NCBI RefSeq assembly: GCF_016429285.1
Contig: NZ_JAELUI010000022.1
Location: 1-50,662 of the forward strand
Reading direction: 5' to 3'
Length of the DNA: 50,662 nucleotides
From: Ralstonia sp. ASV6
Lineage (GTDB): Bacteria > Pseudomonadota > Gammaproteobacteria > Burkholderiales > Burkholderiaceae
This document shows, one piece after another, positions 1 through 50,662 of this stretch; position 1 is the first letter of the stretch; every line of letters begins with the position of its first letter. The translations under genes and the position numbers were made by a program. The notes below the pieces were generated by a model. It had not been told where the DNA came from. It searched no databases and saw only the letters and a list, made by a program, of their open reading frames with translations.

Positions 1-127
1 CCGACTGCCAACCCACCTGAACAGCCGCATTGACGAGCTGCTTCCTCACAATTGGCGCCTGGCGCGCTGAAGATACTCTCACTCACAACGCAGTTCGACT
101 GGCAAGGTGGTATCGCCGGACGCTTAC
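1..127 (+). mobile_element. right end of an IS66-family insertion sequence (truncated by window edge)
   Basis: The window opens inside an insertion sequence. The last 22 codons of an IS66-type transposase end at 70. After 50 nt of end sequence comes CGGACGCTTAC at 117-127, whose complement GTAAGCGTCCG is a typical IS66-family terminus. The 8-bp target duplication usual for this family cannot be checked because the left end is outside the window. Downstream sequence (from 128) reads as the interior of another gene, so the element has cut that gene. Confidence 0.72.
2..70 (+). CDS. IS66-family transposase, C-terminal 22 residues only
   Basis: An open frame entering from the left edge encodes RLPTHLNSRIDELLPHNW and stops at TGA 68-70. 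The RLPTH...RIDELLP..W pattern is the usual C-terminus of IS66 TnpC transposases, DDE enzymes that move the element. Only the tail is visible, so the catalytic residues and integrity cannot be judged. The inverted-repeat end 47-57 bases downstream supports the call. Confidence 0.72.
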   Translation, partial: RLPTHLNSRIDELLPHNWRLAR

Positions 128-500
128 GGGACATCACCGGGGCGACATCAAGCTACGACAGCTTGCCGAGAAAACTGGAATGTCACCGCTTTACGAGTTC
201 GCCTACAGACGACTGTCGGGGGAAGCCGCTCACCCAACGCTGACATCCTTGGAGCGGCATATTGGTAGAGGGAGCGCAGGGCAGATCAAGACGCTCACTT
301 TCCGCCCGCAAAGGGAAGGTTTGGAATCCATCTTGTCGGCGAGCATCTTTGCCATCCTCGCGGCCATGGACACACTCGGAGAGGTATTCACTCACCTGGA
401 TATGCGAGACACCATAGCAGCGCACAACGCACGTCATCACGCGTTATCGCCGAGTGCCCCCGATTCTCCGGTCATGGGATCGGATCAGACTGACTCCTGA
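128..500 (+). pseudogene. DUF5677-like protein, 5'-truncated by the IS66 insertion
   Basis: The frame runs open through the insertion-sequence end and continues to TGA 498-500. It encodes about 123 residues that look like the C-terminal half of a DUF5677 protein: an alpha-helical segment with YRRLSGEAAHPTLTSLERHI, resembling the Y..LS...HP....L motif of that family. The role of the family is unknown. No native start is left, because the IS end at 127 replaced the N-terminal part, so the product is probably not made. The ATG at 30 lies inside the IS end and is an accident of reading frame. Confidence 0.5.
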
Positions 501-525
501 CTCCCGATTGAGCCATGCATGCTAT

Positions 526-1296
526 TCAGCTGCAGCGAACGACCCGAGCAGCGCGCAGCTCTGCCATGGCTTGCAAGATGCGCTCGTCTTTGCGCTTAAT
601 CCCCTTGAGACGAAGATACTCGACGTCCTCCCAAAAGCCGACAATCCCGTTTGCAAACTGCACGAGCAGTTCGCGTGGGAGAACTGCCTGCTCAAACGAA
701 GGCGGGGATGGGGGGGCTGTTGGTGAGCCCTGAGCGAACCATCGATCGGGGGCTGACGACCAGGTTGGCCATAGCTCCGGGTTGCTACGAAAGAGTTCGG
801 CGGCTGACCGCCCGTCTCCGTGCCGGCAGGCATTCCCTACCCGCTGGAGCAGATCCAGATCACCCCAGCTGGGGAATGCAGAGAGAGGAATACCCCTCAG
901 CTCCGCGAGTAAGGCGCTTAGGCCAATGAGGCCATCATGCCGAGCTGTGCTGAGCTGCTGGCTTCTGCGCGGACCAACGGCAATACACGCGCACAACCAA
1001 TTGCGCAGCTGGCGCTCCCAAAGAGACTGAATCGACAAGCAAAACGCCTGGACGGTGGCATGCAACAACGCCTCGGCGTCCGCTCTTGCAAACATCCAGC
1101 CGCCCTCCTGGTTGTCGGACCAACGAGCAATATCGGCATCCAGCGCTGTGAGGGCCGGATCCACCACGTCACGCATAAACGCGCGGATTCGCGGGCGATA
1201 GAGAATGGCCTGAATATCGGAAGAGTGCTCACGCCAATGGTATGTGTCGAAGGTAGCGTCGAACGTGTCTCCGCATTGCTCGCCCCTTTCAATCAC
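526..1296 (-). CDS. conserved hypothetical protein, possibly HEPN-like
   Basis: Encodes 256 residues, mostly predicted helix, from a GTG at 1296 that overlaps the TGA of the preceding gene (GTGA, 1293-1296), which suggests translational coupling. Residues near the middle read LQRVGNACRHGDGRS, an N..RH-type helix motif like those in HEPN and abortive-infection proteins. The R-x4-6-H spacing of catalytic HEPN nucleases (RVGNACRH) is nearly satisfied. This is suggestive only. No signal peptide or membrane segment is visible. It is the last gene of the minus-strand series and ends just short of the IS-truncated gene. Confidence 0.6.
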   Translation of the reverse strand: MIERGEQCGDTFDATFDTYHWREHSSDIQAILYRPRIRAFMRDVVDPALTALDADIARWSDNQEGGWMFARADAEALLHATVQAFCLSIQSLWERQLRNWLCACIAVGPRRSQQLSTARHDGLIGLSALLAELRGIPLSAFPSWGDLDLLQRVGNACRHGDGRSAAELFRSNPELWPTWSSAPDRWFAQGSPTAPPSPPSFEQAVLPRELLVQFANGIVGFWEDVEYLRLKGIKRKDERILQAMAELRAARVVRCS

Positions 1297-1790
1297 GAAT
1301 GCCTCGCCGTGGCTTCTTGATAGCTTTTGCAGTTGGCTGTTTTATTGTGGTCGATCACAACCACATGCTTTGTGTCGTCATAACAGGCGACAAGGTATGG
1401 CGTGACACCATACTGTGCTCCCTCTACCAACGCTCTGGTGACCGGGTCGGGATACCCTTCCCGCCACATGAATTTCGCCCTCCATAACGCCTCGGTGTCC
1501 ACGGTCGGGTTCGCATTGGCGCGCCAATCGACCGTCCAGCCTTTCGGAGCTACGCGCTCAACCAATGTGCTGAACTTGGAGCTGCCGTGCAAGTGCCAAT
1601 CTTCATCGACGGCATCACGCCACGTGCCCGCCAGGCACACCAACGGCGTACCGTCGATTGCCTTGTCCACGCCTGCGTCAGGAGTACAGGGGCGACCAAT
1701 CATGGGTTGGTTGTAGAGGAACACCGCTGCGCCCGCCGCGAGCATCACCGCGACAAGCACTACGGCGAGACGCGTCCTGGTGATCTTCAT
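1293..1790 (-). CDS. TcpQ-like membrane-anchored pilus biogenesis protein
   Basis: Encodes 165 residues from MKITRTRL; the reading frame is open to 1820, but the extra codons lie in a duplicated gene fragment. Residues about 7-26 form one hydrophobic N-terminal segment (signal anchor). The C-terminal part has W..HGSSKFSTLVERVAPKGWTVDW followed by a V..ALVEGA..GV.PY..AC..TKHVVVID pattern. This resembles the TcpQ C-terminal domain found in type IVb pilus and conjugation clusters, which assists the outer-membrane secretin. The prepilin peptidase at 8652 fits the same job. Family assignment is from pattern memory and moderate. Confidence 0.55.
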   Translation of the reverse strand: MKITRTRLAVVLVAVMLAAGAAVFLYNQPMIGRPCTPDAGVDKAIDGTPLVCLAGTWRDAVDEDWHLHGSSKFSTLVERVAPKGWTVDWRANANPTVDTEALWRAKFMWREGYPDPVTRALVEGAQYGVTPYLVACYDDTKHVVVIDHNKTANCKSYQEATARHS

Positions 1791-1816
1791 GTTGCTACCC
1801 TCCATATTTTTCTTCG

Positions 1817-1873
1817 TCACAAGTATGGCCTCAGTGCGGCCCTCAGATCGTTTTCACAAAGATCCCCGGCATC
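1817..1873 (-). pseudogene. duplicated 3' end of the Toprim gene (18 codons plus stop)
   Basis: On the minus strand this reads DAGDLCENDLRAALRPYL and a stop, a near copy of the last residues of the Toprim protein at 2735-3301 (DAGDLSENELRDALRSYL). At DNA level 1813-1873 and 2731-2791 agree at 54 of 61 positions by eye. The frame is not open further upstream, so it is a gene scrap left by a duplication or recombination, not an expressed gene. It lies directly upstream of the TcpQ-like gene. Confidence 0.75.
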
Positions 1874-1879
1874 ATGCCC

Positions 1880-2083
1880 TCACGCCTTCCACAGCGCTAG
1901 CTTCGAAGCTGCCAACACCCCGATTCCAATTCCAGCTGACACAGCACCGAACAGCCTCCAATGAACGCCTTGACAGTAGGCAAGCAACGCGACGCCTACG
2001 ATGGTCAGCACGGCGACTCCGATTGCAATGTGTCTAGCCAAGCGCGTTTCGTCTCCGAGGTCTTTGGTCTTTTCAAGAATCAT
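1880..2083 (-). CDS. small inner-membrane protein, 67 residues
   Basis: Start is taken at ATG 2083 (MILEKTKDLGDETRLARH), although an in-frame ATG exists at 2101. A short charged N-terminus is followed by two hydrophobic segments (about residues 18-36 and 45-60), so it should be a two-pass membrane protein. No family was recognised. It follows the small lipoprotein gene and probably shares its transcript. Confidence 0.6.
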   Translation of the reverse strand: MILEKTKDLGDETRLARHIAIGVAVLTIVGVALLAYCQGVHWRLFGAVSAGIGIGVLAASKLALWKA

Positions 2084-2108
2084 TGTGTTTACCCCAAACA
2101 TACGGCCG

Positions 2109-2219
2109 TCAGTAGCAAATCATCATGTTGCTGCCACCACACCGAACCGGCACACAGCCCGAGAGTCCTGCAGTCAGCAGCACTGCAACGCAAGCGCCCA
2201 AAACAAACTTCATCATCAT
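2109..2219 (-). CDS. small lipoprotein, 36 residues
   Basis: The frame starts with three consecutive ATG codons (2219, 2216, 2213) after AAGGAAG, and the second or third is best spaced. The product has a short positive N-terminus, a hydrophobic stretch VLGACVAVLLTAG and a lipobox LSGC. It should therefore be cleaved by signal peptidase II and lipidated at that cysteine, leaving a mature peptide of about 15 residues with two more cysteines. Entry-exclusion and VirB7-like lipoproteins of conjugative elements can be this small, but no specific role can be assigned. Confidence 0.62.
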   Translation of the reverse strand: MMMKFVLGACVAVLLTAGLSGCVPVRCGGSNMMICY

Positions 2220-2265
2220 GATCTTCCTTGAGCCGGCACGCCCGGCGTTTTCCCGCTGCGTTCCG

Positions 2266-2676
2266 TTACGCAACCAGTCGCAGCACTACATTCTCCGGCG
2301 CCCCTTCGGGTATCGGTACCTTCGCCCCACCGTGTGCCTCGGCCTCGAATTGGCGCCAATTCAATATGACCACCGACTGGACTTGCTGTGTGGTTTCGAT
2401 GTGCCGGCTGATAGCAAGCAGGTCGTTGATAGATCGGATGGCGCGACCACGCGCGATCTCGCAGTTGCCAAATCCCCCCGCCCCGTATGCGTACGAAATG
2501 AAGTAGCTAACGTAGCCGTGGGGAATTGATGGCTGCTTGTCGTGTCGATCACTTGCCGACGTTGTGTCCCGATTCGATGCGCTTACCTCTTCTACACTTC
2601 GCACATTCGCGCCCACGTCGTGAGGAGCTTGGCTACCACATCGTTGCGCAACCCACTCACGCAATTTCTGAAACAT
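2266..2676 (-). CDS. hypothetical protein, 136 residues
   Basis: Start MFQKLREW is chosen because AAGGAAGAG lies just upstream. The open frame continues further, but that part overlaps the 3' end of the Toprim gene. The N-terminal third is polar and probably disordered (RDTTSASDRHDKQ). The C-terminal part, beginning YVSYFISYAYGAGGFGNCEI, is likely folded. No signal peptide, membrane segment or known domain was recognised. Confidence 0.62.
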   Translation of the reverse strand: MFQKLREWVAQRCGSQAPHDVGANVRSVEEVSASNRDTTSASDRHDKQPSIPHGYVSYFISYAYGAGGFGNCEIARGRAIRSINDLLAISRHIETTQQVQSVVILNWRQFEAEAHGGAKVPIPEGAPENVVLRLVA

Positions 2677-2734
2677 GCTCTCTTCCTTGCTGTTACAGGC
2701 GCAGACTCTAGAAGAATCGCGCCCAAATGCTTCG

Positions 2735-3301
2735 TCACAAGTATGACCGCAGTGCATCCCTCAGTTCGTTTTCAGAAAGGTCCCCGGCATCCTTCCCGTC
2801 GGGCAAAAACACAGCCTCGTCCGCGAACTTCGCCAACTTCCTACCTGCGGCATCTCCATCGCAGACGGCGACTTTAAGCTGGGGCAAGCAGTTCAGCCAT
2901 TGCCGGAGTGGCTTCGGGTCACTCCCCAGCGTGGCCACGCAAGATAGCCCTAGGGCATGCAGTCTGCATGCATCAAAAACGCCCTCACAAAGGAACAGTG
3001 GGCGGCCTGGATCGACCGTTTCCAGCCCCCACACCGCCAGCTCCGGTGTTCGTCCACCGTAGCGGGAAACGAACGTGAAATACCGCCCTTCGCGAGGATC
3101 GCCATCGTGATTCTTCGGACGATCTGGCCGATAAGTCTGGTAGCCGACCATCTGCCCTGAGAAATTCCACAGGGCGAATGTTGCACTGTCTTCGGCCACG
3201 AATACGCCGCGATACCGTGAAGGGTTGAGCCATCGCTCTGCCAGATGTGCGTTCATTGCTTCCATGATGCTGTCCCGTATATCCCTTGCCTCGCGTGTCA
3301 C
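2735..3301 (-). CDS. Toprim-domain protein (primase-like)
   Basis: Encodes 188 residues from a GTG at 3301, five bases after the preceding stop and preceded by GGGAGAAGA. The second half is a clear Toprim fold: strand plus glutamate in LFLCEGVFDACRLHALG, then the D-x-D turn in VAVCDGDAAGRKLA, ending with the LPDGKDAGDL segment typical of phage and plasmid primases and DnaG/DnaB-linked Toprim proteins. There is no zinc ribbon or helicase domain, so it is a short version that could act with a partner. The element also carries a full DnaG at 37193. Its 3' end is duplicated at 1813-1873. Confidence 0.82.
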   Translation of the reverse strand: MTREARDIRDSIMEAMNAHLAERWLNPSRYRGVFVAEDSATFALWNFSGQMVGYQTYRPDRPKNHDGDPREGRYFTFVSRYGGRTPELAVWGLETVDPGRPLFLCEGVFDACRLHALGLSCVATLGSDPKPLRQWLNCLPQLKVAVCDGDAAGRKLAKFADEAVFLPDGKDAGDLSENELRDALRSYL

Positions 3302-3306
3302 GCGGT

Positions 3307-3798
3307 TTATCTTCTCCCGAGCGAGAACAGCACATCCATTGCGTCGACGGCATCTACGGTCACGGAATCGCCAGAGACCGCCCGTAGAGCTCGCGTCTTT
3401 GTCCGCGACACAATGGACGGAAGCTCACTGTAGCAGGCCTTGCACACGCTTCTCAGGCCCTTCGGCCCATTCTTGTCCCGATGGAAGAATTCCGTGGTCG
3501 CCGGCAGAACCTCGCCGCAACGCCCGCGGCAGCGCCACATCCCCTCATGAGACTGGAGCCTCGGCGTGCTGTCTACAGGACCCACCTGACCGGTCGCCCA
3601 GTCTGCGAAGGTTCTGATTCCACACCGGCCACGTGTGCGTAGGGTCCGGTCTTGCACCTCAAAGCCATCGGTGTTCCAAACGACGACTTTTCCGCCTGGT
3701 CTGGTGATGGACTCCTCGATGTGCTCCACCCGCCGGAAGTAGTTGGGGAGCGCTGCATTCTCGTAGCATTGCCCCACAACGATGTCCTCTTGCTTCAC
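3307..3798 (-). CDS. protein with C-terminal treble-clef zinc finger
   Basis: Encodes 163 residues from GTG 3798. The N-terminal half (about 1-85) is of unknown fold. Residues about 88-125 hold two cysteine pairs (CRGRC...CKACYSE) around the segment TTEFFHRDKNGPKGLRS. This is the zinc-binding treble-clef pattern seen in many phage HNH-type and related proteins. No histidine-asparagine nuclease signature is apparent, so nucleic-acid binding is more likely than cleavage. It sits directly upstream of the Toprim gene in one operon. Confidence 0.68.
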   Translation of the reverse strand: MKQEDIVVGQCYENAALPNYFRRVEHIEESITRPGGKVVVWNTDGFEVQDRTLRTRGRCGIRTFADWATGQVGPVDSTPRLQSHEGMWRCRGRCGEVLPATTEFFHRDKNGPKGLRSVCKACYSELPSIVSRTKTRALRAVSGDSVTVDAVDAMDVLFSLGRR

Positions 3799-3828
3799 GT
3801 TCCACTCTCTTAGGTGTCTCGGCCTTCA

Positions 3829-4001
3829 TTGACATGCGGACTGCTGCTTCGCCCGATTCGAACGGGAGCCAGAGCCCAAGTCGCACCACCCAACTGGTGC
3901 CCGGGAATTGAACCCGGTGCCGCAACTCTCGTCGCCACTATCCACAGGTACGCGAGATGTTTCCCATCTGCGCACCCCGAAAGCAGCAGTCCGCATGTCA
4001 A
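3829..4001. repeat. 21-bp perfect inverted repeat enclosing tRNA T-arm-like hairpins
   Basis: TTGACATGCGGACTGCTGCTT (split here as TTGACATGCG + GACTGCTGCTT) at 3829-3849 recurs inverted at 3981-4001, separated by 131 bases. On the minus strand the interior holds two T-arm-like hairpins: CCGGGTTCAATTCCCGG (within 3900-3917) and CCCGTTCGAATCGGG (3852-3866). The second directly abuts the closing stem, as the T-arm abuts the acceptor stem in tRNA. A small AGATG/CATCT hairpin also lies inside. No complete cloverleaf could be built, so this is described as a structured intergenic element and not as a tRNA gene. Each arm begins with TTGACA. Confidence 0.6.
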
Positions 4002-4028
4002 AGATTCTTTCCGACCATCCACCCGCCG

Positions 4029-4325
4029 CTAGGCGATCGGGTCCGGCCCTGTGTGGTAGTAGCCTTCACGCAGGGTTTCGGCCGGCATCACTACGCTGAA
4101 AGGCTTGCTGTTCGCCTCGCGGATCCACTCGTCCATGATTGCGTTCTGCTCGTCCTCGGACATCTGGTCAAACGGTTTCCGATCCATGGTTTCACCTTTC
4201 ATTCGCTCACCTTGCGCATCGCGCCACTGTTCAAACGTCGGCGGTCCGAACCGGCCCATCCTTGCTTCGTGACGGGCGTAAAAGGCCCGGGCTGCTGGTG
4301 ACAATTCTTGCGCTTTGTTGTCCAT
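4029..4325 (-). CDS. hypothetical protein, 98 residues
   Basis: Start MDNKAQELSPAAR lies one base after the TAA of the preceding gene (4327-4329), which suggests coupled translation. The product is soluble and rich in charged residues (RAFYARHEARMGRFGPPTF, then MSEDEQNAIMDEWIREA). No known domain or catalytic motif was recognised. It is co-transcribed with the gene at 4327-4698 from the promoter at 4727-4755. Confidence 0.65.
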   Translation of the reverse strand: MDNKAQELSPAARAFYARHEARMGRFGPPTFEQWRDAQGERMKGETMDRKPFDQMSEDEQNAIMDEWIREANSKPFSVVMPAETLREGYYHTGPDPIA

Positions 4326-4326
4326 C

Positions 4327-4698
4327 TTAGATGCGCTTTGCGCGAAAGTTCGCCTTGATGCCATGGCGCCCTTCCTGCTCATTGCGCTCTTGACGGACCT
4401 TTGTAATGGCGTCTGAGTGCGTGCGGGCAGAAACTCGAACCGTGTATTCACCGAAGGTTTGTGAGGCGCCGCTCCAGCCTCCACCCGAATGGGCGACGAC
4501 CTTCGGCTTTACCGTCACCTCGAAGTCGCGCAGCGATCTCAATTTCACCGGCTGCGCCTCTTCCGCGCACGACTCCGGCAAGCCAAGGCGTGCCTCAACT
4601 TCTTCCAATGTGCCGATAAACTCGGGCTTGTGGGGGCCGTTGGGGAAGGTGTAGAACTTGCCGCTACTCAGCAGACCGATGCGAGGGTCGAGATTCAT
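4327..4698 (-). CDS. hypothetical protein, 123 residues, first gene after a strong promoter
   Basis: The start is set at ATG 4698 (MNLDPRIGLLSSGKFY). The open frame extends upstream, but those codons overlap the -10 box of a near-consensus promoter and cannot be in the transcript. That leaves a leader of about 20 bases. The protein has an N-terminal half with FIGTLEEVEARLGLPESC and a C-terminal half rich in basic residues (TKVRQERNEQEGRHGIKANF). No family was recognised. Confidence 0.65.
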   Translation of the reverse strand: MNLDPRIGLLSSGKFYTFPNGPHKPEFIGTLEEVEARLGLPESCAEEAQPVKLRSLRDFEVTVKPKVVAHSGGGWSGASQTFGEYTVRVSARTHSDAITKVRQERNEQEGRHGIKANFRAKRI

Positions 4699-4726
4699 TC
4701 CAAGAACACAGAGCGTTGTTGAAGGC

Positions 4727-4755
4727 ATGATAGGTGCACATGTGCACCATGTCAA
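4727..4755 (-). promoter_or_regulatory. sigma-70 promoter with a palindromic operator in the spacer
   Basis: On the minus strand TTGACA (4755-4750) and TATCAT (4732-4727) are separated by exactly 17 bp. The spacer contains a perfect 16-bp palindrome, GGTGCACATGTGCACC (4733-4748). A dimeric repressor bound there would block RNA polymerase, so the unit starting at 4698 is probably tightly regulated. Confidence 0.75.
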
Positions 4756-4797
4756 GCCAGTCATCAACCCCATCCCATTCATCGCCAAGCAGCGTCG

Positions 4798-5502
4798 TCA
4801 TGCGGCGACCGGCCAGTACTTCGTCAGCAGAACCGAAAGGGCAGCTTCAGGCGTTGGGCATGCCACTACCTCATTGGGCCCGCCTAGCGCCACGCTGAAC
4901 GTCCATGTCTGCGACACGTCGCGAACGGTTTGAATGAAGAAGCTCTCACCACTTTCCGTTTGATACCAATGACGTCGATACTCGCCGGGCTTCTCACCCC
5001 CGCCAGCGAAACGAAAGTCGATTGTGCCGGCTCCGCGCTGAATGCGAAGCTGACGCTCGACTTCGGTGCAATACGCTTTGAATTCGTCACCGGTGACACG
5101 TTTGAACCACAAGAGCGAGTCCGGGCCGATCGTCGCTTCCCTGCCAGAGTCGTCCAAGACAACGACTGCGGCAGGGCATTGATGGGGGGCAACGGAAGAA
5201 ATGGGGTAGAGCCTCCCCGCCGTGAATCGGTGTTCGCCCACTCGCTGTGAGCAGGCGGCCTGGGTAGCCTCCAGGCGATCTTCGGGTTCTAGCAACCATG
5301 CAAAGCGATTCACGGTCGCCAGATTCATTTCGGGATTCATCTCGATCAGATCGGCGGCCCACAACTCGTACCTGGATTTTGCTCCGTCTTCGCTCCATCC
5401 CGCGTTGACGTGCTGACGAACAAAATCCGCTGCCACACGCGGATCCGTCTTCGGCGCCTGTTCAACGCCACCGATTGTTGTTGCTTCCGTTGTAAAGCGC
5501 AT
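4798..5502 (-). CDS. hypothetical protein, 234 residues
   Basis: Start MRFTTEATTIGG is chosen; the open frame extends 47 codons further but with low-complexity, non-coding-like residues. The product is soluble and contains DPRVAADFVRQHVNAGWSED, a DDSGREATIGPDSLLWFKRV segment and an aromatic-rich C-terminal half (YRRHWYQTESGESFFIQTV). No signal peptide, membrane segment or known domain was recognised. It lies downstream of the P-loop-like gene on the same strand. Confidence 0.6.
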   Translation of the reverse strand: MRFTTEATTIGGVEQAPKTDPRVAADFVRQHVNAGWSEDGAKSRYELWAADLIEMNPEMNLATVNRFAWLLEPEDRLEATQAACSQRVGEHRFTAGRLYPISSVAPHQCPAAVVVLDDSGREATIGPDSLLWFKRVTGDEFKAYCTEVERQLRIQRGAGTIDFRFAGGGEKPGEYRRHWYQTESGESFFIQTVRDVSQTWTFSVALGGPNEVVACPTPEAALSVLLTKYWPVAA

Positions 5503-5570
5503 GATGGTTTTCGTGAAATGCCTTCGTCGATAAGTGCAGCCAGACGTCGTAGTCGCCGCCGGGGATTTCT

Positions 5571-6395
5571 TTATGAGGACGCCAAGGGGCGCAGCGAGTT
5601 TGCGGGCCTCATGATGGTGTGAGTCGCAGAATGCCCCGGCCATGACAGCCGCACGCGCTCGACGGATTGGGAAGCAGTGGGCCCGCGTGCCACGATGGCC
5701 TCACCCGCCTGCAGGGCGCGTAGGTCGTGGGTGTCGCCCAGCAAGCGATGAAATGTCGCGTTTCCAGGTTCGCTAATTGAGTACATGAATACACGGCACG
5801 TTGCGTGTGCCGCCACTTGATCGTCGTGCAAGTGAGCAAACTCATCGCGATCGCTCACAACGAGTGTTAAGTTCAGGTCGACCACGTTCTCGACGAGCGG
5901 TTTCAACATTGCGGGCAGCCCTTGCAAGCCGCCAATCAGTCCGTCAAGGATCAACACGATTGAGCGCGTTCGATCTTGGCGCGCAGTGATGGCGCGACTC
6001 AGATCCAGAATGGCTTCCGTGCTCCAGACATCTGCCTCAAGCGCAGAGACCTCCAGCGCGCTCGGACCACACCAAAGGATCGCACCCGAGTTGACAATGG
6101 CATCCATGGAAACGGGCGCCAACTCCTTATTTCCCGCTACATCCGCGAAGCATTCAGCCTGACGATTGCTAGCCTCGGCGGCTGTGTAAATCGATGCCCA
6201 TATCCCCGGCTCGCTATGCCAGCCAACATAGATCAAACCAGCGCCACCTTGAATTGCCTGGCGGGCGATTTCGACAAGGAACTGGTTCCGCCCCGAGCCG
6301 AGTGCGCCGACGTTCTGTACGACTGATGGCCCGTCAAGATCGACCGCTTTTGCGAAAGGAATCGAGCTCGTTTTGTTGCCAAGATGAAGTTTCAT
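5571..6395 (-). CDS. P-loop-like protein with altered Walker A, possibly HerA/FtsK-type
   Basis: Encodes 274 residues from MKLHLGNK. Residues 24-50 read VVQNVGALGSGRN and then FLVEIARQAIQGG, in the position and context of the Walker A loop of VirD4/TraD/HerA-type ATPases. The invariant GK(T/S) is replaced by GRN (residues 35-37). A hydrophobic strand ending in aspartate, SIVLILDGL (about 145-153), is a Walker B candidate. The lost lysine suggests weak or no ATP hydrolysis. It could be a paralogue or regulator of the coupling ATPase. The family call is tentative. Confidence 0.5.
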   Translation of the reverse strand: MKLHLGNKTSSIPFAKAVDLDGPSVVQNVGALGSGRNQFLVEIARQAIQGGAGLIYVGWHSEPGIWASIYTAAEASNRQAECFADVAGNKELAPVSMDAIVNSGAILWCGPSALEVSALEADVWSTEAILDLSRAITARQDRTRSIVLILDGLIGGLQGLPAMLKPLVENVVDLNLTLVVSDRDEFAHLHDDQVAAHATCRVFMYSISEPGNATFHRLLGDTHDLRALQAGEAIVARGPTASQSVERVRLSWPGHSATHTIMRPANSLRPLASS

Positions 6396-6448
6396 AGAGT
6401 TTCCCAAAAAATTGGTTGTTGCCTATCGCTCGTTGCTTGAAGCGATGT

Positions 6449-6880
6449 TTAGTCGACTAGGCCAAGGTCACGACATTCGTCGTAGATGTCAGCCCACATT
6501 TCACACTCAATTTGGTCGTATGTTTCTGCAATCGAGCGCTTGTACTCCTCTTCCGCTTCATCGAGGAGGAGACCCACATCGATGGATTCATCCGCGGCGA
6601 TCGCCCATACCTCAAACAGGCGACGAAACCGGGGTATCGCAATCAGAAAACGATGTGAGCGTGCCGACACGTCCCCAAAGCATTCTTTTTTGTCGTCTTC
6701 GTATGGGGTGTTGCCAAAGACTGCGTAATGCACGAATGCGTCCATCCCGCCTTCAGCGCAGTACCGCTTGCGCATCCGGTCAGGTAAATGGAATAGGGCG
6801 AAGCCGATCAAGCCCTCTTCAGCCTTACGGTATCGCTCATTTGCGAGTTCCGCACGCGCTCCCAGGCTCAATTCTTCCAT
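6449..6880 (-). CDS. hypothetical protein, 143 residues, probably the 3' part of a frameshifted gene
   Basis: The ORF proper starts at ATG 6880 (MEELSLGARAELANERYRKA) and encodes a helical, acidic protein with C-terminal IECEMWADIYDECRDLG. The same frame is open upstream without a start codon and encodes a cysteine-rich stretch, CGHPAYDCPGCPERSQFC. That stretch joins, through a run of seven T (A on the plus strand, 6972-6978), to a short frame with a good ribosome site starting at 7044. The full product may therefore be about 198 residues, made by slippage, or the gene may carry a homopolymer error or mutation. Confidence 0.6.
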   Translation of the reverse strand: MEELSLGARAELANERYRKAEEGLIGFALFHLPDRMRKRYCAEGGMDAFVHYAVFGNTPYEDDKKECFGDVSARSHRFLIAIPRFRRLFEVWAIAADESIDVGLLLDEAEEEYKRSIAETYDQIECEMWADIYDECRDLGLVD

Positions 6881-6969
6881 TGATTCTTCTGTGCAAAATT
6901 GGCTGCGTTCTGGACAGCCTGGGCAATCGTATGCAGGGTGACCACAAGAATCGAGTGCGCGTTCCGCAC

Positions 6970-7044
6970 TTAAAAAAAGTCGGTGGAGGGATGCATCGAG
7001 GCGCCCTTGATGAGCTTCTTGACTTGATTTGCGAGAGTCGACAT
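6970..7044 (-). CDS. short ORF (24 residues) leading into the frameshifted gene
   Basis: ATG 7044 follows AGAGGGACAG and encodes MSTLANQVKKLIKGASMHPS and then DFF before TAA at 6970-6972. The stop lies in the TTTTTTTAA run. A -1 shift there continues as LSAERALDSCGHPAYDC and on into the ORF at 6449-6880. It is more likely the true 5' end of that gene than a separate peptide. Confidence 0.5.
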   Translation of the reverse strand: MSTLANQVKKLIKGASMHPSTDFF

Positions 7045-7188
7045 ACCTGTCCCTCTAACGTGTCTCAGTTTGTATTGACGGTGCTTCAATCAGAAGAAAT
7101 GCTTGCGATTTCCGGCACCATGATTTGCGCAACCTGTGCCGCAGCTTCGCTGACGGGATGAAGACCCAAAGCTCTTGGCGAAATGGTT

Positions 7189-7764
7189 TCAGGATTGTCG
7201 AATAGCCTTCAGCGCCGCGTATGTCTTGTGCGCGTCGCCGCGCCCCGCTCTCCACTCTGGCGTTTCACTGTCCATCAGCGCGCAAAGCTCTTCCCAGCGA
7301 TCAACGAGAACCGCCCATTCGCCGGAGACGTCCCGCATTGCCGGCAGCAGCGATGCGAATTCCGGGACCCGCTCGATCAGCAGGCGGCAGCGCCGAAAAT
7401 CCGATGGATCGACAGGACAAGCCGTTGTTCTCGTCCCAATGCCGGTGAACCGAGCAAACATGGCATCGCTGCTCGCGCCCCTATCCCCAGTCGCAAGCCA
7501 TTCGCGTGCTGCAGGAGACAGGTTCGAGTAGTCCTCACCATTGAACCGCGCCCGCGCTGACGCTAGGACATGCGGGTCTTCTCTCAAACGTGCGAGTGCT
7601 TCCGGTTCGCCAACCACGAATGACGCACCAAGCATGCGGGCGAGATCGTGGTCGAGGACGGCCTTCTTGCTGAATCCTCGCGACAGGAGGTCCATAGCGG
7701 AAATGGGTAGTTGCCCGGTGATGATTCGGCAACCGCATTGTTCAGATACCGTGCACTTAGCCAT
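7189..7764 (-). CDS. conserved phage/element-type hypothetical protein, 191 residues
   Basis: The central part reads LSPAAREWLATGDRGASSDAMFARFTG, followed by PVDPSDFRRCRLLIERVPEF and a VSGEWAVLVDRWEELCALMD segment. This layout recurs in hypothetical proteins of Burkholderiales prophages and plasmids, from memory; no function is known. N-terminal cysteines (KCTVSEQCGCR) might bind metal. After its TGA the +1 frame stays open for about 38 further codons of protein-like sequence, so the end of this gene may also be frameshifted. Confidence 0.65.
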   Translation of the reverse strand: MAKCTVSEQCGCRIITGQLPISAMDLLSRGFSKKAVLDHDLARMLGASFVVGEPEALARLREDPHVLASARARFNGEDYSNLSPAAREWLATGDRGASSDAMFARFTGIGTRTTACPVDPSDFRRCRLLIERVPEFASLLPAMRDVSGEWAVLVDRWEELCALMDSETPEWRAGRGDAHKTYAALKAIRQS

Positions 7765-7770
7765 GGCGAA

Positions 7771-8241
7771 TCACGCTCCGAGGATTACGTGAGGTGCCAT
7801 CGCTTCGCGCAAGCCCTCACGATAGAAGGCTCCGTCCTGCATGAGCGTCCTGTATTCCTCGCCGGAGCACCTTTCAGTATCGGCATATAGATCCACCGGC
7901 GTACTGTTGTAAGCACGGGCGCAATGCTGAAACCCGTAGAAGGCCACCATCAACGACGCGACCCCCAGGTTCGAAACCATGGCTGCGTCACCGAACCAAT
8001 CCGTGGCCTTGAACCAGCAATAGAGCGCGACCCGCCGGCCATCGATTTCTCCGGTCGGGTGCTCCACATACACGTCCTGATCGCCGATGTCGTAGTAATG
8101 GGTGATGCGGTATCGCCTCCGACCATCGGCCTCGAATTCGGCAATTTCCGCTTCGCTCAGGTCGTGATCTGGCGAAGGCTGTCCCATCAGCGCACCTGCG
8201 CGTGAGAGGTCGGCGGATCGTTGCTGCACGTTGTTTTCCAT
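7771..8241 (-). CDS. hypothetical protein, 156 residues
   Basis: Start MENNVQQRSADLSRAG at 8241 lies six bases upstream of the following gene's region, in the same operon. A disordered N-terminus is followed by RYRITHYYDIGDQDVYVEHP, which looks like a beta-rich domain. A more hydrophobic stretch, SNLGVASLMVAFYGF, is too short and polar-flanked to be a confident membrane helix. No family was recognised. Confidence 0.62.
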   Translation of the reverse strand: MENNVQQRSADLSRAGALMGQPSPDHDLSEAEIAEFEADGRRRYRITHYYDIGDQDVYVEHPTGEIDGRRVALYCWFKATDWFGDAAMVSNLGVASLMVAFYGFQHCARAYNSTPVDLYADTERCSGEEYRTLMQDGAFYREGLREAMAPHVILGA

Positions 8242-8290
8242 AGATCGGTCCGGTTAGTGACTTCCGTTGAAGGAATAGCGGCTACGCCAC

Positions 8291-8635
8291 TTAGACGTTA
8301 TCGGCGACCTCGCCGACGGTCTTTCCTGTAGCGATGTCGGTCAGCAGCCAGAGCCCAGAGGACAACAGCGTTGCGCGCGTGCCCGGATGCCTCGATTCCA
8401 TCATCGCTTGGCGCGCGAGGTACGCCTTGCGTTCCCTCTTCATTTTTGTGGCGTCAATCCGACTGCGGATTTCGCCAGCGATACCGAGCACAACAAAGAA
8501 CACCAAAACTGCAAGCCCGAACCATTTGAATGACTCCCAACCGCTCATCGCGTACTTGCCCTGGGTATACCGAGCAAAGACGGTGTAGAAGATGAGAAGG
8601 ACGACCGCGAGCGATGGCAGCATTTCGGTGAGCAT
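8291..8635 (-). CDS. inner-membrane protein, 114 residues
   Basis: Two hydrophobic segments (about residues 7-22, LPSLAVVLLIFYTVFA, and 36-54, FKWFGLAVLVFFVVLGIAG) are followed by a basic cytoplasmic tail containing SRIDATKMKRERKAYLARQ. It is likely a two-pass membrane protein. It lies immediately after the prepilin peptidase gene, which makes a link to pilus assembly possible. No homologue was recognised. Confidence 0.65.
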   Translation of the reverse strand: MLTEMLPSLAVVLLIFYTVFARYTQGKYAMSGWESFKWFGLAVLVFFVVLGIAGEIRSRIDATKMKRERKAYLARQAMMESRHPGTRATLLSSGLWLLTDIATGKTVGEVADNV

Positions 8636-8651
8636 CGGAGACTCCGTTTAG

Positions 8652-9365
8652 TTAGATAAGGGTGGCCAATACTTCGGCCGGAGAGAATGGCCAGGTCAGG
8701 AGGGCAACCATCCCCGCCGCAGAGATAAATGGCCCGAAAGCGAGAATCTGACCTGCTGCGGTCGCCCGCAACCGTGTTTGAACGGCACCGACGACACATG
8801 CAGCGATCGATGCGGCGATCAGGATTTCGAGAACAGGGCCCCAGCCTAGCCACGCTCCCAGTGCTGCAAGCAGCTTTGCATCGCCGAGACCGATACCTTC
8901 GGCTCGCCGCCACGTCCGCATGGAGAGTTGGCGCGCCGCCCATAGCGCGGCGTATCCGAGAGCTGCACCGAGCAAGGCACTTGGGAGCGTCACCAGGGCA
9001 TCCGTTGAATTGATGACGAGCCCGGCAACCAACATGGGAACGGTGAGGAAATCCGGCAACAGCCTCGCGTGCAAATCGATGAGCGACAGGATCAGCAGCA
9101 CATAGCAGGCAGCGGCAACGAAGCCGATCAACGGGCTGGTGCCGAGCCTCTGCAGCAGAACGAGCGCCAACGCCCCACAGGCGATCGCACATAGAACGCT
9201 TGGCACCCAATCTCTCGCTATGTCCGGACGGAGCCACAGTGCCGAAGGCTCAAGGCCGTAAGACACCGCCAGCGCATGCAGGATATGGCGTGCAGCCAAC
9301 GGCGCCACGGCGCCCGCACCCAACCCCAGTGCCAGACAACTGACCTCAAGGAGCAGGCCAGTCAT
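8652..9365 (-). CDS. type IV prepilin peptidase (A24 family)
   Basis: Encodes 237 residues from ATG 9365, which overlaps the TGA of the preceding gene (ATGA). This aspartic membrane protease cleaves the leader from type IV prepilins at the cytoplasmic face. Both catalytic sites are visible: Asp97 in LSLIDLHARLLPD, and Asp162 in the EGIGLGDAKLL (GxGD) motif. About seven hydrophobic segments are present. It lacks the N-terminal zinc and methylase domain of PilD, as do the TadV/CpaA and plasmid PilU-type enzymes. It should serve the pilus implied by the TcpQ-like protein. Confidence 0.85.
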   Translation of the reverse strand: MTGLLLEVSCLALGLGAGAVAPLAARHILHALAVSYGLEPSALWLRPDIARDWVPSVLCAIACGALALVLLQRLGTSPLIGFVAAACYVLLILSLIDLHARLLPDFLTVPMLVAGLVINSTDALVTLPSALLGAALGYAALWAARQLSMRTWRRAEGIGLGDAKLLAALGAWLGWGPVLEILIAASIAACVVGAVQTRLRATAAGQILAFGPFISAAGMVALLTWPFSPAEVLATLI

Positions 9366-9559
9366 GCGTCGGCACCATTCGATTTCGCTGCGACCACCTC
9401 GAAGACTTCGTCGACATAGGCACACATGATCTCGCCCACGATCTTCCCCACCCGAGCGCGATAAAAGACGAAGCCATGCGAGACATCGGTAACCACAAAC
9501 TCGCGCCCGGTGTCCCGTTCTCTGAGTCCCGTATAGGACTGGATGGATGGTGTTTGCAC
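9362..9559 (-). CDS. small protein (65 residues) coupled to the prepilin peptidase
   Basis: The start is the GTG at 9559 (MQTPSIQSYTGLRERDTGRE) preceded by GAGGGGG. The open frame continues upstream, but only through promoter sequence. The product has a beta-like core, FVVTDVSHGFVFYRARVGK, and an acidic helix, MCAYVDEVFEVVAAK. Its stop overlaps the start of the prepilin peptidase, so the two are translated together. Function unknown. Confidence 0.65.
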   Translation of the reverse strand: MQTPSIQSYTGLRERDTGREFVVTDVSHGFVFYRARVGKIVGEIMCAYVDEVFEVVAAKSNGADA

Positions 9560-9578
9560 GACAACCCCCTCGGGTATG

Positions 9579-9609
9579 TTGCAAAAAAAAATATGTTTTC
9601 GTATTATAC
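9579..9609. promoter_or_regulatory. divergent promoter with conserved operator (site A)
   Basis: On the plus strand TTGCAA (9579-9584), a 17-bp spacer and TATTAT (9602-9607) form a promoter for the genes from 9687. On the minus strand TATAAT (9608-9603) can serve the pair starting at 9559. The spacer carries ACGAAAACATATTTTTTTT in minus orientation, the same motif found at 39.57, 44.90 and 47.13 kb. Confidence 0.62.
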
Positions 9610-9686
9610 AGCACACACAACGCCACAAAGCGAGCAGAATTCGCCGTTGTGGTTTGAGAATTTTTCCGAATTGTGAGGGCTGGGGG

Positions 9687-9935
9687 ATGCTGCGTCGGGT
9701 GCTGGGAGCGATCTTGTTTGTAGTGGCGGCGCCTTTCGCGTGCTTCCCCTTCGTGCACCTGTACGTGCTCTGGGGGATGTGGGGCAGCAGCCAAGTCCCT
9801 GAACACTGGGTGCAGAACCTCGTCATCGCCTTCTGCTTTGGCGCGCTGGGCGGCTTTGGCAGTTACGAGGGTTGGCGGATATTCAGCCGCCGTCAGCCAC
9901 AAGCAGGCTTGGTAACCCAAGAAACGTCACGCTAA
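9687..9935 (+). CDS. small two-pass membrane protein, 82 residues
   Basis: ATG 9687 follows GAGGGCTGGGGG; in-frame upstream codons lie in the divergent promoter. Hydrophobic segments are LGAILFVVAAPFACFPFVHL (residues about 6-25) and LVIAFCFGALGGFG (about 45-58), with a basic tail. It is the first gene of the plus-strand operon. No family was recognised. Confidence 0.62.
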   Translation: MLRRVLGAILFVVAAPFACFPFVHLYVLWGMWGSSQVPEHWVQNLVIAFCFGALGGFGSYEGWRIFSRRQPQAGLVTQETSR

Positions 9936-9986
9936 ACCTGAAGCGCTGTTCGACATCAACAACATGATCAACAGAGTGGAGTGCGT

Positions 9987-10286
9987 ATGACCGGCACCAA
10001 GAACTTTGACATCGGCAACGGGAACCTGGAGCAGATCCAGTTGGGGGGCACCATTGCACTAGCACTCGCTGCATTCGCAAGCGTACTCGTTGCCATCGTG
10101 ATGACTTTGGGTGCGCTGCAAAACGTCTCTTCGTTCACTACCCCGATGGGTGTAACGCTCTTGGCCATCATTGCTTTGTTGACGCTCATTACGAGGCAGC
10201 AGCATGCACGCCGGAGAGCTCAGATCCTCGCCGGTGAGCACGTCAAACGAGCCGTCGAGCAAATACTCGCTCGCTCGACAACGTAG
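9987..10286 (+). CDS. membrane protein, 99 residues
   Basis: ATG 9987 is chosen over GTG 9981 because GGAG ends at 9981. Two hydrophobic segments (IALALAAFASVLVAIVMTLG and MGVTLLAIIALLTLIT) are followed by a basic, helical C-terminus (RQQHARRRAQILAGEHVKRA). Likely an inner-membrane protein with both ends in the cytoplasm. Function unknown. Confidence 0.65.
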   Translation: MTGTKNFDIGNGNLEQIQLGGTIALALAAFASVLVAIVMTLGALQNVSSFTTPMGVTLLAIIALLTLITRQQHARRRAQILAGEHVKRAVEQILARSTT

Positions 10287-10307
10287 CAAGAATTGCAGGA
10301 GGGTGGG

Positions 10308-10493
10308 ATGCACCGTTACCTCATCTACACGGCACCAGGCCAATCGCATCCACGCTTTGCTACCCGCTGGCTCTTTGTGGCGTCGCTGATTGCCACCTAT
10401 CGCTGCGCCTTCCTTCCCTACTGCCGCATCGATGATGCGGTGCTCGGCAAAACACTGTTTCTCGACGACGGCGCCGTAGCCGGCAGCCGGTAG
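10308..10493 (+). CDS. hypothetical protein, 61 residues
   Basis: ATG 10308 lies behind GGAGGGTGGG. The product begins MHRYLIYTAPGQSHPRFATR and has a moderately hydrophobic centre (WLFVASLIATYRCAF). Nothing in it points to a function. The gene fits the operon's spacing. Confidence 0.55.
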   Translation: MHRYLIYTAPGQSHPRFATRWLFVASLIATYRCAFLPYCRIDDAVLGKTLFLDDGAVAGSR

Positions 10494-10517
10494 CCAGCAA
10501 TCCCTCCAGGACCATCC

Positions 10518-11213
10518 ATGCACGAATTCTTCCTTGCGCTTGCCCGCCTTGATCTCTTTCACGGCTGGCAAAGCTACGCAGGCCTCCTCGCTACTGCTAT
10601 CGGGCTTCCTCTGCTGTATCTCATCGCGCGTTTCTCCCTCGTACGACGAGACGCCGCCTACAAGCGCCGCATGAACCTCTGGGGTGGCGCGGCCATCCTC
10701 ATGGGTTGCATGGGTCTCTCGCTCATCGTCCTCAATTCAGCCGTCCAAGCCGCTCTCTGGCCGTCCATGATGGGCTCCATCACGCAGAACTACGCGCTCG
10801 GCAGCGCACTGGCGACCGTATGCAAGGCTGATCCTGCAAAGCTCCGAGAAGGCGAGATGGCCGACGCTGCTACCAAGTTGCGCGATCGCGACGTCCTTTG
10901 GAAGTCCGTGGGGTCCGGAGCCGCCTCACCACTGGCTGCAGCTGCCGATATCCCCTGTGATCGCATCCCGGTGTCCAACCGAGCACTAATGTTGCTGGCC
11001 ACCGCGCGCGACGCTGGACTCGTCGGCGCGCACCTGGCCGCTGGCTGGATCGTCACGCTGTCGCTCGCCCCATTGCTGATGCTCATCGCACTCCTGCGCG
11101 CTGCAGAAGCACCTTTGCGCTGGCCGACGCTGCGCAAGGGTTCTGGCTTGTTCGGTGGCGGAAACGCGACGAACACCAGCAGCCGAGAAACTGAAGAGTC
11201 TGCCCGTTGGTAA
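10518..11213 (+). CDS. polytopic membrane protein, 231 residues
   Basis: Hydrophobic segments occur at about residues 20-40 (YAGLLATAIGLPLLYLIARF), 55-75 (GGAAILMGCMGLSLIVLNS) and 175-195 (AAGWIVTLSLAPLLMLIALL). A soluble domain of about 90 residues between the second and third contains two cysteines (ATVCKADPAK, DIPCDRIPVS) and is presumably periplasmic. The C-terminal tail is polar. No family was recognised. Confidence 0.65.
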   Translation: MHEFFLALARLDLFHGWQSYAGLLATAIGLPLLYLIARFSLVRRDAAYKRRMNLWGGAAILMGCMGLSLIVLNSAVQAALWPSMMGSITQNYALGSALATVCKADPAKLREGEMADAATKLRDRDVLWKSVGSGAASPLAAAADIPCDRIPVSNRALMLLATARDAGLVGAHLAAGWIVTLSLAPLLMLIALLRAAEAPLRWPTLRKGSGLFGGGNATNTSSRETEESARW

Positions 11214-11240
11214 CACCAACCTGATCGAGAGGAGCTGACC

Positions 11241-11459
11241 ATGCCCGACGAAATCGATATTGCAAACGACTACGCCCAGCGCACGCTGGAGCAGGCGATC
11301 GCCGCCGCTCGCGTAAATCCGAAATCCCATCAGCGGGTTGACCAGTGCCTCAACGAATGTGGCGAACCACCTGCCGAAGGGTCGTCGTACTGCTGCCATG
11401 AATGCAAGGTCGATGCGGAGCGCCGGCAAGCCATCCGGCGCTGCCAAGGCGTGGCCTGA
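11241..11459 (+). CDS. DksA/TraR-like C4 zinc-finger protein, 72 residues
   Basis: An N-terminal helical stretch (DYAQRTLEQAIAAARVNPKS) is followed by CLNECGEPPAEGSSYCCHEC, a C-x3-C / C-x2-C arrangement with the CGEP turn of the DksA/TraR family. Plasmid TraR and phage homologues of this size bind RNA polymerase in the secondary channel and mimic DksA/ppGpp. Here the first pair is C-x3-C where C-x2-C is usual, so the call is moderate. A global regulator would suit the element. Confidence 0.6.
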   Translation: MPDEIDIANDYAQRTLEQAIAAARVNPKSHQRVDQCLNECGEPPAEGSSYCCHECKVDAERRQAIRRCQGVA

Positions 11460-11489
11460 GCACCAAGCGTCAAACCACCAACCGCACTC

Positions 11490-12728
11490 ATGACCAAATC
11501 AACCGCTGCCCGTCAGATTGATCTCTTCGAACATGTGGCTGGGGCGTATGCCCAACCACAGTCCGGGCGCCTGACCAATGCTGAGCTCTATCGCATGGCA
11601 GTCGGCCGTGCCGGCGTGGATCCCAAGCTCTTGAACGAGACCGCTCCAGTCGGCCGTGCCGGCGATCAACGCAGCCTCCTGAAGCGTGCCATCCGCTGGC
11701 ATCAGCAAACGCTTCGCAGCCTTGGCTTGATCGAGCGCGTCGAAGGTGAGCGCGCGGTATGGGAGCTGACGGAAGCGGGAAAGAAAAAGATGCGAACGGT
11801 GAAGGACAACATCGCCGCCATCGCCTTCAGCACGGATCTTGGCCTCGCGATCTGGGGCAACTGCCATCACGTTTTCTCAAAATGGGACGAGCCCATTTTT
11901 CTCGCGCTGACCTCGACGCCGTACCCGCTGCAGAAGCCACGCGCATACGGCAATCCCCCCGTCGAGGATTTCATCGACTTCATCTCGCGTGTGGTGGAGC
12001 CCATCGCGAACAAGCTGGTGCCAGGCGGCAACATCCTGCTCTCGCTGAGCAACGACGTGCACTTGCCTAAATCCCCTGCGCGCTCGCTCTACTTCGAAAA
12101 GCTGACCATCGCACTCTGCGAGCGCTTCGGCCTCTACAAGATGGACACCCTGATTTGGGAGTCCAACAAGGCGCCGGGTCCGATCCAGTGGGCCAGCCTG
12201 CAGCGGATGCAATTCAACACGGCCTACGAGCCGATTCTGTGGCTGTGCAACGACCCGGTCCGGTGCATCGCCAACAACCAACGCGTCCTGGAACCGCATA
12301 CCGAGCAGCACCAGAAGCTGATCGACCAGGGCGGCGTCAAGCATGTCGCTGTCAATGGTGACGGAGTGTATCGCCTACGCCCAGGATCCTATGGGAACCC
12401 CACCGCTGGGCGCATCCCTCGCAACGTGCTCCACGTCCCAAACAATTGCGCAAGCCAACGTGCCTACAAGAAGCGTGCACGCGAGATCGGCCTACAACCT
12501 CACGGCGCGCCGATGCCACTCGCACTGGCACGCAAGCTCATCCGGTTCATGACGGACGTCGATCAGCTGGTGGTCGACCCGTGCGCGGGATCGATGACGA
12601 CGGCTCTGGCCAGCGAGCTTGAGGGACGACGCTGGGCAGCGACGGACGTTGTGTACGACTACGTCCGGGGCGCCGCAGAACGATTTCGCCAGTTTGAAGG
12701 ATTCGACCTAGCGCTTGATGCCGCGTGA
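11490..12728 (+). CDS. DNA (N4-cytosine or N6-adenine) methyltransferase
   Basis: Encodes 412 residues. The N-terminal part (about 25-105) resembles a winged-helix domain found in Mrr-like and methylase proteins (SLLKRAIRWHQQTLRSLGLI). The catalytic motif IV is LTSTPYP (residues 140-146) and the S-adenosylmethionine motif I is VVDPCAGSMTT (about 361-371). The order IV-then-I is that of beta-class enzymes, and the S-x-PY form favours N4-cytosine. Substitution of the usual SPPY by STPY is worth noting. It is followed by a PD-(D/E)XK nuclease and a helicase, so it probably protects self DNA in that cassette. Confidence 0.85.
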   Translation: MTKSTAARQIDLFEHVAGAYAQPQSGRLTNAELYRMAVGRAGVDPKLLNETAPVGRAGDQRSLLKRAIRWHQQTLRSLGLIERVEGERAVWELTEAGKKKMRTVKDNIAAIAFSTDLGLAIWGNCHHVFSKWDEPIFLALTSTPYPLQKPRAYGNPPVEDFIDFISRVVEPIANKLVPGGNILLSLSNDVHLPKSPARSLYFEKLTIALCERFGLYKMDTLIWESNKAPGPIQWASLQRMQFNTAYEPILWLCNDPVRCIANNQRVLEPHTEQHQKLIDQGGVKHVAVNGDGVYRLRPGSYGNPTAGRIPRNVLHVPNNCASQRAYKKRAREIGLQPHGAPMPLALARKLIRFMTDVDQLVVDPCAGSMTTALASELEGRRWAATDVVYDYVRGAAERFRQFEGFDLALDAA

Positions 12729-12823
12729 ATGCGGGCGGCGGTCCGGCGTTATTTGTCAAAAAAATCCACAACTTTAGGCATCTCGCTGCGCATTTGATGA
12801 TCTCGTGCACCAGGAGCAAACCG

Positions 12824-13210
12824 ATGGAAGCACTTGCCGTTGTTGAGCACAACACAATCGCGGTGGAGATCGTTCAGTTGCTGCAACGGTGCCGCTTTGA
12901 CCTGTCGACTGAAAAGCACCTCCAAGCTGGTGTAGAGCAAGCGTTACGGGGTGCCGGATTCGACTTTGCTCGCGAGAAGCGCCTGTCTTCTCAGGACATC
13001 CCCGATTTCTTGGTGTCCGGCGGCGTGGTCATCGAATGCAAAATGCGCAACAAATCCAGCAAGATGGAGGTGTTCCGCCAGATCTCCCGCTACGCCGAGC
13101 ACGCCGAGGTGACGGCCATCATCCTGGCCTCGAATATGTCGATGGGGCTGCCGCCGGAACTGAACGGCAAGCCGCTCTATTCGGCATCGCTCAGCCGAGG
13201 TTGGCTATGA
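12824..13210 (+). CDS. PD-(D/E)XK nuclease-like protein, 128 residues
   Basis: ATG 12824 follows CCAGGAG. Residues 59-73 read IPDFLVSGGVVIECK, so Asp61, Glu71 and Lys73 match the PD...ExK active site of restriction-type nucleases. An upstream glutamate helix (EKHLQAGVEQAL) fits the first conserved acid. At 128 residues it is a bare catalytic domain. Its TGA overlaps the ATG of the helicase (ATGA), so the two are co-translated and probably act together. Confidence 0.8.
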   Translation: MEALAVVEHNTIAVEIVQLLQRCRFDLSTEKHLQAGVEQALRGAGFDFAREKRLSSQDIPDFLVSGGVVIECKMRNKSSKMEVFRQISRYAEHAEVTAIILASNMSMGLPPELNGKPLYSASLSRGWL

Positions 13211-14955
13211 CGCGTACCTACGGCTGTCTGCAGCTCGTCGACGGCGGGACAAAGTGGGAGATGTCCAAGATCGAGCCGCATGTCGCCATCCGGCTCAAGC
13301 ACCTTTTCCCGCGCGTCCCGAAAAATTCCACAGGGCCCTACTACTTCCCGCGCGACTTGGCTCACGCTGCGGATCTCGATTGGTTCATCTCACGCTATCC
13401 GCTCTTCATGAGCGAGGGCGACAGGCAGGCACTACGCGGCGGCCGCCTGGCGTTTGAGCACGAGCAGGCCGAGCTCGAAAGAATCCTGTTGCCAGACTAC
13501 TCGCCGCCGCCCATGCTGGGCTTGCGAGATGGCCAGAAGATTCGCCTGTACCAATCGCAAGCAGTAACGCTCGTGCAGATGCGAAAGAGCTTACTGCTAG
13601 GCGATGAGGGCGGACTCGGGAAGACTTACGTCGCCGGAGCGTTCCTTGCTTCGACACCTGGCGCACTCCCCGCCGCAGTCGTTTGTGATCCGCACATGCA
13701 GAAGCAGTGGCGTGACAAACTGACCACGTTCACGACGTTGCGGGTCCATGTCATTAAAAAGGCATCGCCCTACAATCTACCGCCCGCGGACGTCTATATT
13801 TTCCGGATCAGCCAGATCGGCGGATGGATCGATTTCTTCAACGAAGGGTTCTTCAAGGCCGTCGTTTACGACGAGCCGCAGAGTCTTCGCACCGGCGATC
13901 AGACGGCTAAGGGCGCCGCCGCGCGCGTGCTCTCGAACCACACCGAATATCACCTAGGACTGTCCGCGACTCCCGTGTACGGCTATGGCCGGGAGATCTG
14001 GCAAATCCTGAGCTTTATCGATGCCGATGTCCTCGGGACCCGGGAAGATTTCGAGCGCGAATGGCTCGACGATGACGGCAGGATCAATGACCCCGAGGCA
14101 CTCGGTACGTTCCTGCGTGAACAACACGTGTTTCTGCGGCGCCTCAAGGCTGATGTTGGCCTGGAGCTTCCGAAGGTGTCGCGCATCGTTGAGCACGTCG
14201 ATTTTGACGCTAAGGCCGTGCAGAGCATTGAGGAGCTCGCAAAGAAGCTGGCCATTCGCGCGACGACAGGCTCATTTGTCGAACGTGGCGCCGCAGTGCG
14301 CGAGCTCGACATGATGGTCCGCCAAGCGACCGGGGTCTCCAAAGCGAAATCGGTCGCGCAGTTTGTGCGACTCATGGTCGAAGCTGGCGAGCCCGTTCTG
14401 TTGGCAGGTTGGCATCGCGAGGTCTACAGTATTTGGCAGCAGGAGTTGGGGGACCTGCGCCCGGCCATGTATACCGGTTCAGAATCGCCCACGCAAAAGG
14501 AACGCGAGAAGGAGCGATTCCTAAACGGCGATACCGATGTGATGATTATCTCTCTGAGATCTGGCGCTGGATTGGACGGCCTGCAGGAGCGCTGCTCAGT
14601 GTTGGTCATTGGAGAATTGGATTATAGCCCTGGAGTCCACCAGCAATTACTGTGGCGCATCGATCGTGAAGGACAGAAAAATCCGGTGATTGCCTTCTTC
14701 CTCGTCAGCGAAGAAGGAAGCGATCCGCCCATCATGGACGTACTCGGTATCAAGGCCAGCGAGGCTCATCACGTCGTCGATCCAAACCTTGGTGTCCAAC
14801 AAACAGACAACGACACATCGCATCTCAAGCGCTTGGTCCAACACTACCTTGACAAGGTGAATCGCCGCGCCAAGGAAGATATCGCCGCAGATGGTGGCTC
14901 CAAGATCATGGAGCCACAAACCGATCGCTCCGAACAACAGCTGCTACCCATCTAA
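13207..14955 (+). CDS. SNF2-like superfamily 2 helicase
   Basis: Encodes 582 residues from ATG 13207 (MTRTYGCLQL). Walker A is LGDEGGLGKTY (131-141). Motif II is VVYDEPQS (223-230), an unusual DEPQ in place of DEAH or DEXQ. Motif III is LSATP (256-260). Motif VI is QQLLWRIDREGQK. Its N-terminal 100 residues are not a known nuclease. SNF2-type motors with a methylase and a nuclease occur in restriction and defence systems, where they translocate on DNA. The overlapping start with the nuclease gene supports a complex. Confidence 0.85.
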   Translation: MTRTYGCLQLVDGGTKWEMSKIEPHVAIRLKHLFPRVPKNSTGPYYFPRDLAHAADLDWFISRYPLFMSEGDRQALRGGRLAFEHEQAELERILLPDYSPPPMLGLRDGQKIRLYQSQAVTLVQMRKSLLLGDEGGLGKTYVAGAFLASTPGALPAAVVCDPHMQKQWRDKLTTFTTLRVHVIKKASPYNLPPADVYIFRISQIGGWIDFFNEGFFKAVVYDEPQSLRTGDQTAKGAAARVLSNHTEYHLGLSATPVYGYGREIWQILSFIDADVLGTREDFEREWLDDDGRINDPEALGTFLREQHVFLRRLKADVGLELPKVSRIVEHVDFDAKAVQSIEELAKKLAIRATTGSFVERGAAVRELDMMVRQATGVSKAKSVAQFVRLMVEAGEPVLLAGWHREVYSIWQQELGDLRPAMYTGSESPTQKEREKERFLNGDTDVMIISLRSGAGLDGLQERCSVLVIGELDYSPGVHQQLLWRIDREGQKNPVIAFFLVSEEGSDPPIMDVLGIKASEAHHVVDPNLGVQQTDNDTSHLKRLVQHYLDKVNRRAKEDIAADGGSKIMEPQTDRSEQQLLPI

Positions 14956-14962
14956 CCCTATA

Positions 14963-14978
14963 GCAGCCGAGAGGCTGC
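14963..14978 (+). terminator. short GC hairpin after the helicase gene
   Basis: GCAGCC-GAGA-GGCTGC forms a 6-bp stem with a GNRA loop seven bases after the helicase stop. No T-run follows, so it may be a weak or Rho-assisted terminator, or a 3' stabilising hairpin. Confidence 0.4.
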
Positions 14979-15008
14979 AACAATCAGTCGGACCAATACC
15001 GGTAGAAC

Positions 15009-15386
15009 ATGATGAAGAAAGCCTTCCTAGCACTCGCATTCATTTCCGCAGCAATGGCCACCGGCCACACTGCCGCGGCGGCGTCCGAGCAACCCGCGTC
15101 TTCGCCGACAACTCAACTCCGCCAAATCGCCTATCGCATCGACGTCGACAAGGATGACAAGCACATCAGCACCGGCTACGCTCTCACCCTCCAAGGGCAG
15201 ACCGTCAGGTATAGCGTCAAGACTTGCCTGGGTGCGGACGAATGCGAGAAAGGGATGGGAACCAACGGCATCACCGTGTCCATTACTCCGACCGTCCTGC
15301 CCGACGGCACGCTCGCTACCGACACGAAATTCGACAGCCTCGTCCCCGGTTTGGAGGTGACTGTTACGCCGACTATGGTCCAATAG
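15009..15386 (+). CDS. secreted protein with signal peptide, 125 residues
   Basis: The N-terminus MMKKAFLALAFISAAMA with a following A-x-A-rich stretch (TAAAASEQ) is a classic Sec signal peptide, probably cleaved near residue 24. The mature part is beta-rich (YALTLQGQTVRYSVKTC) with two cysteines that could form a disulfide. No known domain was recognised. It sits between the helicase and the broken ATP-grasp gene. Confidence 0.68.
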   Translation: MMKKAFLALAFISAAMATGHTAAAASEQPASSPTTQLRQIAYRIDVDKDDKHISTGYALTLQGQTVRYSVKTCLGADECEKGMGTNGITVSITPTVLPDGTLATDTKFDSLVPGLEVTVTPTMVQ

Positions 15387-16174
15387 TCATCCTCGCCGGA
15401 TAGTGTCTTCCCTGCTCCACTGAACGCATTGAGCGCGCTCCCTCCACACACGATGTCCGAAAGCGTTGCCATCTTCGTGCAGAACAACTACGTGGAGCGC
15501 CTGACCGCGCCTGTCGCGATCTTTGCCCGCGCCGCGGGCATCACGCTATACGACCGCTCATCAACCACCAACTTCGATCCTGACGACTGCGGCATTGATT
15601 GGACTGGATTCCGTTTCGTGTTGACCTATGGATCCGTCCAATTTCTTCGGTAACTCAAGACCAGCTCCCTGGCGCGCTTCGTTCAGCATGACGAAGCGCG
15701 GTTTGCCACTCAGGCCTCGGCCAGGTCTTTCGGTCCTGACGCCCTGAACGGAACAGGACGCATAGTCAAGGCGCGCGACGTTGCCTCAGTCCTTGCCCAC
15801 GAAGGTCCAGCTCACATTCGCCCCGACTCTCTGGACAAAGCCTTCACAGGGGCAGTCGTCGACGCCGAAGGGTGGAGAAAGATCGAAATTGAACGGGACC
15901 TATCGAACGAACTGGACTGCTGGATGAGTCCACTGCGGAAAATCGATGCGGAATGGCGGTGCTGGTTTGTCGGCGGCCGCCTGATCGAGATCAGCAAGTA
16001 TCGGGAGAACGGCGAACGCGCTCTTGAGCGCGATGTGGACCCGCAGCTCTGGCAGGCAGCGCAAAGTCTTGCTGACCGGTACCTGCCCGCCCCCTGCGTG
16101 GCTCTTGACATTGCCAGGGCAGATGGCGGTGTTGGTTCCGACGCTATTTGCAAACGGCGGGGCAATTTCCATCG

Positions 16175-16507
16175 CTATTCGCGAACAGAGTCCCGCCCTC
16201 GAAATGAGATTTCGAGATCCTTAAAGCCCGAAAACGGGCCGTCGTGGGCGATACGCCAACCTAGCTCCCAGGCTTCACGCAACTTCGGTTCCAACCCTTG
16301 CGGACATGCGGTGATGGGCTGTCCATCACGCGCCGCGCGCTCACCACTCTGGATATATGGTCGGGCCCGGACGTTCTCGAATGTGAACAGCCAATGGTTA
16401 GCCTCATCGCTGCCCGCAGCATGAGGGCAGGCGAGGTCCGTCATGCCCCGCTCGACCGCAAGCGCTGCTTCGCCTTCGATGCGATCCCAGTATTCCCCAT
16501 CGTCCAT
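16175..16507 (-). CDS. hypothetical protein, 110 residues, cargo of the small element
   Basis: ATG 16507 follows AGAGG and lies 15 bases after the preceding stop. The protein (MDDGEYWDRIEGEAALAVER ...) is soluble and acidic with AWELGWRIAHDGPF near the C-terminus. Two cysteines occur (LACPHAAG, ITACPQG). No domain was recognised. Its stop at 16175 is 25 bases from the left inverted repeat. Confidence 0.55.
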   Translation of the reverse strand: MDDGEYWDRIEGEAALAVERGMTDLACPHAAGSDEANHWLFTFENVRARPYIQSGERAARDGQPITACPQGLEPKLREAWELGWRIAHDGPFSGFKDLEISFRGRDSVRE

Positions 16508-16521
16508 CGTTGCCTCTTCGT

Positions 16522-16812
16522 CTAGTTTGTGCGCTCTCGCCCGCAGTTCTCGTTCGCGCACAGCGCTTGGAAGGGAGCGTTTCCCTTGCCGCATACCGAG
16601 CACTTCCAGCCGGCTTGCAACGCGTGTCGCCCGCATTGCGCAAGGCACTGCCCCTCGTGAAAGCAATCGCCGCTTGCAACCGTGCATTCCGGTGCAGGGA
16701 CGAACACAGGGTTGCCAAAATTGCCGTCCTGTTGCTGCAAGTGCTTGATCTTGCTGTGGATCATCTTCTGCGCCATGCGTTTTGCCATGCAAATTGCGGT
16801 GGACATTCGCAA
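16522..16812 (-). CDS. zinc-ribbon-like protein, 96 residues, cargo of the small element
   Basis: The frame starts at 16812 (MRMSTAICMAKRMAQKM). The C-terminal end, WKCSVCGKGNAPFQALCANE plus NCGRERTN, is a C-x2-C...C-x4-C zinc ribbon. Further cysteines lie in the centre (ECTVASGDCFHEGQCLAQC). It might bind nucleic acid, but no family was recognised. It begins 18 bases inside the right inverted repeat of the element. Confidence 0.55.
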   Translation of the reverse strand: MRMSTAICMAKRMAQKMIHSKIKHLQQQDGNFGNPVFVPAPECTVASGDCFHEGQCLAQCGRHALQAGWKCSVCGKGNAPFQALCANENCGRERTN

Positions 16813-17192
16813 ATAACCCTGTGCAATCTCATTTAGTGCTGGAACTTACAGGCGGCTACAAGGTCATCGAGTTCAATCCCATCCACTCGTCTGGCTGGTA
16901 TGCGGCTGATGTCGAAGTAGTGCTTCGGTCTTGGGTCGAGTGGGCGAACGCCAGCACGGGGCTCCACAGTCAGGCCAGAACCGCTGGCGGTTGACCCACT
17001 CCAACGCCGCCCCGTTTCTGCGACCTTCATCTGACATCGCTCTCTTCCCTTTGCTTACGCAGCACCGTTCCGGTGTCGCTGTTCTGCCCGCCGGAAAGCC
17101 CTAACTCAAGGTTGACTTGTCCATCGCATTTCCTTCACTCGGCTGCCGGCCGGTGGCGGAGCGCTCACGCGCCGGCTTGTTCTTCCTTGGTA

Positions 17193-17489
17193 TCAGTTGC
17201 CAGTCGAATCGCGACTGTTTTGCTCGCTCGCGAAATGGCGACTGGTCAAGATCAGACCACACCAGATGACCAATGCAATCCCGAGGCCGAACGCCAACAC
17301 GAAGCCGTGACGCAACAACGACAGGTTTGCGCTCGTAAGCGATTCGAGTAGCGGAATGATGTGACTGTATCCATATCCAGCGAACAACAGCAGCGCGAGA
17401 GCGCAAGCCAGCAACTCCCACGCTCCCCGGCGCACGTCACGATTCACGGCTCTGAGCAACGCTGTCATTTCTTCGTGTAGGTTCATCAT
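17193..17489 (-). CDS. two-pass membrane protein, 98 residues
   Basis: Start MMNLHEEMTALLRAVNRDVR is chosen as the first residue before coherent sequence. Hydrophobic segments are WELLACALALLLFAGYGYSH (about 24-43) and FVLAFGLGIALVIWCGLIL (about 65-83). The short loop and the amphipathic N-terminus are cytoplasm-type. It is the last gene of the 17.2-21.4 kb minus-strand group. The 200 bases downstream, to the end of the broken ATP-grasp gene, hold no convincing gene. Confidence 0.6.
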   Translation of the reverse strand: MMNLHEEMTALLRAVNRDVRRGAWELLACALALLLFAGYGYSHIIPLLESLTSANLSLLRHGFVLAFGLGIALVIWCGLILTSRHFASEQNSRDSTGN

Positions 17490-17500
17490 TTTCCTTGTTG

Positions 17501-17692
17501 CTAGCGGCGTGAGTAAATTGGGAGCTTCGGCTCCACATCCCAAGGCTTCACACGCAACTCGTCACCGAACGCTTCCCCGCCTTCGTCAATGAACCGGATG
17601 ACAACGTAAGGTGCCTCGTTCGTGTACTCGCGTCCTAACACGCGGCACTTCCGGCCATTGAATGTATGCAGCGGTGCGTGCAGGTCGGCCAC
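17501..17692 (-). CDS. hypothetical protein, 63 residues
   Basis: The start is the GTG at 17692, seven bases after AGGAAAG. The product begins MADLHAPLHTFNGRKCRVLG and continues YVVIRFIDEGGEAFGDELRV. It is a small beta-rich protein of a kind common in plasmids. No known domain was recognised. Confidence 0.55.
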   Translation of the reverse strand: MADLHAPLHTFNGRKCRVLGREYTNEAPYVVIRFIDEGGEAFGDELRVKPWDVEPKLPIYSRR

Positions 17693-17705
17693 CGAGTCTT
17701 TCCTA

Positions 17706-18191
17706 TTAGTCTGAACTGAAGGCCGAACGCTGGGCGCTCTCAAGCACTTTGTTGCCGCTTGCTTCCTTCGCTTGCCTTGCCATGCGTGCTCGAAAGCGAT
17801 CTGCGCACAAGCCCCGACCCAGCAAGCTGTAAAGCTCTTTCACCGCCAACCACGGCTGTTTGTTTTGGTCTGAGTGTTTCACAAAAACTTCGTAAGCGAC
17901 TTCCAACTCGTTGAGCACGTCCTTGGATGCGTTTGCCTTCAGGTAGGAGACCGCGGCGACAGAGATAGGCCGACGCTCTCTTTCAAAGCTTCCCTGACAC
18001 ATCCAATGGTCGCCATCCCGACTGAGGCGACAAATGAGCGAGCAGACCCGCGCCTTAATGGCCTCCCACGAGAGTGGCGGCATCGACAACGCGATTGCCC
18101 GGCAAACCACTGCCGCATCGTGGCGCGACAGATACCAATCCGCATCACCCAGGCTAGCGAGATGCTGCCGGTCCATTTCTTCATCTGTCAT
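17706..18191 (-). CDS. hypothetical protein, 161 residues
   Basis: Helical soluble protein starting MTDEEMDRQHLASLGDADWY. The central stretch DAAVVCRAIALSMPPLSWEA and the basic C-terminus (RFRARMARQAKEASGNKVLE) give no family match. Four cysteines are scattered without a zinc pattern. It is followed 14 bases later by the 63-residue gene. Confidence 0.6.
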   Translation of the reverse strand: MTDEEMDRQHLASLGDADWYLSRHDAAVVCRAIALSMPPLSWEAIKARVCSLICRLSRDGDHWMCQGSFERERRPISVAAVSYLKANASKDVLNELEVAYEVFVKHSDQNKQPWLAVKELYSLLGRGLCADRFRARMARQAKEASGNKVLESAQRSAFSSD

Positions 18192-18231
18192 CGTTCGTTC
18201 CCTCCTGCCAGCACTGCCGGCGTTTTTCTGT

Positions 18232-18504
18232 TCAGTCCGCGATCATTTCGGCCAGCCGAGCGAGGACGCGTCGGGCGAATTCTGGAGCTGCCTGCTTCGC
18301 AGCTTCAATAGTAGGGAATCCACCTGTCTTGAAATGCAGGAAGTGCAGATCGAATGCACCGCCGTCATCGGTTATCGCCATCATCTCTTGCCCACCAAAG
18401 CGAGCCATCTGAATCACGCGCCCATCACCACCATTCGGGTCCACCCAACGCTGCTGAGGTGCGTTGAACGCGACCCGACCACCACCATCTATCTCGATGT
18501 TCAT
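18232..18504 (-). CDS. hypothetical protein, 90 residues
   Basis: MNIEIDGGGRVAFNAPQQRW suggests a beta-strand-rich N-terminus. The C-terminal half, PTIEAAKQAAPEFARRVLAR, is helical. It may be a small DNA- or protein-binding accessory factor. No family was recognised. It is spaced 40 bases from the next gene. Confidence 0.55.
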   Translation of the reverse strand: MNIEIDGGGRVAFNAPQQRWVDPNGGDGRVIQMARFGGQEMMAITDDGGAFDLHFLHFKTGGFPTIEAAKQAAPEFARRVLARLAEMIAD

Positions 18505-18524
18505 TTGACGATTCTCCTAGGCCC

Positions 18525-18623
18525 CTAGCGTTTCACTGAGTCAACCAATGCCTTGCAGGCTGTCGCCCGTTGAGCTGGGTCGACCAAAGAGCCGACGATT
18601 GGTGTCTGAAAGATCAAGTCCAC
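18525..18623 (-). CDS. possible small protein, 32 residues
   Basis: A GTG at 18623, nine bases after AGGGA, opens a frame reading DLIFQTPIVGSLVDPAQRAT and ACKALVDSVKR before TAG. The composition is protein-like, but it is short and could be the remnant of a gene end. Confidence 0.3.
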   Translation of the reverse strand: MDLIFQTPIVGSLVDPAQRATACKALVDSVKR

Positions 18624-18656
18624 GAAACGATTTCCCTATTTTCCGATTTGTGGGAC

Positions 18657-19088
18657 TCAACGCGCTTGGGGCTGAAGGGGCGTCATGTTGCCTACGCTGT
18701 CGCCTGGCGCGTAACCGGGGCGGATCTTGCCGTCCACATCCAGATAGGTGTGAGTCTTGCTCAGTGGCACGATCGCTTGGATCGGTGACAGCATGCGATC
18801 GCATTGCATGCGCGTCAGCTCGATCGACCAGTCCGACAAACGCTGATCGCCGCCAGACAGAACCTTTTCGATCCACGACGATGCGGTACGCGTCGTATCA
18901 TGGAACGCTCCGAGGTATGTGCAGCCATCTGGCCCAGTCTTCCGCAGTTGCACCACACTTCCATCAGCCGTGGTTGGAGCAATGCCGGTCAGCAGCACTA
19001 GCTCAGCAGCGGTTGCTGCCGAAGAAATCAGCGTGAGTGCACAGGCGGCAAAGGCAACACGCCAAGTCATTCGTTGTTGTTGTTTCAT
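18657..19088 (-). CDS. secreted protein with signal peptide, 143 residues
   Basis: N-terminal MKQQQRMTWRVAFAACALTL followed by ISSAATAAEL is a Sec signal peptide with an A-T-A-A cleavage site near residue 28. The mature domain has two cysteines (DGCTYLGAF, MQCDRML) likely to form a disulfide, and no further membrane segment. It is probably periplasmic. No family was recognised. Confidence 0.65.
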   Translation of the reverse strand: MKQQQRMTWRVAFAACALTLISSAATAAELVLLTGIAPTTADGSVVQLRKTGPDGCTYLGAFHDTTRTASSWIEKVLSGGDQRLSDWSIELTRMQCDRMLSPIQAIVPLSKTHTYLDVDGKIRPGYAPGDSVGNMTPLQPQAR

Positions 19089-19107
19089 GATGTTTTTTCG
19101 ATCCGTT

Positions 19108-19335
19108 CTAACGCGAAAACCCGCTCATACCGCGATAACTTTGGGGAGGCGAATAGGTAATGTTCGTGCATGCCTTGGCGTCTGCCTCACTTCGCGCAAG
19201 CATTGAGCAGCCGTACGTCATTCCGTCACGATAGATGATGTCCTGATCGCCTTTCCGAATATGTCTGCCGAACGCAAACGAAGCGCCTGAGACGACGACT
19301 ATCAGCGGGACTACAGTGGCCGCTGCTCTATTCAA
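19108..19335 (-). CDS. membrane-anchored or secreted protein, 75 residues
   Basis: The start is taken as TTG 19335 (MNRAAATVVPLIVVVSGASF), as GGACAGGGG lies just upstream; no ATG fits. One N-terminal hydrophobic segment is followed by a soluble domain with two cysteines (YGCSMLAR, KACTNIT). The start is uncertain. Confidence 0.5.
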   Translation of the reverse strand: MNRAAATVVPLIVVVSGASFAFGRHIRKGDQDIIYRDGMTYGCSMLARSEADAKACTNITYSPPQSYRGMSGFSR

Positions 19336-19352
19336 GACCCCTGTCCTTTTTC

Positions 19353-19667
19353 TTATGCTTTGCCGATGTACCCAACAGTTGGAACGACCTCGAAATCCAG
19401 GGGCTGCATGTCGTCGGGATGGAGCTCTGAAAACTCGACGGTGCATTCTGAAATGCCATGTCGCGCGACGGCCTTGATAATCGGCTCAAGGTCCTTGAAA
19501 ACGATCGCATAACCCTTGTCATCGGACAGAACGCCGTCCTTGCACTGCAAAACCCAGCCGCCACCGAAGCGCTCCACCGTGACCCCGCTGGCCTTCCCAA
19601 AGTGCACCAACTCGGGCATCTGCATCGGGCGCAAGGCTGACCACTTCTTGATTCGTTCGTCCATCAT
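19353..19667 (-). CDS. hypothetical protein, 104 residues
   Basis: Starts MMDERIKKWSALRPMQMPEL. The middle, FGGGWVLQCKDGVLSDDKGY, and the C-terminal ECTVEFSELHPDDMQPLDFE suggest a small alpha/beta protein. It is soluble and acidic, with no known domain. It lies between two membrane-type genes. Confidence 0.58.
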   Translation of the reverse strand: MMDERIKKWSALRPMQMPELVHFGKASGVTVERFGGGWVLQCKDGVLSDDKGYAIVFKDLEPIIKAVARHGISECTVEFSELHPDDMQPLDFEVVPTVGYIGKA

Positions 19668-19678
19668 TTTTCCGATGG

Positions 19679-20092
19679 TTACAGCACCTTGCCGATCAAC
19701 ACGGCCGCGAGGACAGGGCCGAAGATCGACGGCGATTCCTTCGTTTGATGTGCGATCTGGCCAGTGCGCCGTGCAAGGTTCGCTAATGCCTCGTTCTGTT
19801 CTTGCAGAAGGCCAATTTGCAGCGCCAGAAGCCTGTCTGTACCGGTTGGCTGATCGATCCCGACCGACGCGCAGATGCGCAGAATGTTGGCCTCCATCTC
19901 CGCTTTCAGGCCACCCTCTTTCAACTCGCTCATGAACTCAACCATACTCCCGCGAGTAGGGTTCTCGTTTAGGAACGCGTCCAGCTTGGCGTGTAGTACC
20001 TCGGATTCCCCGCAAATCTCGCGGGCGCGCTTGATCTGGTCGTCGCCCGCAGGCTTTGCAGCCAATTCATTCAGGTTGGGAGTACCCATCAT
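19679..20092 (-). CDS. hypothetical protein with C-terminal hydrophobic end, 137 residues
   Basis: Start MMGTPNLNELAAKPAGDDQI; codons upstream overlap the preceding gene. Long predicted helices (QIGLLQEQNEALANLARRTG) could form a coiled coil, and the last 16 residues (SIFGPVLAAVLIGKVL) may insert into the membrane. This pattern recalls small cell-envelope or exclusion proteins, but no match is claimed. Confidence 0.58.
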   Translation of the reverse strand: MMGTPNLNELAAKPAGDDQIKRAREICGESEVLHAKLDAFLNENPTRGSMVEFMSELKEGGLKAEMEANILRICASVGIDQPTGTDRLLALQIGLLQEQNEALANLARRTGQIAHQTKESPSIFGPVLAAVLIGKVL

Positions 20093-20106
20093 CTTGTTCC
20101 GAGCCT

Positions 20107-20361
20107 TCAGTGGATGTACCGGCCGACCGCTTCCAACGCGAGGGCCAGGGCCGCGACATACGCCATGAGCCCAAGCACCGCGAACCCGATCCATCGATCC
20201 GGGCCAGGCTGGATTTGGAACAGATGCGCGATTACCGTTCCCGTCTTGTGCCAGCTATCCGCGTATGCCTGCTTCATCGACTTCGTGGGCGAGCAGATGA
20301 ACAGCACGAGCTGGAGCGTGACCACCAACATGACTGCCGCACCGATAACTTGATTTGCCAT
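20107..20361 (-). CDS. two-pass membrane protein, 84 residues
   Basis: MANQVIGAAVMLVVTLQLVL is an N-terminal membrane helix. A second helix, IGFAVLGLMAYVAALALALE, lies near the C-terminus, and about 35 polar residues lie between them. One of a run of very small membrane proteins between 20.1 and 21.4 kb. Confidence 0.6.
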   Translation of the reverse strand: MANQVIGAAVMLVVTLQLVLFICSPTKSMKQAYADSWHKTGTVIAHLFQIQPGPDRWIGFAVLGLMAYVAALALALEAVGRYIH

Positions 20362-20376
20362 TTGTTTTCCCCTGTA

Positions 20377-20544
20377 TCAGCGCGAAAACTCGCGCTCGCC
20401 GTCTGCCTTGATGCGCTCGGCCAACTTCGCATCGAGCTTTGCGCGCAACCACGCGACATGCACCACCATCAGCGTATGAACTACAGCAATGGCACCCAGC
20501 AGGACGGACAAAATGACGGCTGCGCGGTCATTCATCTCAATCAT
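20377..20544 (-). CDS. small single-pass membrane protein, 55 residues
   Basis: ATG 20544 overlaps the TGA of the transporter-like gene (ATGA), indicating coupled translation; an alternative ATG is at 20535. A hydrophobic segment (AAVILSVLLGAIAVVHTLMV) is followed by a charged helix (LRAKLDAKLAERIKADGERE). Confidence 0.55.
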   Translation of the reverse strand: MIEMNDRAAVILSVLLGAIAVVHTLMVVHVAWLRAKLDAKLAERIKADGEREFSR

Positions 20545-21005
20545 GTTGACACCTTCGACGGTTGAAGCAAGAGGATCATCGACGCCAGCCCCATGCCGAC
20601 TCCAACCAGGCGTGGCCAGTCCATCGATTCACGAAACACGACAACACCAACGGCGGCCACCAGCGATAGGCTCGTCACGTTGTACACAATCATGGCATCC
20701 GGCAGCGGCATGGCCTGGCGTGCACCGAAGACAAAAAACAGCTCCAGCATTGCCAGCAAGACACCGATGGCGGCCACGCCCACCATACCGGCGATTGTTG
20801 GCCACTTGATCGCAGCAGCTCCGGCCGTGCGTTGAAGGCCGAGTGCCGCAAAAAAAAGCAGTGTGACCCCGCCCAGCAACATGTAGATGGATACCACCAG
20901 CGCTGGCGGCATGCCACCCGCAAATTTCGGCACATCCCGGATCAGCAGGATTGCGCCAGCGCTACATGCTCCAGCAGCAAACATTGATACGGCCCATGAA
21001 GTCAT
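20541..21005 (-). CDS. EamA/DMT-like small membrane transporter, 154 residues
   Basis: Start MTSWAVSMFAAGACSAGAIL. Five hydrophobic segments are visible, ending RESMDWPRLVGVGMGLASMI. The layout (GG.TLLFFAALGLQRT, then ALPDAMIVYNVTSLSLVAAV-type helix) resembles one half of an EamA/DMT drug-metabolite transporter, which in half-size form works as a dimer. Substrate unknown. The last helix with FRE..D and GLASMI.LL is typical of the family. Confidence 0.6.
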   Translation of the reverse strand: MTSWAVSMFAAGACSAGAILLIRDVPKFAGGMPPALVVSIYMLLGGVTLLFFAALGLQRTAGAAAIKWPTIAGMVGVAAIGVLLAMLELFFVFGARQAMPLPDAMIVYNVTSLSLVAAVGVVVFRESMDWPRLVGVGMGLASMILLLQPSKVST

Positions 21006-21080
21006 CGTCGGTTTTCCTATCAAAGTCGAATCCAACTGCTTGGAGACCGGTACGCGAGGCGCTGTGCGCCGGAATGTTTG

Positions 21081-21158
21081 TCAGGACAACGCCAAGTAGG
21101 CACCGTATGCCACAATCAAGACCAACCCTGCCAGCGCCGGCCAAATAATTCGATCCAT
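21081..21158 (-). CDS. very small membrane peptide, 25 residues
   Basis: ATG 21158 opens MDRIIWPALAGLVLIVAYGA followed by YLALS and TGA. A single hydrophobic helix; comparable tiny membrane peptides flank it. The ribosome site is weak. Confidence 0.4.
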   Translation of the reverse strand: MDRIIWPALAGLVLIVAYGAYLALS

Positions 21159-21189
21159 AATCTAAATTTGCTCTGCTGGTGATCCGGAG

Positions 21190-21360
21190 TTAGGGGGAAG
21201 CTTTCGCATTGTTTCGCACTGCTACACCGTGAATGACGATCCCGGCCACAGCTACAGCAGCAGCGACGCACGCCAGCGTCGTGTTGCCGATCGCCAGCCA
21301 GATACCGCCCGTGCCGGCACCAAAGCCCGTAAGGAAGCCTGATAAATAGGTCGCGTTCAT
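21190..21360 (-). CDS. small membrane protein, 56 residues
   Basis: ATG 21360 encodes MNATYLSGFLTGFGAGTGGI, then a hydrophobic stretch (CVAAAVAVAGIVIHGVAVRN). Glycine-rich first helix and alanine-rich second helix suggest a two-pass membrane protein. It begins the minus-strand group of small membrane proteins, 76 bases from the mazF stop. Confidence 0.52.
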   Translation of the reverse strand: MNATYLSGFLTGFGAGTGGIWLAIGNTTLACVAAAVAVAGIVIHGVAVRNNAKASP

Positions 21361-21436
21361 CGTTGTGGTCTCTTTAGTTTCGCGGCAGCCGGCCGGACGC
21401 GGGGCGCTTTCGCGCCTGGTGGTTTTTCCCCTTCGC

Positions 21437-21757
21437 CTATTCAGCGAAAACTTCCTGCAATGTCTGCAGGGTGCTCAACAAGGTTTTATCGGCAACTACG
21501 CCCTCTTTCTTGACCAGGCGCACCTTGTCGACCGCACGAATCTGGTCCAGCAAAATCAGCCCACTCCTCTTCATGAAGGTGATCGGCACCCGGAACGGAG
21601 CCGGCCGGCCCTTCGTCGTCATCGGAGCAACAATGACCGTTCGCAGATGGTCGTGCATCTCCGGTGGGGAGACGATCACGCACGGCCGCGTCTTCTCAAT
21701 CTCGCCGCCCTTCGTCGGGTCTAGGGCTACGAGCCAAATCTCTCCGCGCGCTACCAC
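21437..21757 (-). CDS. mazF: MazF/PemK-family mRNA interferase toxin
   Basis: Encodes 106 residues beginning MVARGEIWLVALDPTKGGEI, the standard start of the MazF fold, with the conserved KTRPCVIVSP strand and the central TVIVAPMTTKGR. MazF dimers cut mRNA at short sequences and stop growth when the antitoxin decays. The gene overlaps the antitoxin by 7 bp, as in most mazEF/pemIK/chpB pairs. On a mobile element this pair would favour retention. Confidence 0.92.
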   Translation of the reverse strand: MVARGEIWLVALDPTKGGEIEKTRPCVIVSPPEMHDHLRTVIVAPMTTKGRPAPFRVPITFMKRSGLILLDQIRAVDKVRLVKKEGVVADKTLLSTLQTLQEVFAE

Positions 21758-21999
21758 ACCAGCTCCGTGTCGTCAGCATTGGGGAATTCGCCCATCACCA
21801 GCGCATCATCACCGGCAGCCGCGACGGCCTGGCTGGCTTCAGCCCAGCCCTCGCGCGCCTTCTTCTGTGGCTTGCGGATCACCAGCGCATTGTCCTCCAC
21901 TGCCATATCCACCTCATTCTCCAAACCTAGCTGGGCAAGAATGGGCTTGGGGATCAACACCCCCTGCGAATTGCCCATCTTGCGTATCGTTGCCTTCAT
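21751..21999 (-). CDS. mazE: MazE/PemI-family antitoxin
   Basis: Encodes 82 residues. The N-terminal MKATIRKMGNSQGVLIPKPI is the swapped-hairpin AbrB/MazE DNA-binding domain. The acidic C-terminal tail (GDDALVMGEFPNADDTELVW) is the segment that wraps and neutralises MazF. The complex represses its own promoter; palindromes suited to this lie at 22028-22065. Confidence 0.92.
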   Translation of the reverse strand: MKATIRKMGNSQGVLIPKPILAQLGLENEVDMAVEDNALVIRKPQKKAREGWAEASQAVAAAGDDALVMGEFPNADDTELVW

Positions 22000-22001
22000 A
22001 G

Positions 22002-23621
<1,620 letters not shown>

Positions 23622-23643
23622 CTGCCTGCTGCCAAAAGCAAAA

Positions 23644-23677
23644 GGCCGCTCCGATTGACGTCGGAGCGGCCTTTTTT
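23644..23677 (+). terminator. Rho-independent terminator of argG
   Basis: GGCCGCTCCGA (23644-23654) and TCGGAGCGGCC (23661-23671) form a perfect 11-bp stem with loop TTGACG. TTTTTT follows at 23672-23677. It lies 22 bases after the argG stop. Confidence 0.95.
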
Positions 23678-23724
23678 ATGGCTGCTGAATAAGCCCTGGA
23701 ACTGACCAGCGCCTGTACGCCTTC

Positions 23725-24831
23725 CTACGGCATCATCAGGTGAACCTGGGCGTCGAATGTCTCAATCATCTTGCGCTGGGACTCCACCAGTCCCGCAGCC
23801 TGTCCCGGATACCAGTCCGCGATCGAGTGCTGCAGGTCGAACCAGGGGAAGCGGTTCAACGCGAAGCGTGCGCGAGTAGGCAGCGGTTTGGCTGCCCAGG
23901 GGTTTTCGAGCAGCACCGCCCCTTCGTGGAAGACGAACAAAATGCCAGACAGGCGGCTTTTCTCCTTCCCTGTGAGGCGGAAACGCCCATCGTGCCCCAT
24001 GCGCTTCGGGCTCCCATACCGATGCTCAAAAATCGGGGCACCCTTCCAGCCATAGACCCCATACCACATGCCGCCGCTGCATAGGCCATGGTGCCCACTG
24101 ATGAGCGGGGCCGTCTGGTCCGCTTCAACAAATCTGGATGCAACCGGGCCGCCGAAGTGAGCAAAGTCTGCAATCAGCAAACACGGGCGATCGACATCGA
24201 CCTGCGTCTCGTCGCTTTTCATCGAGCAGACTCTGCTGATGAGATTTGCCTGCACACTATCACCAGGCTTGTTGGGATCCGGCCTTCCTGCCGGCGTGAG
24301 TTCTATCTCTGTCATTGTCACTACACGACTGCCGACAGTTGACGTCGTCCTTTCGATGCCAAGAGGGTGACATCCACCAGGTGTGTTCGCCGCGGCCATC
24401 AGCTCGTCTTGCTCGACATCCTGGTGCTTCGAAAAGACCTCGACAGTCACGGGGCCGTCGCCCGCATCCACCGTGAAGTCCGGCGTGGCCGAACTCATAC
24501 GTGGAATTGGCGTGACTTCAAATCCAGCTTCGAGAAGGCCGCCGTACGCGCGGATCTCCGCCAACGCTGAAGAGGCGTTGCGATCATCCACAAAGTCATT
24601 CAAGCGCGGAGCGAGATCTCTCAACCAAGATTCGCCGCCGACTTCGCAGGCAATCATCGGGACTACTTGGCGCACCAAGGCGTCTACAGGGCGCGAATCG
24701 ACACTGTGTAGCGGATACCAACTTGGGTGTTGCACACCGCTGGGACGCAGCGGAGCGTCTTTGAGGCGATCGATCTCTTCTTTATTGAACAGGTCGGTCA
24801 GATTACGGATGGGGTGGAGGTTGCTGCTCAT
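23725..24831 (-). CDS. PD-(D/E)XK-like protein of unknown role, 368 residues
   Basis: An N-terminal region of about 85 residues leads to SALAEIRAYGGLLEAGFEVT and then TPDFTVDAGDGPVTVEVFSK (117-135). This is the layout of a PD-(D/E)XK nuclease core (E92, D118, E131), but the usual E-x-K is E-V-F-S-K, so catalysis is uncertain. The C-terminal half is of unknown fold. It is the last gene of the 23.7-32.3 kb block, and its upstream region holds the 21-bp repeats. Confidence 0.55.
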   Translation of the reverse strand: MSSNLHPIRNLTDLFNKEEIDRLKDAPLRPSGVQHPSWYPLHSVDSRPVDALVRQVVPMIACEVGGESWLRDLAPRLNDFVDDRNASSALAEIRAYGGLLEAGFEVTPIPRMSSATPDFTVDAGDGPVTVEVFSKHQDVEQDELMAAANTPGGCHPLGIERTTSTVGSRVVTMTEIELTPAGRPDPNKPGDSVQANLISRVCSMKSDETQVDVDRPCLLIADFAHFGGPVASRFVEADQTAPLISGHHGLCSGGMWYGVYGWKGAPIFEHRYGSPKRMGHDGRFRLTGKEKSRLSGILFVFHEGAVLLENPWAAKPLPTRARFALNRFPWFDLQHSIADWYPGQAAGLVESQRKMIETFDAQVHLMMP

Positions 24832-24844
24832 TTGAGTTGTGAAG

Positions 24845-24890
24845 ATAGCGAAGGAACCTAAAAAAATAGCGAAGTTGCCTACAAAAATAG
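24845..24890 (-). repeat. 21-bp tandem repeats upstream of the 368-residue protein gene
   Basis: ATAGCGAAGGAACCTAAAAA (24845-24864, plus one A) is followed in phase by ATAGCGAAGTTGCCTACAAA (24866-24885, plus one A) and by ATAG at 24887. The exact 21-bp phase, two helical turns, suggests side-by-side binding of a regulator between the gene start at 24831 and the upstream gene. Confidence 0.6.
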
Positions 24891-24902
24891 GGCACGCTGC
24901 TG

Positions 24903-26957
24903 CTATGGGTCGTTCCGTGACTCTGTCAGATCTGAGAGGCGCTGCTCGACCTCGAAGAGCTTTGGCTTCGGTCTCAGTCCGGCCATCAAATCGCCAAATC
25001 GCTGAGGCTTCTCCCGCGGCACGGGCTCACCTACGTAGAGGTAGGCCCCTTCCTCCCGAATACGAGCTTGCTTGGCTTGTTGTGCCCTCCAGATCTCTAC
25101 AGTACCGAAAAACTCCAGGTGCTGTGCCATCCTTTGGCCAAGCCTCGAAAGGTCTTCGCAAATGCCGGGAATTGAGATCCGCGCAGCTTCTCCGTCGAGT
25201 ACTCGCCTCACCGCCACACGAAGGATGTCAAGCTTCCGCGTCACCGGCTCTTCTGGCATATCCGCCTCGCAGTAGGCCGCCACGTAGATCATGTCAACAA
25301 GCAGCTGCGTGATTCGTTCCTCCTGATGAGGCTCTAGCGCTTGCACCAGGGCAGCATGGCGACCTCCCGGCACCTGCCCTTCCGCATGAAGCAACACGTA
25401 CCCAAGCGCAGCGTCGTCGAATGCAAAAACTTCCGGGATCGAACGCTTGACACTTTCGCCAAGCCAAACGAGGTTGCCCAGGGCATCCTCCCTCTCCTCT
25501 ACGAGGACTGGGTTGTCTACCGAATCACCGTCATACCGCACCGGAAGACTCTCGTTGATCCAGGTTCCACAATAGGCGTTGAAGGCTTGTGGCGGGACGA
25601 TCTCCAACAAAAGCCCAACCATGTCGGCGCGTGCCACCTGGCCAGTGAGACGATCTGCAGCCGACTTGATCAGCTCATCGACTTGCCGCTTTACGGCCCG
25701 GTACAGGGCCGCAGCCGCATCGGGAACGGCCGTCGCTGCGCTTGCATAACCACGCCTGCATTCCTCCATCATCTCGGAAGTCTCAGGTTCTGCAGGCATC
25801 GCTACATTGGGCACATCCTCAAGCATTAACCAATCGGGCTGATACCGAAGATAACTTTGACCGGCTTCCTCGAATACATGGCCGCACAGCAAAAACGATT
25901 CCCCTTCGGGACGGAGGCGTACCGAGGCAGGAAGTGGCATCAGATCGCGAGCATCGGCGTAAATGGGGCCCTCTGAAACGGTCGCCCGCTCGCGGTACTT
26001 CCGATCGCCATACGTATAACGAGAAGTCAACAGCGACATGTCGTCCTCACGTGGCTCATAGTCCGCCACGCCGGCAGCCTCCCACTTCTTTGAGCGGACT
26101 GGATCTCCGCAATAGAGGGACACCGCGGCCCGCGCCAAATCGCGCCCGGCAACGCTGAAGAGCTCCGGGATGAGACCGCCAATTGATACGTTATGAAGGA
26201 CACGACCCATACATGCGTTGTGCTCATCGAACACCCAAAGCTCGCGAAATCCAGCGGGCAAAGCATTTGAGCGCACGACATAGTCTTCCAGCGGCTCACA
26301 TGCCAAAGGGAACAGCTCGTCACGAATGAACTGGCGGTCGACTTCATCATCCCTACAATCTCGGTACCGTGACTCAGCTCTCAATTGGTCCTGGTAGTAC
26401 GGAGGCAGCAAGTCGATCAGGTGCTCAAGCGCTGACCATGTGAACACGCGACGATCCGGCAACACCGCAATTTTGTGCGCAGGTACGCCGCCGGCAAGCG
26501 CAGCCGGCGTCTTCTCACACCATCGTGGATTCAAAAGGTAGTGGGCTTCATCCAATACCAGATGCCGTCCCCGAGCTTGCTCACGCGCGATCAACCGGCC
26601 AGTGATTGCATCTGTTGTGCTGGAGTCGACTGATAGCTCGTTGAGGTGCAACGCGCCCGCGAGGCGAGTTGCTTCAGCCAAACTCAACCGGTGCTTCCGA
26701 AACAACTGCCAAGCCACAGCGCTCACCATCATGGCTCTGCTGAATCCCTCCGGCAAAAGACCAGCAGGAGGCTGAGGGATGTCGGCCAAAGCATTGGCCT
26801 GAAGCTCGTGCAGGTTGCGGTACCCAAGCAATCCAGCGAGTAGATTCTGGGCTTGCATCAAGCTCAAGGAATCGGCTTTCCAGAGCTTCTGCAGGGCACG
26901 CGAGATTTTGGTAAGGCGACCTTGCTTCAGGTCTGCCTGAGAGATAGGAATACGCAC
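24903..26957 (-). CDS. large hypothetical protein, 684 residues
   Basis: The start is the GTG at 26957 (MRIPISQADLKQGRLTKISR), preceded by GGAG. Residues about 15-55 (LQKLWKADSLSLMQAQNLLA, then LLGYRNLHELQ) match a short N-terminal helical domain seen in several plasmid and ICE proteins in which the phrase GYRN is constant. The rest is alpha-helical with no enzyme signature visible; internal VLDEAHYLLNPRWCEK is not accompanied by a Walker A, so it is not a helicase. No membrane segment. Role unknown. Confidence 0.68.
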   Translation of the reverse strand: MRIPISQADLKQGRLTKISRALQKLWKADSLSLMQAQNLLAGLLGYRNLHELQANALADIPQPPAGLLPEGFSRAMMVSAVAWQLFRKHRLSLAEATRLAGALHLNELSVDSSTTDAITGRLIAREQARGRHLVLDEAHYLLNPRWCEKTPAALAGGVPAHKIAVLPDRRVFTWSALEHLIDLLPPYYQDQLRAESRYRDCRDDEVDRQFIRDELFPLACEPLEDYVVRSNALPAGFRELWVFDEHNACMGRVLHNVSIGGLIPELFSVAGRDLARAAVSLYCGDPVRSKKWEAAGVADYEPREDDMSLLTSRYTYGDRKYRERATVSEGPIYADARDLMPLPASVRLRPEGESFLLCGHVFEEAGQSYLRYQPDWLMLEDVPNVAMPAEPETSEMMEECRRGYASAATAVPDAAAALYRAVKRQVDELIKSAADRLTGQVARADMVGLLLEIVPPQAFNAYCGTWINESLPVRYDGDSVDNPVLVEEREDALGNLVWLGESVKRSIPEVFAFDDAALGYVLLHAEGQVPGGRHAALVQALEPHQEERITQLLVDMIYVAAYCEADMPEEPVTRKLDILRVAVRRVLDGEAARISIPGICEDLSRLGQRMAQHLEFFGTVEIWRAQQAKQARIREEGAYLYVGEPVPREKPQRFGDLMAGLRPKPKLFEVEQRLSDLTESRNDP

Positions 26958-27030
26958 AATCACTCCAAGCGGCGCACGAGACGGACACGGGAGCTGGCTT
27001 GCCGTTGGTGCGCACCGTTGAGGAGGTGTT

Positions 27031-27126
27031 ATGCGTCCAGGCGACAGAATCGATGCGATCTCATGGCACAGCCTTTACCAATGCCAGCGGTACGAACGAG
27101 ATCAGTCCGTCGTACCGCAAGCGTAA
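27031..27126 (+). other. plus-strand small ORF (31 codons) with strong Shine-Dalgarno
   Basis: AGGAGGTGTTATG at 27021-27033 is a near-perfect ribosome site and start. The frame reads MRPGDRIDAISWHSLYQCQR and ends at TAA 27124-27126. It lies alone in the 187-base gap between two minus-strand genes. Coding status is uncertain. Confidence 0.25.
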
Positions 27127-27144
27127 TGTGGACATGTACACCAG

Positions 27145-28053
27145 TCAAGCCAATCCCGCCAGCTCCACGAGGTATGCAACAAAATCGACCGCACCCGCTT
27201 TGCTCAAGATATCAGCCACCTTCATCGATCGGCCTTCCGACTTGGGCAGGAGGATCAACCTTGCATGTTCCTGATAAGGCCGCGGGAGATGATGCCAAAG
27301 CCAGGTGGCTTTGAAGTGACGCATCGCCTCACCAAAGGCCACGCTGAACTCTGGCTCATCAGAGAGAACGAACATCTCGAATTGGGAGATCAGCGACAGA
27401 ACTGAACCAGCTTCGAGCGAGTACTCGCGCAGGGTCGCTTTCAAAGGGACGGAAACGCCGAGGCGCGCCGCAATGTATTTGCCGGCGGCCAGGTGATGCG
27501 AGCCTCCACTATTCATCAGGAATAGGCGCCCATCCCACGCAAACCGCGCGAAGTGGTCCGATGTCGTCTCTCGATGGAGTATTCGGATCTCGCTATGCGC
27601 AAGGTTCTTCGTCAGCTTCGCGTGCGTAATCTCGTCGATCATTTCGCGCGAATTTCGCTCCACCAGCGCATCCATGGTAGCGAAATCAGTGAGCCTGGAC
27701 TTCGACGACGAAAGACCGTCGATGTCCTGGATATCGCACATCCAGTCGTCAGTCGTCTCGATGCTGGCCAGGTGGTCGAACGCCGGGCAATGAAATTCGA
27801 AACTCTCGTAGTAGTGCTTGCCGGCGACCCGCCAGCCGCGCAACGTACTACGGGACCGGCGCGGCCAGTCGGTCAATGGTGGCAATCCGAGCTCATCCCA
27901 CCGGACAACGCTGCTGGCAGCGATGGATTGCACCGGCTTGACGAGCTGATAGCAAGCATCGGACCGTTGTTCAATCAGCCGCCCCAACCGCGACGGATGG
28001 ATTCCCAGATCTTCGCGAATCGCGTCATACAGCGCAGTCAGGACTTGCCGCAT
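27145..28053 (-). CDS. conserved hypothetical protein, 302 residues
   Basis: ATG 28053 lies six bases after the preceding stop. Notable segments are RLTDFATMDALVERNSREMI and FLMNSGGSHHLAAGKYIAAR, the latter with a GG.HH turn that recalls nucleotide or metal sites but with no known family. It may belong to one of the DUF families common beside PcfJ-like genes on plasmids (DUF6685 was considered, from memory). Soluble, no signal peptide. Confidence 0.62.
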   Translation of the reverse strand: MRQVLTALYDAIREDLGIHPSRLGRLIEQRSDACYQLVKPVQSIAASSVVRWDELGLPPLTDWPRRSRSTLRGWRVAGKHYYESFEFHCPAFDHLASIETTDDWMCDIQDIDGLSSSKSRLTDFATMDALVERNSREMIDEITHAKLTKNLAHSEIRILHRETTSDHFARFAWDGRLFLMNSGGSHHLAAGKYIAARLGVSVPLKATLREYSLEAGSVLSLISQFEMFVLSDEPEFSVAFGEAMRHFKATWLWHHLPRPYQEHARLILLPKSEGRSMKVADILSKAGAVDFVAYLVELAGLA

Positions 28054-28058
28054 TCCGT

Positions 28059-28640
28059 CTACTCGGCAGAGGCGCCGGTGCGCGCCATTCGCGTTGCGCG
28101 CCAGTCCTGAAGATAGCCCAGATAGGGTGCGCGGCGCGGCGGAACCACGGAGATGCTCGGCCGCTCTGCTACCAACGCCGCGATCGTACTCTCAAGCTGC
28201 TGCGCTTGCGCCTTCACCCATGCACTGCGTCTTGATTGGGCCCACTCCCACCAGATCCACGGCTTTAGTACATCGGTACCGCTGGGGAGATTCGGTCGAT
28301 GGACCAAATCGGCAAACGTTTGACCGTACAGCAATTCGATGCCAACCAGCTTCAGATGCTGTGTGGTATCCACGGGGACGAAACCACGGTGCGGTCGCTG
28401 GTCATACAGCGTATCGGGGTCGCCAAACATCCAGTAGCCATCGGAGCTTATTGGCCCAGTCCACTCGAACGTGATCAGCGCCCCTTTCTTCTCTGCTTGG
28501 CTGTACACGGAAAGGTTTGGCAGGCTGCCCTCGATGTAGCAATTCAAGCCAGCATCACCTGCAATCTCGCCGCAAATGAACTGCTTCGTTCTCGCGATGT
28601 GGATGGCAATCGCTGGCAAGGTCTCGTGATAAATGCGCAT
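28059..28640 (-). CDS. hypothetical protein, 193 residues
   Basis: Start MRIYHETLPAIAIHIARTKQ; an alternative TTG lies at 28658. The protein contains GLNCYIEGSLPNLSVYSQAE and a tryptophan-rich segment (VLKPWIWWEWAQSRRSAWVK). No domain was recognised. It is translated just after the PcfJ-like gene and just before the 302-residue protein, so the three probably cooperate. Confidence 0.62.
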   Translation of the reverse strand: MRIYHETLPAIAIHIARTKQFICGEIAGDAGLNCYIEGSLPNLSVYSQAEKKGALITFEWTGPISSDGYWMFGDPDTLYDQRPHRGFVPVDTTQHLKLVGIELLYGQTFADLVHRPNLPSGTDVLKPWIWWEWAQSRRSAWVKAQAQQLESTIAALVAERPSISVVPPRRAPYLGYLQDWRATRMARTGASAE

Positions 28641-28662
28641 AGTCGTTGTTATTCTCAAGACG

Positions 28663-30447
28663 TCAAGCGGCAGAAGCCGCTCCAGTCATAGGGGCTGCGG
28701 TCTTCCCGCGTTTCTGCATCTGCGCAACGCGATACAGGTTCATCAACTTCTCACCTGCCTCGCTTGCTGTAGCGCTTACCGGGTCATTAAACATTCCTCG
28801 GTGCTGCTCCACCTCCCAATGCCCTCTGTCGTTTCGCCACAGCCCGAGGGTCGATCGGGTACCGTCAGGCTCAACCACTCTGTAGACACGATATTCGCCG
28901 TCGATACAGTCATCAGCATAGTCGGCAACGCAGTGGCGTTGCACCCGCCCCTCTTCCATGAGGTCACGCACCGAGTTTAATGGCGTGAAGCGAATCCCTT
29001 CAATCTCGATTTCCGGCACGAGCGAGGTCCAGGTATGGTTCCTTCCTGTCTGGCTTACGCGAACTTCGGCGGTACGCATATGCCAGTCTCGGCTACGCCT
29101 CACCAGAGACGACCAAGTGGCGTGTCGATCCGGAAAACCCTGATCGATACCCTCAACTCGGAGCCAGTCGGCGATATCGCCAAGATTCGCCTGCCCCGAC
29201 TGCAACCAATTCTTGAGATGGGCGAAGCCCTGCTCCTTCCACATGGCCGCACAGTGGATCGCGAAAGCGCGATAGAGCCGCTGAACTGGATCGCTCACCC
29301 CCAGTTGCCGGACGCTGTAACTGCGCGTGACCAGATGCCACCATGCGATCGCTGGAATATCGACTGTTATGTTGGCCCTCGCAAGGTTCTCCACCACGAC
29401 GGGATCCTTACCGCCCCCATTGACCGAGGCCCATTTCCTGATGACAGTGAGCTTCGATTTAAACAGCCAGCGCATAGCGGCTCTCGACTCAAGCGGCACA
29501 AACCGGTTCCCACTCGCGTTGAACCTCGGATACTCCACCAAAGTCCGTTTGCGACCATCCCGAACCCAAAGCTTCCGAGAAAACAAATCGTCTCTGCTCC
29601 ATTGATCCACGCGGATATCACGCAGCAGCGGTAGCAGGTTTCGCCTCTCCTTTGAAACCTTCAAAAGAGCGTCGCGGTTTTTGGCATGGCGCAAGTAGTC
29701 GTGAAACCAAACGACGTCGTACTCGATAGCGAGCATTGCCGACAACACTTCAGCGTCGAGCACATGATCGAAGATGGCAGCACGCAACGCCCGGGCGCCT
29801 GCCAACATCGATTCGGTCGTGAGCAGACCGTCCTTCCAGTTCTCCTTGCCATCATTGCGAATTCCGGTGCCCTTACCAAGGTACTTTCCGAGCAAAATGC
29901 TGGCCATCGTTCCTGGCGACATGTCAGGCTTCGGGGCGTCCGCCTTGGGTGTGTTCGTCCCTGACAAGGGGTCCCAATCCGCATCCCAATTCGATAGATG
30001 CCATGGGAGATCCTTGTACCCAGCGGCTACCAGCGCTGCCCAAATGGCTTTTCGCGTGATGTCGCGCCACCAATCGAGTTTCTGTGTTTTCTGAATTGGG
30101 AAAAATGGCACCCTTGGCCAGTATCCAAGGTCATCAACCTCCTTCCACAGCTTCTCTTTGAGATCGAACTCAAGCGTCTGCACAGCCCCTTCCGGGCTAC
30201 GGTCGACCCGCCACAGATTGCAAATGATGACGCTCTTCCCACCATCTACGGCTTCTGACACCTGCACAAGGCGGAACACCTTGTGGTCGACGATCATCTG
30301 CTTCGCGCGGCGATACACATCCGCCAAATCCTCCCTGCCGAAAAGATTCTTGCGCCCGCGAAGAACAGGGGCCAACGCCATGGCGGGGGAAACGCTAGCC
30401 TCGACACCAGGCGAAAGAAAGCCCTCTTCACCGCGTTCCATGTACAA
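28663..30447 (-). CDS. PcfJ-domain protein, 594 residues
   Basis: The start is the TTG at 30447, six bases from AAGGAG (ATG 30441 is an alternative). The C-terminal 100 residues carry the PcfJ signature: LMEEGRVQRHCVADYADDCI, then GEYRVYRV and WEVEQHRGMFN, with the invariant HCV..Y. PcfJ is encoded on conjugative plasmids such as pCF10, but its activity is unknown. The N-terminal 450 residues are tryptophan-rich and unrecognised. Confidence 0.78.
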   Translation of the reverse strand: MYMERGEEGFLSPGVEASVSPAMALAPVLRGRKNLFGREDLADVYRRAKQMIVDHKVFRLVQVSEAVDGGKSVIICNLWRVDRSPEGAVQTLEFDLKEKLWKEVDDLGYWPRVPFFPIQKTQKLDWWRDITRKAIWAALVAAGYKDLPWHLSNWDADWDPLSGTNTPKADAPKPDMSPGTMASILLGKYLGKGTGIRNDGKENWKDGLLTTESMLAGARALRAAIFDHVLDAEVLSAMLAIEYDVVWFHDYLRHAKNRDALLKVSKERRNLLPLLRDIRVDQWSRDDLFSRKLWVRDGRKRTLVEYPRFNASGNRFVPLESRAAMRWLFKSKLTVIRKWASVNGGGKDPVVVENLARANITVDIPAIAWWHLVTRSYSVRQLGVSDPVQRLYRAFAIHCAAMWKEQGFAHLKNWLQSGQANLGDIADWLRVEGIDQGFPDRHATWSSLVRRSRDWHMRTAEVRVSQTGRNHTWTSLVPEIEIEGIRFTPLNSVRDLMEEGRVQRHCVADYADDCIDGEYRVYRVVEPDGTRSTLGLWRNDRGHWEVEQHRGMFNDPVSATASEAGEKLMNLYRVAQMQKRGKTAAPMTGAASAA

Positions 30448-30488
30448 AGCGATCTCCTTGCGCTCTCAACCGCAGTTCCGACTCGCAA

Positions 30489-31742
30489 TCAAAAATTGAT
30501 AACACCACCGAGGTGATGACGAAGCGCGAATACCGCGGCCAGTGCGCCTCGCACCTCAGCGACTTCGAGTTGCATCAAAGGAAGCTTCGCTGGATGCGAC
30601 GTGTTATCCAGAGGGGAGAGCCGAATCCCACAATGCATGAGCGCCGCGATCATGTCGCCGAGACGGACCGTCGCGTGACCACGGTCGTACAACGCCATTG
30701 CGGCACTCCACTGCTCGGCGAAGGGCGCTTTCGAGAGTTTTCGATCGTTCGCAACATCGTCAAAACACAGCGCGATCTCCAGCGCAGAACGTAATTGCTC
30801 TGGAATCTGGCTGGATAGCAGTGGCTTCTTCTCTCGTACAAACTGCAGCCCGATCAACTCGGCAATTCGGCTCATTGCCGTCATGTATTCAGAGAACCGG
30901 CTCTTCAAGCTGGCTTCTCGCAGAACGACGCCAAGCCTCGCCGCGAGTTTGGAAGCGCTACGCTTACGCGCTTCCCACTCCCTCCGATCGACTGCGCCTT
31001 GCTCCGTGCGATAGGGCTCATAGCCAAGCCGAGATAGCGATTTCCATAGAACATCGAAAGACTCTTTTCGTCGAAGTTCCTTCTGGAAATACTGGCCAAG
31101 TTCTGGCGTCCAGCGAGGGCCATAGTGCCCGCCCCTGGCATGTTTGTACGCGGTCTCGACGTCGTCGCGAAGCGCGCTTGGGATTGACATGGCCGCAACG
31201 CCACGGCCCAACCAAACGCCATGTTCAATGAGCTTGCGAATCGCACCTCTCGCGCCCGCAGAATACTGCGCCCAAAACACGTATCGCTCCACCGACAACG
31301 CGTGCGGCCTGAGGTCTACAGCATCCGATTCGTGATCGGATCGCTCAAGAGAAATCCCCCGACGGCGCAGCGCTTCAAGCAGCGTATCGAGGTATGCAAT
31401 GTGAAACCCCATAGCCACAGCGGCATCCACCATGTCATCGATCTCATCGCTGGGAAGCCCAGGGTGTTTCGACTGCATTTCTGCGCGTGTCAGCACTCGT
31501 CCGATTTCCTCTACCTGGCTTCTGGTGAGCCGAAGGGACGATTCACCCTTTACGAACTTGAGATTGTGGAGGCCGACTTCGTTGGCCAGCGTGTCAAGAT
31601 GACGTTGACCGTGTTCGCGCGCGAAATAGGTAGCAAGCGCCCCGGCATACGCTTGGGTATCAAACAGCGAGCTTCCAAAGCTGGAGTCATAGACTTCGAA
31701 AAACTCTTCAACCACACTCAAATTGCTATCGACATCCGTCAT
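30489..31742 (-). CDS. hypothetical protein, 417 residues
   Basis: The start is placed at MTDVDSNLSVVEEFFEVYDS (31742); codons upstream overlap the preceding gene. A helical, charged protein (ELRRKESFDVLWKSLSRLGY, REWEARKRSASKLAARLGVV) with no membrane segment or known motif. Its length and position in the PcfJ operon suggest a structural or regulatory partner. Confidence 0.62.
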   Translation of the reverse strand: MTDVDSNLSVVEEFFEVYDSSFGSSLFDTQAYAGALATYFAREHGQRHLDTLANEVGLHNLKFVKGESSLRLTRSQVEEIGRVLTRAEMQSKHPGLPSDEIDDMVDAAVAMGFHIAYLDTLLEALRRRGISLERSDHESDAVDLRPHALSVERYVFWAQYSAGARGAIRKLIEHGVWLGRGVAAMSIPSALRDDVETAYKHARGGHYGPRWTPELGQYFQKELRRKESFDVLWKSLSRLGYEPYRTEQGAVDRREWEARKRSASKLAARLGVVLREASLKSRFSEYMTAMSRIAELIGLQFVREKKPLLSSQIPEQLRSALEIALCFDDVANDRKLSKAPFAEQWSAAMALYDRGHATVRLGDMIAALMHCGIRLSPLDNTSHPAKLPLMQLEVAEVRGALAAVFALRHHLGGVINF

Positions 31743-31770
31743 GTCAGCTCCAATTGATCTACTCAACCGA

Positions 31771-32307
31771 TCACGCGGCCAGCAGTGTGCTGACAGCCTT
31801 CGACGCAAAAGCGATCGGAAATGCCTGCTCATTCAACGAGGACATTCGGATGCGCTGCTCGATGTCGCTCCACTGCACCAGACATGCGTCCATGATGGAT
31901 ACGAGAAGGGGCAGGTAGACACGGTGCGCAAGCGAAAGCGCCGCAAGCAGTTCAACTTGCGAAACTGCGCTCATCTCTGAAAACGTGTAGGGCTTGAAAT
32001 CAAAAAACACCTGCGGCGGGTCCGTCAGACCGATAGCGATCGCTTCGGCCGCCTCCCGTACATTCCCCTTCGCCAGGGTCAGATGACGTGACATGACACA
32101 GCGCCAAATATTGGTGAGTGCGGCTACCGCCGACTCCGATTCACGATACTGCTTCCACGCCCACCCAGTTGGCGTTACCGCCGCCGAACATTGAATGGCG
32201 ATGGCTCGATCAAACGGATAGCCGGCGTCCATCCAGCAGCCGTTGATCGCGTTGTTGGTGCTCAACTGAGCGGCCAACATGTCTTGCAGTTGGGTGTGCG
32301 TGATCAT
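31771..32307 (-). CDS. hypothetical protein, 178 residues
   Basis: Starts MITHTQLQDMLAAQLSTNNA. Mostly helical with VELLAALSLAHRVYLPLLVS near the C-terminus. No cofactor or catalytic motif recognised. It is the first gene of the block that includes the PcfJ-domain protein; the 91 bases upstream, to ssb, hold no clear promoter. Confidence 0.6.
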   Translation of the reverse strand: MITHTQLQDMLAAQLSTNNAINGCWMDAGYPFDRAIAIQCSAAVTPTGWAWKQYRESESAVAALTNIWRCVMSRHLTLAKGNVREAAEAIAIGLTDPPQVFFDFKPYTFSEMSAVSQVELLAALSLAHRVYLPLLVSIMDACLVQWSDIEQRIRMSSLNEQAFPIAFASKAVSTLLAA

Positions 32308-32398
32308 TGCGGAAATCCGATCTCTGTGACTTGCTCAAAATCGGCTTCGCGCGGACAGCGGCCCCCGCCGCCGCGCTAGGCCGGCATTACGGAAGTGA

Positions 32399-32794
32399 TC
32401 ACGCGGGGATGTCGTCCAGACGCTCCGCTTCGCCACCGGTTGCTTGGTCCGGGCGATCGATCTTCGTCAGGTTTTCCCACTTGGTCACGCGGATGCGGAC
32501 ACCGTAGCGGGTCACGCCGTCGAGTTCGTACTTTTCGTTGCGCGGTTCGCCCTTCACGTAGACGCGATAGCCCTTCTTCATCATGTCGGCGAAGATCTCC
32601 GCGCTCTCACCCCACAGCTCATAGGGGAAGCCTTCAGCACGACTGACTTCTTCTTGAGTGTTCTTGTCTTTCCACGTGACGTTGGTAATCACGCGGAAAT
32701 TCGCGACCTTGCTGCCGTCCGGGTTCTTGCGGAACTGCGGGTTATCGGCCAAAAAGCCGATTTGCGTCATTTCCAATTCGCCACGAATAGTCAT
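32399..32794 (-). CDS. ssb: single-stranded DNA-binding protein
   Basis: Encodes 131 residues from ATG 32794 after GGAGG. The OB-fold signatures are present: IGFLADNPQFRKNPDGSKVA, then ANFRVITNVTWKD, the ELWGESAEIFADMMKKGYRV strand-helix, and VYVKGEPR. The acidic C-terminal tip that recruits partner proteins ends DDIPA where chromosomal SSBs usually end DDIPF, with almost no linker. It should coat ssDNA in transfer or replication, with the helicase next to it. Confidence 0.9.
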   Translation of the reverse strand: MTIRGELEMTQIGFLADNPQFRKNPDGSKVANFRVITNVTWKDKNTQEEVSRAEGFPYELWGESAEIFADMMKKGYRVYVKGEPRNEKYELDGVTRYGVRIRVTKWENLTKIDRPDQATGGEAERLDDIPA

Positions 32795-32842
32795 CACAAC
32801 CTCCAAAGTAGGGCCTCAGCCCGTTGATAACGAATGACCGCC

Positions 32843-34867
32843 CTATGCGGCCTTTCGATCGAAACCTTCTGCAAACTCCATCATCGCGAGACGTTCTGCC
32901 TCTTCCGGGTCGAGGATCTCGGTCGCGATTGCCATCTTTGATTTGTGCATCTCGACCACGTCTATATCGATGGTCCCGTCGACCAACACGATGAGTACAA
33001 AGACGAGGCGCTCCTGACCGTTGCGGTACGCACGGTCTTCGGCTTGCTTGGCCAGGAACGGCGTCCACGGCAGCGACACCAGGATCACGTAGTTCGCCGC
33101 GGTGATGTTGTGGCCCACGCCGCCCACCGAGCGCGTGGCCACCAGCACGCGCTTGAGCGGGTTCGTCTGAAATTCATCGATAACAGCCTGCCGGCGCTTC
33201 TTCGATTTGATTGCGCCGGTGAGCACGCAGGGGTCATGTCCAGCGTCTCGCAATGCCGCCTCGAAGTGCGCCACCGACTCGCTGAATTCGCAGAAGACCA
33301 GGACTTTGTCGTCGCCGTTGAGCTGCGACACCATGTCAACGACGGCGCGGACCTTGCTGATCTCCAGCTCCTGGCGCAGCTTCGTGATCTTGGCGAGCGT
33401 GATGATTCCGCTGTCCGCATTGATCGCGTCATAGCGCTCGCGCTGGCTCTGGTCGAGCTCGATGTACCGAGCCTGCCGACGTTTGCCTTTGAGATGCTTG
33501 AGCACCTGGTCCTTGGTGCGATACAGCATCCACTCACGAATCAGCTTGCCGAGATCGCGCCGGAAAGCAGCATCGCCGGCAAACTTCTCCTGGAATGTCT
33601 TGAGCGGAATCTTGCCAAGCGGATGCCCAGACAACCGCAGCAGCGTGTGAATCTCGCTTTCGCGGTTCAGGATCGGTGTACCGGTCAGAATCACCCGATA
33701 CGGCACGCTGGCTGCGATGTCGAACGCGTAGCGCGTGCGCAGCGCCGTCGGGTCCTTGATCGAATGCGCCTCGTCGACCACCATCACCACGAACCGGTCT
33801 GCTAGATGGGCGACCGTATGCAGCATCTCGTAGTTGATGACGATCCACCGCTTGTCTGCGCGGTAGCCCAGGGAAATGCTCGTTTCTCCTGGGAGCACCT
33901 GGGCGATTTCCCGCGCCCAGTTGATCATCAGGTCGGACAGCGTAATGACGAGGATCTGCTTACCCGGGGCCTGGCTCGACAGGATGTCGGCTGCGCAGAT
34001 GCCCTGACGCGTCTTGCCCAGGCCCATATCGTCGGCCAGCAGCGCGCTTGAGTTGCGCACCAGGTGCCGGACGCCGACCTTCTGGTAGTCGTAGAGCGAG
34101 TACCCCGCGATCGCGGCTTCGATCAAAGACGATGTCAACGGCGTCGGCGCCAGTGGCGCCGTCACCGCGAGATACACCTCCTTGTCGTGATCCTCGGATG
34201 CCTGCGCAAACTCCGGGATCGCGCTCGGCAGAACCTGAATCGTTGCGCCCTTGTTGCCCTGCGGCACGAAGGCATCGTCGACGATGTCGAAGATGCCCTG
34301 CGCAATCGTCACCTGGTCCTCGCGCAGCTTGAGCTGCTCGATCAGGTTCTCACGCACCATGTGCGGACTGGACTGCGCCAGCTTCCAAGCACGCATTGGG
34401 GCCAGATAGCGGCCCTTCATCGACTGTGCGAGAGAGACAACTGCCGGGTGATAAGCGCTGCTCACCAGCACGGCGCCGCCCGCCTCGATCTGGTAGATCG
34501 TCGCCGTCAGATCATCTGTGAACGCCGAAGGCTGTGCATCGGCCCGGGCGTCCGCCAGCATCTTGAAAAACTCGGGCGATGCGCCCTTGACCCGGCCATT
34601 GCCGGCATCAATCAGCGCATTGAACAACGCTTCCCCATGTTCGTAGAGGACATGGGCCGGAAAGCGCCAGAACCGGTGGTACGGATGCTGTTCCTTCGGA
34701 ATGTAGCGACCGTTGTACGGTTCCTGTTTCAGGATCAGGTTCGCACCTTCGAAGTGCGAGAACAGAATGCCAAACTGGAAGCCGTCATATACAACGCGCT
34801 GCACGAGCGGCTTCGGATCCGCGCTATACGCAGATTTGAAACCGAGCGATTGCAGGCGTAGACCCAT
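32843..34867 (-). CDS. SNF2-family DNA helicase/translocase
   Basis: Encodes 674 residues. Residues 1-240 are an unusual N-terminal region with repeated strand-turn units. Walker A is LLADDMGLGKTRQG (276-289), motif II is MVVDEAHS, motif III is LTGTP, and the second RecA-like domain includes VLVFCEFSES, VATRSVGGVGHNI and motif VI QAEDRAYRNGQ. The closest known group is SMARCAL1/HARP-like and RapA-type SNF2 proteins that remodel DNA or anneal ssDNA. Placement next to ssb suggests a fork-related job. Confidence 0.88.
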   Translation of the reverse strand: MGLRLQSLGFKSAYSADPKPLVQRVVYDGFQFGILFSHFEGANLILKQEPYNGRYIPKEQHPYHRFWRFPAHVLYEHGEALFNALIDAGNGRVKGASPEFFKMLADARADAQPSAFTDDLTATIYQIEAGGAVLVSSAYHPAVVSLAQSMKGRYLAPMRAWKLAQSSPHMVRENLIEQLKLREDQVTIAQGIFDIVDDAFVPQGNKGATIQVLPSAIPEFAQASEDHDKEVYLAVTAPLAPTPLTSSLIEAAIAGYSLYDYQKVGVRHLVRNSSALLADDMGLGKTRQGICAADILSSQAPGKQILVITLSDLMINWAREIAQVLPGETSISLGYRADKRWIVINYEMLHTVAHLADRFVVMVVDEAHSIKDPTALRTRYAFDIAASVPYRVILTGTPILNRESEIHTLLRLSGHPLGKIPLKTFQEKFAGDAAFRRDLGKLIREWMLYRTKDQVLKHLKGKRRQARYIELDQSQRERYDAINADSGIITLAKITKLRQELEISKVRAVVDMVSQLNGDDKVLVFCEFSESVAHFEAALRDAGHDPCVLTGAIKSKKRRQAVIDEFQTNPLKRVLVATRSVGGVGHNITAANYVILVSLPWTPFLAKQAEDRAYRNGQERLVFVLIVLVDGTIDIDVVEMHKSKMAIATEILDPEEAERLAMMEFAEGFDRKAA

Positions 34868-34884
34868 CTTGACGCGCCCCTAGA

Positions 34885-35139
34885 CTAACGACGCATGCCA
34901 CGCGCCGGGATCAGGCGCGCGATGAGAGTTGCGACAGCGCTTCGTGGCGCTGGCTCGACTGCCGGCAGCTCAAGATTCAGTTCGCGTGCAAAGGCCGCCA
35001 AAAGGCGCTCTTGCGTCTGACAGCGTCGCTCCAACTTCCGAACGCCCAGGAACATGCGCAGGACGAATCGAACTGTCAGGATGATGATTGCAAGCCAGAT
35101 GAGGCTGAAGACGACCTGTGAGAATGTCGGGGGGGCCAT
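34885..35139 (-). CDS. small membrane protein, 84 residues
   Basis: ATG 35139 after GGAGAA. One strong membrane helix (SLIWLAIIILTVRFVLRMFL) is followed by a cytoplasmic helix (LERRCQTQERLLAAFARELN) with coiled-coil character. It lies between the DotM/TrbA-like gene and the helicase, so it may belong to the transfer apparatus. Confidence 0.62.
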   Translation of the reverse strand: MAPPTFSQVVFSLIWLAIIILTVRFVLRMFLGVRKLERRCQTQERLLAAFARELNLELPAVEPAPRSAVATLIARLIPARGMRR

Positions 35140-35163
35140 GGGGTTCTCCGGGGGGATGAGAGA

Positions 35164-37188
35164 TCAGTTACCGGGCTTTGCCTTGCCCGCTTCGCTCTGC
35201 GCTTGTGCACGCATCTCGGCCTCGCGGTACTTCAGCCAGATGGCACGTACAAGCGTTGCGATGGCCTTGGCGTCGCGCAGCTCCGGCGGCTGCTTCATCA
35301 CACCTTCCACGACCGACGTGGACGGAAGATCCAGCGGCTCGTCCGGGTCTTCCAGCACGCGCACCGATGCCGCCGAACGCTCAAGGCCTGGAATCAACGC
35401 CACATCGTTCGCATAGAACACAATGACGTCGTGGCCATTGACGAGCTCCAGCAGCTTTCGGCGCGCTTCCATCGACGTCGGCGCCTGGACGATACGAGCG
35501 AGCTGCTCATCGGTCGTGCCGTGCTGAGCGGTGATCTCCTCCACGGAAACCTGTGGCTTGCACAGCTGGCTGTGAACAATATCGCCGCGCTCGTTCATGA
35601 GCGCCGCCTCGATAAAGTCGGTCTGGGTGTCCGAGCGCACGGTCAGGAGGCCCAGAGCCAGCGTCTGCCGCTTGACCGCAACCGCTGCAGGATCGACGGC
35701 TGAGAGTTGCTCCTGTTCCTTGAGCTGCGCCTCGATCTTCTCCAGCTCTTCTTCGGTGAACTTGTAGCTCTCAACACCCTCGATGAGCCCAGTCACGGCT
35801 GAATCGATAGCCGGTTTCTCTAGCGCGCGCTTGCGCTTGCTTTCGTGGAGGAAGTGGGAATAGATGCCGGCAACTTCGGTGAAGGCCGTGATCCGCCCTA
35901 CGTTATCGACGACGAGCCACAGCCGGCGGTCTGCGACGCGCAGCCAGCGGAATTCCGACGGCGGCAAGACACCAAGGCGCCGCGCATCCGTGAGCATTGC
36001 GTAGATCAGCGTGTACACGTATGCGTGACGCTTAAAGTAGCCGCGCACTGTGGGTGCATTCCAGTACTTACGCAGCACGACCACAGCTTCGCTCATGTCC
36101 AGATCAATGCGGTCGGTCTCTTTGTTGTAGCTATCGCCCGCACACTTCCAGAAGGTGGCCAACATCCGCTCGGTATCGGCCATGGCCGCCTTGTAGTCGC
36201 GCTCAGACATCTTCGAATCGAGCGCAGCGATACGCGGCAAGACGATTGCAAGTACGGCCGCTTCCCACTTGGTCAGATGCTTCGGCGTTCGCCAGAGCGG
36301 CCCCATCTGAGCGCGGAAAAGAGCAGCTGCACGGTCACGGTTGATTCTGTACTCGCCGGGTTTCGCTCCACGGTCCAGCAGCTTGTGCTTGATAGCGAAT
36401 GCCTTCTCGGTATCCGCCATGCGGTACTTCCCGACATTGATGGACTGGCTCGTCAGGTCGACCTTGCGGAACAACTTCAAATGCGGGTAGTGCTTGGACT
36501 GCTCATCCGTGAACGTGTGCAGGGTGTAGTCCCGCGGCTTGCCGAAGTGCTTATGGTTCGTCGGATTCGAATCAAGCGACTTGCGCATGATCCAGATCGC
36601 GACAGGCACGTTAATGGCGACCAGCAAAAAGATGTTTGCCGCAATGCTCGATTGCGCCATATGCGAGAGCTCGATGAAAGCCGGATTCGAGCCCACGAAA
36701 AAGCGGAACCAGCTCGTGAAGATGCCACCAACCAGCCTGCCCACGACAACTAGGCCCCCGACATACAAGACACCACGGCCAAGCTCTTTGCGTATCCGCA
36801 GAGCCATCATGACGGCACCGGCAAGGATCAACGGCACGCCAGCGATCGCGCCAAGCGGACCTTTCGTCAAAAGCGACAGCAACCCGTCAACGAGAAGGTA
36901 GCCACCTGCGACGGCGATCCAGCGAACTGACGTCGCTTCCGGCTTGAGCGCCCGCAAGGCCGCCGCCGCACCCAGAAGAACCGCTCCTGCGAGCGCTCCC
37001 CAGAGGGTTCGGCTGACGACGAACACACCGAACTCAACGATGCGGATCCAGGAATATCCCGTCGCAATCTGTGTATGCGCTGCTGTCCAGAATGCGTAGA
37101 AGCCCAGGGCCACCAGGAGGCCTAGGATGAGGATCCAATACGGCTCGATCGTCTCATCCGGCCGGCTGCCGTTGTGCGGAGTGCTCAT
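35164..37188 (-). CDS. DotM/IcmP/TrbA-like conjugation protein with C-terminal DnaQ-like domain
   Basis: Encodes 674 residues from MSTPHNGSRPDETIEPYWIL. About six hydrophobic segments precede residue 220. The middle region (about 230-480) matches DotM/IcmP and IncI TrbA, including GVLPPSEFRWLRVADRRLWL and DNVGRITAFTEVAG. These proteins anchor the type IV coupling complex. The last 180 residues look like a 3'-5' exonuclease fold: FIEAALMNERGDIVHSQLCK, then ITAQHGTTDEQL, and VIVFYANDVALIPG. The first active-site D-x-E is not obvious, so it may be inactive. DotM proteins are about 380 residues, so the extension is unusual. Confidence 0.75.
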   Translation of the reverse strand: MSTPHNGSRPDETIEPYWILILGLLVALGFYAFWTAAHTQIATGYSWIRIVEFGVFVVSRTLWGALAGAVLLGAAAALRALKPEATSVRWIAVAGGYLLVDGLLSLLTKGPLGAIAGVPLILAGAVMMALRIRKELGRGVLYVGGLVVVGRLVGGIFTSWFRFFVGSNPAFIELSHMAQSSIAANIFLLVAINVPVAIWIMRKSLDSNPTNHKHFGKPRDYTLHTFTDEQSKHYPHLKLFRKVDLTSQSINVGKYRMADTEKAFAIKHKLLDRGAKPGEYRINRDRAAALFRAQMGPLWRTPKHLTKWEAAVLAIVLPRIAALDSKMSERDYKAAMADTERMLATFWKCAGDSYNKETDRIDLDMSEAVVVLRKYWNAPTVRGYFKRHAYVYTLIYAMLTDARRLGVLPPSEFRWLRVADRRLWLVVDNVGRITAFTEVAGIYSHFLHESKRKRALEKPAIDSAVTGLIEGVESYKFTEEELEKIEAQLKEQEQLSAVDPAAVAVKRQTLALGLLTVRSDTQTDFIEAALMNERGDIVHSQLCKPQVSVEEITAQHGTTDEQLARIVQAPTSMEARRKLLELVNGHDVIVFYANDVALIPGLERSAASVRVLEDPDEPLDLPSTSVVEGVMKQPPELRDAKAIATLVRAIWLKYREAEMRAQAQSEAGKAKPGN

Positions 37189-37192
37189 GTTC

Positions 37193-38866
37193 TCAGCTGA
37201 ATAGCGCCGCGGCGGCCTGGGCGCGATTTCGCTGCTCCAGGTCGCTGGCAATGGTGGAAAGGATGGCGTTCGCCTCGTGCACGAGCCCAGCGCTCGCGAC
37301 AATGCGTTCGCGATCGGCGTGGCTTGCCAACGCCTCTGTGACAGCCATGCGCAGCGCTACATCGGGGATGCGCTCTGCTGCGACGAATCGTTGCTCGGGT
37401 GCATTGACACCGAACCAACCAACAATCAGCTCCGAGAACTCGTCTCGAAGCTCCTGCGGCACTTCGCACGTGCGATTGACGTCAATCGCACTCAGCAGGG
37501 CCAAGCGCCTGTAGAAGAGCTGGCGCTCATTCGTCACAGGCGCGCGCTGGGCGTCTACCTGCCCCCCTTGCATCCGCGCAGAACCTTTTGTTGCCCGTGG
37601 CGCAACCGACACCTCCACCCCAATCGCCGCTTCGATTTCGCCGCGCAGAGCATCGCGGAACAAAGGCGCGTGCTCGATGGTGGCCAGGAGCATCGAAGCC
37701 TCCTTCGCCATCGCTGCACGGTCTTCGGCGTGAACCTTCCTGATTCCGCCGTGCAAAATCGCTATGACGCGCTCAGAAAGCGGGACCGAGGCGTTGATCA
37801 ATGCCTCACGCCACGCATCAATGCCGTGCTCCCGCACGTAGCTGTCGGGATCATGATCGTTGGGTAGCGTCAGGAAATACGCACGCTTGCCGTCCGTCAT
37901 GACACTGAGGACGATGTTCGCAGCGCGGTCGGCCGCATGCTGGCCAGCCTTGTCACCATCGAAACAGAAGTAGATCGACTGGCACTGGCGCAACAGCCTG
38001 GTGACCTGCTCCGCCGTGATGCTGGTCCCGAGTGCAGCAACCGCCCTGGTTTCGCCGTGCTGGTGCAGCATGGCCACATCCATGTACCCCTCAACCACCA
38101 CGGCACTGCGTGTCTGCCGCACTGCCGCGCGCGCAAAGTTCAGCCCGTAAAGCTCCTCGCCCTTGTGGAACACGGGCGTCTCGGGCGAATTCAAGTATTT
38201 CGGCTCCGCGTCGGTCATGGTGCGGCCACCGAATCCGATCACCTGTCCGGCCGCGTTCCAGATCGGGAACATCAACCGCTCACGGAACTTGTCTCGCACA
38301 TGGCCTGTTTCTTCGCTTCGCGACACCAGCCCGGCTTCGACCAACACAGACTCAGGTACGTCGGCCAAAGCTGCGCGCAAGCCATTGCTGGCGTGACCGA
38401 GGCTAAATTTGACGACCGTCTCTTTCGTGAGACCGCGCCGCTTCATGTAGTCGATCGTTTCCGGCTCCTGACGCAGGTTCAGATGAAAATGGCGGGCCGC
38501 GCGCGAGAGCACCTCATAAAGCGATGACTCGTGCGCTTCTCGCGCCTGCACCTCAGGAGTAGGCTTTGCCCGCTCCGGCAAAGGCATGCCCGCTGCCTGC
38601 GCGAGCTCCTCTACCGCTTCCACGAACGTCATGCCGGTGTGTGCCATCAGGAACCCGAACACGTCCCCATGGGCCCCACAGCCGAAGCAGTGATAGAACT
38701 GCTTGGTCGGGCTGACAGAAAACGACGGCGACTTCTCGCTATGGAACGGGCACAGGCCGGAGTAATTGGCACCGGCCTTCTTGAGCTGCACATAGCGCCC
38801 GACGAGATCCACCACGTCGTGGCGGTCCCTGACGTCGCTCAGAAAGGCGTCTGGAAACCGGCTCAC
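37193..38866 (-). CDS. dnaG: DNA primase (DnaG type)
   Basis: Encodes 557 residues from GTG 38866 (MSRFPDAFLSDVRDRHDVVD). It makes RNA primers on ssDNA. The CHC2 zinc site is C39, H42, C60 and C63 (CPFHSEKSPSF ... HCFGCG). The catalytic Toprim region has VVVEGYMDVAM and FCFDGDKAGQHAA. The C-terminal helicase-binding part is present but short. With the DnaB helicase at 43417 it forms an element-encoded primosome. Its stop lies four bases upstream of the DotM-like start. Confidence 0.93.
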   Translation of the reverse strand: MSRFPDAFLSDVRDRHDVVDLVGRYVQLKKAGANYSGLCPFHSEKSPSFSVSPTKQFYHCFGCGAHGDVFGFLMAHTGMTFVEAVEELAQAAGMPLPERAKPTPEVQAREAHESSLYEVLSRAARHFHLNLRQEPETIDYMKRRGLTKETVVKFSLGHASNGLRAALADVPESVLVEAGLVSRSEETGHVRDKFRERLMFPIWNAAGQVIGFGGRTMTDAEPKYLNSPETPVFHKGEELYGLNFARAAVRQTRSAVVVEGYMDVAMLHQHGETRAVAALGTSITAEQVTRLLRQCQSIYFCFDGDKAGQHAADRAANIVLSVMTDGKRAYFLTLPNDHDPDSYVREHGIDAWREALINASVPLSERVIAILHGGIRKVHAEDRAAMAKEASMLLATIEHAPLFRDALRGEIEAAIGVEVSVAPRATKGSARMQGGQVDAQRAPVTNERQLFYRRLALLSAIDVNRTCEVPQELRDEFSELIVGWFGVNAPEQRFVAAERIPDVALRMAVTEALASHADRERIVASAGLVHEANAILSTIASDLEQRNRAQAAAALFS

Positions 38867-38912
38867 ACACCACCTTTGAGCGCTGGCCCGGCCTCAGCCG
38901 CACGAAGTTGAA

Positions 38913-39515
38913 TCACGGCTTCTCCGCCACATCCGGATGACGGAAACAACGCAGCGTGTGCCCATCTTCCTCGATGACGAACCAACGGCCGTTGGCTGCG
39001 TACTGCGTCCCCAGGCGTGCGCCCACCCCACCGCCGAACCGTTTGTCGAATTCGCGCACCGCCTCGGCAGCCGGCTGCTTGAATCGCAAGGCGATGGAAA
39101 CGGTAGCGGGTGTCTCCTCGTAGTAAGCCGCCTCCCCGACCTGAATGATCTGCACAGGCGATGTGAGCAACTGCAGAGGCGAGCGCAGCTTGTAATCGGC
39201 GACCACGCTCAAATAGCCCTTGCCATCGCCAGTACGTTGGCTTTGTTGCGCTTGCGGCGCCAGCACCATCTCCGCGGTAGTGTTCACCGATGGGTGCGCA
39301 TACCGCTTGCCGATGGGCCCGAACTTCACGCCCAGCGGCGAGAGCTCAGTGCGCGAAAGCGCCACACTCGGGTTGCACTGAACGAAGCCGGAAGCGAGCT
39401 GGAGCTGCGCGTCTGAGGCTTCAGCTCCCGCTGGCGCCATGAGAACGTTGACTGGTGGCATTTGGGCCAGCGCCATTCCAGGCACCAATACCGAGACAAG
39501 AAAGATCTTCCGCAT
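38913..39515 (-). CDS. secreted protein, 200 residues
   Basis: ATG 39515 is chosen (MRKIFLVSVLVPGMALAQMP), a Sec signal peptide with A-L-A cleavage. A TTG at 39533 is an alternative start. The mature protein is periplasmic, beta-rich (KGYLSVVADYKLRSPLQLLT), with two cysteines. It is the first gene of the operon that goes on to dnaG and the DotM-like protein, driven from the site B promoter. Its family was not recognised. Confidence 0.65.
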   Translation of the reverse strand: MRKIFLVSVLVPGMALAQMPPVNVLMAPAGAEASDAQLQLASGFVQCNPSVALSRTELSPLGVKFGPIGKRYAHPSVNTTAEMVLAPQAQQSQRTGDGKGYLSVVADYKLRSPLQLLTSPVQIIQVGEAAYYEETPATVSIALRFKQPAAEAVREFDKRFGGGVGARLGTQYAANGRWFVIEEDGHTLRCFRHPDVAEKP

Positions 39516-39550
39516 GATTCGTTCGCACCTCAACCGGCTATGTTGGGCAC

Positions 39551-39591
39551 ATTGTACGAGAAAGATACAGAAAAAAATATCTTTTCGTAAC
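39551..39591 (-). promoter_or_regulatory. promoter with conserved operator (site B)
   Basis: On the minus strand, TACAAT (39556-39551) is a -10 box. Seven bases upstream lies the conserved 28-bp motif, with GTATC at its near end and TTACGAAAAGATATTTTTTT in its core (39564-39591). No TTGACA-like -35 box is seen, so activation by the motif's binding protein is plausible. Confidence 0.65.
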
Positions 39592-39668
39592 GAAAATCAG
39601 CGCAAGCGCTTGGCGGGAAGTCGAATCAGTTTGTGCGCCCGAAGGATCTCTGTCCGCCCACGCCCCCT

Positions 39669-40061
39669 CTATGTGCTTGCTTGCGCCTCGCGCGTCCAGT
39701 TGCCCATATTGTCGGAAGCCGCCCCTGGGAAACCCTCTGGCCAGCCGGACAAGTCAGCGGTGATGTAGCAGTCGGACGCTGATGCGTCCATGCCAGACTC
39801 CAAGCTGTCGACTTCGCCGTACCCCAACTGCGCGATGACGTAGGCCACGAGTTCACCGCGATAGTGTTCGCGCATGCGGTAAAACTCCGCTGGCGGTATC
39901 GAATACCTGGGGCCACGCCGAACCCTGACAGCAATGCGAGCGCCCGACTCCGACAGCTCAACCACCCGGGCGCTGTACCCGGATAGGGACGCAGTGATCG
40001 TGATCCGGAATTTGCGCCGCGGCTCATCCGCTTGCTGGAAACCAATGATCTTAAATACCAT
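39669..40061 (-). CDS. hypothetical protein, 130 residues
   Basis: Start MVFKIIGFQQADEPRRKFRI, behind GGGAG. A basic, beta-rich protein (RVVELSESGARIAVRVRRGP) with an acidic C-terminal end. Possibly a small DNA-binding protein; no family recognised. It is the last gene of the topB-dnaB transcription unit. Confidence 0.58.
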   Translation of the reverse strand: MVFKIIGFQQADEPRRKFRITITASLSGYSARVVELSESGARIAVRVRRGPRYSIPPAEFYRMREHYRGELVAYVIAQLGYGEVDSLESGMDASASDCYITADLSGWPEGFPGAASDNMGNWTREAQAST

Positions 40062-40111
40062 CTTCTCGACTCCCAGGTGGCTCACCGAGCGCGATCTATG
40101 TATGCCTGCGT

Positions 40112-40135
40112 GAGGCCGCCGTAGACGGCGGTCTC
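40112..40135 (-). terminator. intergenic hairpin between topB and the 130-residue gene
   Basis: GAGGCCGCCGT-AG-ACGGCGGTCTC forms an 11-bp stem with one mismatch. It follows the topB stop by 10 bases. No T-run follows, so it may reduce rather than end read-through. Confidence 0.45.
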
Positions 40136-40145
40136 ACGACCCGGC

Positions 40146-42596
40146 TTAGCTCTCGAATTCGAAACCGACCTGGTGGTCCGGCAACAGCACAAGATAGGCT
40201 GAGAACTTCTTCCCGCTGCTCTTGCCCTTGAATCCGTCGATCAAATTGCTTCGCCCACCACTCAACAGTTGCTTAACGACCGAAGCTCCGATCGTCTTCC
40301 CCGATCGCTCACCGTAGATGCGGAAGTCGCACGTCCGGCTCTCAGCTGCAGCGCCGTTCTTCTCACAGTAGTAATGGTCGCCACGCTGGTGGACGGCACC
40401 ACCACATTTCGGGCAGTTGCCAAGCGTCTCCCCCGCAGGCTCTGACGCCGCCTCACGCGGCGGGAACACAAAGTCCATCTTGCTGAAGTCTTCGGCAAAC
40501 TTCAGTGACGCAGAGAACGACTTGCCGGTTTTGCCTGACACGAAGCCATCAAGCACAGGCGTTTGGCGCTCGCGCAGCAACGCCTCGACTTCAGACACCT
40601 CCAGGTTGCGATCCAGCAAACGGCGCGGGACGCGCAAGCCGCAGCCACTGCAGCTGTAGTGCAAGCCTGCTGACGCAACCGCCCCGCCGCACTTCGGACA
40701 GGGAGCACCCAGTGGCTGCGCTGCGGGTGCCTCCTTCGCCTCTGAACGAAGGCAATCCACAATAGTCCGCGTCTGCTCCTGGATCTCTTTCATGAAGTCT
40801 GCGCGAGACACCTTGCCGGATTCCATCTGCTTGAGTTGGTACTCCCATTCTCCCGTCATCTCCGGGGACGTCAGCGATGCCGCCCCTACGCGGCGCAGCA
40901 GAGCCACAGTGGACATTGCCTTCTGCTGCGGCACGAGTTCCTTTCCGGAACGCACGAGATAGGGGCTGCAACCCGCCCCGGAGTAGAGCAGTTTCTCAAT
41001 CGTAGCGGCTCGGGTTGCGGGGGTACCGAGCCCCCGCTCACTCATGGCATCACGCAAATCATCGTCGGTGACGAGTCGCCCTGCGTGTTCCATCGCACCT
41101 AGGAGTGTCGCCTCGGTAAACCGCTCGGGTGGTTTCGTCTTCAAACCGACCGCCTTGACCTCAGTCGCATTTGGCAGCTCACCGGCTGCGACCTGGCACA
41201 TCGCAACATCGTTGTCTGCCACCTCTCTGCCGTAGACCGCCATCCAGCCGGCCTCCTGCAGCACACTCCCAGTGGAACGAAAATGGTCGGAGCCGATACT
41301 CGTGATGCGCACGGTCTTCAAGAACACAGCGGCCGGGAAGAAAACCGCAATGAAGCGTCTCGTTACCAAGTCGTAAATTTTGCTCTCGTCCGCCGAGAGC
41401 CCTTGCACGACTGTACCCGTGGGGATAATTGCAAAGTGGTCGGAGACTTTTGAGCTATCGAAGATGCGCGGGTTCGGCTTCACATAGCCTTTCTCCACAG
41501 CCTCTTGCGCATACTTACCCACCGTCAGGCCCGTAAGGTTGAGAAGGGTGCCTTTTGCGGTATCCACGTAGTCATCGGGCAGAACCTTCGCATCCGTCCG
41601 TGGATATGTCAGCACCTTGTGGGTCTCGTACAAAGCTTGCGCCAGCTTGAGCGTCTGCGCCGCGCTAAAGCCAAACTTCTTGTTCGCTTCCCGCTGCAAC
41701 GACGTCAGGTCGAAAAGATGAGGCGGCGCCTTCGAGTCAGGCTTCGACTCCTCTTTAACTTCGGTCGCCTGTTGCCCGTGGCAGCGCTGGGCAATAGCTT
41801 TCGCATCGTCCTCGTTCCAAATCCGATCCGCCTGTTTTTCTTCTTCTCCGGCCTCGGGCTTCTTGAAGTTAGGATCAAACCACTTACCGTCATAGGTGCC
41901 AGCTTGAGCACCAAACTTTGCACGCACTTCCCAGTAGTCCTTCGGAACGAAGGTGCGAATCTTTTCTTCCAGATCCACCGTAATTGCAAGCGTCGGGCCC
42001 TGCACTCGCCCCGTCGTATGCGTATCACGCTGCCCACTCAGCATCTGTGCAACGATAGTGAGTGCTCGTGTGCCATTGATGCCGATCAGAAAATCCGATT
42101 CCGATCTGCACCGCGCCGCGTCATAGAGTCCCTGCATCTCTTGCGAGCTGCGTTGCTTTTTATAGGCGGCCCTAATGGACTCTGGGGTCATTGACTGCAA
42201 CCACATCCGTGTAAAGGGCTTCTTGCAGCGAATCGCCGCCACGATGTATCGAAAAATCAACTCGCCCTCACGCCCTGCATCGCAGGCGTTCACCAGGCTC
42301 GTTACGTCGCTTCGTTCCGCAAGAGACTTGATCAACAACAACTTCGATTTCGTCTTGTCAACCGGCTTCAATCCGAACGGCTCCGGGATCACCGGTAATC
42401 GGTTGAGGTCGTAGCCAACGTCTTGGCCATCCGGGCAAACCAACTCAACCAGGTGCCCGACGGCCGACGCGATGAGCGCATCGCCGCGCTCATACCATTG
42501 TTTCTCACCATCCCGTTGCAGCTGAAATCCACCCAGCGCCTTCGCAATATCAGCGGCAACGCTCGGCTTCTCCGGCACAATCAGTGTCTTACTCAT
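40146..42596 (-). CDS. topB: DNA topoisomerase III
   Basis: Encodes 816 residues from MSKTLIVPEKPSVAADIAKA. This type IA topoisomerase decatenates and unlinks single strands, and plasmid copies (TraE of RP4) aid transfer or replication. The Toprim is complete (VPEK at 7-10, NACDAGREGEL at 104-113), and the active tyrosine is Tyr331 in LTYPRTD. The C-terminal third holds two zinc ribbons (CPKCGGAVASAGLHYSCSGC, and CPKCGGAV...CDF). It is longer than E. coli TopB (653) because of this extended tail. Confidence 0.93.
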   Translation of the reverse strand: MSKTLIVPEKPSVAADIAKALGGFQLQRDGEKQWYERGDALIASAVGHLVELVCPDGQDVGYDLNRLPVIPEPFGLKPVDKTKSKLLLIKSLAERSDVTSLVNACDAGREGELIFRYIVAAIRCKKPFTRMWLQSMTPESIRAAYKKQRSSQEMQGLYDAARCRSESDFLIGINGTRALTIVAQMLSGQRDTHTTGRVQGPTLAITVDLEEKIRTFVPKDYWEVRAKFGAQAGTYDGKWFDPNFKKPEAGEEEKQADRIWNEDDAKAIAQRCHGQQATEVKEESKPDSKAPPHLFDLTSLQREANKKFGFSAAQTLKLAQALYETHKVLTYPRTDAKVLPDDYVDTAKGTLLNLTGLTVGKYAQEAVEKGYVKPNPRIFDSSKVSDHFAIIPTGTVVQGLSADESKIYDLVTRRFIAVFFPAAVFLKTVRITSIGSDHFRSTGSVLQEAGWMAVYGREVADNDVAMCQVAAGELPNATEVKAVGLKTKPPERFTEATLLGAMEHAGRLVTDDDLRDAMSERGLGTPATRAATIEKLLYSGAGCSPYLVRSGKELVPQQKAMSTVALLRRVGAASLTSPEMTGEWEYQLKQMESGKVSRADFMKEIQEQTRTIVDCLRSEAKEAPAAQPLGAPCPKCGGAVASAGLHYSCSGCGLRVPRRLLDRNLEVSEVEALLRERQTPVLDGFVSGKTGKSFSASLKFAEDFSKMDFVFPPREAASEPAGETLGNCPKCGGAVHQRGDHYYCEKNGAAAESRTCDFRIYGERSGKTIGASVVKQLLSGGRSNLIDGFKGKSSGKKFSAYLVLLPDHQVGFEFES

Positions 42597-43209
42597 GTTC
42601 CGCTCCTTGTGCGGTAGATGTTTGGGCCGCCTTTGCCTTGCGCGCTTCCACGATGCGCGCAATCAGTGGGATCCGACAAAGGGCTGTGCGCAACGCCAAT
42701 GCCAAATGCGCGAGGAAGATCCTCGTTTTCTTGATGGGGTAGGCACGCCGATCCGTCACGGTGTCGCTCACACCTTGAATCTCGCCGCCCTTCATCTCGA
42801 AGTGCGCATTCGTGAGCGAGTACATGACCATTACCGAATCCATCCAGCCTTGGCAGGTGAGGCCGACCGCGATGCCACCCGTGTTCGTGAAGATCGAGCG
42901 CACGAAGTGCAAGCGATAGGCCTTGATGCTCCCACCGTCGTCCGTCGCACCAGCCACGATGTAGACATGGCCATCGCGCACGGACACGTAGCGTGCGCCG
43001 ATGAACGGGTAGTCGCTCATCTCGAAGCCGTCGATGATCTCGGACGGGGCAAACGTGCCGATCGCGAGCTCCATCGAAGAGCCCGCACGCACCTTCAAAT
43101 TCGGGCGCTGCAGGGCTTTCCCGATCTCCACCCGGATCTCATCAAAGATCCGCGTCTTCTGGCCCTCAGGGGACCGACGAAATTCGCGATTGCGCGCCTT
43201 CATTGACAT
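42589..43209 (-). CDS. hypothetical protein, 206 residues
   Basis: Start MSMKARNREFRRSPEGQKTR; an ATG at 43203 would give an ATGA overlap with the preceding gene. The middle, MELAIGTFAPSEIIDGFEMS, and VSVRDGHVYIVAGATDDGGS look beta-rich. The basic C-terminus (ALRTALCRIPLIARIVEARK) may touch membrane. Its stop overlaps the topB start, so both are co-translated. Function unknown. Confidence 0.62.
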   Translation of the reverse strand: MSMKARNREFRRSPEGQKTRIFDEIRVEIGKALQRPNLKVRAGSSMELAIGTFAPSEIIDGFEMSDYPFIGARYVSVRDGHVYIVAGATDDGGSIKAYRLHFVRSIFTNTGGIAVGLTCQGWMDSVMVMYSLTNAHFEMKGGEIQGVSDTVTDRRAYPIKKTRIFLAHLALALRTALCRIPLIARIVEARKAKAAQTSTAQGAEHE

Positions 43210-43436
43210 GCTTCATCCTCGCACTTCTGTGCAGCTTCCCATGCGTTCCATCCCTCATTGAACGCGAAGCAAAACCCTGCACCGAGGATCAACATCACGC
43301 CCAGCAGCATTGGCGGATTGAAAGGCGCCTTGAACAGGTAAACACCGGCGAGAAATGCGCAACCGCAAGCAATTGCCAGATAGATCAACGCCCGGCGTCG
43401 CGCCGCGACCCAGGTTTTAGGCGTAGAGTTTTTCAT
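43200..43436 (-). CDS. small two-pass membrane protein, 78 residues
   Basis: Segments ALIYLAIACGCAFLAGVYLF and MLLGVMLILGAGFCFAFNEG are membrane helices joined by a short loop. Both ends are cytoplasmic-type; the C-terminus is acidic (EDEACQ). The gene overlaps dnaB by 20 bases and the following gene by ten. Confidence 0.6.
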   Translation of the reverse strand: MKNSTPKTWVAARRRALIYLAIACGCAFLAGVYLFKAPFNPPMLLGVMLILGAGFCFAFNEGWNAWEAAQKCEDEACQ

Positions 43437-44850
43437 AGGAAAATTCGCCGCGAGGCATGCTCACGAAGCGCTGATATTGAAGCTGAGACTGAGCCCGCGC
43501 AACACCAATCCCGGTGTCACGGCCCTTCGCAACAATAATTTCGACTGTTCCACGCTGGTCCGAATCTGGGTTGTAGACTTCGTCGCGATAGAGAAAGAGA
43601 ATCGTGTCGGCATCTTGCTCGATAGCCCCTGACTCTCGCAGATCGCCCATCGTCGGTCGCTTGTCCGTCCGGGATTCCAGAGAACGATTAAGCTGGGAGA
43701 GCGCGACCACTGGGCACTCGAATTCCCCCGCCATTTGTTTGAGAGCTCGGGTGATCTCCGAGACTTCCGTTGCCCGGTTCTGACTACTCGAAGCCTTGTC
43801 CGAGTTCATCAGTTGCAGATAGTCGACGACGATGTATGCGAGCTTCTTCCCGGTCGCGCGCGTCAGTTCGCGGCACCGAGCCCGCATCATAGATGGGGTG
43901 AAGTGCGTCTCGTAGCTGATGCGGATATTGGAGGCGCTGTACCGCATCATCGCGATCGTCAATCGTGCCCAGTCATCCGTTTCAAACTGGGCGGTGCGGA
44001 TTCGGCCATATTCGACGCTCGACAGCGCAGAGATTGCGCGCATCCCTAAGGACACGTCAGGCATCTCAAGCGAGAAGTAGGCCCCAAATGGGCTTGCGTC
44101 GGGAGACGGCTCTGGGTTCCGTTGCAACGCGTCGGGGGAGAGCTCGGGTACGGCCTCAATTGAATTGTGGATAGCGATACGCAAGCCAAAAACCGACTTA
44201 CCCATACTCGGCCGGCCCGCTACGACAATGAGGTGCCCGGGTTCCATCGAGCCAAGCTTTAGATCGAGCTCTTCAATGCCGGTACGTGCGCCCGGCAAGC
44301 CGCCCGCCTCGACCTTTTGCATACGGCTGACGACGTCCTCTACCACCTGCAGGGGCGTCTTCAACAAACCGGCCGTCTTCTGTCTCGTAGACAGACTCGG
44401 TGCTATTGATTCCAGGTCGCGCAGCACGTCATCCGACGTCAGCTCACCGCCGATCCTGGCAATCCGCGATTCTGCGTTTTTCAGGGCCTCGGCAATCTGG
44501 CGAGCACGCCACTTCTCGATGACCGCCGCGGCGTAGTTTGGGAGGTTGTCCTGCGACGCCTTGATACTGATCGCATGGGAAAGGAGCTCTTTTGCTCTGG
44601 CGCCGAACACAGGCAGAGACTTCAGATAGCTCGCCAGCGTGACGCTGTCGGGCGACTGGCCTTTTGCCAGGAGTTGGCCGTAAGCCTCGTAGACCATGCG
44701 ATACACGGGCTCCGAAAAATGCTTACCCTCCAGCTCCTGCGACAGTGTCGTGTAGGCACTGTCGGCGTGATCGCTGAACAGCGCGGAGACGATACTTTCC
44801 TCCGCCTCTATGGCGGCCAACTGCTGGCCTTCGCTCCTTTCTACGCTCAT
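43417..44850 (-). CDS. dnaB: replicative DNA helicase (DnaB type)
   Basis: Encodes 477 residues. An N-terminal all-helical domain (1-110) precedes the RecA-like core: Walker A VVAGRPSMGKSVFG (209-222), Walker B IVVDYLQLM, then PVVALSQLNRSLESRTDKRP and MGDLRESGAIEQDADTILFL. The hexamer unwinds the fork 5' to 3' and recruits primase. It starts the unit that includes topB. Spacing to the site C promoter is about 28 bases. Confidence 0.95.
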   Translation of the reverse strand: MSVERSEGQQLAAIEAEESIVSALFSDHADSAYTTLSQELEGKHFSEPVYRMVYEAYGQLLAKGQSPDSVTLASYLKSLPVFGARAKELLSHAISIKASQDNLPNYAAAVIEKWRARQIAEALKNAESRIARIGGELTSDDVLRDLESIAPSLSTRQKTAGLLKTPLQVVEDVVSRMQKVEAGGLPGARTGIEELDLKLGSMEPGHLIVVAGRPSMGKSVFGLRIAIHNSIEAVPELSPDALQRNPEPSPDASPFGAYFSLEMPDVSLGMRAISALSSVEYGRIRTAQFETDDWARLTIAMMRYSASNIRISYETHFTPSMMRARCRELTRATGKKLAYIVVDYLQLMNSDKASSSQNRATEVSEITRALKQMAGEFECPVVALSQLNRSLESRTDKRPTMGDLRESGAIEQDADTILFLYRDEVYNPDSDQRGTVEIIVAKGRDTGIGVARAQSQLQYQRFVSMPRGEFSYEKLYA

Positions 44851-44877
44851 ACCTCATCCCGTGCACGTTTGGCGGGC

Positions 44878-44918
44878 ATTGTAGCAGGACGATACGAAAA
44901 CATGTTTTTTTTAGTATC
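44878..44918 (-). promoter_or_regulatory. dnaB promoter with conserved operator (site C)
   Basis: On the minus strand TACAAT (44883-44878) lies seven bases downstream of a 28-bp motif with GATAC and GTATC ends (44891-44918). The plus-strand core is GATACGAAAACATGTTTTTT. The layout is identical to site B, and no -35 box is apparent. Confidence 0.68.
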
Positions 44919-45002
44919 GCGTGCGATTTCTAACTGTAATCGTATGGCGAAATCACGGCCTACTCGGCGAATTTTTTATTTGCAGCTCACTCTGGTGCGT
45001 CG

Positions 45003-47030
45003 TCAAGCGCACATGGCATCGCCCGGCCCTTCCACGCGGACCTGCCCCAGAACGGGCATCGGGCGTCGGCCGTCCGCCGATTCCAGCAGCGCATCCACAA
45101 CGGGATCGCTGTGGGATTGAAAGGTGTATGCGACAAGCTCTCTGGCGATGTCAGATTGCCAGTCCGAGAATCCTGTTTCCAGCAGGTAGTGCGCACACAG
45201 GGCAGCCACTACCCCCTCTCGATCGCTGAATCCCAGTTCCTTTGCAACACCGCTGACTCCCTGCCGGGGGTAAATCATCATTGCGAGTTTGAGCGCGCCC
45301 AAAGCGCCGTCTCTGCCGTCCTGGTAGGCCCGGCGCATCGCAGAGGGAATCCACCACAACTCATCTTCACGTTGCGGGGGCAAACCGCCACTTGCCGCAA
45401 CCGCGCCAGCAATCGCCTCTCCCCGGCGCGCCGCCGCGTGTAGCGCTTGTTCCATTACATCGGTACCCGCCCAAATCTGTGCCACATGAATGGCCTCGTG
45501 ACGGACCGTTGGCTCGTCTCGCGCGCCACGCCCGGAAAACGCAAGCACCACCTGCTGGCCTTCCTTCAGAAACGTCACACCAGTAATTTTGTCGTCGCCC
45601 CTTTCTCGAAAATGCGCCACGATTTCAGGCGAAAGTTCAGCCGACTCCGGCGGCACCAACCGTACAGACCCTTCAGCGACCCACCGGCGCACGACCTCCG
45701 GCATCCTCTTTACAACTGCATCCCGGCACGCCGCCGCTTCATGCTCTTTGTTGCGCGTCCAAAGGCGCTCGAATGCGCCGTCCGGCAGCCGGATCCGCTT
45801 GACCAGAAAGTCCATGTCCGGCAACCCGTCCACCCATGGCACCATTCCTCCCTCATCGCGAGTGAACACGGCAACACGATCGCTTGAGTGATAGAGGACT
45901 GTATGGAAATAGCAGTCACAACTGATGAAGCGTTGCCCGTCCCGCGTGAATGTGGACGTGCCCATAAATGGCTCGCCGTCGAATGCCGCCCCTGGCACGC
46001 GCTCGCGCAGCAGCAAGTGCGCGACCTCAACCGGCGGCGTGAGCCAGGGCTCGTCTGACGGCGGTGACTCAGGGCTCGCACTCAAGGCCGCGACCTGCTT
46101 ATGGATTGCCGACTCCACCTCCGCCTGGCTGGAATTGCGATCCTTGCCGTCAATGCCGCGCTGCTTGAAGCCTGCCGGCATCATGACGTGCGTCTCGATG
46201 CCGAGCGCAACGCCCGCCACAGCACCTGCCAGATCCACACCTGTCTGGCCGCCACAATGCACGCGCTCAATACGCCGATGCTCGTGCACTTTTTCGAGCA
46301 CCTGGAAGACCCAGCGATTGGCCGCCTGTTGGGTGACGCCATGTTTGGCGAGCGTTTTGATGCTGTTTCCAGCAACGTTCAAGCTTCGGGCATCCAATCG
46401 CTTCAGGTGCTCGAAGACAAGGCGGGCCGCTTCTTCCGGTTCCCGCTTCAGGTCCAGTGGCACCGCAAGATAGCGGCCTTCCGCAGCCTTCTTGGTCAGG
46501 ATTTCGCCCTTGCTCGCAAAGTCGACTGCGAAGGCGACCGTCGCATCCGCCGCCTTCGCGTTGTGGAAGGTGCGCGGCGCATAGTCGGACGACCTGTGCG
46601 CCGCGACCACCAACGCGCCGCGCACATACTCGCTACCGCTCACCTGCACGGGCTCACCCTGGTACTGCAACTCATCGAGCACCGCCGCGCGCTGCGCCTG
46701 CAGCTCGGCTTTGCGCTCCCCGCGCGCTTCTGGCGAGTGGATGCTGTAGTCGAGATACGCGAGTTCAGCACGCAACCGATCGACATCGAGAAACGAGTAC
46801 TCAGCGCCGCTGGGGTTTTCACGCTGCAGCATGGTGGCAGGGAACGACCGATCAAATGCCCCCAGCTGAGCGACCGCTGCCGCGTCACCGCACGCGTAGA
46901 ACCACCCGTGCTGAGCGGAAAACTCGCCCAGCTGGAGCCCGAAGCTCTCAAGCGTTGCGCGCTCATCGGGGGCCGCCGACACCGTGCCGTAGAAAACGGC
47001 CGCTCGCGGCCCGCTCACTTCTTCCCACAT
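45003..47030 (-). CDS. SLOG-like domain protein with HExxH motif, 675 residues
   Basis: Start MWEEVSGPRAAVFYGTVSAA (47030) is preceded by GGGAGGG. The N-terminal 130 residues are unrecognised. The middle region includes HCGGQTGVDLAGAVAGVALG (259-278) and MMPAGFKQRGIDGKD, the signature of SLOG/molybdenum-carrier-like folds that bind nucleotide-like ligands. Downstream, TVRHEAIHVAQIWAG (508-522) holds a HExxH zinc-protease motif with H511 and H515. The C-terminal 100 residues resemble a helical bundle. A fusion of a ligand-sensing fold with a metallopeptidase-like fold is unusual. Function unknown. Confidence 0.62.
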   Translation of the reverse strand: MWEEVSGPRAAVFYGTVSAAPDERATLESFGLQLGEFSAQHGWFYACGDAAAVAQLGAFDRSFPATMLQRENPSGAEYSFLDVDRLRAELAYLDYSIHSPEARGERKAELQAQRAAVLDELQYQGEPVQVSGSEYVRGALVVAAHRSSDYAPRTFHNAKAADATVAFAVDFASKGEILTKKAAEGRYLAVPLDLKREPEEAARLVFEHLKRLDARSLNVAGNSIKTLAKHGVTQQAANRWVFQVLEKVHEHRRIERVHCGGQTGVDLAGAVAGVALGIETHVMMPAGFKQRGIDGKDRNSSQAEVESAIHKQVAALSASPESPPSDEPWLTPPVEVAHLLLRERVPGAAFDGEPFMGTSTFTRDGQRFISCDCYFHTVLYHSSDRVAVFTRDEGGMVPWVDGLPDMDFLVKRIRLPDGAFERLWTRNKEHEAAACRDAVVKRMPEVVRRWVAEGSVRLVPPESAELSPEIVAHFRERGDDKITGVTFLKEGQQVVLAFSGRGARDEPTVRHEAIHVAQIWAGTDVMEQALHAAARRGEAIAGAVAASGGLPPQREDELWWIPSAMRRAYQDGRDGALGALKLAMMIYPRQGVSGVAKELGFSDREGVVAALCAHYLLETGFSDWQSDIARELVAYTFQSHSDPVVDALLESADGRRPMPVLGQVRVEGPGDAMCA

Positions 47031-47116
47031 CGCCTTACCCTCCCGCATTCAAAACACCATAGCGCGCCGCAATATGAAATCCACTTGCGTTCGTTCCCAG
47101 GCTGCACATTTTGATC

Positions 47117-47144
47117 TCTAAAGAAATATGTTTTCGGATTATTT
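47117..47144. promoter_or_regulatory. conserved operator (site D), divergent region
   Basis: The minus-strand sequence CCGAAAACATATTTCTTTAG matches the motif at sites A-C. It lies between the SLOG-like gene (47030) and the plus-strand genes from 47212. On the plus strand GATTAT (47138-47143) occupies the same place as TATTAT at site A. Confidence 0.58.
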
Positions 47145-47211
47145 GCGCAGGAATGCTCCGAAAATACGCTCTGATACCTATACTTTCGGCGTTTATAGCA
47201 CGGAACCGATC

Positions 47212-48078
47212 ATGAACGACACCCTCGCACCCACCGGCACCATTGAGCTCGAAGAGATCATCGTGGCCCTCGCGCAGAACGGCTTCGACCCCAGCGTTTC
47301 CCATGCGGAATCCATTCAGCAACGCCTCGATGCCAGCGCAATCACCGCCGCCGCAGACCGGTCACTCGCACTGCGCGCCGCCATTCAGAAGACCATGCTC
47401 GGCACGCCCTCTGTCGACACGCTGCCGATGATTGACCTGGATGGTGACCGCCTGCTGGTCTATGGCGCTGAAGCCATGGAACTGCCCGACTACGTCGGCG
47501 TGGCCAGGGATCGCCGAACCAGCCGCCTCGTTCTGACAACGCTCCAAACCGGAGTGCGCGATATCGCGTTTCTGGATGCAGCCACCATCGAGGAGGCAGT
47601 TCCAGAGGCTGAGGCGCTAATGCCCAACCTCGCGGCAACAGAATGGGTGTACTACTCCCCGAAAACCTACAGCATCATCGACGAGATTCGTCCAAACGGA
47701 CTCACGCTCTACGGCCGCGAGAGCTTCCCCGAGATCATTTCCCGCTACCCCGACGTCATCAAAATCTCGTTCGACCGGGCACTTGAGCTGCACGCCCACC
47801 GATACCTCGACGAGCCTGCCAAACAGATCTCAGAAGAAGATTGGCATAGCGCCCGCAACATGACTCCGCCATTGCGGTGGCGCAACGATGGGGCGACTGA
47901 GACCTTCCTATCCTCTGAACCGCTGACTTTTAACGTTACGCGCGTGTACGCCCGAATCGGCGACGACTACTTCCGCTTCAACGGCCGCACCTCCATGTCG
48001 CACGACGAGATCGTGACAACGGTGAAAGGGCTCTACCAAACAATGCCGGCAGAGCCGACGACCGAGGCAACGCTGTAA
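47212..48078 (+). CDS. hypothetical protein, 288 residues, shared N-terminal motif
   Basis: ATG 47212 (MNDTLAPTGTIELEEIIVAL). Residues about 20-40 read ALAQNGFDPSVSHAESI, a pattern shared with the genes at 48493 and 50052 (ALA..G.DPS.S....I). The rest is alpha/beta, with WVYYSPKTYSIIDEIRPNGL and VTRVYARIGDDYFRFNGRTS. No known domain. It leads a plus-strand cluster transcribed away from the SLOG-like gene. Confidence 0.66.
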   Translation: MNDTLAPTGTIELEEIIVALAQNGFDPSVSHAESIQQRLDASAITAAADRSLALRAAIQKTMLGTPSVDTLPMIDLDGDRLLVYGAEAMELPDYVGVARDRRTSRLVLTTLQTGVRDIAFLDAATIEEAVPEAEALMPNLAATEWVYYSPKTYSIIDEIRPNGLTLYGRESFPEIISRYPDVIKISFDRALELHAHRYLDEPAKQISEEDWHSARNMTPPLRWRNDGATETFLSSEPLTFNVTRVYARIGDDYFRFNGRTSMSHDEIVTTVKGLYQTMPAEPTTEATL

Positions 48079-48103
48079 CCACCGCCACGCAAAGAGCCAA
48101 TTC

Positions 48104-48481
48104 ATGATCGATTTCGGAAAACTGCTCAAGAACCTCAACGACCCCGAATACCGCGCGAAGTGCGATCGGGAGCAGGAGGCGCGCTGGGCCGCGCAGAAAC
48201 TCGTCGACACCGCGCGAAACGCGGCCGTCGACCTGATGCACGAGCACCATGAAACGCTGTCCACCAAGGAGCGCAGCTTCATGTACTCGGCAACACAGGC
48301 TTCGGCGCAGGGCTACCTCCCTGCGAATCAACACCGGTGGTTGATGGACATCGCAGAGCGTCTGCAGCCTGGCTTCAAGCAAGCCTTTCCCGGTTCCGAC
48401 ATGGAGATCCTGACTGCGGCGAAACCCGCAGAGGAACCCCAAGAAGCCGAAGTGAGAGCGTCCGATTCGCCCAGCCCTTGA
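48104..48481 (+). CDS. hypothetical protein, 125 residues, paralogue of the gene at 49113
   Basis: Starts MIDFGKLLKNLNDPEYRAKC. A helical protein with L..KE..F and HRWLMDIAERLQPGFKQAFP near the middle. The latter is nearly identical to HAWLMAIAERLQPGFAKTIT in the gene at 49113, so the two are paralogues. The C-terminal 20 residues are acidic and disordered. Function unknown. Confidence 0.65.
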   Translation: MIDFGKLLKNLNDPEYRAKCDREQEARWAAQKLVDTARNAAVDLMHEHHETLSTKERSFMYSATQASAQGYLPANQHRWLMDIAERLQPGFKQAFPGSDMEILTAAKPAEEPQEAEVRASDSPSP

Positions 48482-48492
48482 AGGAGCCCATC

Positions 48493-48951
48493 ATGTCGAA
48501 CAATGTCACCCAGATCGAGCCAAGCGACGACGAAATCTTGACCGCACTGGCGTCGCTTGGCGAGGACCCCAGCGCATCCCGGGTCGACCTGATCCGTATG
48601 CATCTCAAACAGGACCTGCTCCAAGGCGCCGATCGCGAAGTGGCCCTCCTGCGCACCGTACACGCGGCACGCGAAGCCGCCTCCAATTCATACGACACCC
48701 CTGAGTCCGAGCTGGTTGATCGCACCTACTCATTCACGGTGAGCCTCTATGCCACCGTGAACGTCACAACGCATTCTCGTGCCGACGCCGAGCGCATCCT
48801 GAATCAAGTGCTCAACGGGAAGAACGGTGACGACTTCGGCCGTCTGGAAGACGGCGACACCGTCGTCCATGACATCGGCCTTGCCAGCGATCTGCACTTC
48901 GAATGCGTTGATGGTATCCAGATTCCAACCGATTCCGGTCCCGAGATGTGA
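48493..48951 (+). CDS. hypothetical protein, 152 residues, shared N-terminal motif
   Basis: Start MSNNVTQIEPSDDEILTALA, 12 bases after the preceding stop, behind AAGGAG. The motif ALASLGEDPSASRVDLI (about 19-35) is shared with the genes at 47212 and 50052. The C-terminal half is beta-rich (YSFTVSLYATVNVTTHSRAD) and ends FECVDGIQIPTDSGPEM. Paralogous small genes alternating along the strand suggest repeated duplication. Confidence 0.65.
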   Translation: MSNNVTQIEPSDDEILTALASLGEDPSASRVDLIRMHLKQDLLQGADREVALLRTVHAAREAASNSYDTPESELVDRTYSFTVSLYATVNVTTHSRADAERILNQVLNGKNGDDFGRLEDGDTVVHDIGLASDLHFECVDGIQIPTDSGPEM

Positions 48952-48984
48952 CAGATTCCGGCCCTTCGCGGTTAATGGCATTCC

Positions 48985-49051
48985 GGAGGGGCTGTGAAGC
49001 GCCGAAGGCGCGTTCTCGACAACGAGAAAAAACCGACAAAGAGTCGTTGCC
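48985..49051 (+). repeat. leader element 1 (repeated intergenic sequence)
   Basis: GGAGGGGCTG is followed by a GCGCC-GAA-GGCGC hairpin and by AAACCGACAAAGAGTCGTTG. Equivalent sequences occur at 49451-49520 and 49959-50016, each ahead of a small gene. Confidence 0.62.
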
Positions 49052-49112
49052 GTCCATGATCCCGTCCCTACACGAGATACAGAAACCGCACACGACCATT
49101 GAGGCGCCCACC

Positions 49113-49442
49113 ATGGCCTTTCGTAAGATGAACGATCCCAACATCCAGCAACGCCTTGAGGCCGACAACGCAGCTGCTGCACGGCTACTCGACACACGGA
49201 AGCTGGCCCTCAACGTCATCACCAGACGCCACAACGCGCTGACCGAGCGCGAGCAGATCTTCTGCGGCACCGTGCGCGCCAAGCTCGACGTACTCGGATT
49301 CATCCGCGACACCGAACATGCATGGCTCATGGCCATCGCTGAACGCCTGCAACCGGGTTTTGCCAAGACCATCACCAAAGACACCGTTGACCAGGCTGCT
49401 GCGACGACCGGGGTTAGTGAAACCGCTTTTCCGGAATTTTAA
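49113..49442 (+). CDS. hypothetical protein, 109 residues, paralogue of the gene at 48104
   Basis: Starts MAFRKMNDPNIQQRLEADNA; upstream codons belong to leader element 1. LTEREQIF and HAWLMAIAERLQPGFAKTIT match its paralogue at 48104. The C-terminal end is threonine- and alanine-rich (KDTVDQAAATTGVSETAFPE). Function unknown. Confidence 0.65.
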   Translation: MAFRKMNDPNIQQRLEADNAAAARLLDTRKLALNVITRRHNALTEREQIFCGTVRAKLDVLGFIRDTEHAWLMAIAERLQPGFAKTITKDTVDQAAATTGVSETAFPEF

Positions 49443-49450
49443 GGCCCCGT

Positions 49451-49520
49451 GGAGGGGCTGGAGCGCGCCTACGGCGCGTTGTCTTGCTCACAAACGAAAA
49501 ACAGAAAAAGAGTTCTTGAG
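49451..49520 (+). repeat. leader element 2 (repeated intergenic sequence)
   Basis: GGAGGGGCTG at 49451-49460 is followed by a 7-bp hairpin (GCGCGCC-TAC-GGCGCGT) and by AACGAAAAACAGAAAAAGAG. It matches leader element 1 in order and sequence. Confidence 0.62.
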
Positions 49521-49572
49521 CCGTTAGAGAAACCGAACTCCCCCGATAGACATCACGACCAAAGGCTACTCC

Positions 49573-49930
49573 ATGGAAACGATTGACCCTCGCCTGCAAC
49601 GTCTCGCCTCCATCCAGGAATGGAGTGACGCCGTCATTCTGCACTTCCTGGCCTCATGCGAAATGCTCGGCATCACCGGGGAAAACATCCTGGCTATACG
49701 ACGAACCGCCGTCTTCTTGGCCTCGCACCCTGGAGTTCAAGGACGCCTCGGTTTTCTCTCATCTTCAGGCTTTGACGAGAAAGGTTTTTGCAACCCCAGC
49801 CGAACTATGTGAATGGCTGAGATCCGTCACACAGAGGCTGTCCGGGCACGCGTTACCCCGCTCAACGAAAATGGATCGCATGCAGTTTTCTAGAAATATG
49901 CATGCTGCTTTTGATAGCACCCTTCATTGA
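49573..49930 (+). pseudogene. small gene split by a frameshift near 49720-49735
   Basis: Frame 1 from ATG 49573 reads METIDPRLQRLASIQEWSDA and stays protein-like up to RRTAVFLASHP. The next coherent sequence, TLEFKDASVFSHLQALTRKV then FATPAELCEWLRSVTQRLSG, lies in the +1 frame. Read through a single-base change near 49720-49735 the two make one protein of about 118 residues. It may be a real lesion or a sequencing error. Confidence 0.5.
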
Positions 49931-49958
49931 CTCCGTACCACCTGACCGGACAGCCACG

Positions 49959-50016
49959 TAGCGGCGTCGCAGACGCGGCCTTGGCCACCCCAACAAAACG
50001 ACAAAGAGTCTTTGCC
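49959..50016 (+). repeat. leader element 3 (repeated intergenic sequence)
   Basis: A GCGTC-GCA-GACGC hairpin (49964-49976) is followed by AAAACGACAAAGAGTCTTTG, the same tail as leader elements 1 and 2. In this copy CAAAGA-G-TCTTTG is a perfect palindrome. The GGAGGGGCTG part is missing. Confidence 0.58.
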
Positions 50017-50051
50017 TTTCCCCGATATCCCCGCCCCAATTGAAACCAACC

Positions 50052-50570
50052 ATGCCGAATTTTCTGGCCTCCCTCTTTGGTCGCCGTTCCCCAGCACCGG
50101 CCGAGCCCGTCGCCAAGGAGCCCGAGCTCAATCCGCTTGCCCCCGATAACCGCGTCATGTGGGCGCTGGCGGAATGCGGTGAGGACCCAACCATCTCTCG
50201 CATCACTGAGATCCGAGGAAAGCTCCACCTGGCCAAGCAAGCAGTGCCCGCGCTCAACGCAAATGAGTTGGCTGACGCCATCAAGAGCATCCAAGCCCAG
50301 GAGGCACGAGCGATACCGGGAAGCCAGGCGCTATCGCAGGCCCTGCTGAATGGCCGCAATTTCTCGCTGGCGTGGACTCAGACACGCGACGAATCGCTGC
50401 TGACCGCAACCATTCAGCGCAGGGGCACCGACATCACCCTGACGGCGCAGCGCCTGGCCATCATGCCTTATGGCACCATCGAAGACGCGGCCTGTGTGCT
50501 TACAGTCTCAGGCGGTCCGCTATCAAAGGAGGCGATTGACGTGACCGGTATTCCGGTCCAGTTCTTATGA
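50052..50570 (+). CDS. hypothetical protein, 172 residues, shared N-terminal motif
   Basis: Start MPNFLASLFGRRSPAPAEPV (ATG 50052; ATG 50040 in frame is an alternative). ALAECGEDPTISRITEI matches the motif at 47212 and 48493. The middle helix ALNANELADAIKSIQAQEAR and the beta-rich C-terminus ending DVTGIPVQFL are unrecognised. Its stop overlaps the start of the next gene. Confidence 0.65.
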   Translation: MPNFLASLFGRRSPAPAEPVAKEPELNPLAPDNRVMWALAECGEDPTISRITEIRGKLHLAKQAVPALNANELADAIKSIQAQEARAIPGSQALSQALLNGRNFSLAWTQTRDESLLTATIQRRGTDITLTAQRLAIMPYGTIEDAACVLTVSGGPLSKEAIDVTGIPVQFL

Positions 50571-50662
50571 GAGGATTGAAGTTTATTGGATGGTGCCTGG
50601 TTGCTGTGCGGGCATCGGTGTTGGCCAGTGGGCGGCAGGTGCCGGCGGACGGTATCCAAGCG
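50567..50662 (+). CDS. start of a putative secreted protein (cut by window edge)
   Basis: ATG 50567 overlaps the preceding TGA (ATGA) and encodes MRGLKFIGWCLVAVRASVLA with a short basic N-terminus and hydrophobic stretch, suggesting a signal peptide. It runs off the window after 32 codons. Confidence 0.5.
   Translation, partial: MRGLKFIGWCLVAVRASVLASGRQVPADGIQA

What the first reader, a model, noticed from the sequence alone, without database searches (positions are those of the whole stretch)
16125..16855. 721-bp non-autonomous transposon-like insertion carrying two genes
Removing 16130-16855 restores an ATP-grasp reading frame exactly (GAT GGC GG + C TAC). GGCGG is duplicated at both sides, and the ends form TGT..GTTCC..C.CTA inverted repeats of about 21 bp. 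Five-bp duplications and TGT ends are the hallmark of Tn7- and Tn402-type transposition. The cargo is two unknown genes, one with a zinc ribbon, and no transposase.
Basis: partly seen in the sequence, partly recalled or inferred. Interest (0 to 1): 0.75.

Follow-up and report, generated by a model that had tools for sequence, protein, structure and literature searches.

The report
Miniature Tn7-like element with ribosome-factor gene
A 721-base piece of DNA without a transposase of its own has ends like those of a Tn7-like jumping gene, sits inside another gene, and carries a small gene related to a ribosome-silencing protein; a diverged copy sits in a different place in a Pandoraea genome.

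Summary
A 721-bp insert (16130-16850) with TGT...ACA ends and a perfect 5-bp duplication splits an R2K ATP-grasp gene. It is best read as a non-autonomous element with Tn7-type ends. A diverged copy lies in Pandoraea terrigena between unrelated flanks. Both copies carry the same asymmetric array of a repeated motif: 13 and 44 bp from one tip, 13, 33 and 53 bp from the other. The same genome has TnsA, TnsB, TnsC and TniQ genes inserted in comM. The two tips at comM resemble the corresponding tips of the element (35/62 and 35/72; 0 of 2064 control segments reach this), the opposite tips much less. So mobilisation in trans by this kind of machinery is likely, but inferred. The gene shared by both copies encodes an RMF/CrpP-family protein, apparently two units in tandem, with dN/dS 0.20. 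The "zinc ribbon" gene is weakly supported. The element is rare in what was searched. Novelty: a known principle (MITE-like element) in a new variant.

The parts
16125..16129 (.). left copy of the 5-bp target duplication GGCGG
   Evidence: sequence
16130..16191 (+). A-type end of the element, boxes at 16142-16154 and 16173-16185
   Evidence: like the tnsA-side tip of the comM transposon, 35/62
16175..16507 (-). RMF/CrpP-family gene, 110 aa, apparently two RMF units; its stop overlaps the second box
   Evidence: Pfam PF04957, NCBIfam NF041886, dN/dS 0.20, model
16522..16788 (-). small ORF of 88 aa with a zinc-finger-like C-terminus; start codon uncertain, its 5' end overlaps the innermost B box
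   Evidence: Pfam only sub-threshold; no NCBIfam or PHROG hit
16779..16850 (-). B-type end of the element, boxes at 16826-16838, 16806-16818 and 16786-16798
   Evidence: like the far tip of the comM transposon, 35/72
16851..16855 (.). right copy of the duplication GGCGG
   Evidence: sequence
15924..16129 (+). part of the interrupted R2K ATP-grasp gene left of the insert (the frame extends further upstream, with an in-frame stop)
16851..16994 (+). part of the ATP-grasp gene right of the insert

Best explanation
The insert is a natural non-autonomous transposon with Tn7-like ends. Shown by sequence: TGT/ACA tips, a 5-bp duplication, asymmetric arrays of a repeated motif, no transposase gene, and a diverged copy elsewhere with the same array spacing and the same RMF-type gene. 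Inferred: a TnsB supplied in trans by a Tn7-like transposon of the kind found in comM binds the boxes (two on the A end, three 20 bp apart on the B end), pairs the ends and, with TnsA, cuts the element out and pastes it elsewhere, copying 5 bp; here it landed in an ATP-grasp gene. The TnsABC genes in the same genome, or a close relative of them, are the best candidate. The gene that both copies kept probably makes a ribosome-binding protein that damps translation under stress; that function and its benefit are inferred.
For: Termini and duplication. Window against the 18-kb Pandoraea locus: matches only at 16135-16498 and 16789-16850, so similarity is confined to the element. Boxes at 13/44 on both A ends and 13/33/53 on all three B ends. 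TnsA, TnsB, TnsC/TniB, TniQ next to a tip that is the only place at 2 or fewer mismatches in the genome besides the element's own ends. Type-specific tip similarity: A 35/62 and 35/62, B 35, 35 and 33 of 72, each reached by 0 of 2064 control segments; opposite types 20-27 of 62. Facing pairs of the end motif in only these two of 398 family genomes. RMF gene under purifying selection between the copies, dN 0.20, dS 1.03.
Against: One copy in the own genome; no allele without the insert was found; no movement was observed. Duplications at the Pandoraea copy (AGCAA/AGCAC, outer pair) and at comM (GCGGC/GCGGT) match only 4 of 5, and the inner Pandoraea B end has no matching flank. The comM tips score low against the element's box motif itself: C82 10 and 8 of 13, C23 below 8 at all three places, so that TnsB may not recognise the element. 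Without the first 10 bp, 2 of 2064 controls reach the value for the window's B end. The comM tniQ runs into a repeat end and may be broken. No TnsB relative at E 1e-40 or better was reported for the Pandoraea genome in the set that I searched.
Confidence: 0.75

Rival explanations
1. Deletion remnant: a full Tn7-like transposon inserted here and later lost its tns genes, leaving tips and two cargo genes; the mini-form never moved.
For: One copy in the own genome; the second copy lacks a perfect duplication.
Against: Both copies lack tns genes and keep the RMF gene directly at the A end, so two similar deletions would be needed.
Confidence: 0.15
2. A different transposase family (for example Tn402/Tn5053-type TniA) moves it.
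For: The own genome has four Mu-transpos_C matches, three outside C82; 5-bp duplications and TGT tips are shared by these families (recalled).
Against: Only the C82 transposon had a tip within 3 mismatches of the element pattern next to such a gene among the places; the fetched stretches around the other three (about 3 kb each) had 5 or more mismatches, but these do not reach the ends of those elements.
Confidence: 0.08
3. Chance: GGCGG is a common 5-mer in G+C-rich DNA and the repeat is coincidence.
For: 14 of 21 is a modest inverted repeat.
Against: Second copy with the same array spacing between unrelated flanks.
Confidence: 0.02

Closest known systems
Tn7-like transposons inserted in comM (TnsABC-TniQ; Tn6022/AbaR type, name recalled)
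   Same: TGT tips, 5-bp duplication, arrays of roughly 20-bp boxes that differ between the two ends; tips similar to those at comM in this genome
   Different: The element is 721 bp and has no tns or tniQ gene
Bacterial MITEs, TIMEs and integron mobilisation units
   Same: Short, no transposase, presumed to move in trans (review PMC10969869, passages seen)
   Different: Asymmetric Tn7-type ends; one copy per genome; cargo gene kept by selection. The two mentions of Tn7 counted in that review do not describe such an element in the passages seen
RMF and CrpP proteins
   Same: Over curated cut-offs of Pfam RMF and NCBIfam Rmf_CrpP_fam and Rmf_like_phage
   Different: Apparently two units in 110 aa (two matched stretches; model); weak against solved RMF 2jrm (E 0.35); no Foldseek match at E 0.001

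Membership tests
Tn7-like transposon (autonomous) | TGT/ACA tips with 5-bp target duplication | tested here: met
Tn7-like transposon (autonomous) | arrays of about 20-bp transposase sites at both ends, often asymmetric | tested here: met
   by sequence only; criterion from passages of PMC8649781 and PMC13370975
Tn7-like transposon (autonomous) | TnsA, TnsB and TnsC genes within the element | tested here: not met
   only small ORFs inside; hence not filed as an autonomous Tn7-like transposon
MITE-like element moved in trans | short, no transposase, own terminal repeats | tested here: met
MITE-like element moved in trans | ends like those of an autonomous element in the cell | tested here: met
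   partial similarity, 35/62 and 35/72; box motif differs
MITE-like element moved in trans | several copies in the genome | tested here: not met
   one copy, (a 21-bp match on C282 lies in an ordinary gene)
MITE-like element moved in trans | actual mobilisation by the partner | not testable with these tools
   needs an experiment
Tn402/Tn5053 family | partner machinery TniA-TniB-TniQ-TniR without TnsA (recalled) | tested here: not met
   the transposon with similar tips has TnsA; other TniA-like genes of the genome were not followed to their ends
RMF/CrpP protein family | score over curated cut-offs | tested here: met
   35.6 bits against 27.9; 42.1 against 28
RMF/CrpP protein family | single unit of about 55-65 residues (recalled) | tested here: not met
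   110 aa with two matched stretches
RMF/CrpP protein family | ribosome binding and dimer formation | not testable with these tools
   needs an experiment

The most novel reading that the evidence does not exclude
A natural family of transposase-less Tn7-type mini-elements, under or about 1 kb, travels between Burkholderiaceae genera and uses the machinery of Tn7-like transposons that carry defence genes. Its constant core is the two ends plus a tandem RMF gene locked to the A end, which may serve the element by slowing translation under stress; extra B ends, as in Pandoraea, let it capture neighbouring genes.
Probability: 0.3. Interest if true: 0.65.

Novelty: new variant of a known kind. Interest (0 to 1): 0.45.

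Why it matters
The large survey of Tn7-like cargo starts from tnsB genes (PMC8649781, passages), so it would not see elements of this sort. If such mini-elements are real passengers, Tn7-like machinery moves more genes than counted. They also give natural minimal pairs of Tn7-type ends, and tie that system to a mobile gene of the ribosome-hibernation family.

Tried and rejected
More copies. DNA of the element: no match in plasmids or phages, Pandoraea copy none in plasmids. RMF protein: none in plasmids, phages or viral contigs (6 stretches, 0 relatives); 3 of 299 family genomes, one weak; 1 of 369 class genomes, the own one; genome contigs 1 relative of 32 stretches. End patterns: 0 in viral contigs; 3 of 398 family genomes, one of them a lone hit; 1 of 300 order genomes, the own one (this search was insensitive, since it missed even the element's own B end, which has 2 mismatches). 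The weak RMF hit L005 was read by eye, without obvious ends, and not scanned by script. The zinc ORF has one plasmid-collection match of 32 residues in an unannotated stretch.

Dropped readings. The 127 bp shared by the window start and C82 first looked like a second tniQ copy; a third place on C41 before a different sequence shows the end of a multi-copy repeat, probably an insertion sequence (family not determined by any search). A likeness of the duplication to the comM site was dropped by eye because the end types would be turned round. A 21-bp identity on C282 lies in an ordinary gene.

No result. Foldseek: nothing at E 0.001. No promoter- or terminator-like site in 16000-17000, no Rfam match in 15000-18500, no PADLOC match for the two cargo proteins. 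Empty sites: in 32 Pandoraea genomes only the query locus and 3 short matches (one of these, L072, is an unrelated gene); ATP-grasp piece not in plasmids. Genus not established: nearest plasmid-collection DNA is 73-84% in the rows listed, mostly Burkholderia and Cupriavidus.

Papers. Searches; capped listings were seen for most. None of the titles and abstract starts listed describes a natural non-autonomous Tn7-like element; one search was useless because 'comm' matched common words. The library holds open-licence papers only. Passages were seen of PMC8649781, PMC10969869 and PMC13370975; no paper was read whole.

Full report
WHAT IS THERE. The window carries a 721-bp insert at 16130-16850. 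One tip reads TGTTGGTTCC, the other, read inward, TGTAAGTTCC; GGCGG stands on both sides. Without the insert and one GGCGG the flanks join as GAT GGC GGC TAC AAG in frame, and Pfam R2K_3 runs to position 141 on the left piece and from 140 on the right. The inverted repeat is 14 of 21. Among 25 TGT..ACA pairs 300-3000 bp apart with identical 5-bp flanks in the window it is the best; the next has 10 of 21. The interrupted gene has another in-frame stop upstream, so the insert may not have been what first broke it.

A SECOND COPY. In 299 genomes of the family, the RMF-type protein has one close relative besides itself (71%, E 6.5e-48, G074) and one weak one (E 3e-4). G074 is Pandoraea terrigena LMG 31013: the one relative found among 32 stretches in genome contigs lies on a contig of the same length at the same place. 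Window and Pandoraea locus (18,001 bp) match only at 16135-16498 (73.6%) and 16789-16850 (74.2%), so similarity is confined to the element. The Pandoraea copy has one A end and two B ends, 559 and 1135 bp from the A tip. The outer pair is flanked by AGCAA and AGCAC, 4 of 5 alike; the inner B end is followed by ACCGC. It has no zinc-type ORF beside the RMF gene; an 89-aa ORF lies between its two B ends.

END ANATOMY. A motif near CGCTATTTGCGAA stands at 13 and 44 bp from the tip of both A ends and at 13, 33 and 53 bp from the tip of all three B ends, with 8 to 13 of 13 letters. Of 2071 TGT-starting segments of four sequences, 9 have two or more positions with at least 9 of 13, and the five element ends are among these nine. 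Arrays of about 20-bp sites whose outermost member lies about 12 bp from the boundary mark Tn7-like transposons (PMC8649781, passages); unlike ends are typical (PMC13370975, passages).

A PARTNER IN THE SAME GENOME. With up to 3 mismatches the end pattern occurs at 8 places in the genome, the reversed control at 4. At 2 or fewer there are three: the element's own two ends and G000:C82:4257-4277. That is the tip of a Tn7-like transposon in comM. TnsA (229 aa) starts 55 bp inside, followed by TnsB (625 aa), TnsC/TniB (299 aa) and TniQ. The 5' part of comM lies on contig C23 and ends at another TGT tip; the flanking 5-mers are GCGGC and GCGGT. The tnsA-side tip matches both A ends at 35 of 62, the far tip the B ends at 35, 35 and 33 of 72; 0 of 2064 control segments reach any of these. 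Opposite types give 20-27 of 62, values reached by 6 to 642 of 2064 controls. Without the first 10 bp the A values and the inner Pandoraea B value are reached by 0 of 2064, the window's B value by 2 of 2064; the outer B end was not tested this way. Against this, the comM tips fit the element's box motif poorly: C82 has 10 and 8 of 13 at 13 and 44, C23 under 8 at 13, 33 and 53, although a TGC core stands at the expected places 20, 40 and 60 of C23 (noticed after the fact).

TnsB relatives (E 1e-40 or better) were reported in 37 of 249 family genomes, the own one included. In 18 loci with such genes that I scanned for tips, three (L026, L027, L062) carry a full match to a terminal pattern upstream of tnsB; that pattern was drawn partly from the element and C82, so this is support and no independent test. 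The partner's tniQ runs into a repeat end that also starts the window and contig C41 and may be broken.

CARGO. The gene next to the A end (16175-16507, minus) encodes 110 aa of the RMF/CrpP family: Pfam RMF 35.6 bits (cut-off 27.9), NCBIfam NF041886 42.1 (cut-off 28), two stretches. An AlphaFold2 model from two sequences has mean pLDDT 80.2, but the five models range from 34.6 to 80.2; its helices 3-19, 34-60 and 74-89 with an ACP loop between each fit two fused RMF units, which is my reading. Foldseek gave no match at E 0.001, best 1.2, and by sequence RMF 2jrm has E 0.35. Over 108 codons dN is 0.20 and dS 1.03, so the protein was kept by selection. The other ORF (16522-16788) ends in W-x-C-x2-C-x3-N-x6-C-x4-C; it has no family support.

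HOW IT PROBABLY WORKS (inferred). TnsB of a comM-type transposon binds the boxes and pairs an A with a B end; TnsA and TnsB cut and paste the 721 bp. The extra B end in Pandoraea suggests that an outer B end can be used, taking neighbouring DNA along. The RMF-like protein probably lowers translation under stress.

AGAINST. One copy in the own genome, no empty allele found, no movement seen, imperfect duplications at the Pandoraea copy and at comM, a partner with somewhat different boxes and a possibly broken tniQ, and the chance that the element is a deletion remnant of a larger transposon.

NOVELTY. Transposase-less elements moved in trans are a known kind (review PMC10969869, passages). In the listings I saw no natural one with Tn7-type ends; the library is partial. 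I rate it a new variant of a known kind.

Noticed in passing
window 22150-23621 and 21437-21999: An argininosuccinate synthase gene (argG) next to a PemK/MazF-MazE pair on a contig that also has DnaB, DnaG, topoisomerase III and SNF2-type helicase genes, so probably on a mobile replicon.
   Followed up: partly
window 1-127; G000:C82:1-127; G000:C41:1-126: The same 126-127 bp starts three contigs and then gives way to different sequences (a DUF5677 fragment, tniQ, a gene on C41), as the end of a multi-copy repeat, probably an insertion sequence.
   Followed up: partly
L058 (G000:C23:42300-57461) 2812-13595: Inside the comM interruption lie genes matching defence families: IetA/IetS, a caspase-helicase protein and an RT-protease (UG-type) protein (PADLOC).
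   Followed up: partly
L006 8803-9379: The Pandoraea copy has a second B end 576 bp beyond the first, with an 89-aa ORF between them: possible capture of neighbouring DNA by use of an outer end.
   Followed up: partly
L005 about 1040-1230 (G080:C26): Repeated stretches like CCCACTTACTNTGAGA and their reverse look like another array of transposon-end boxes, near a weak RMF match.
   Followed up: no
window 15429-16129: The R2K ATP-grasp frame has an in-frame stop upstream of the insert, so the gene may have been inactive already.
   Followed up: no
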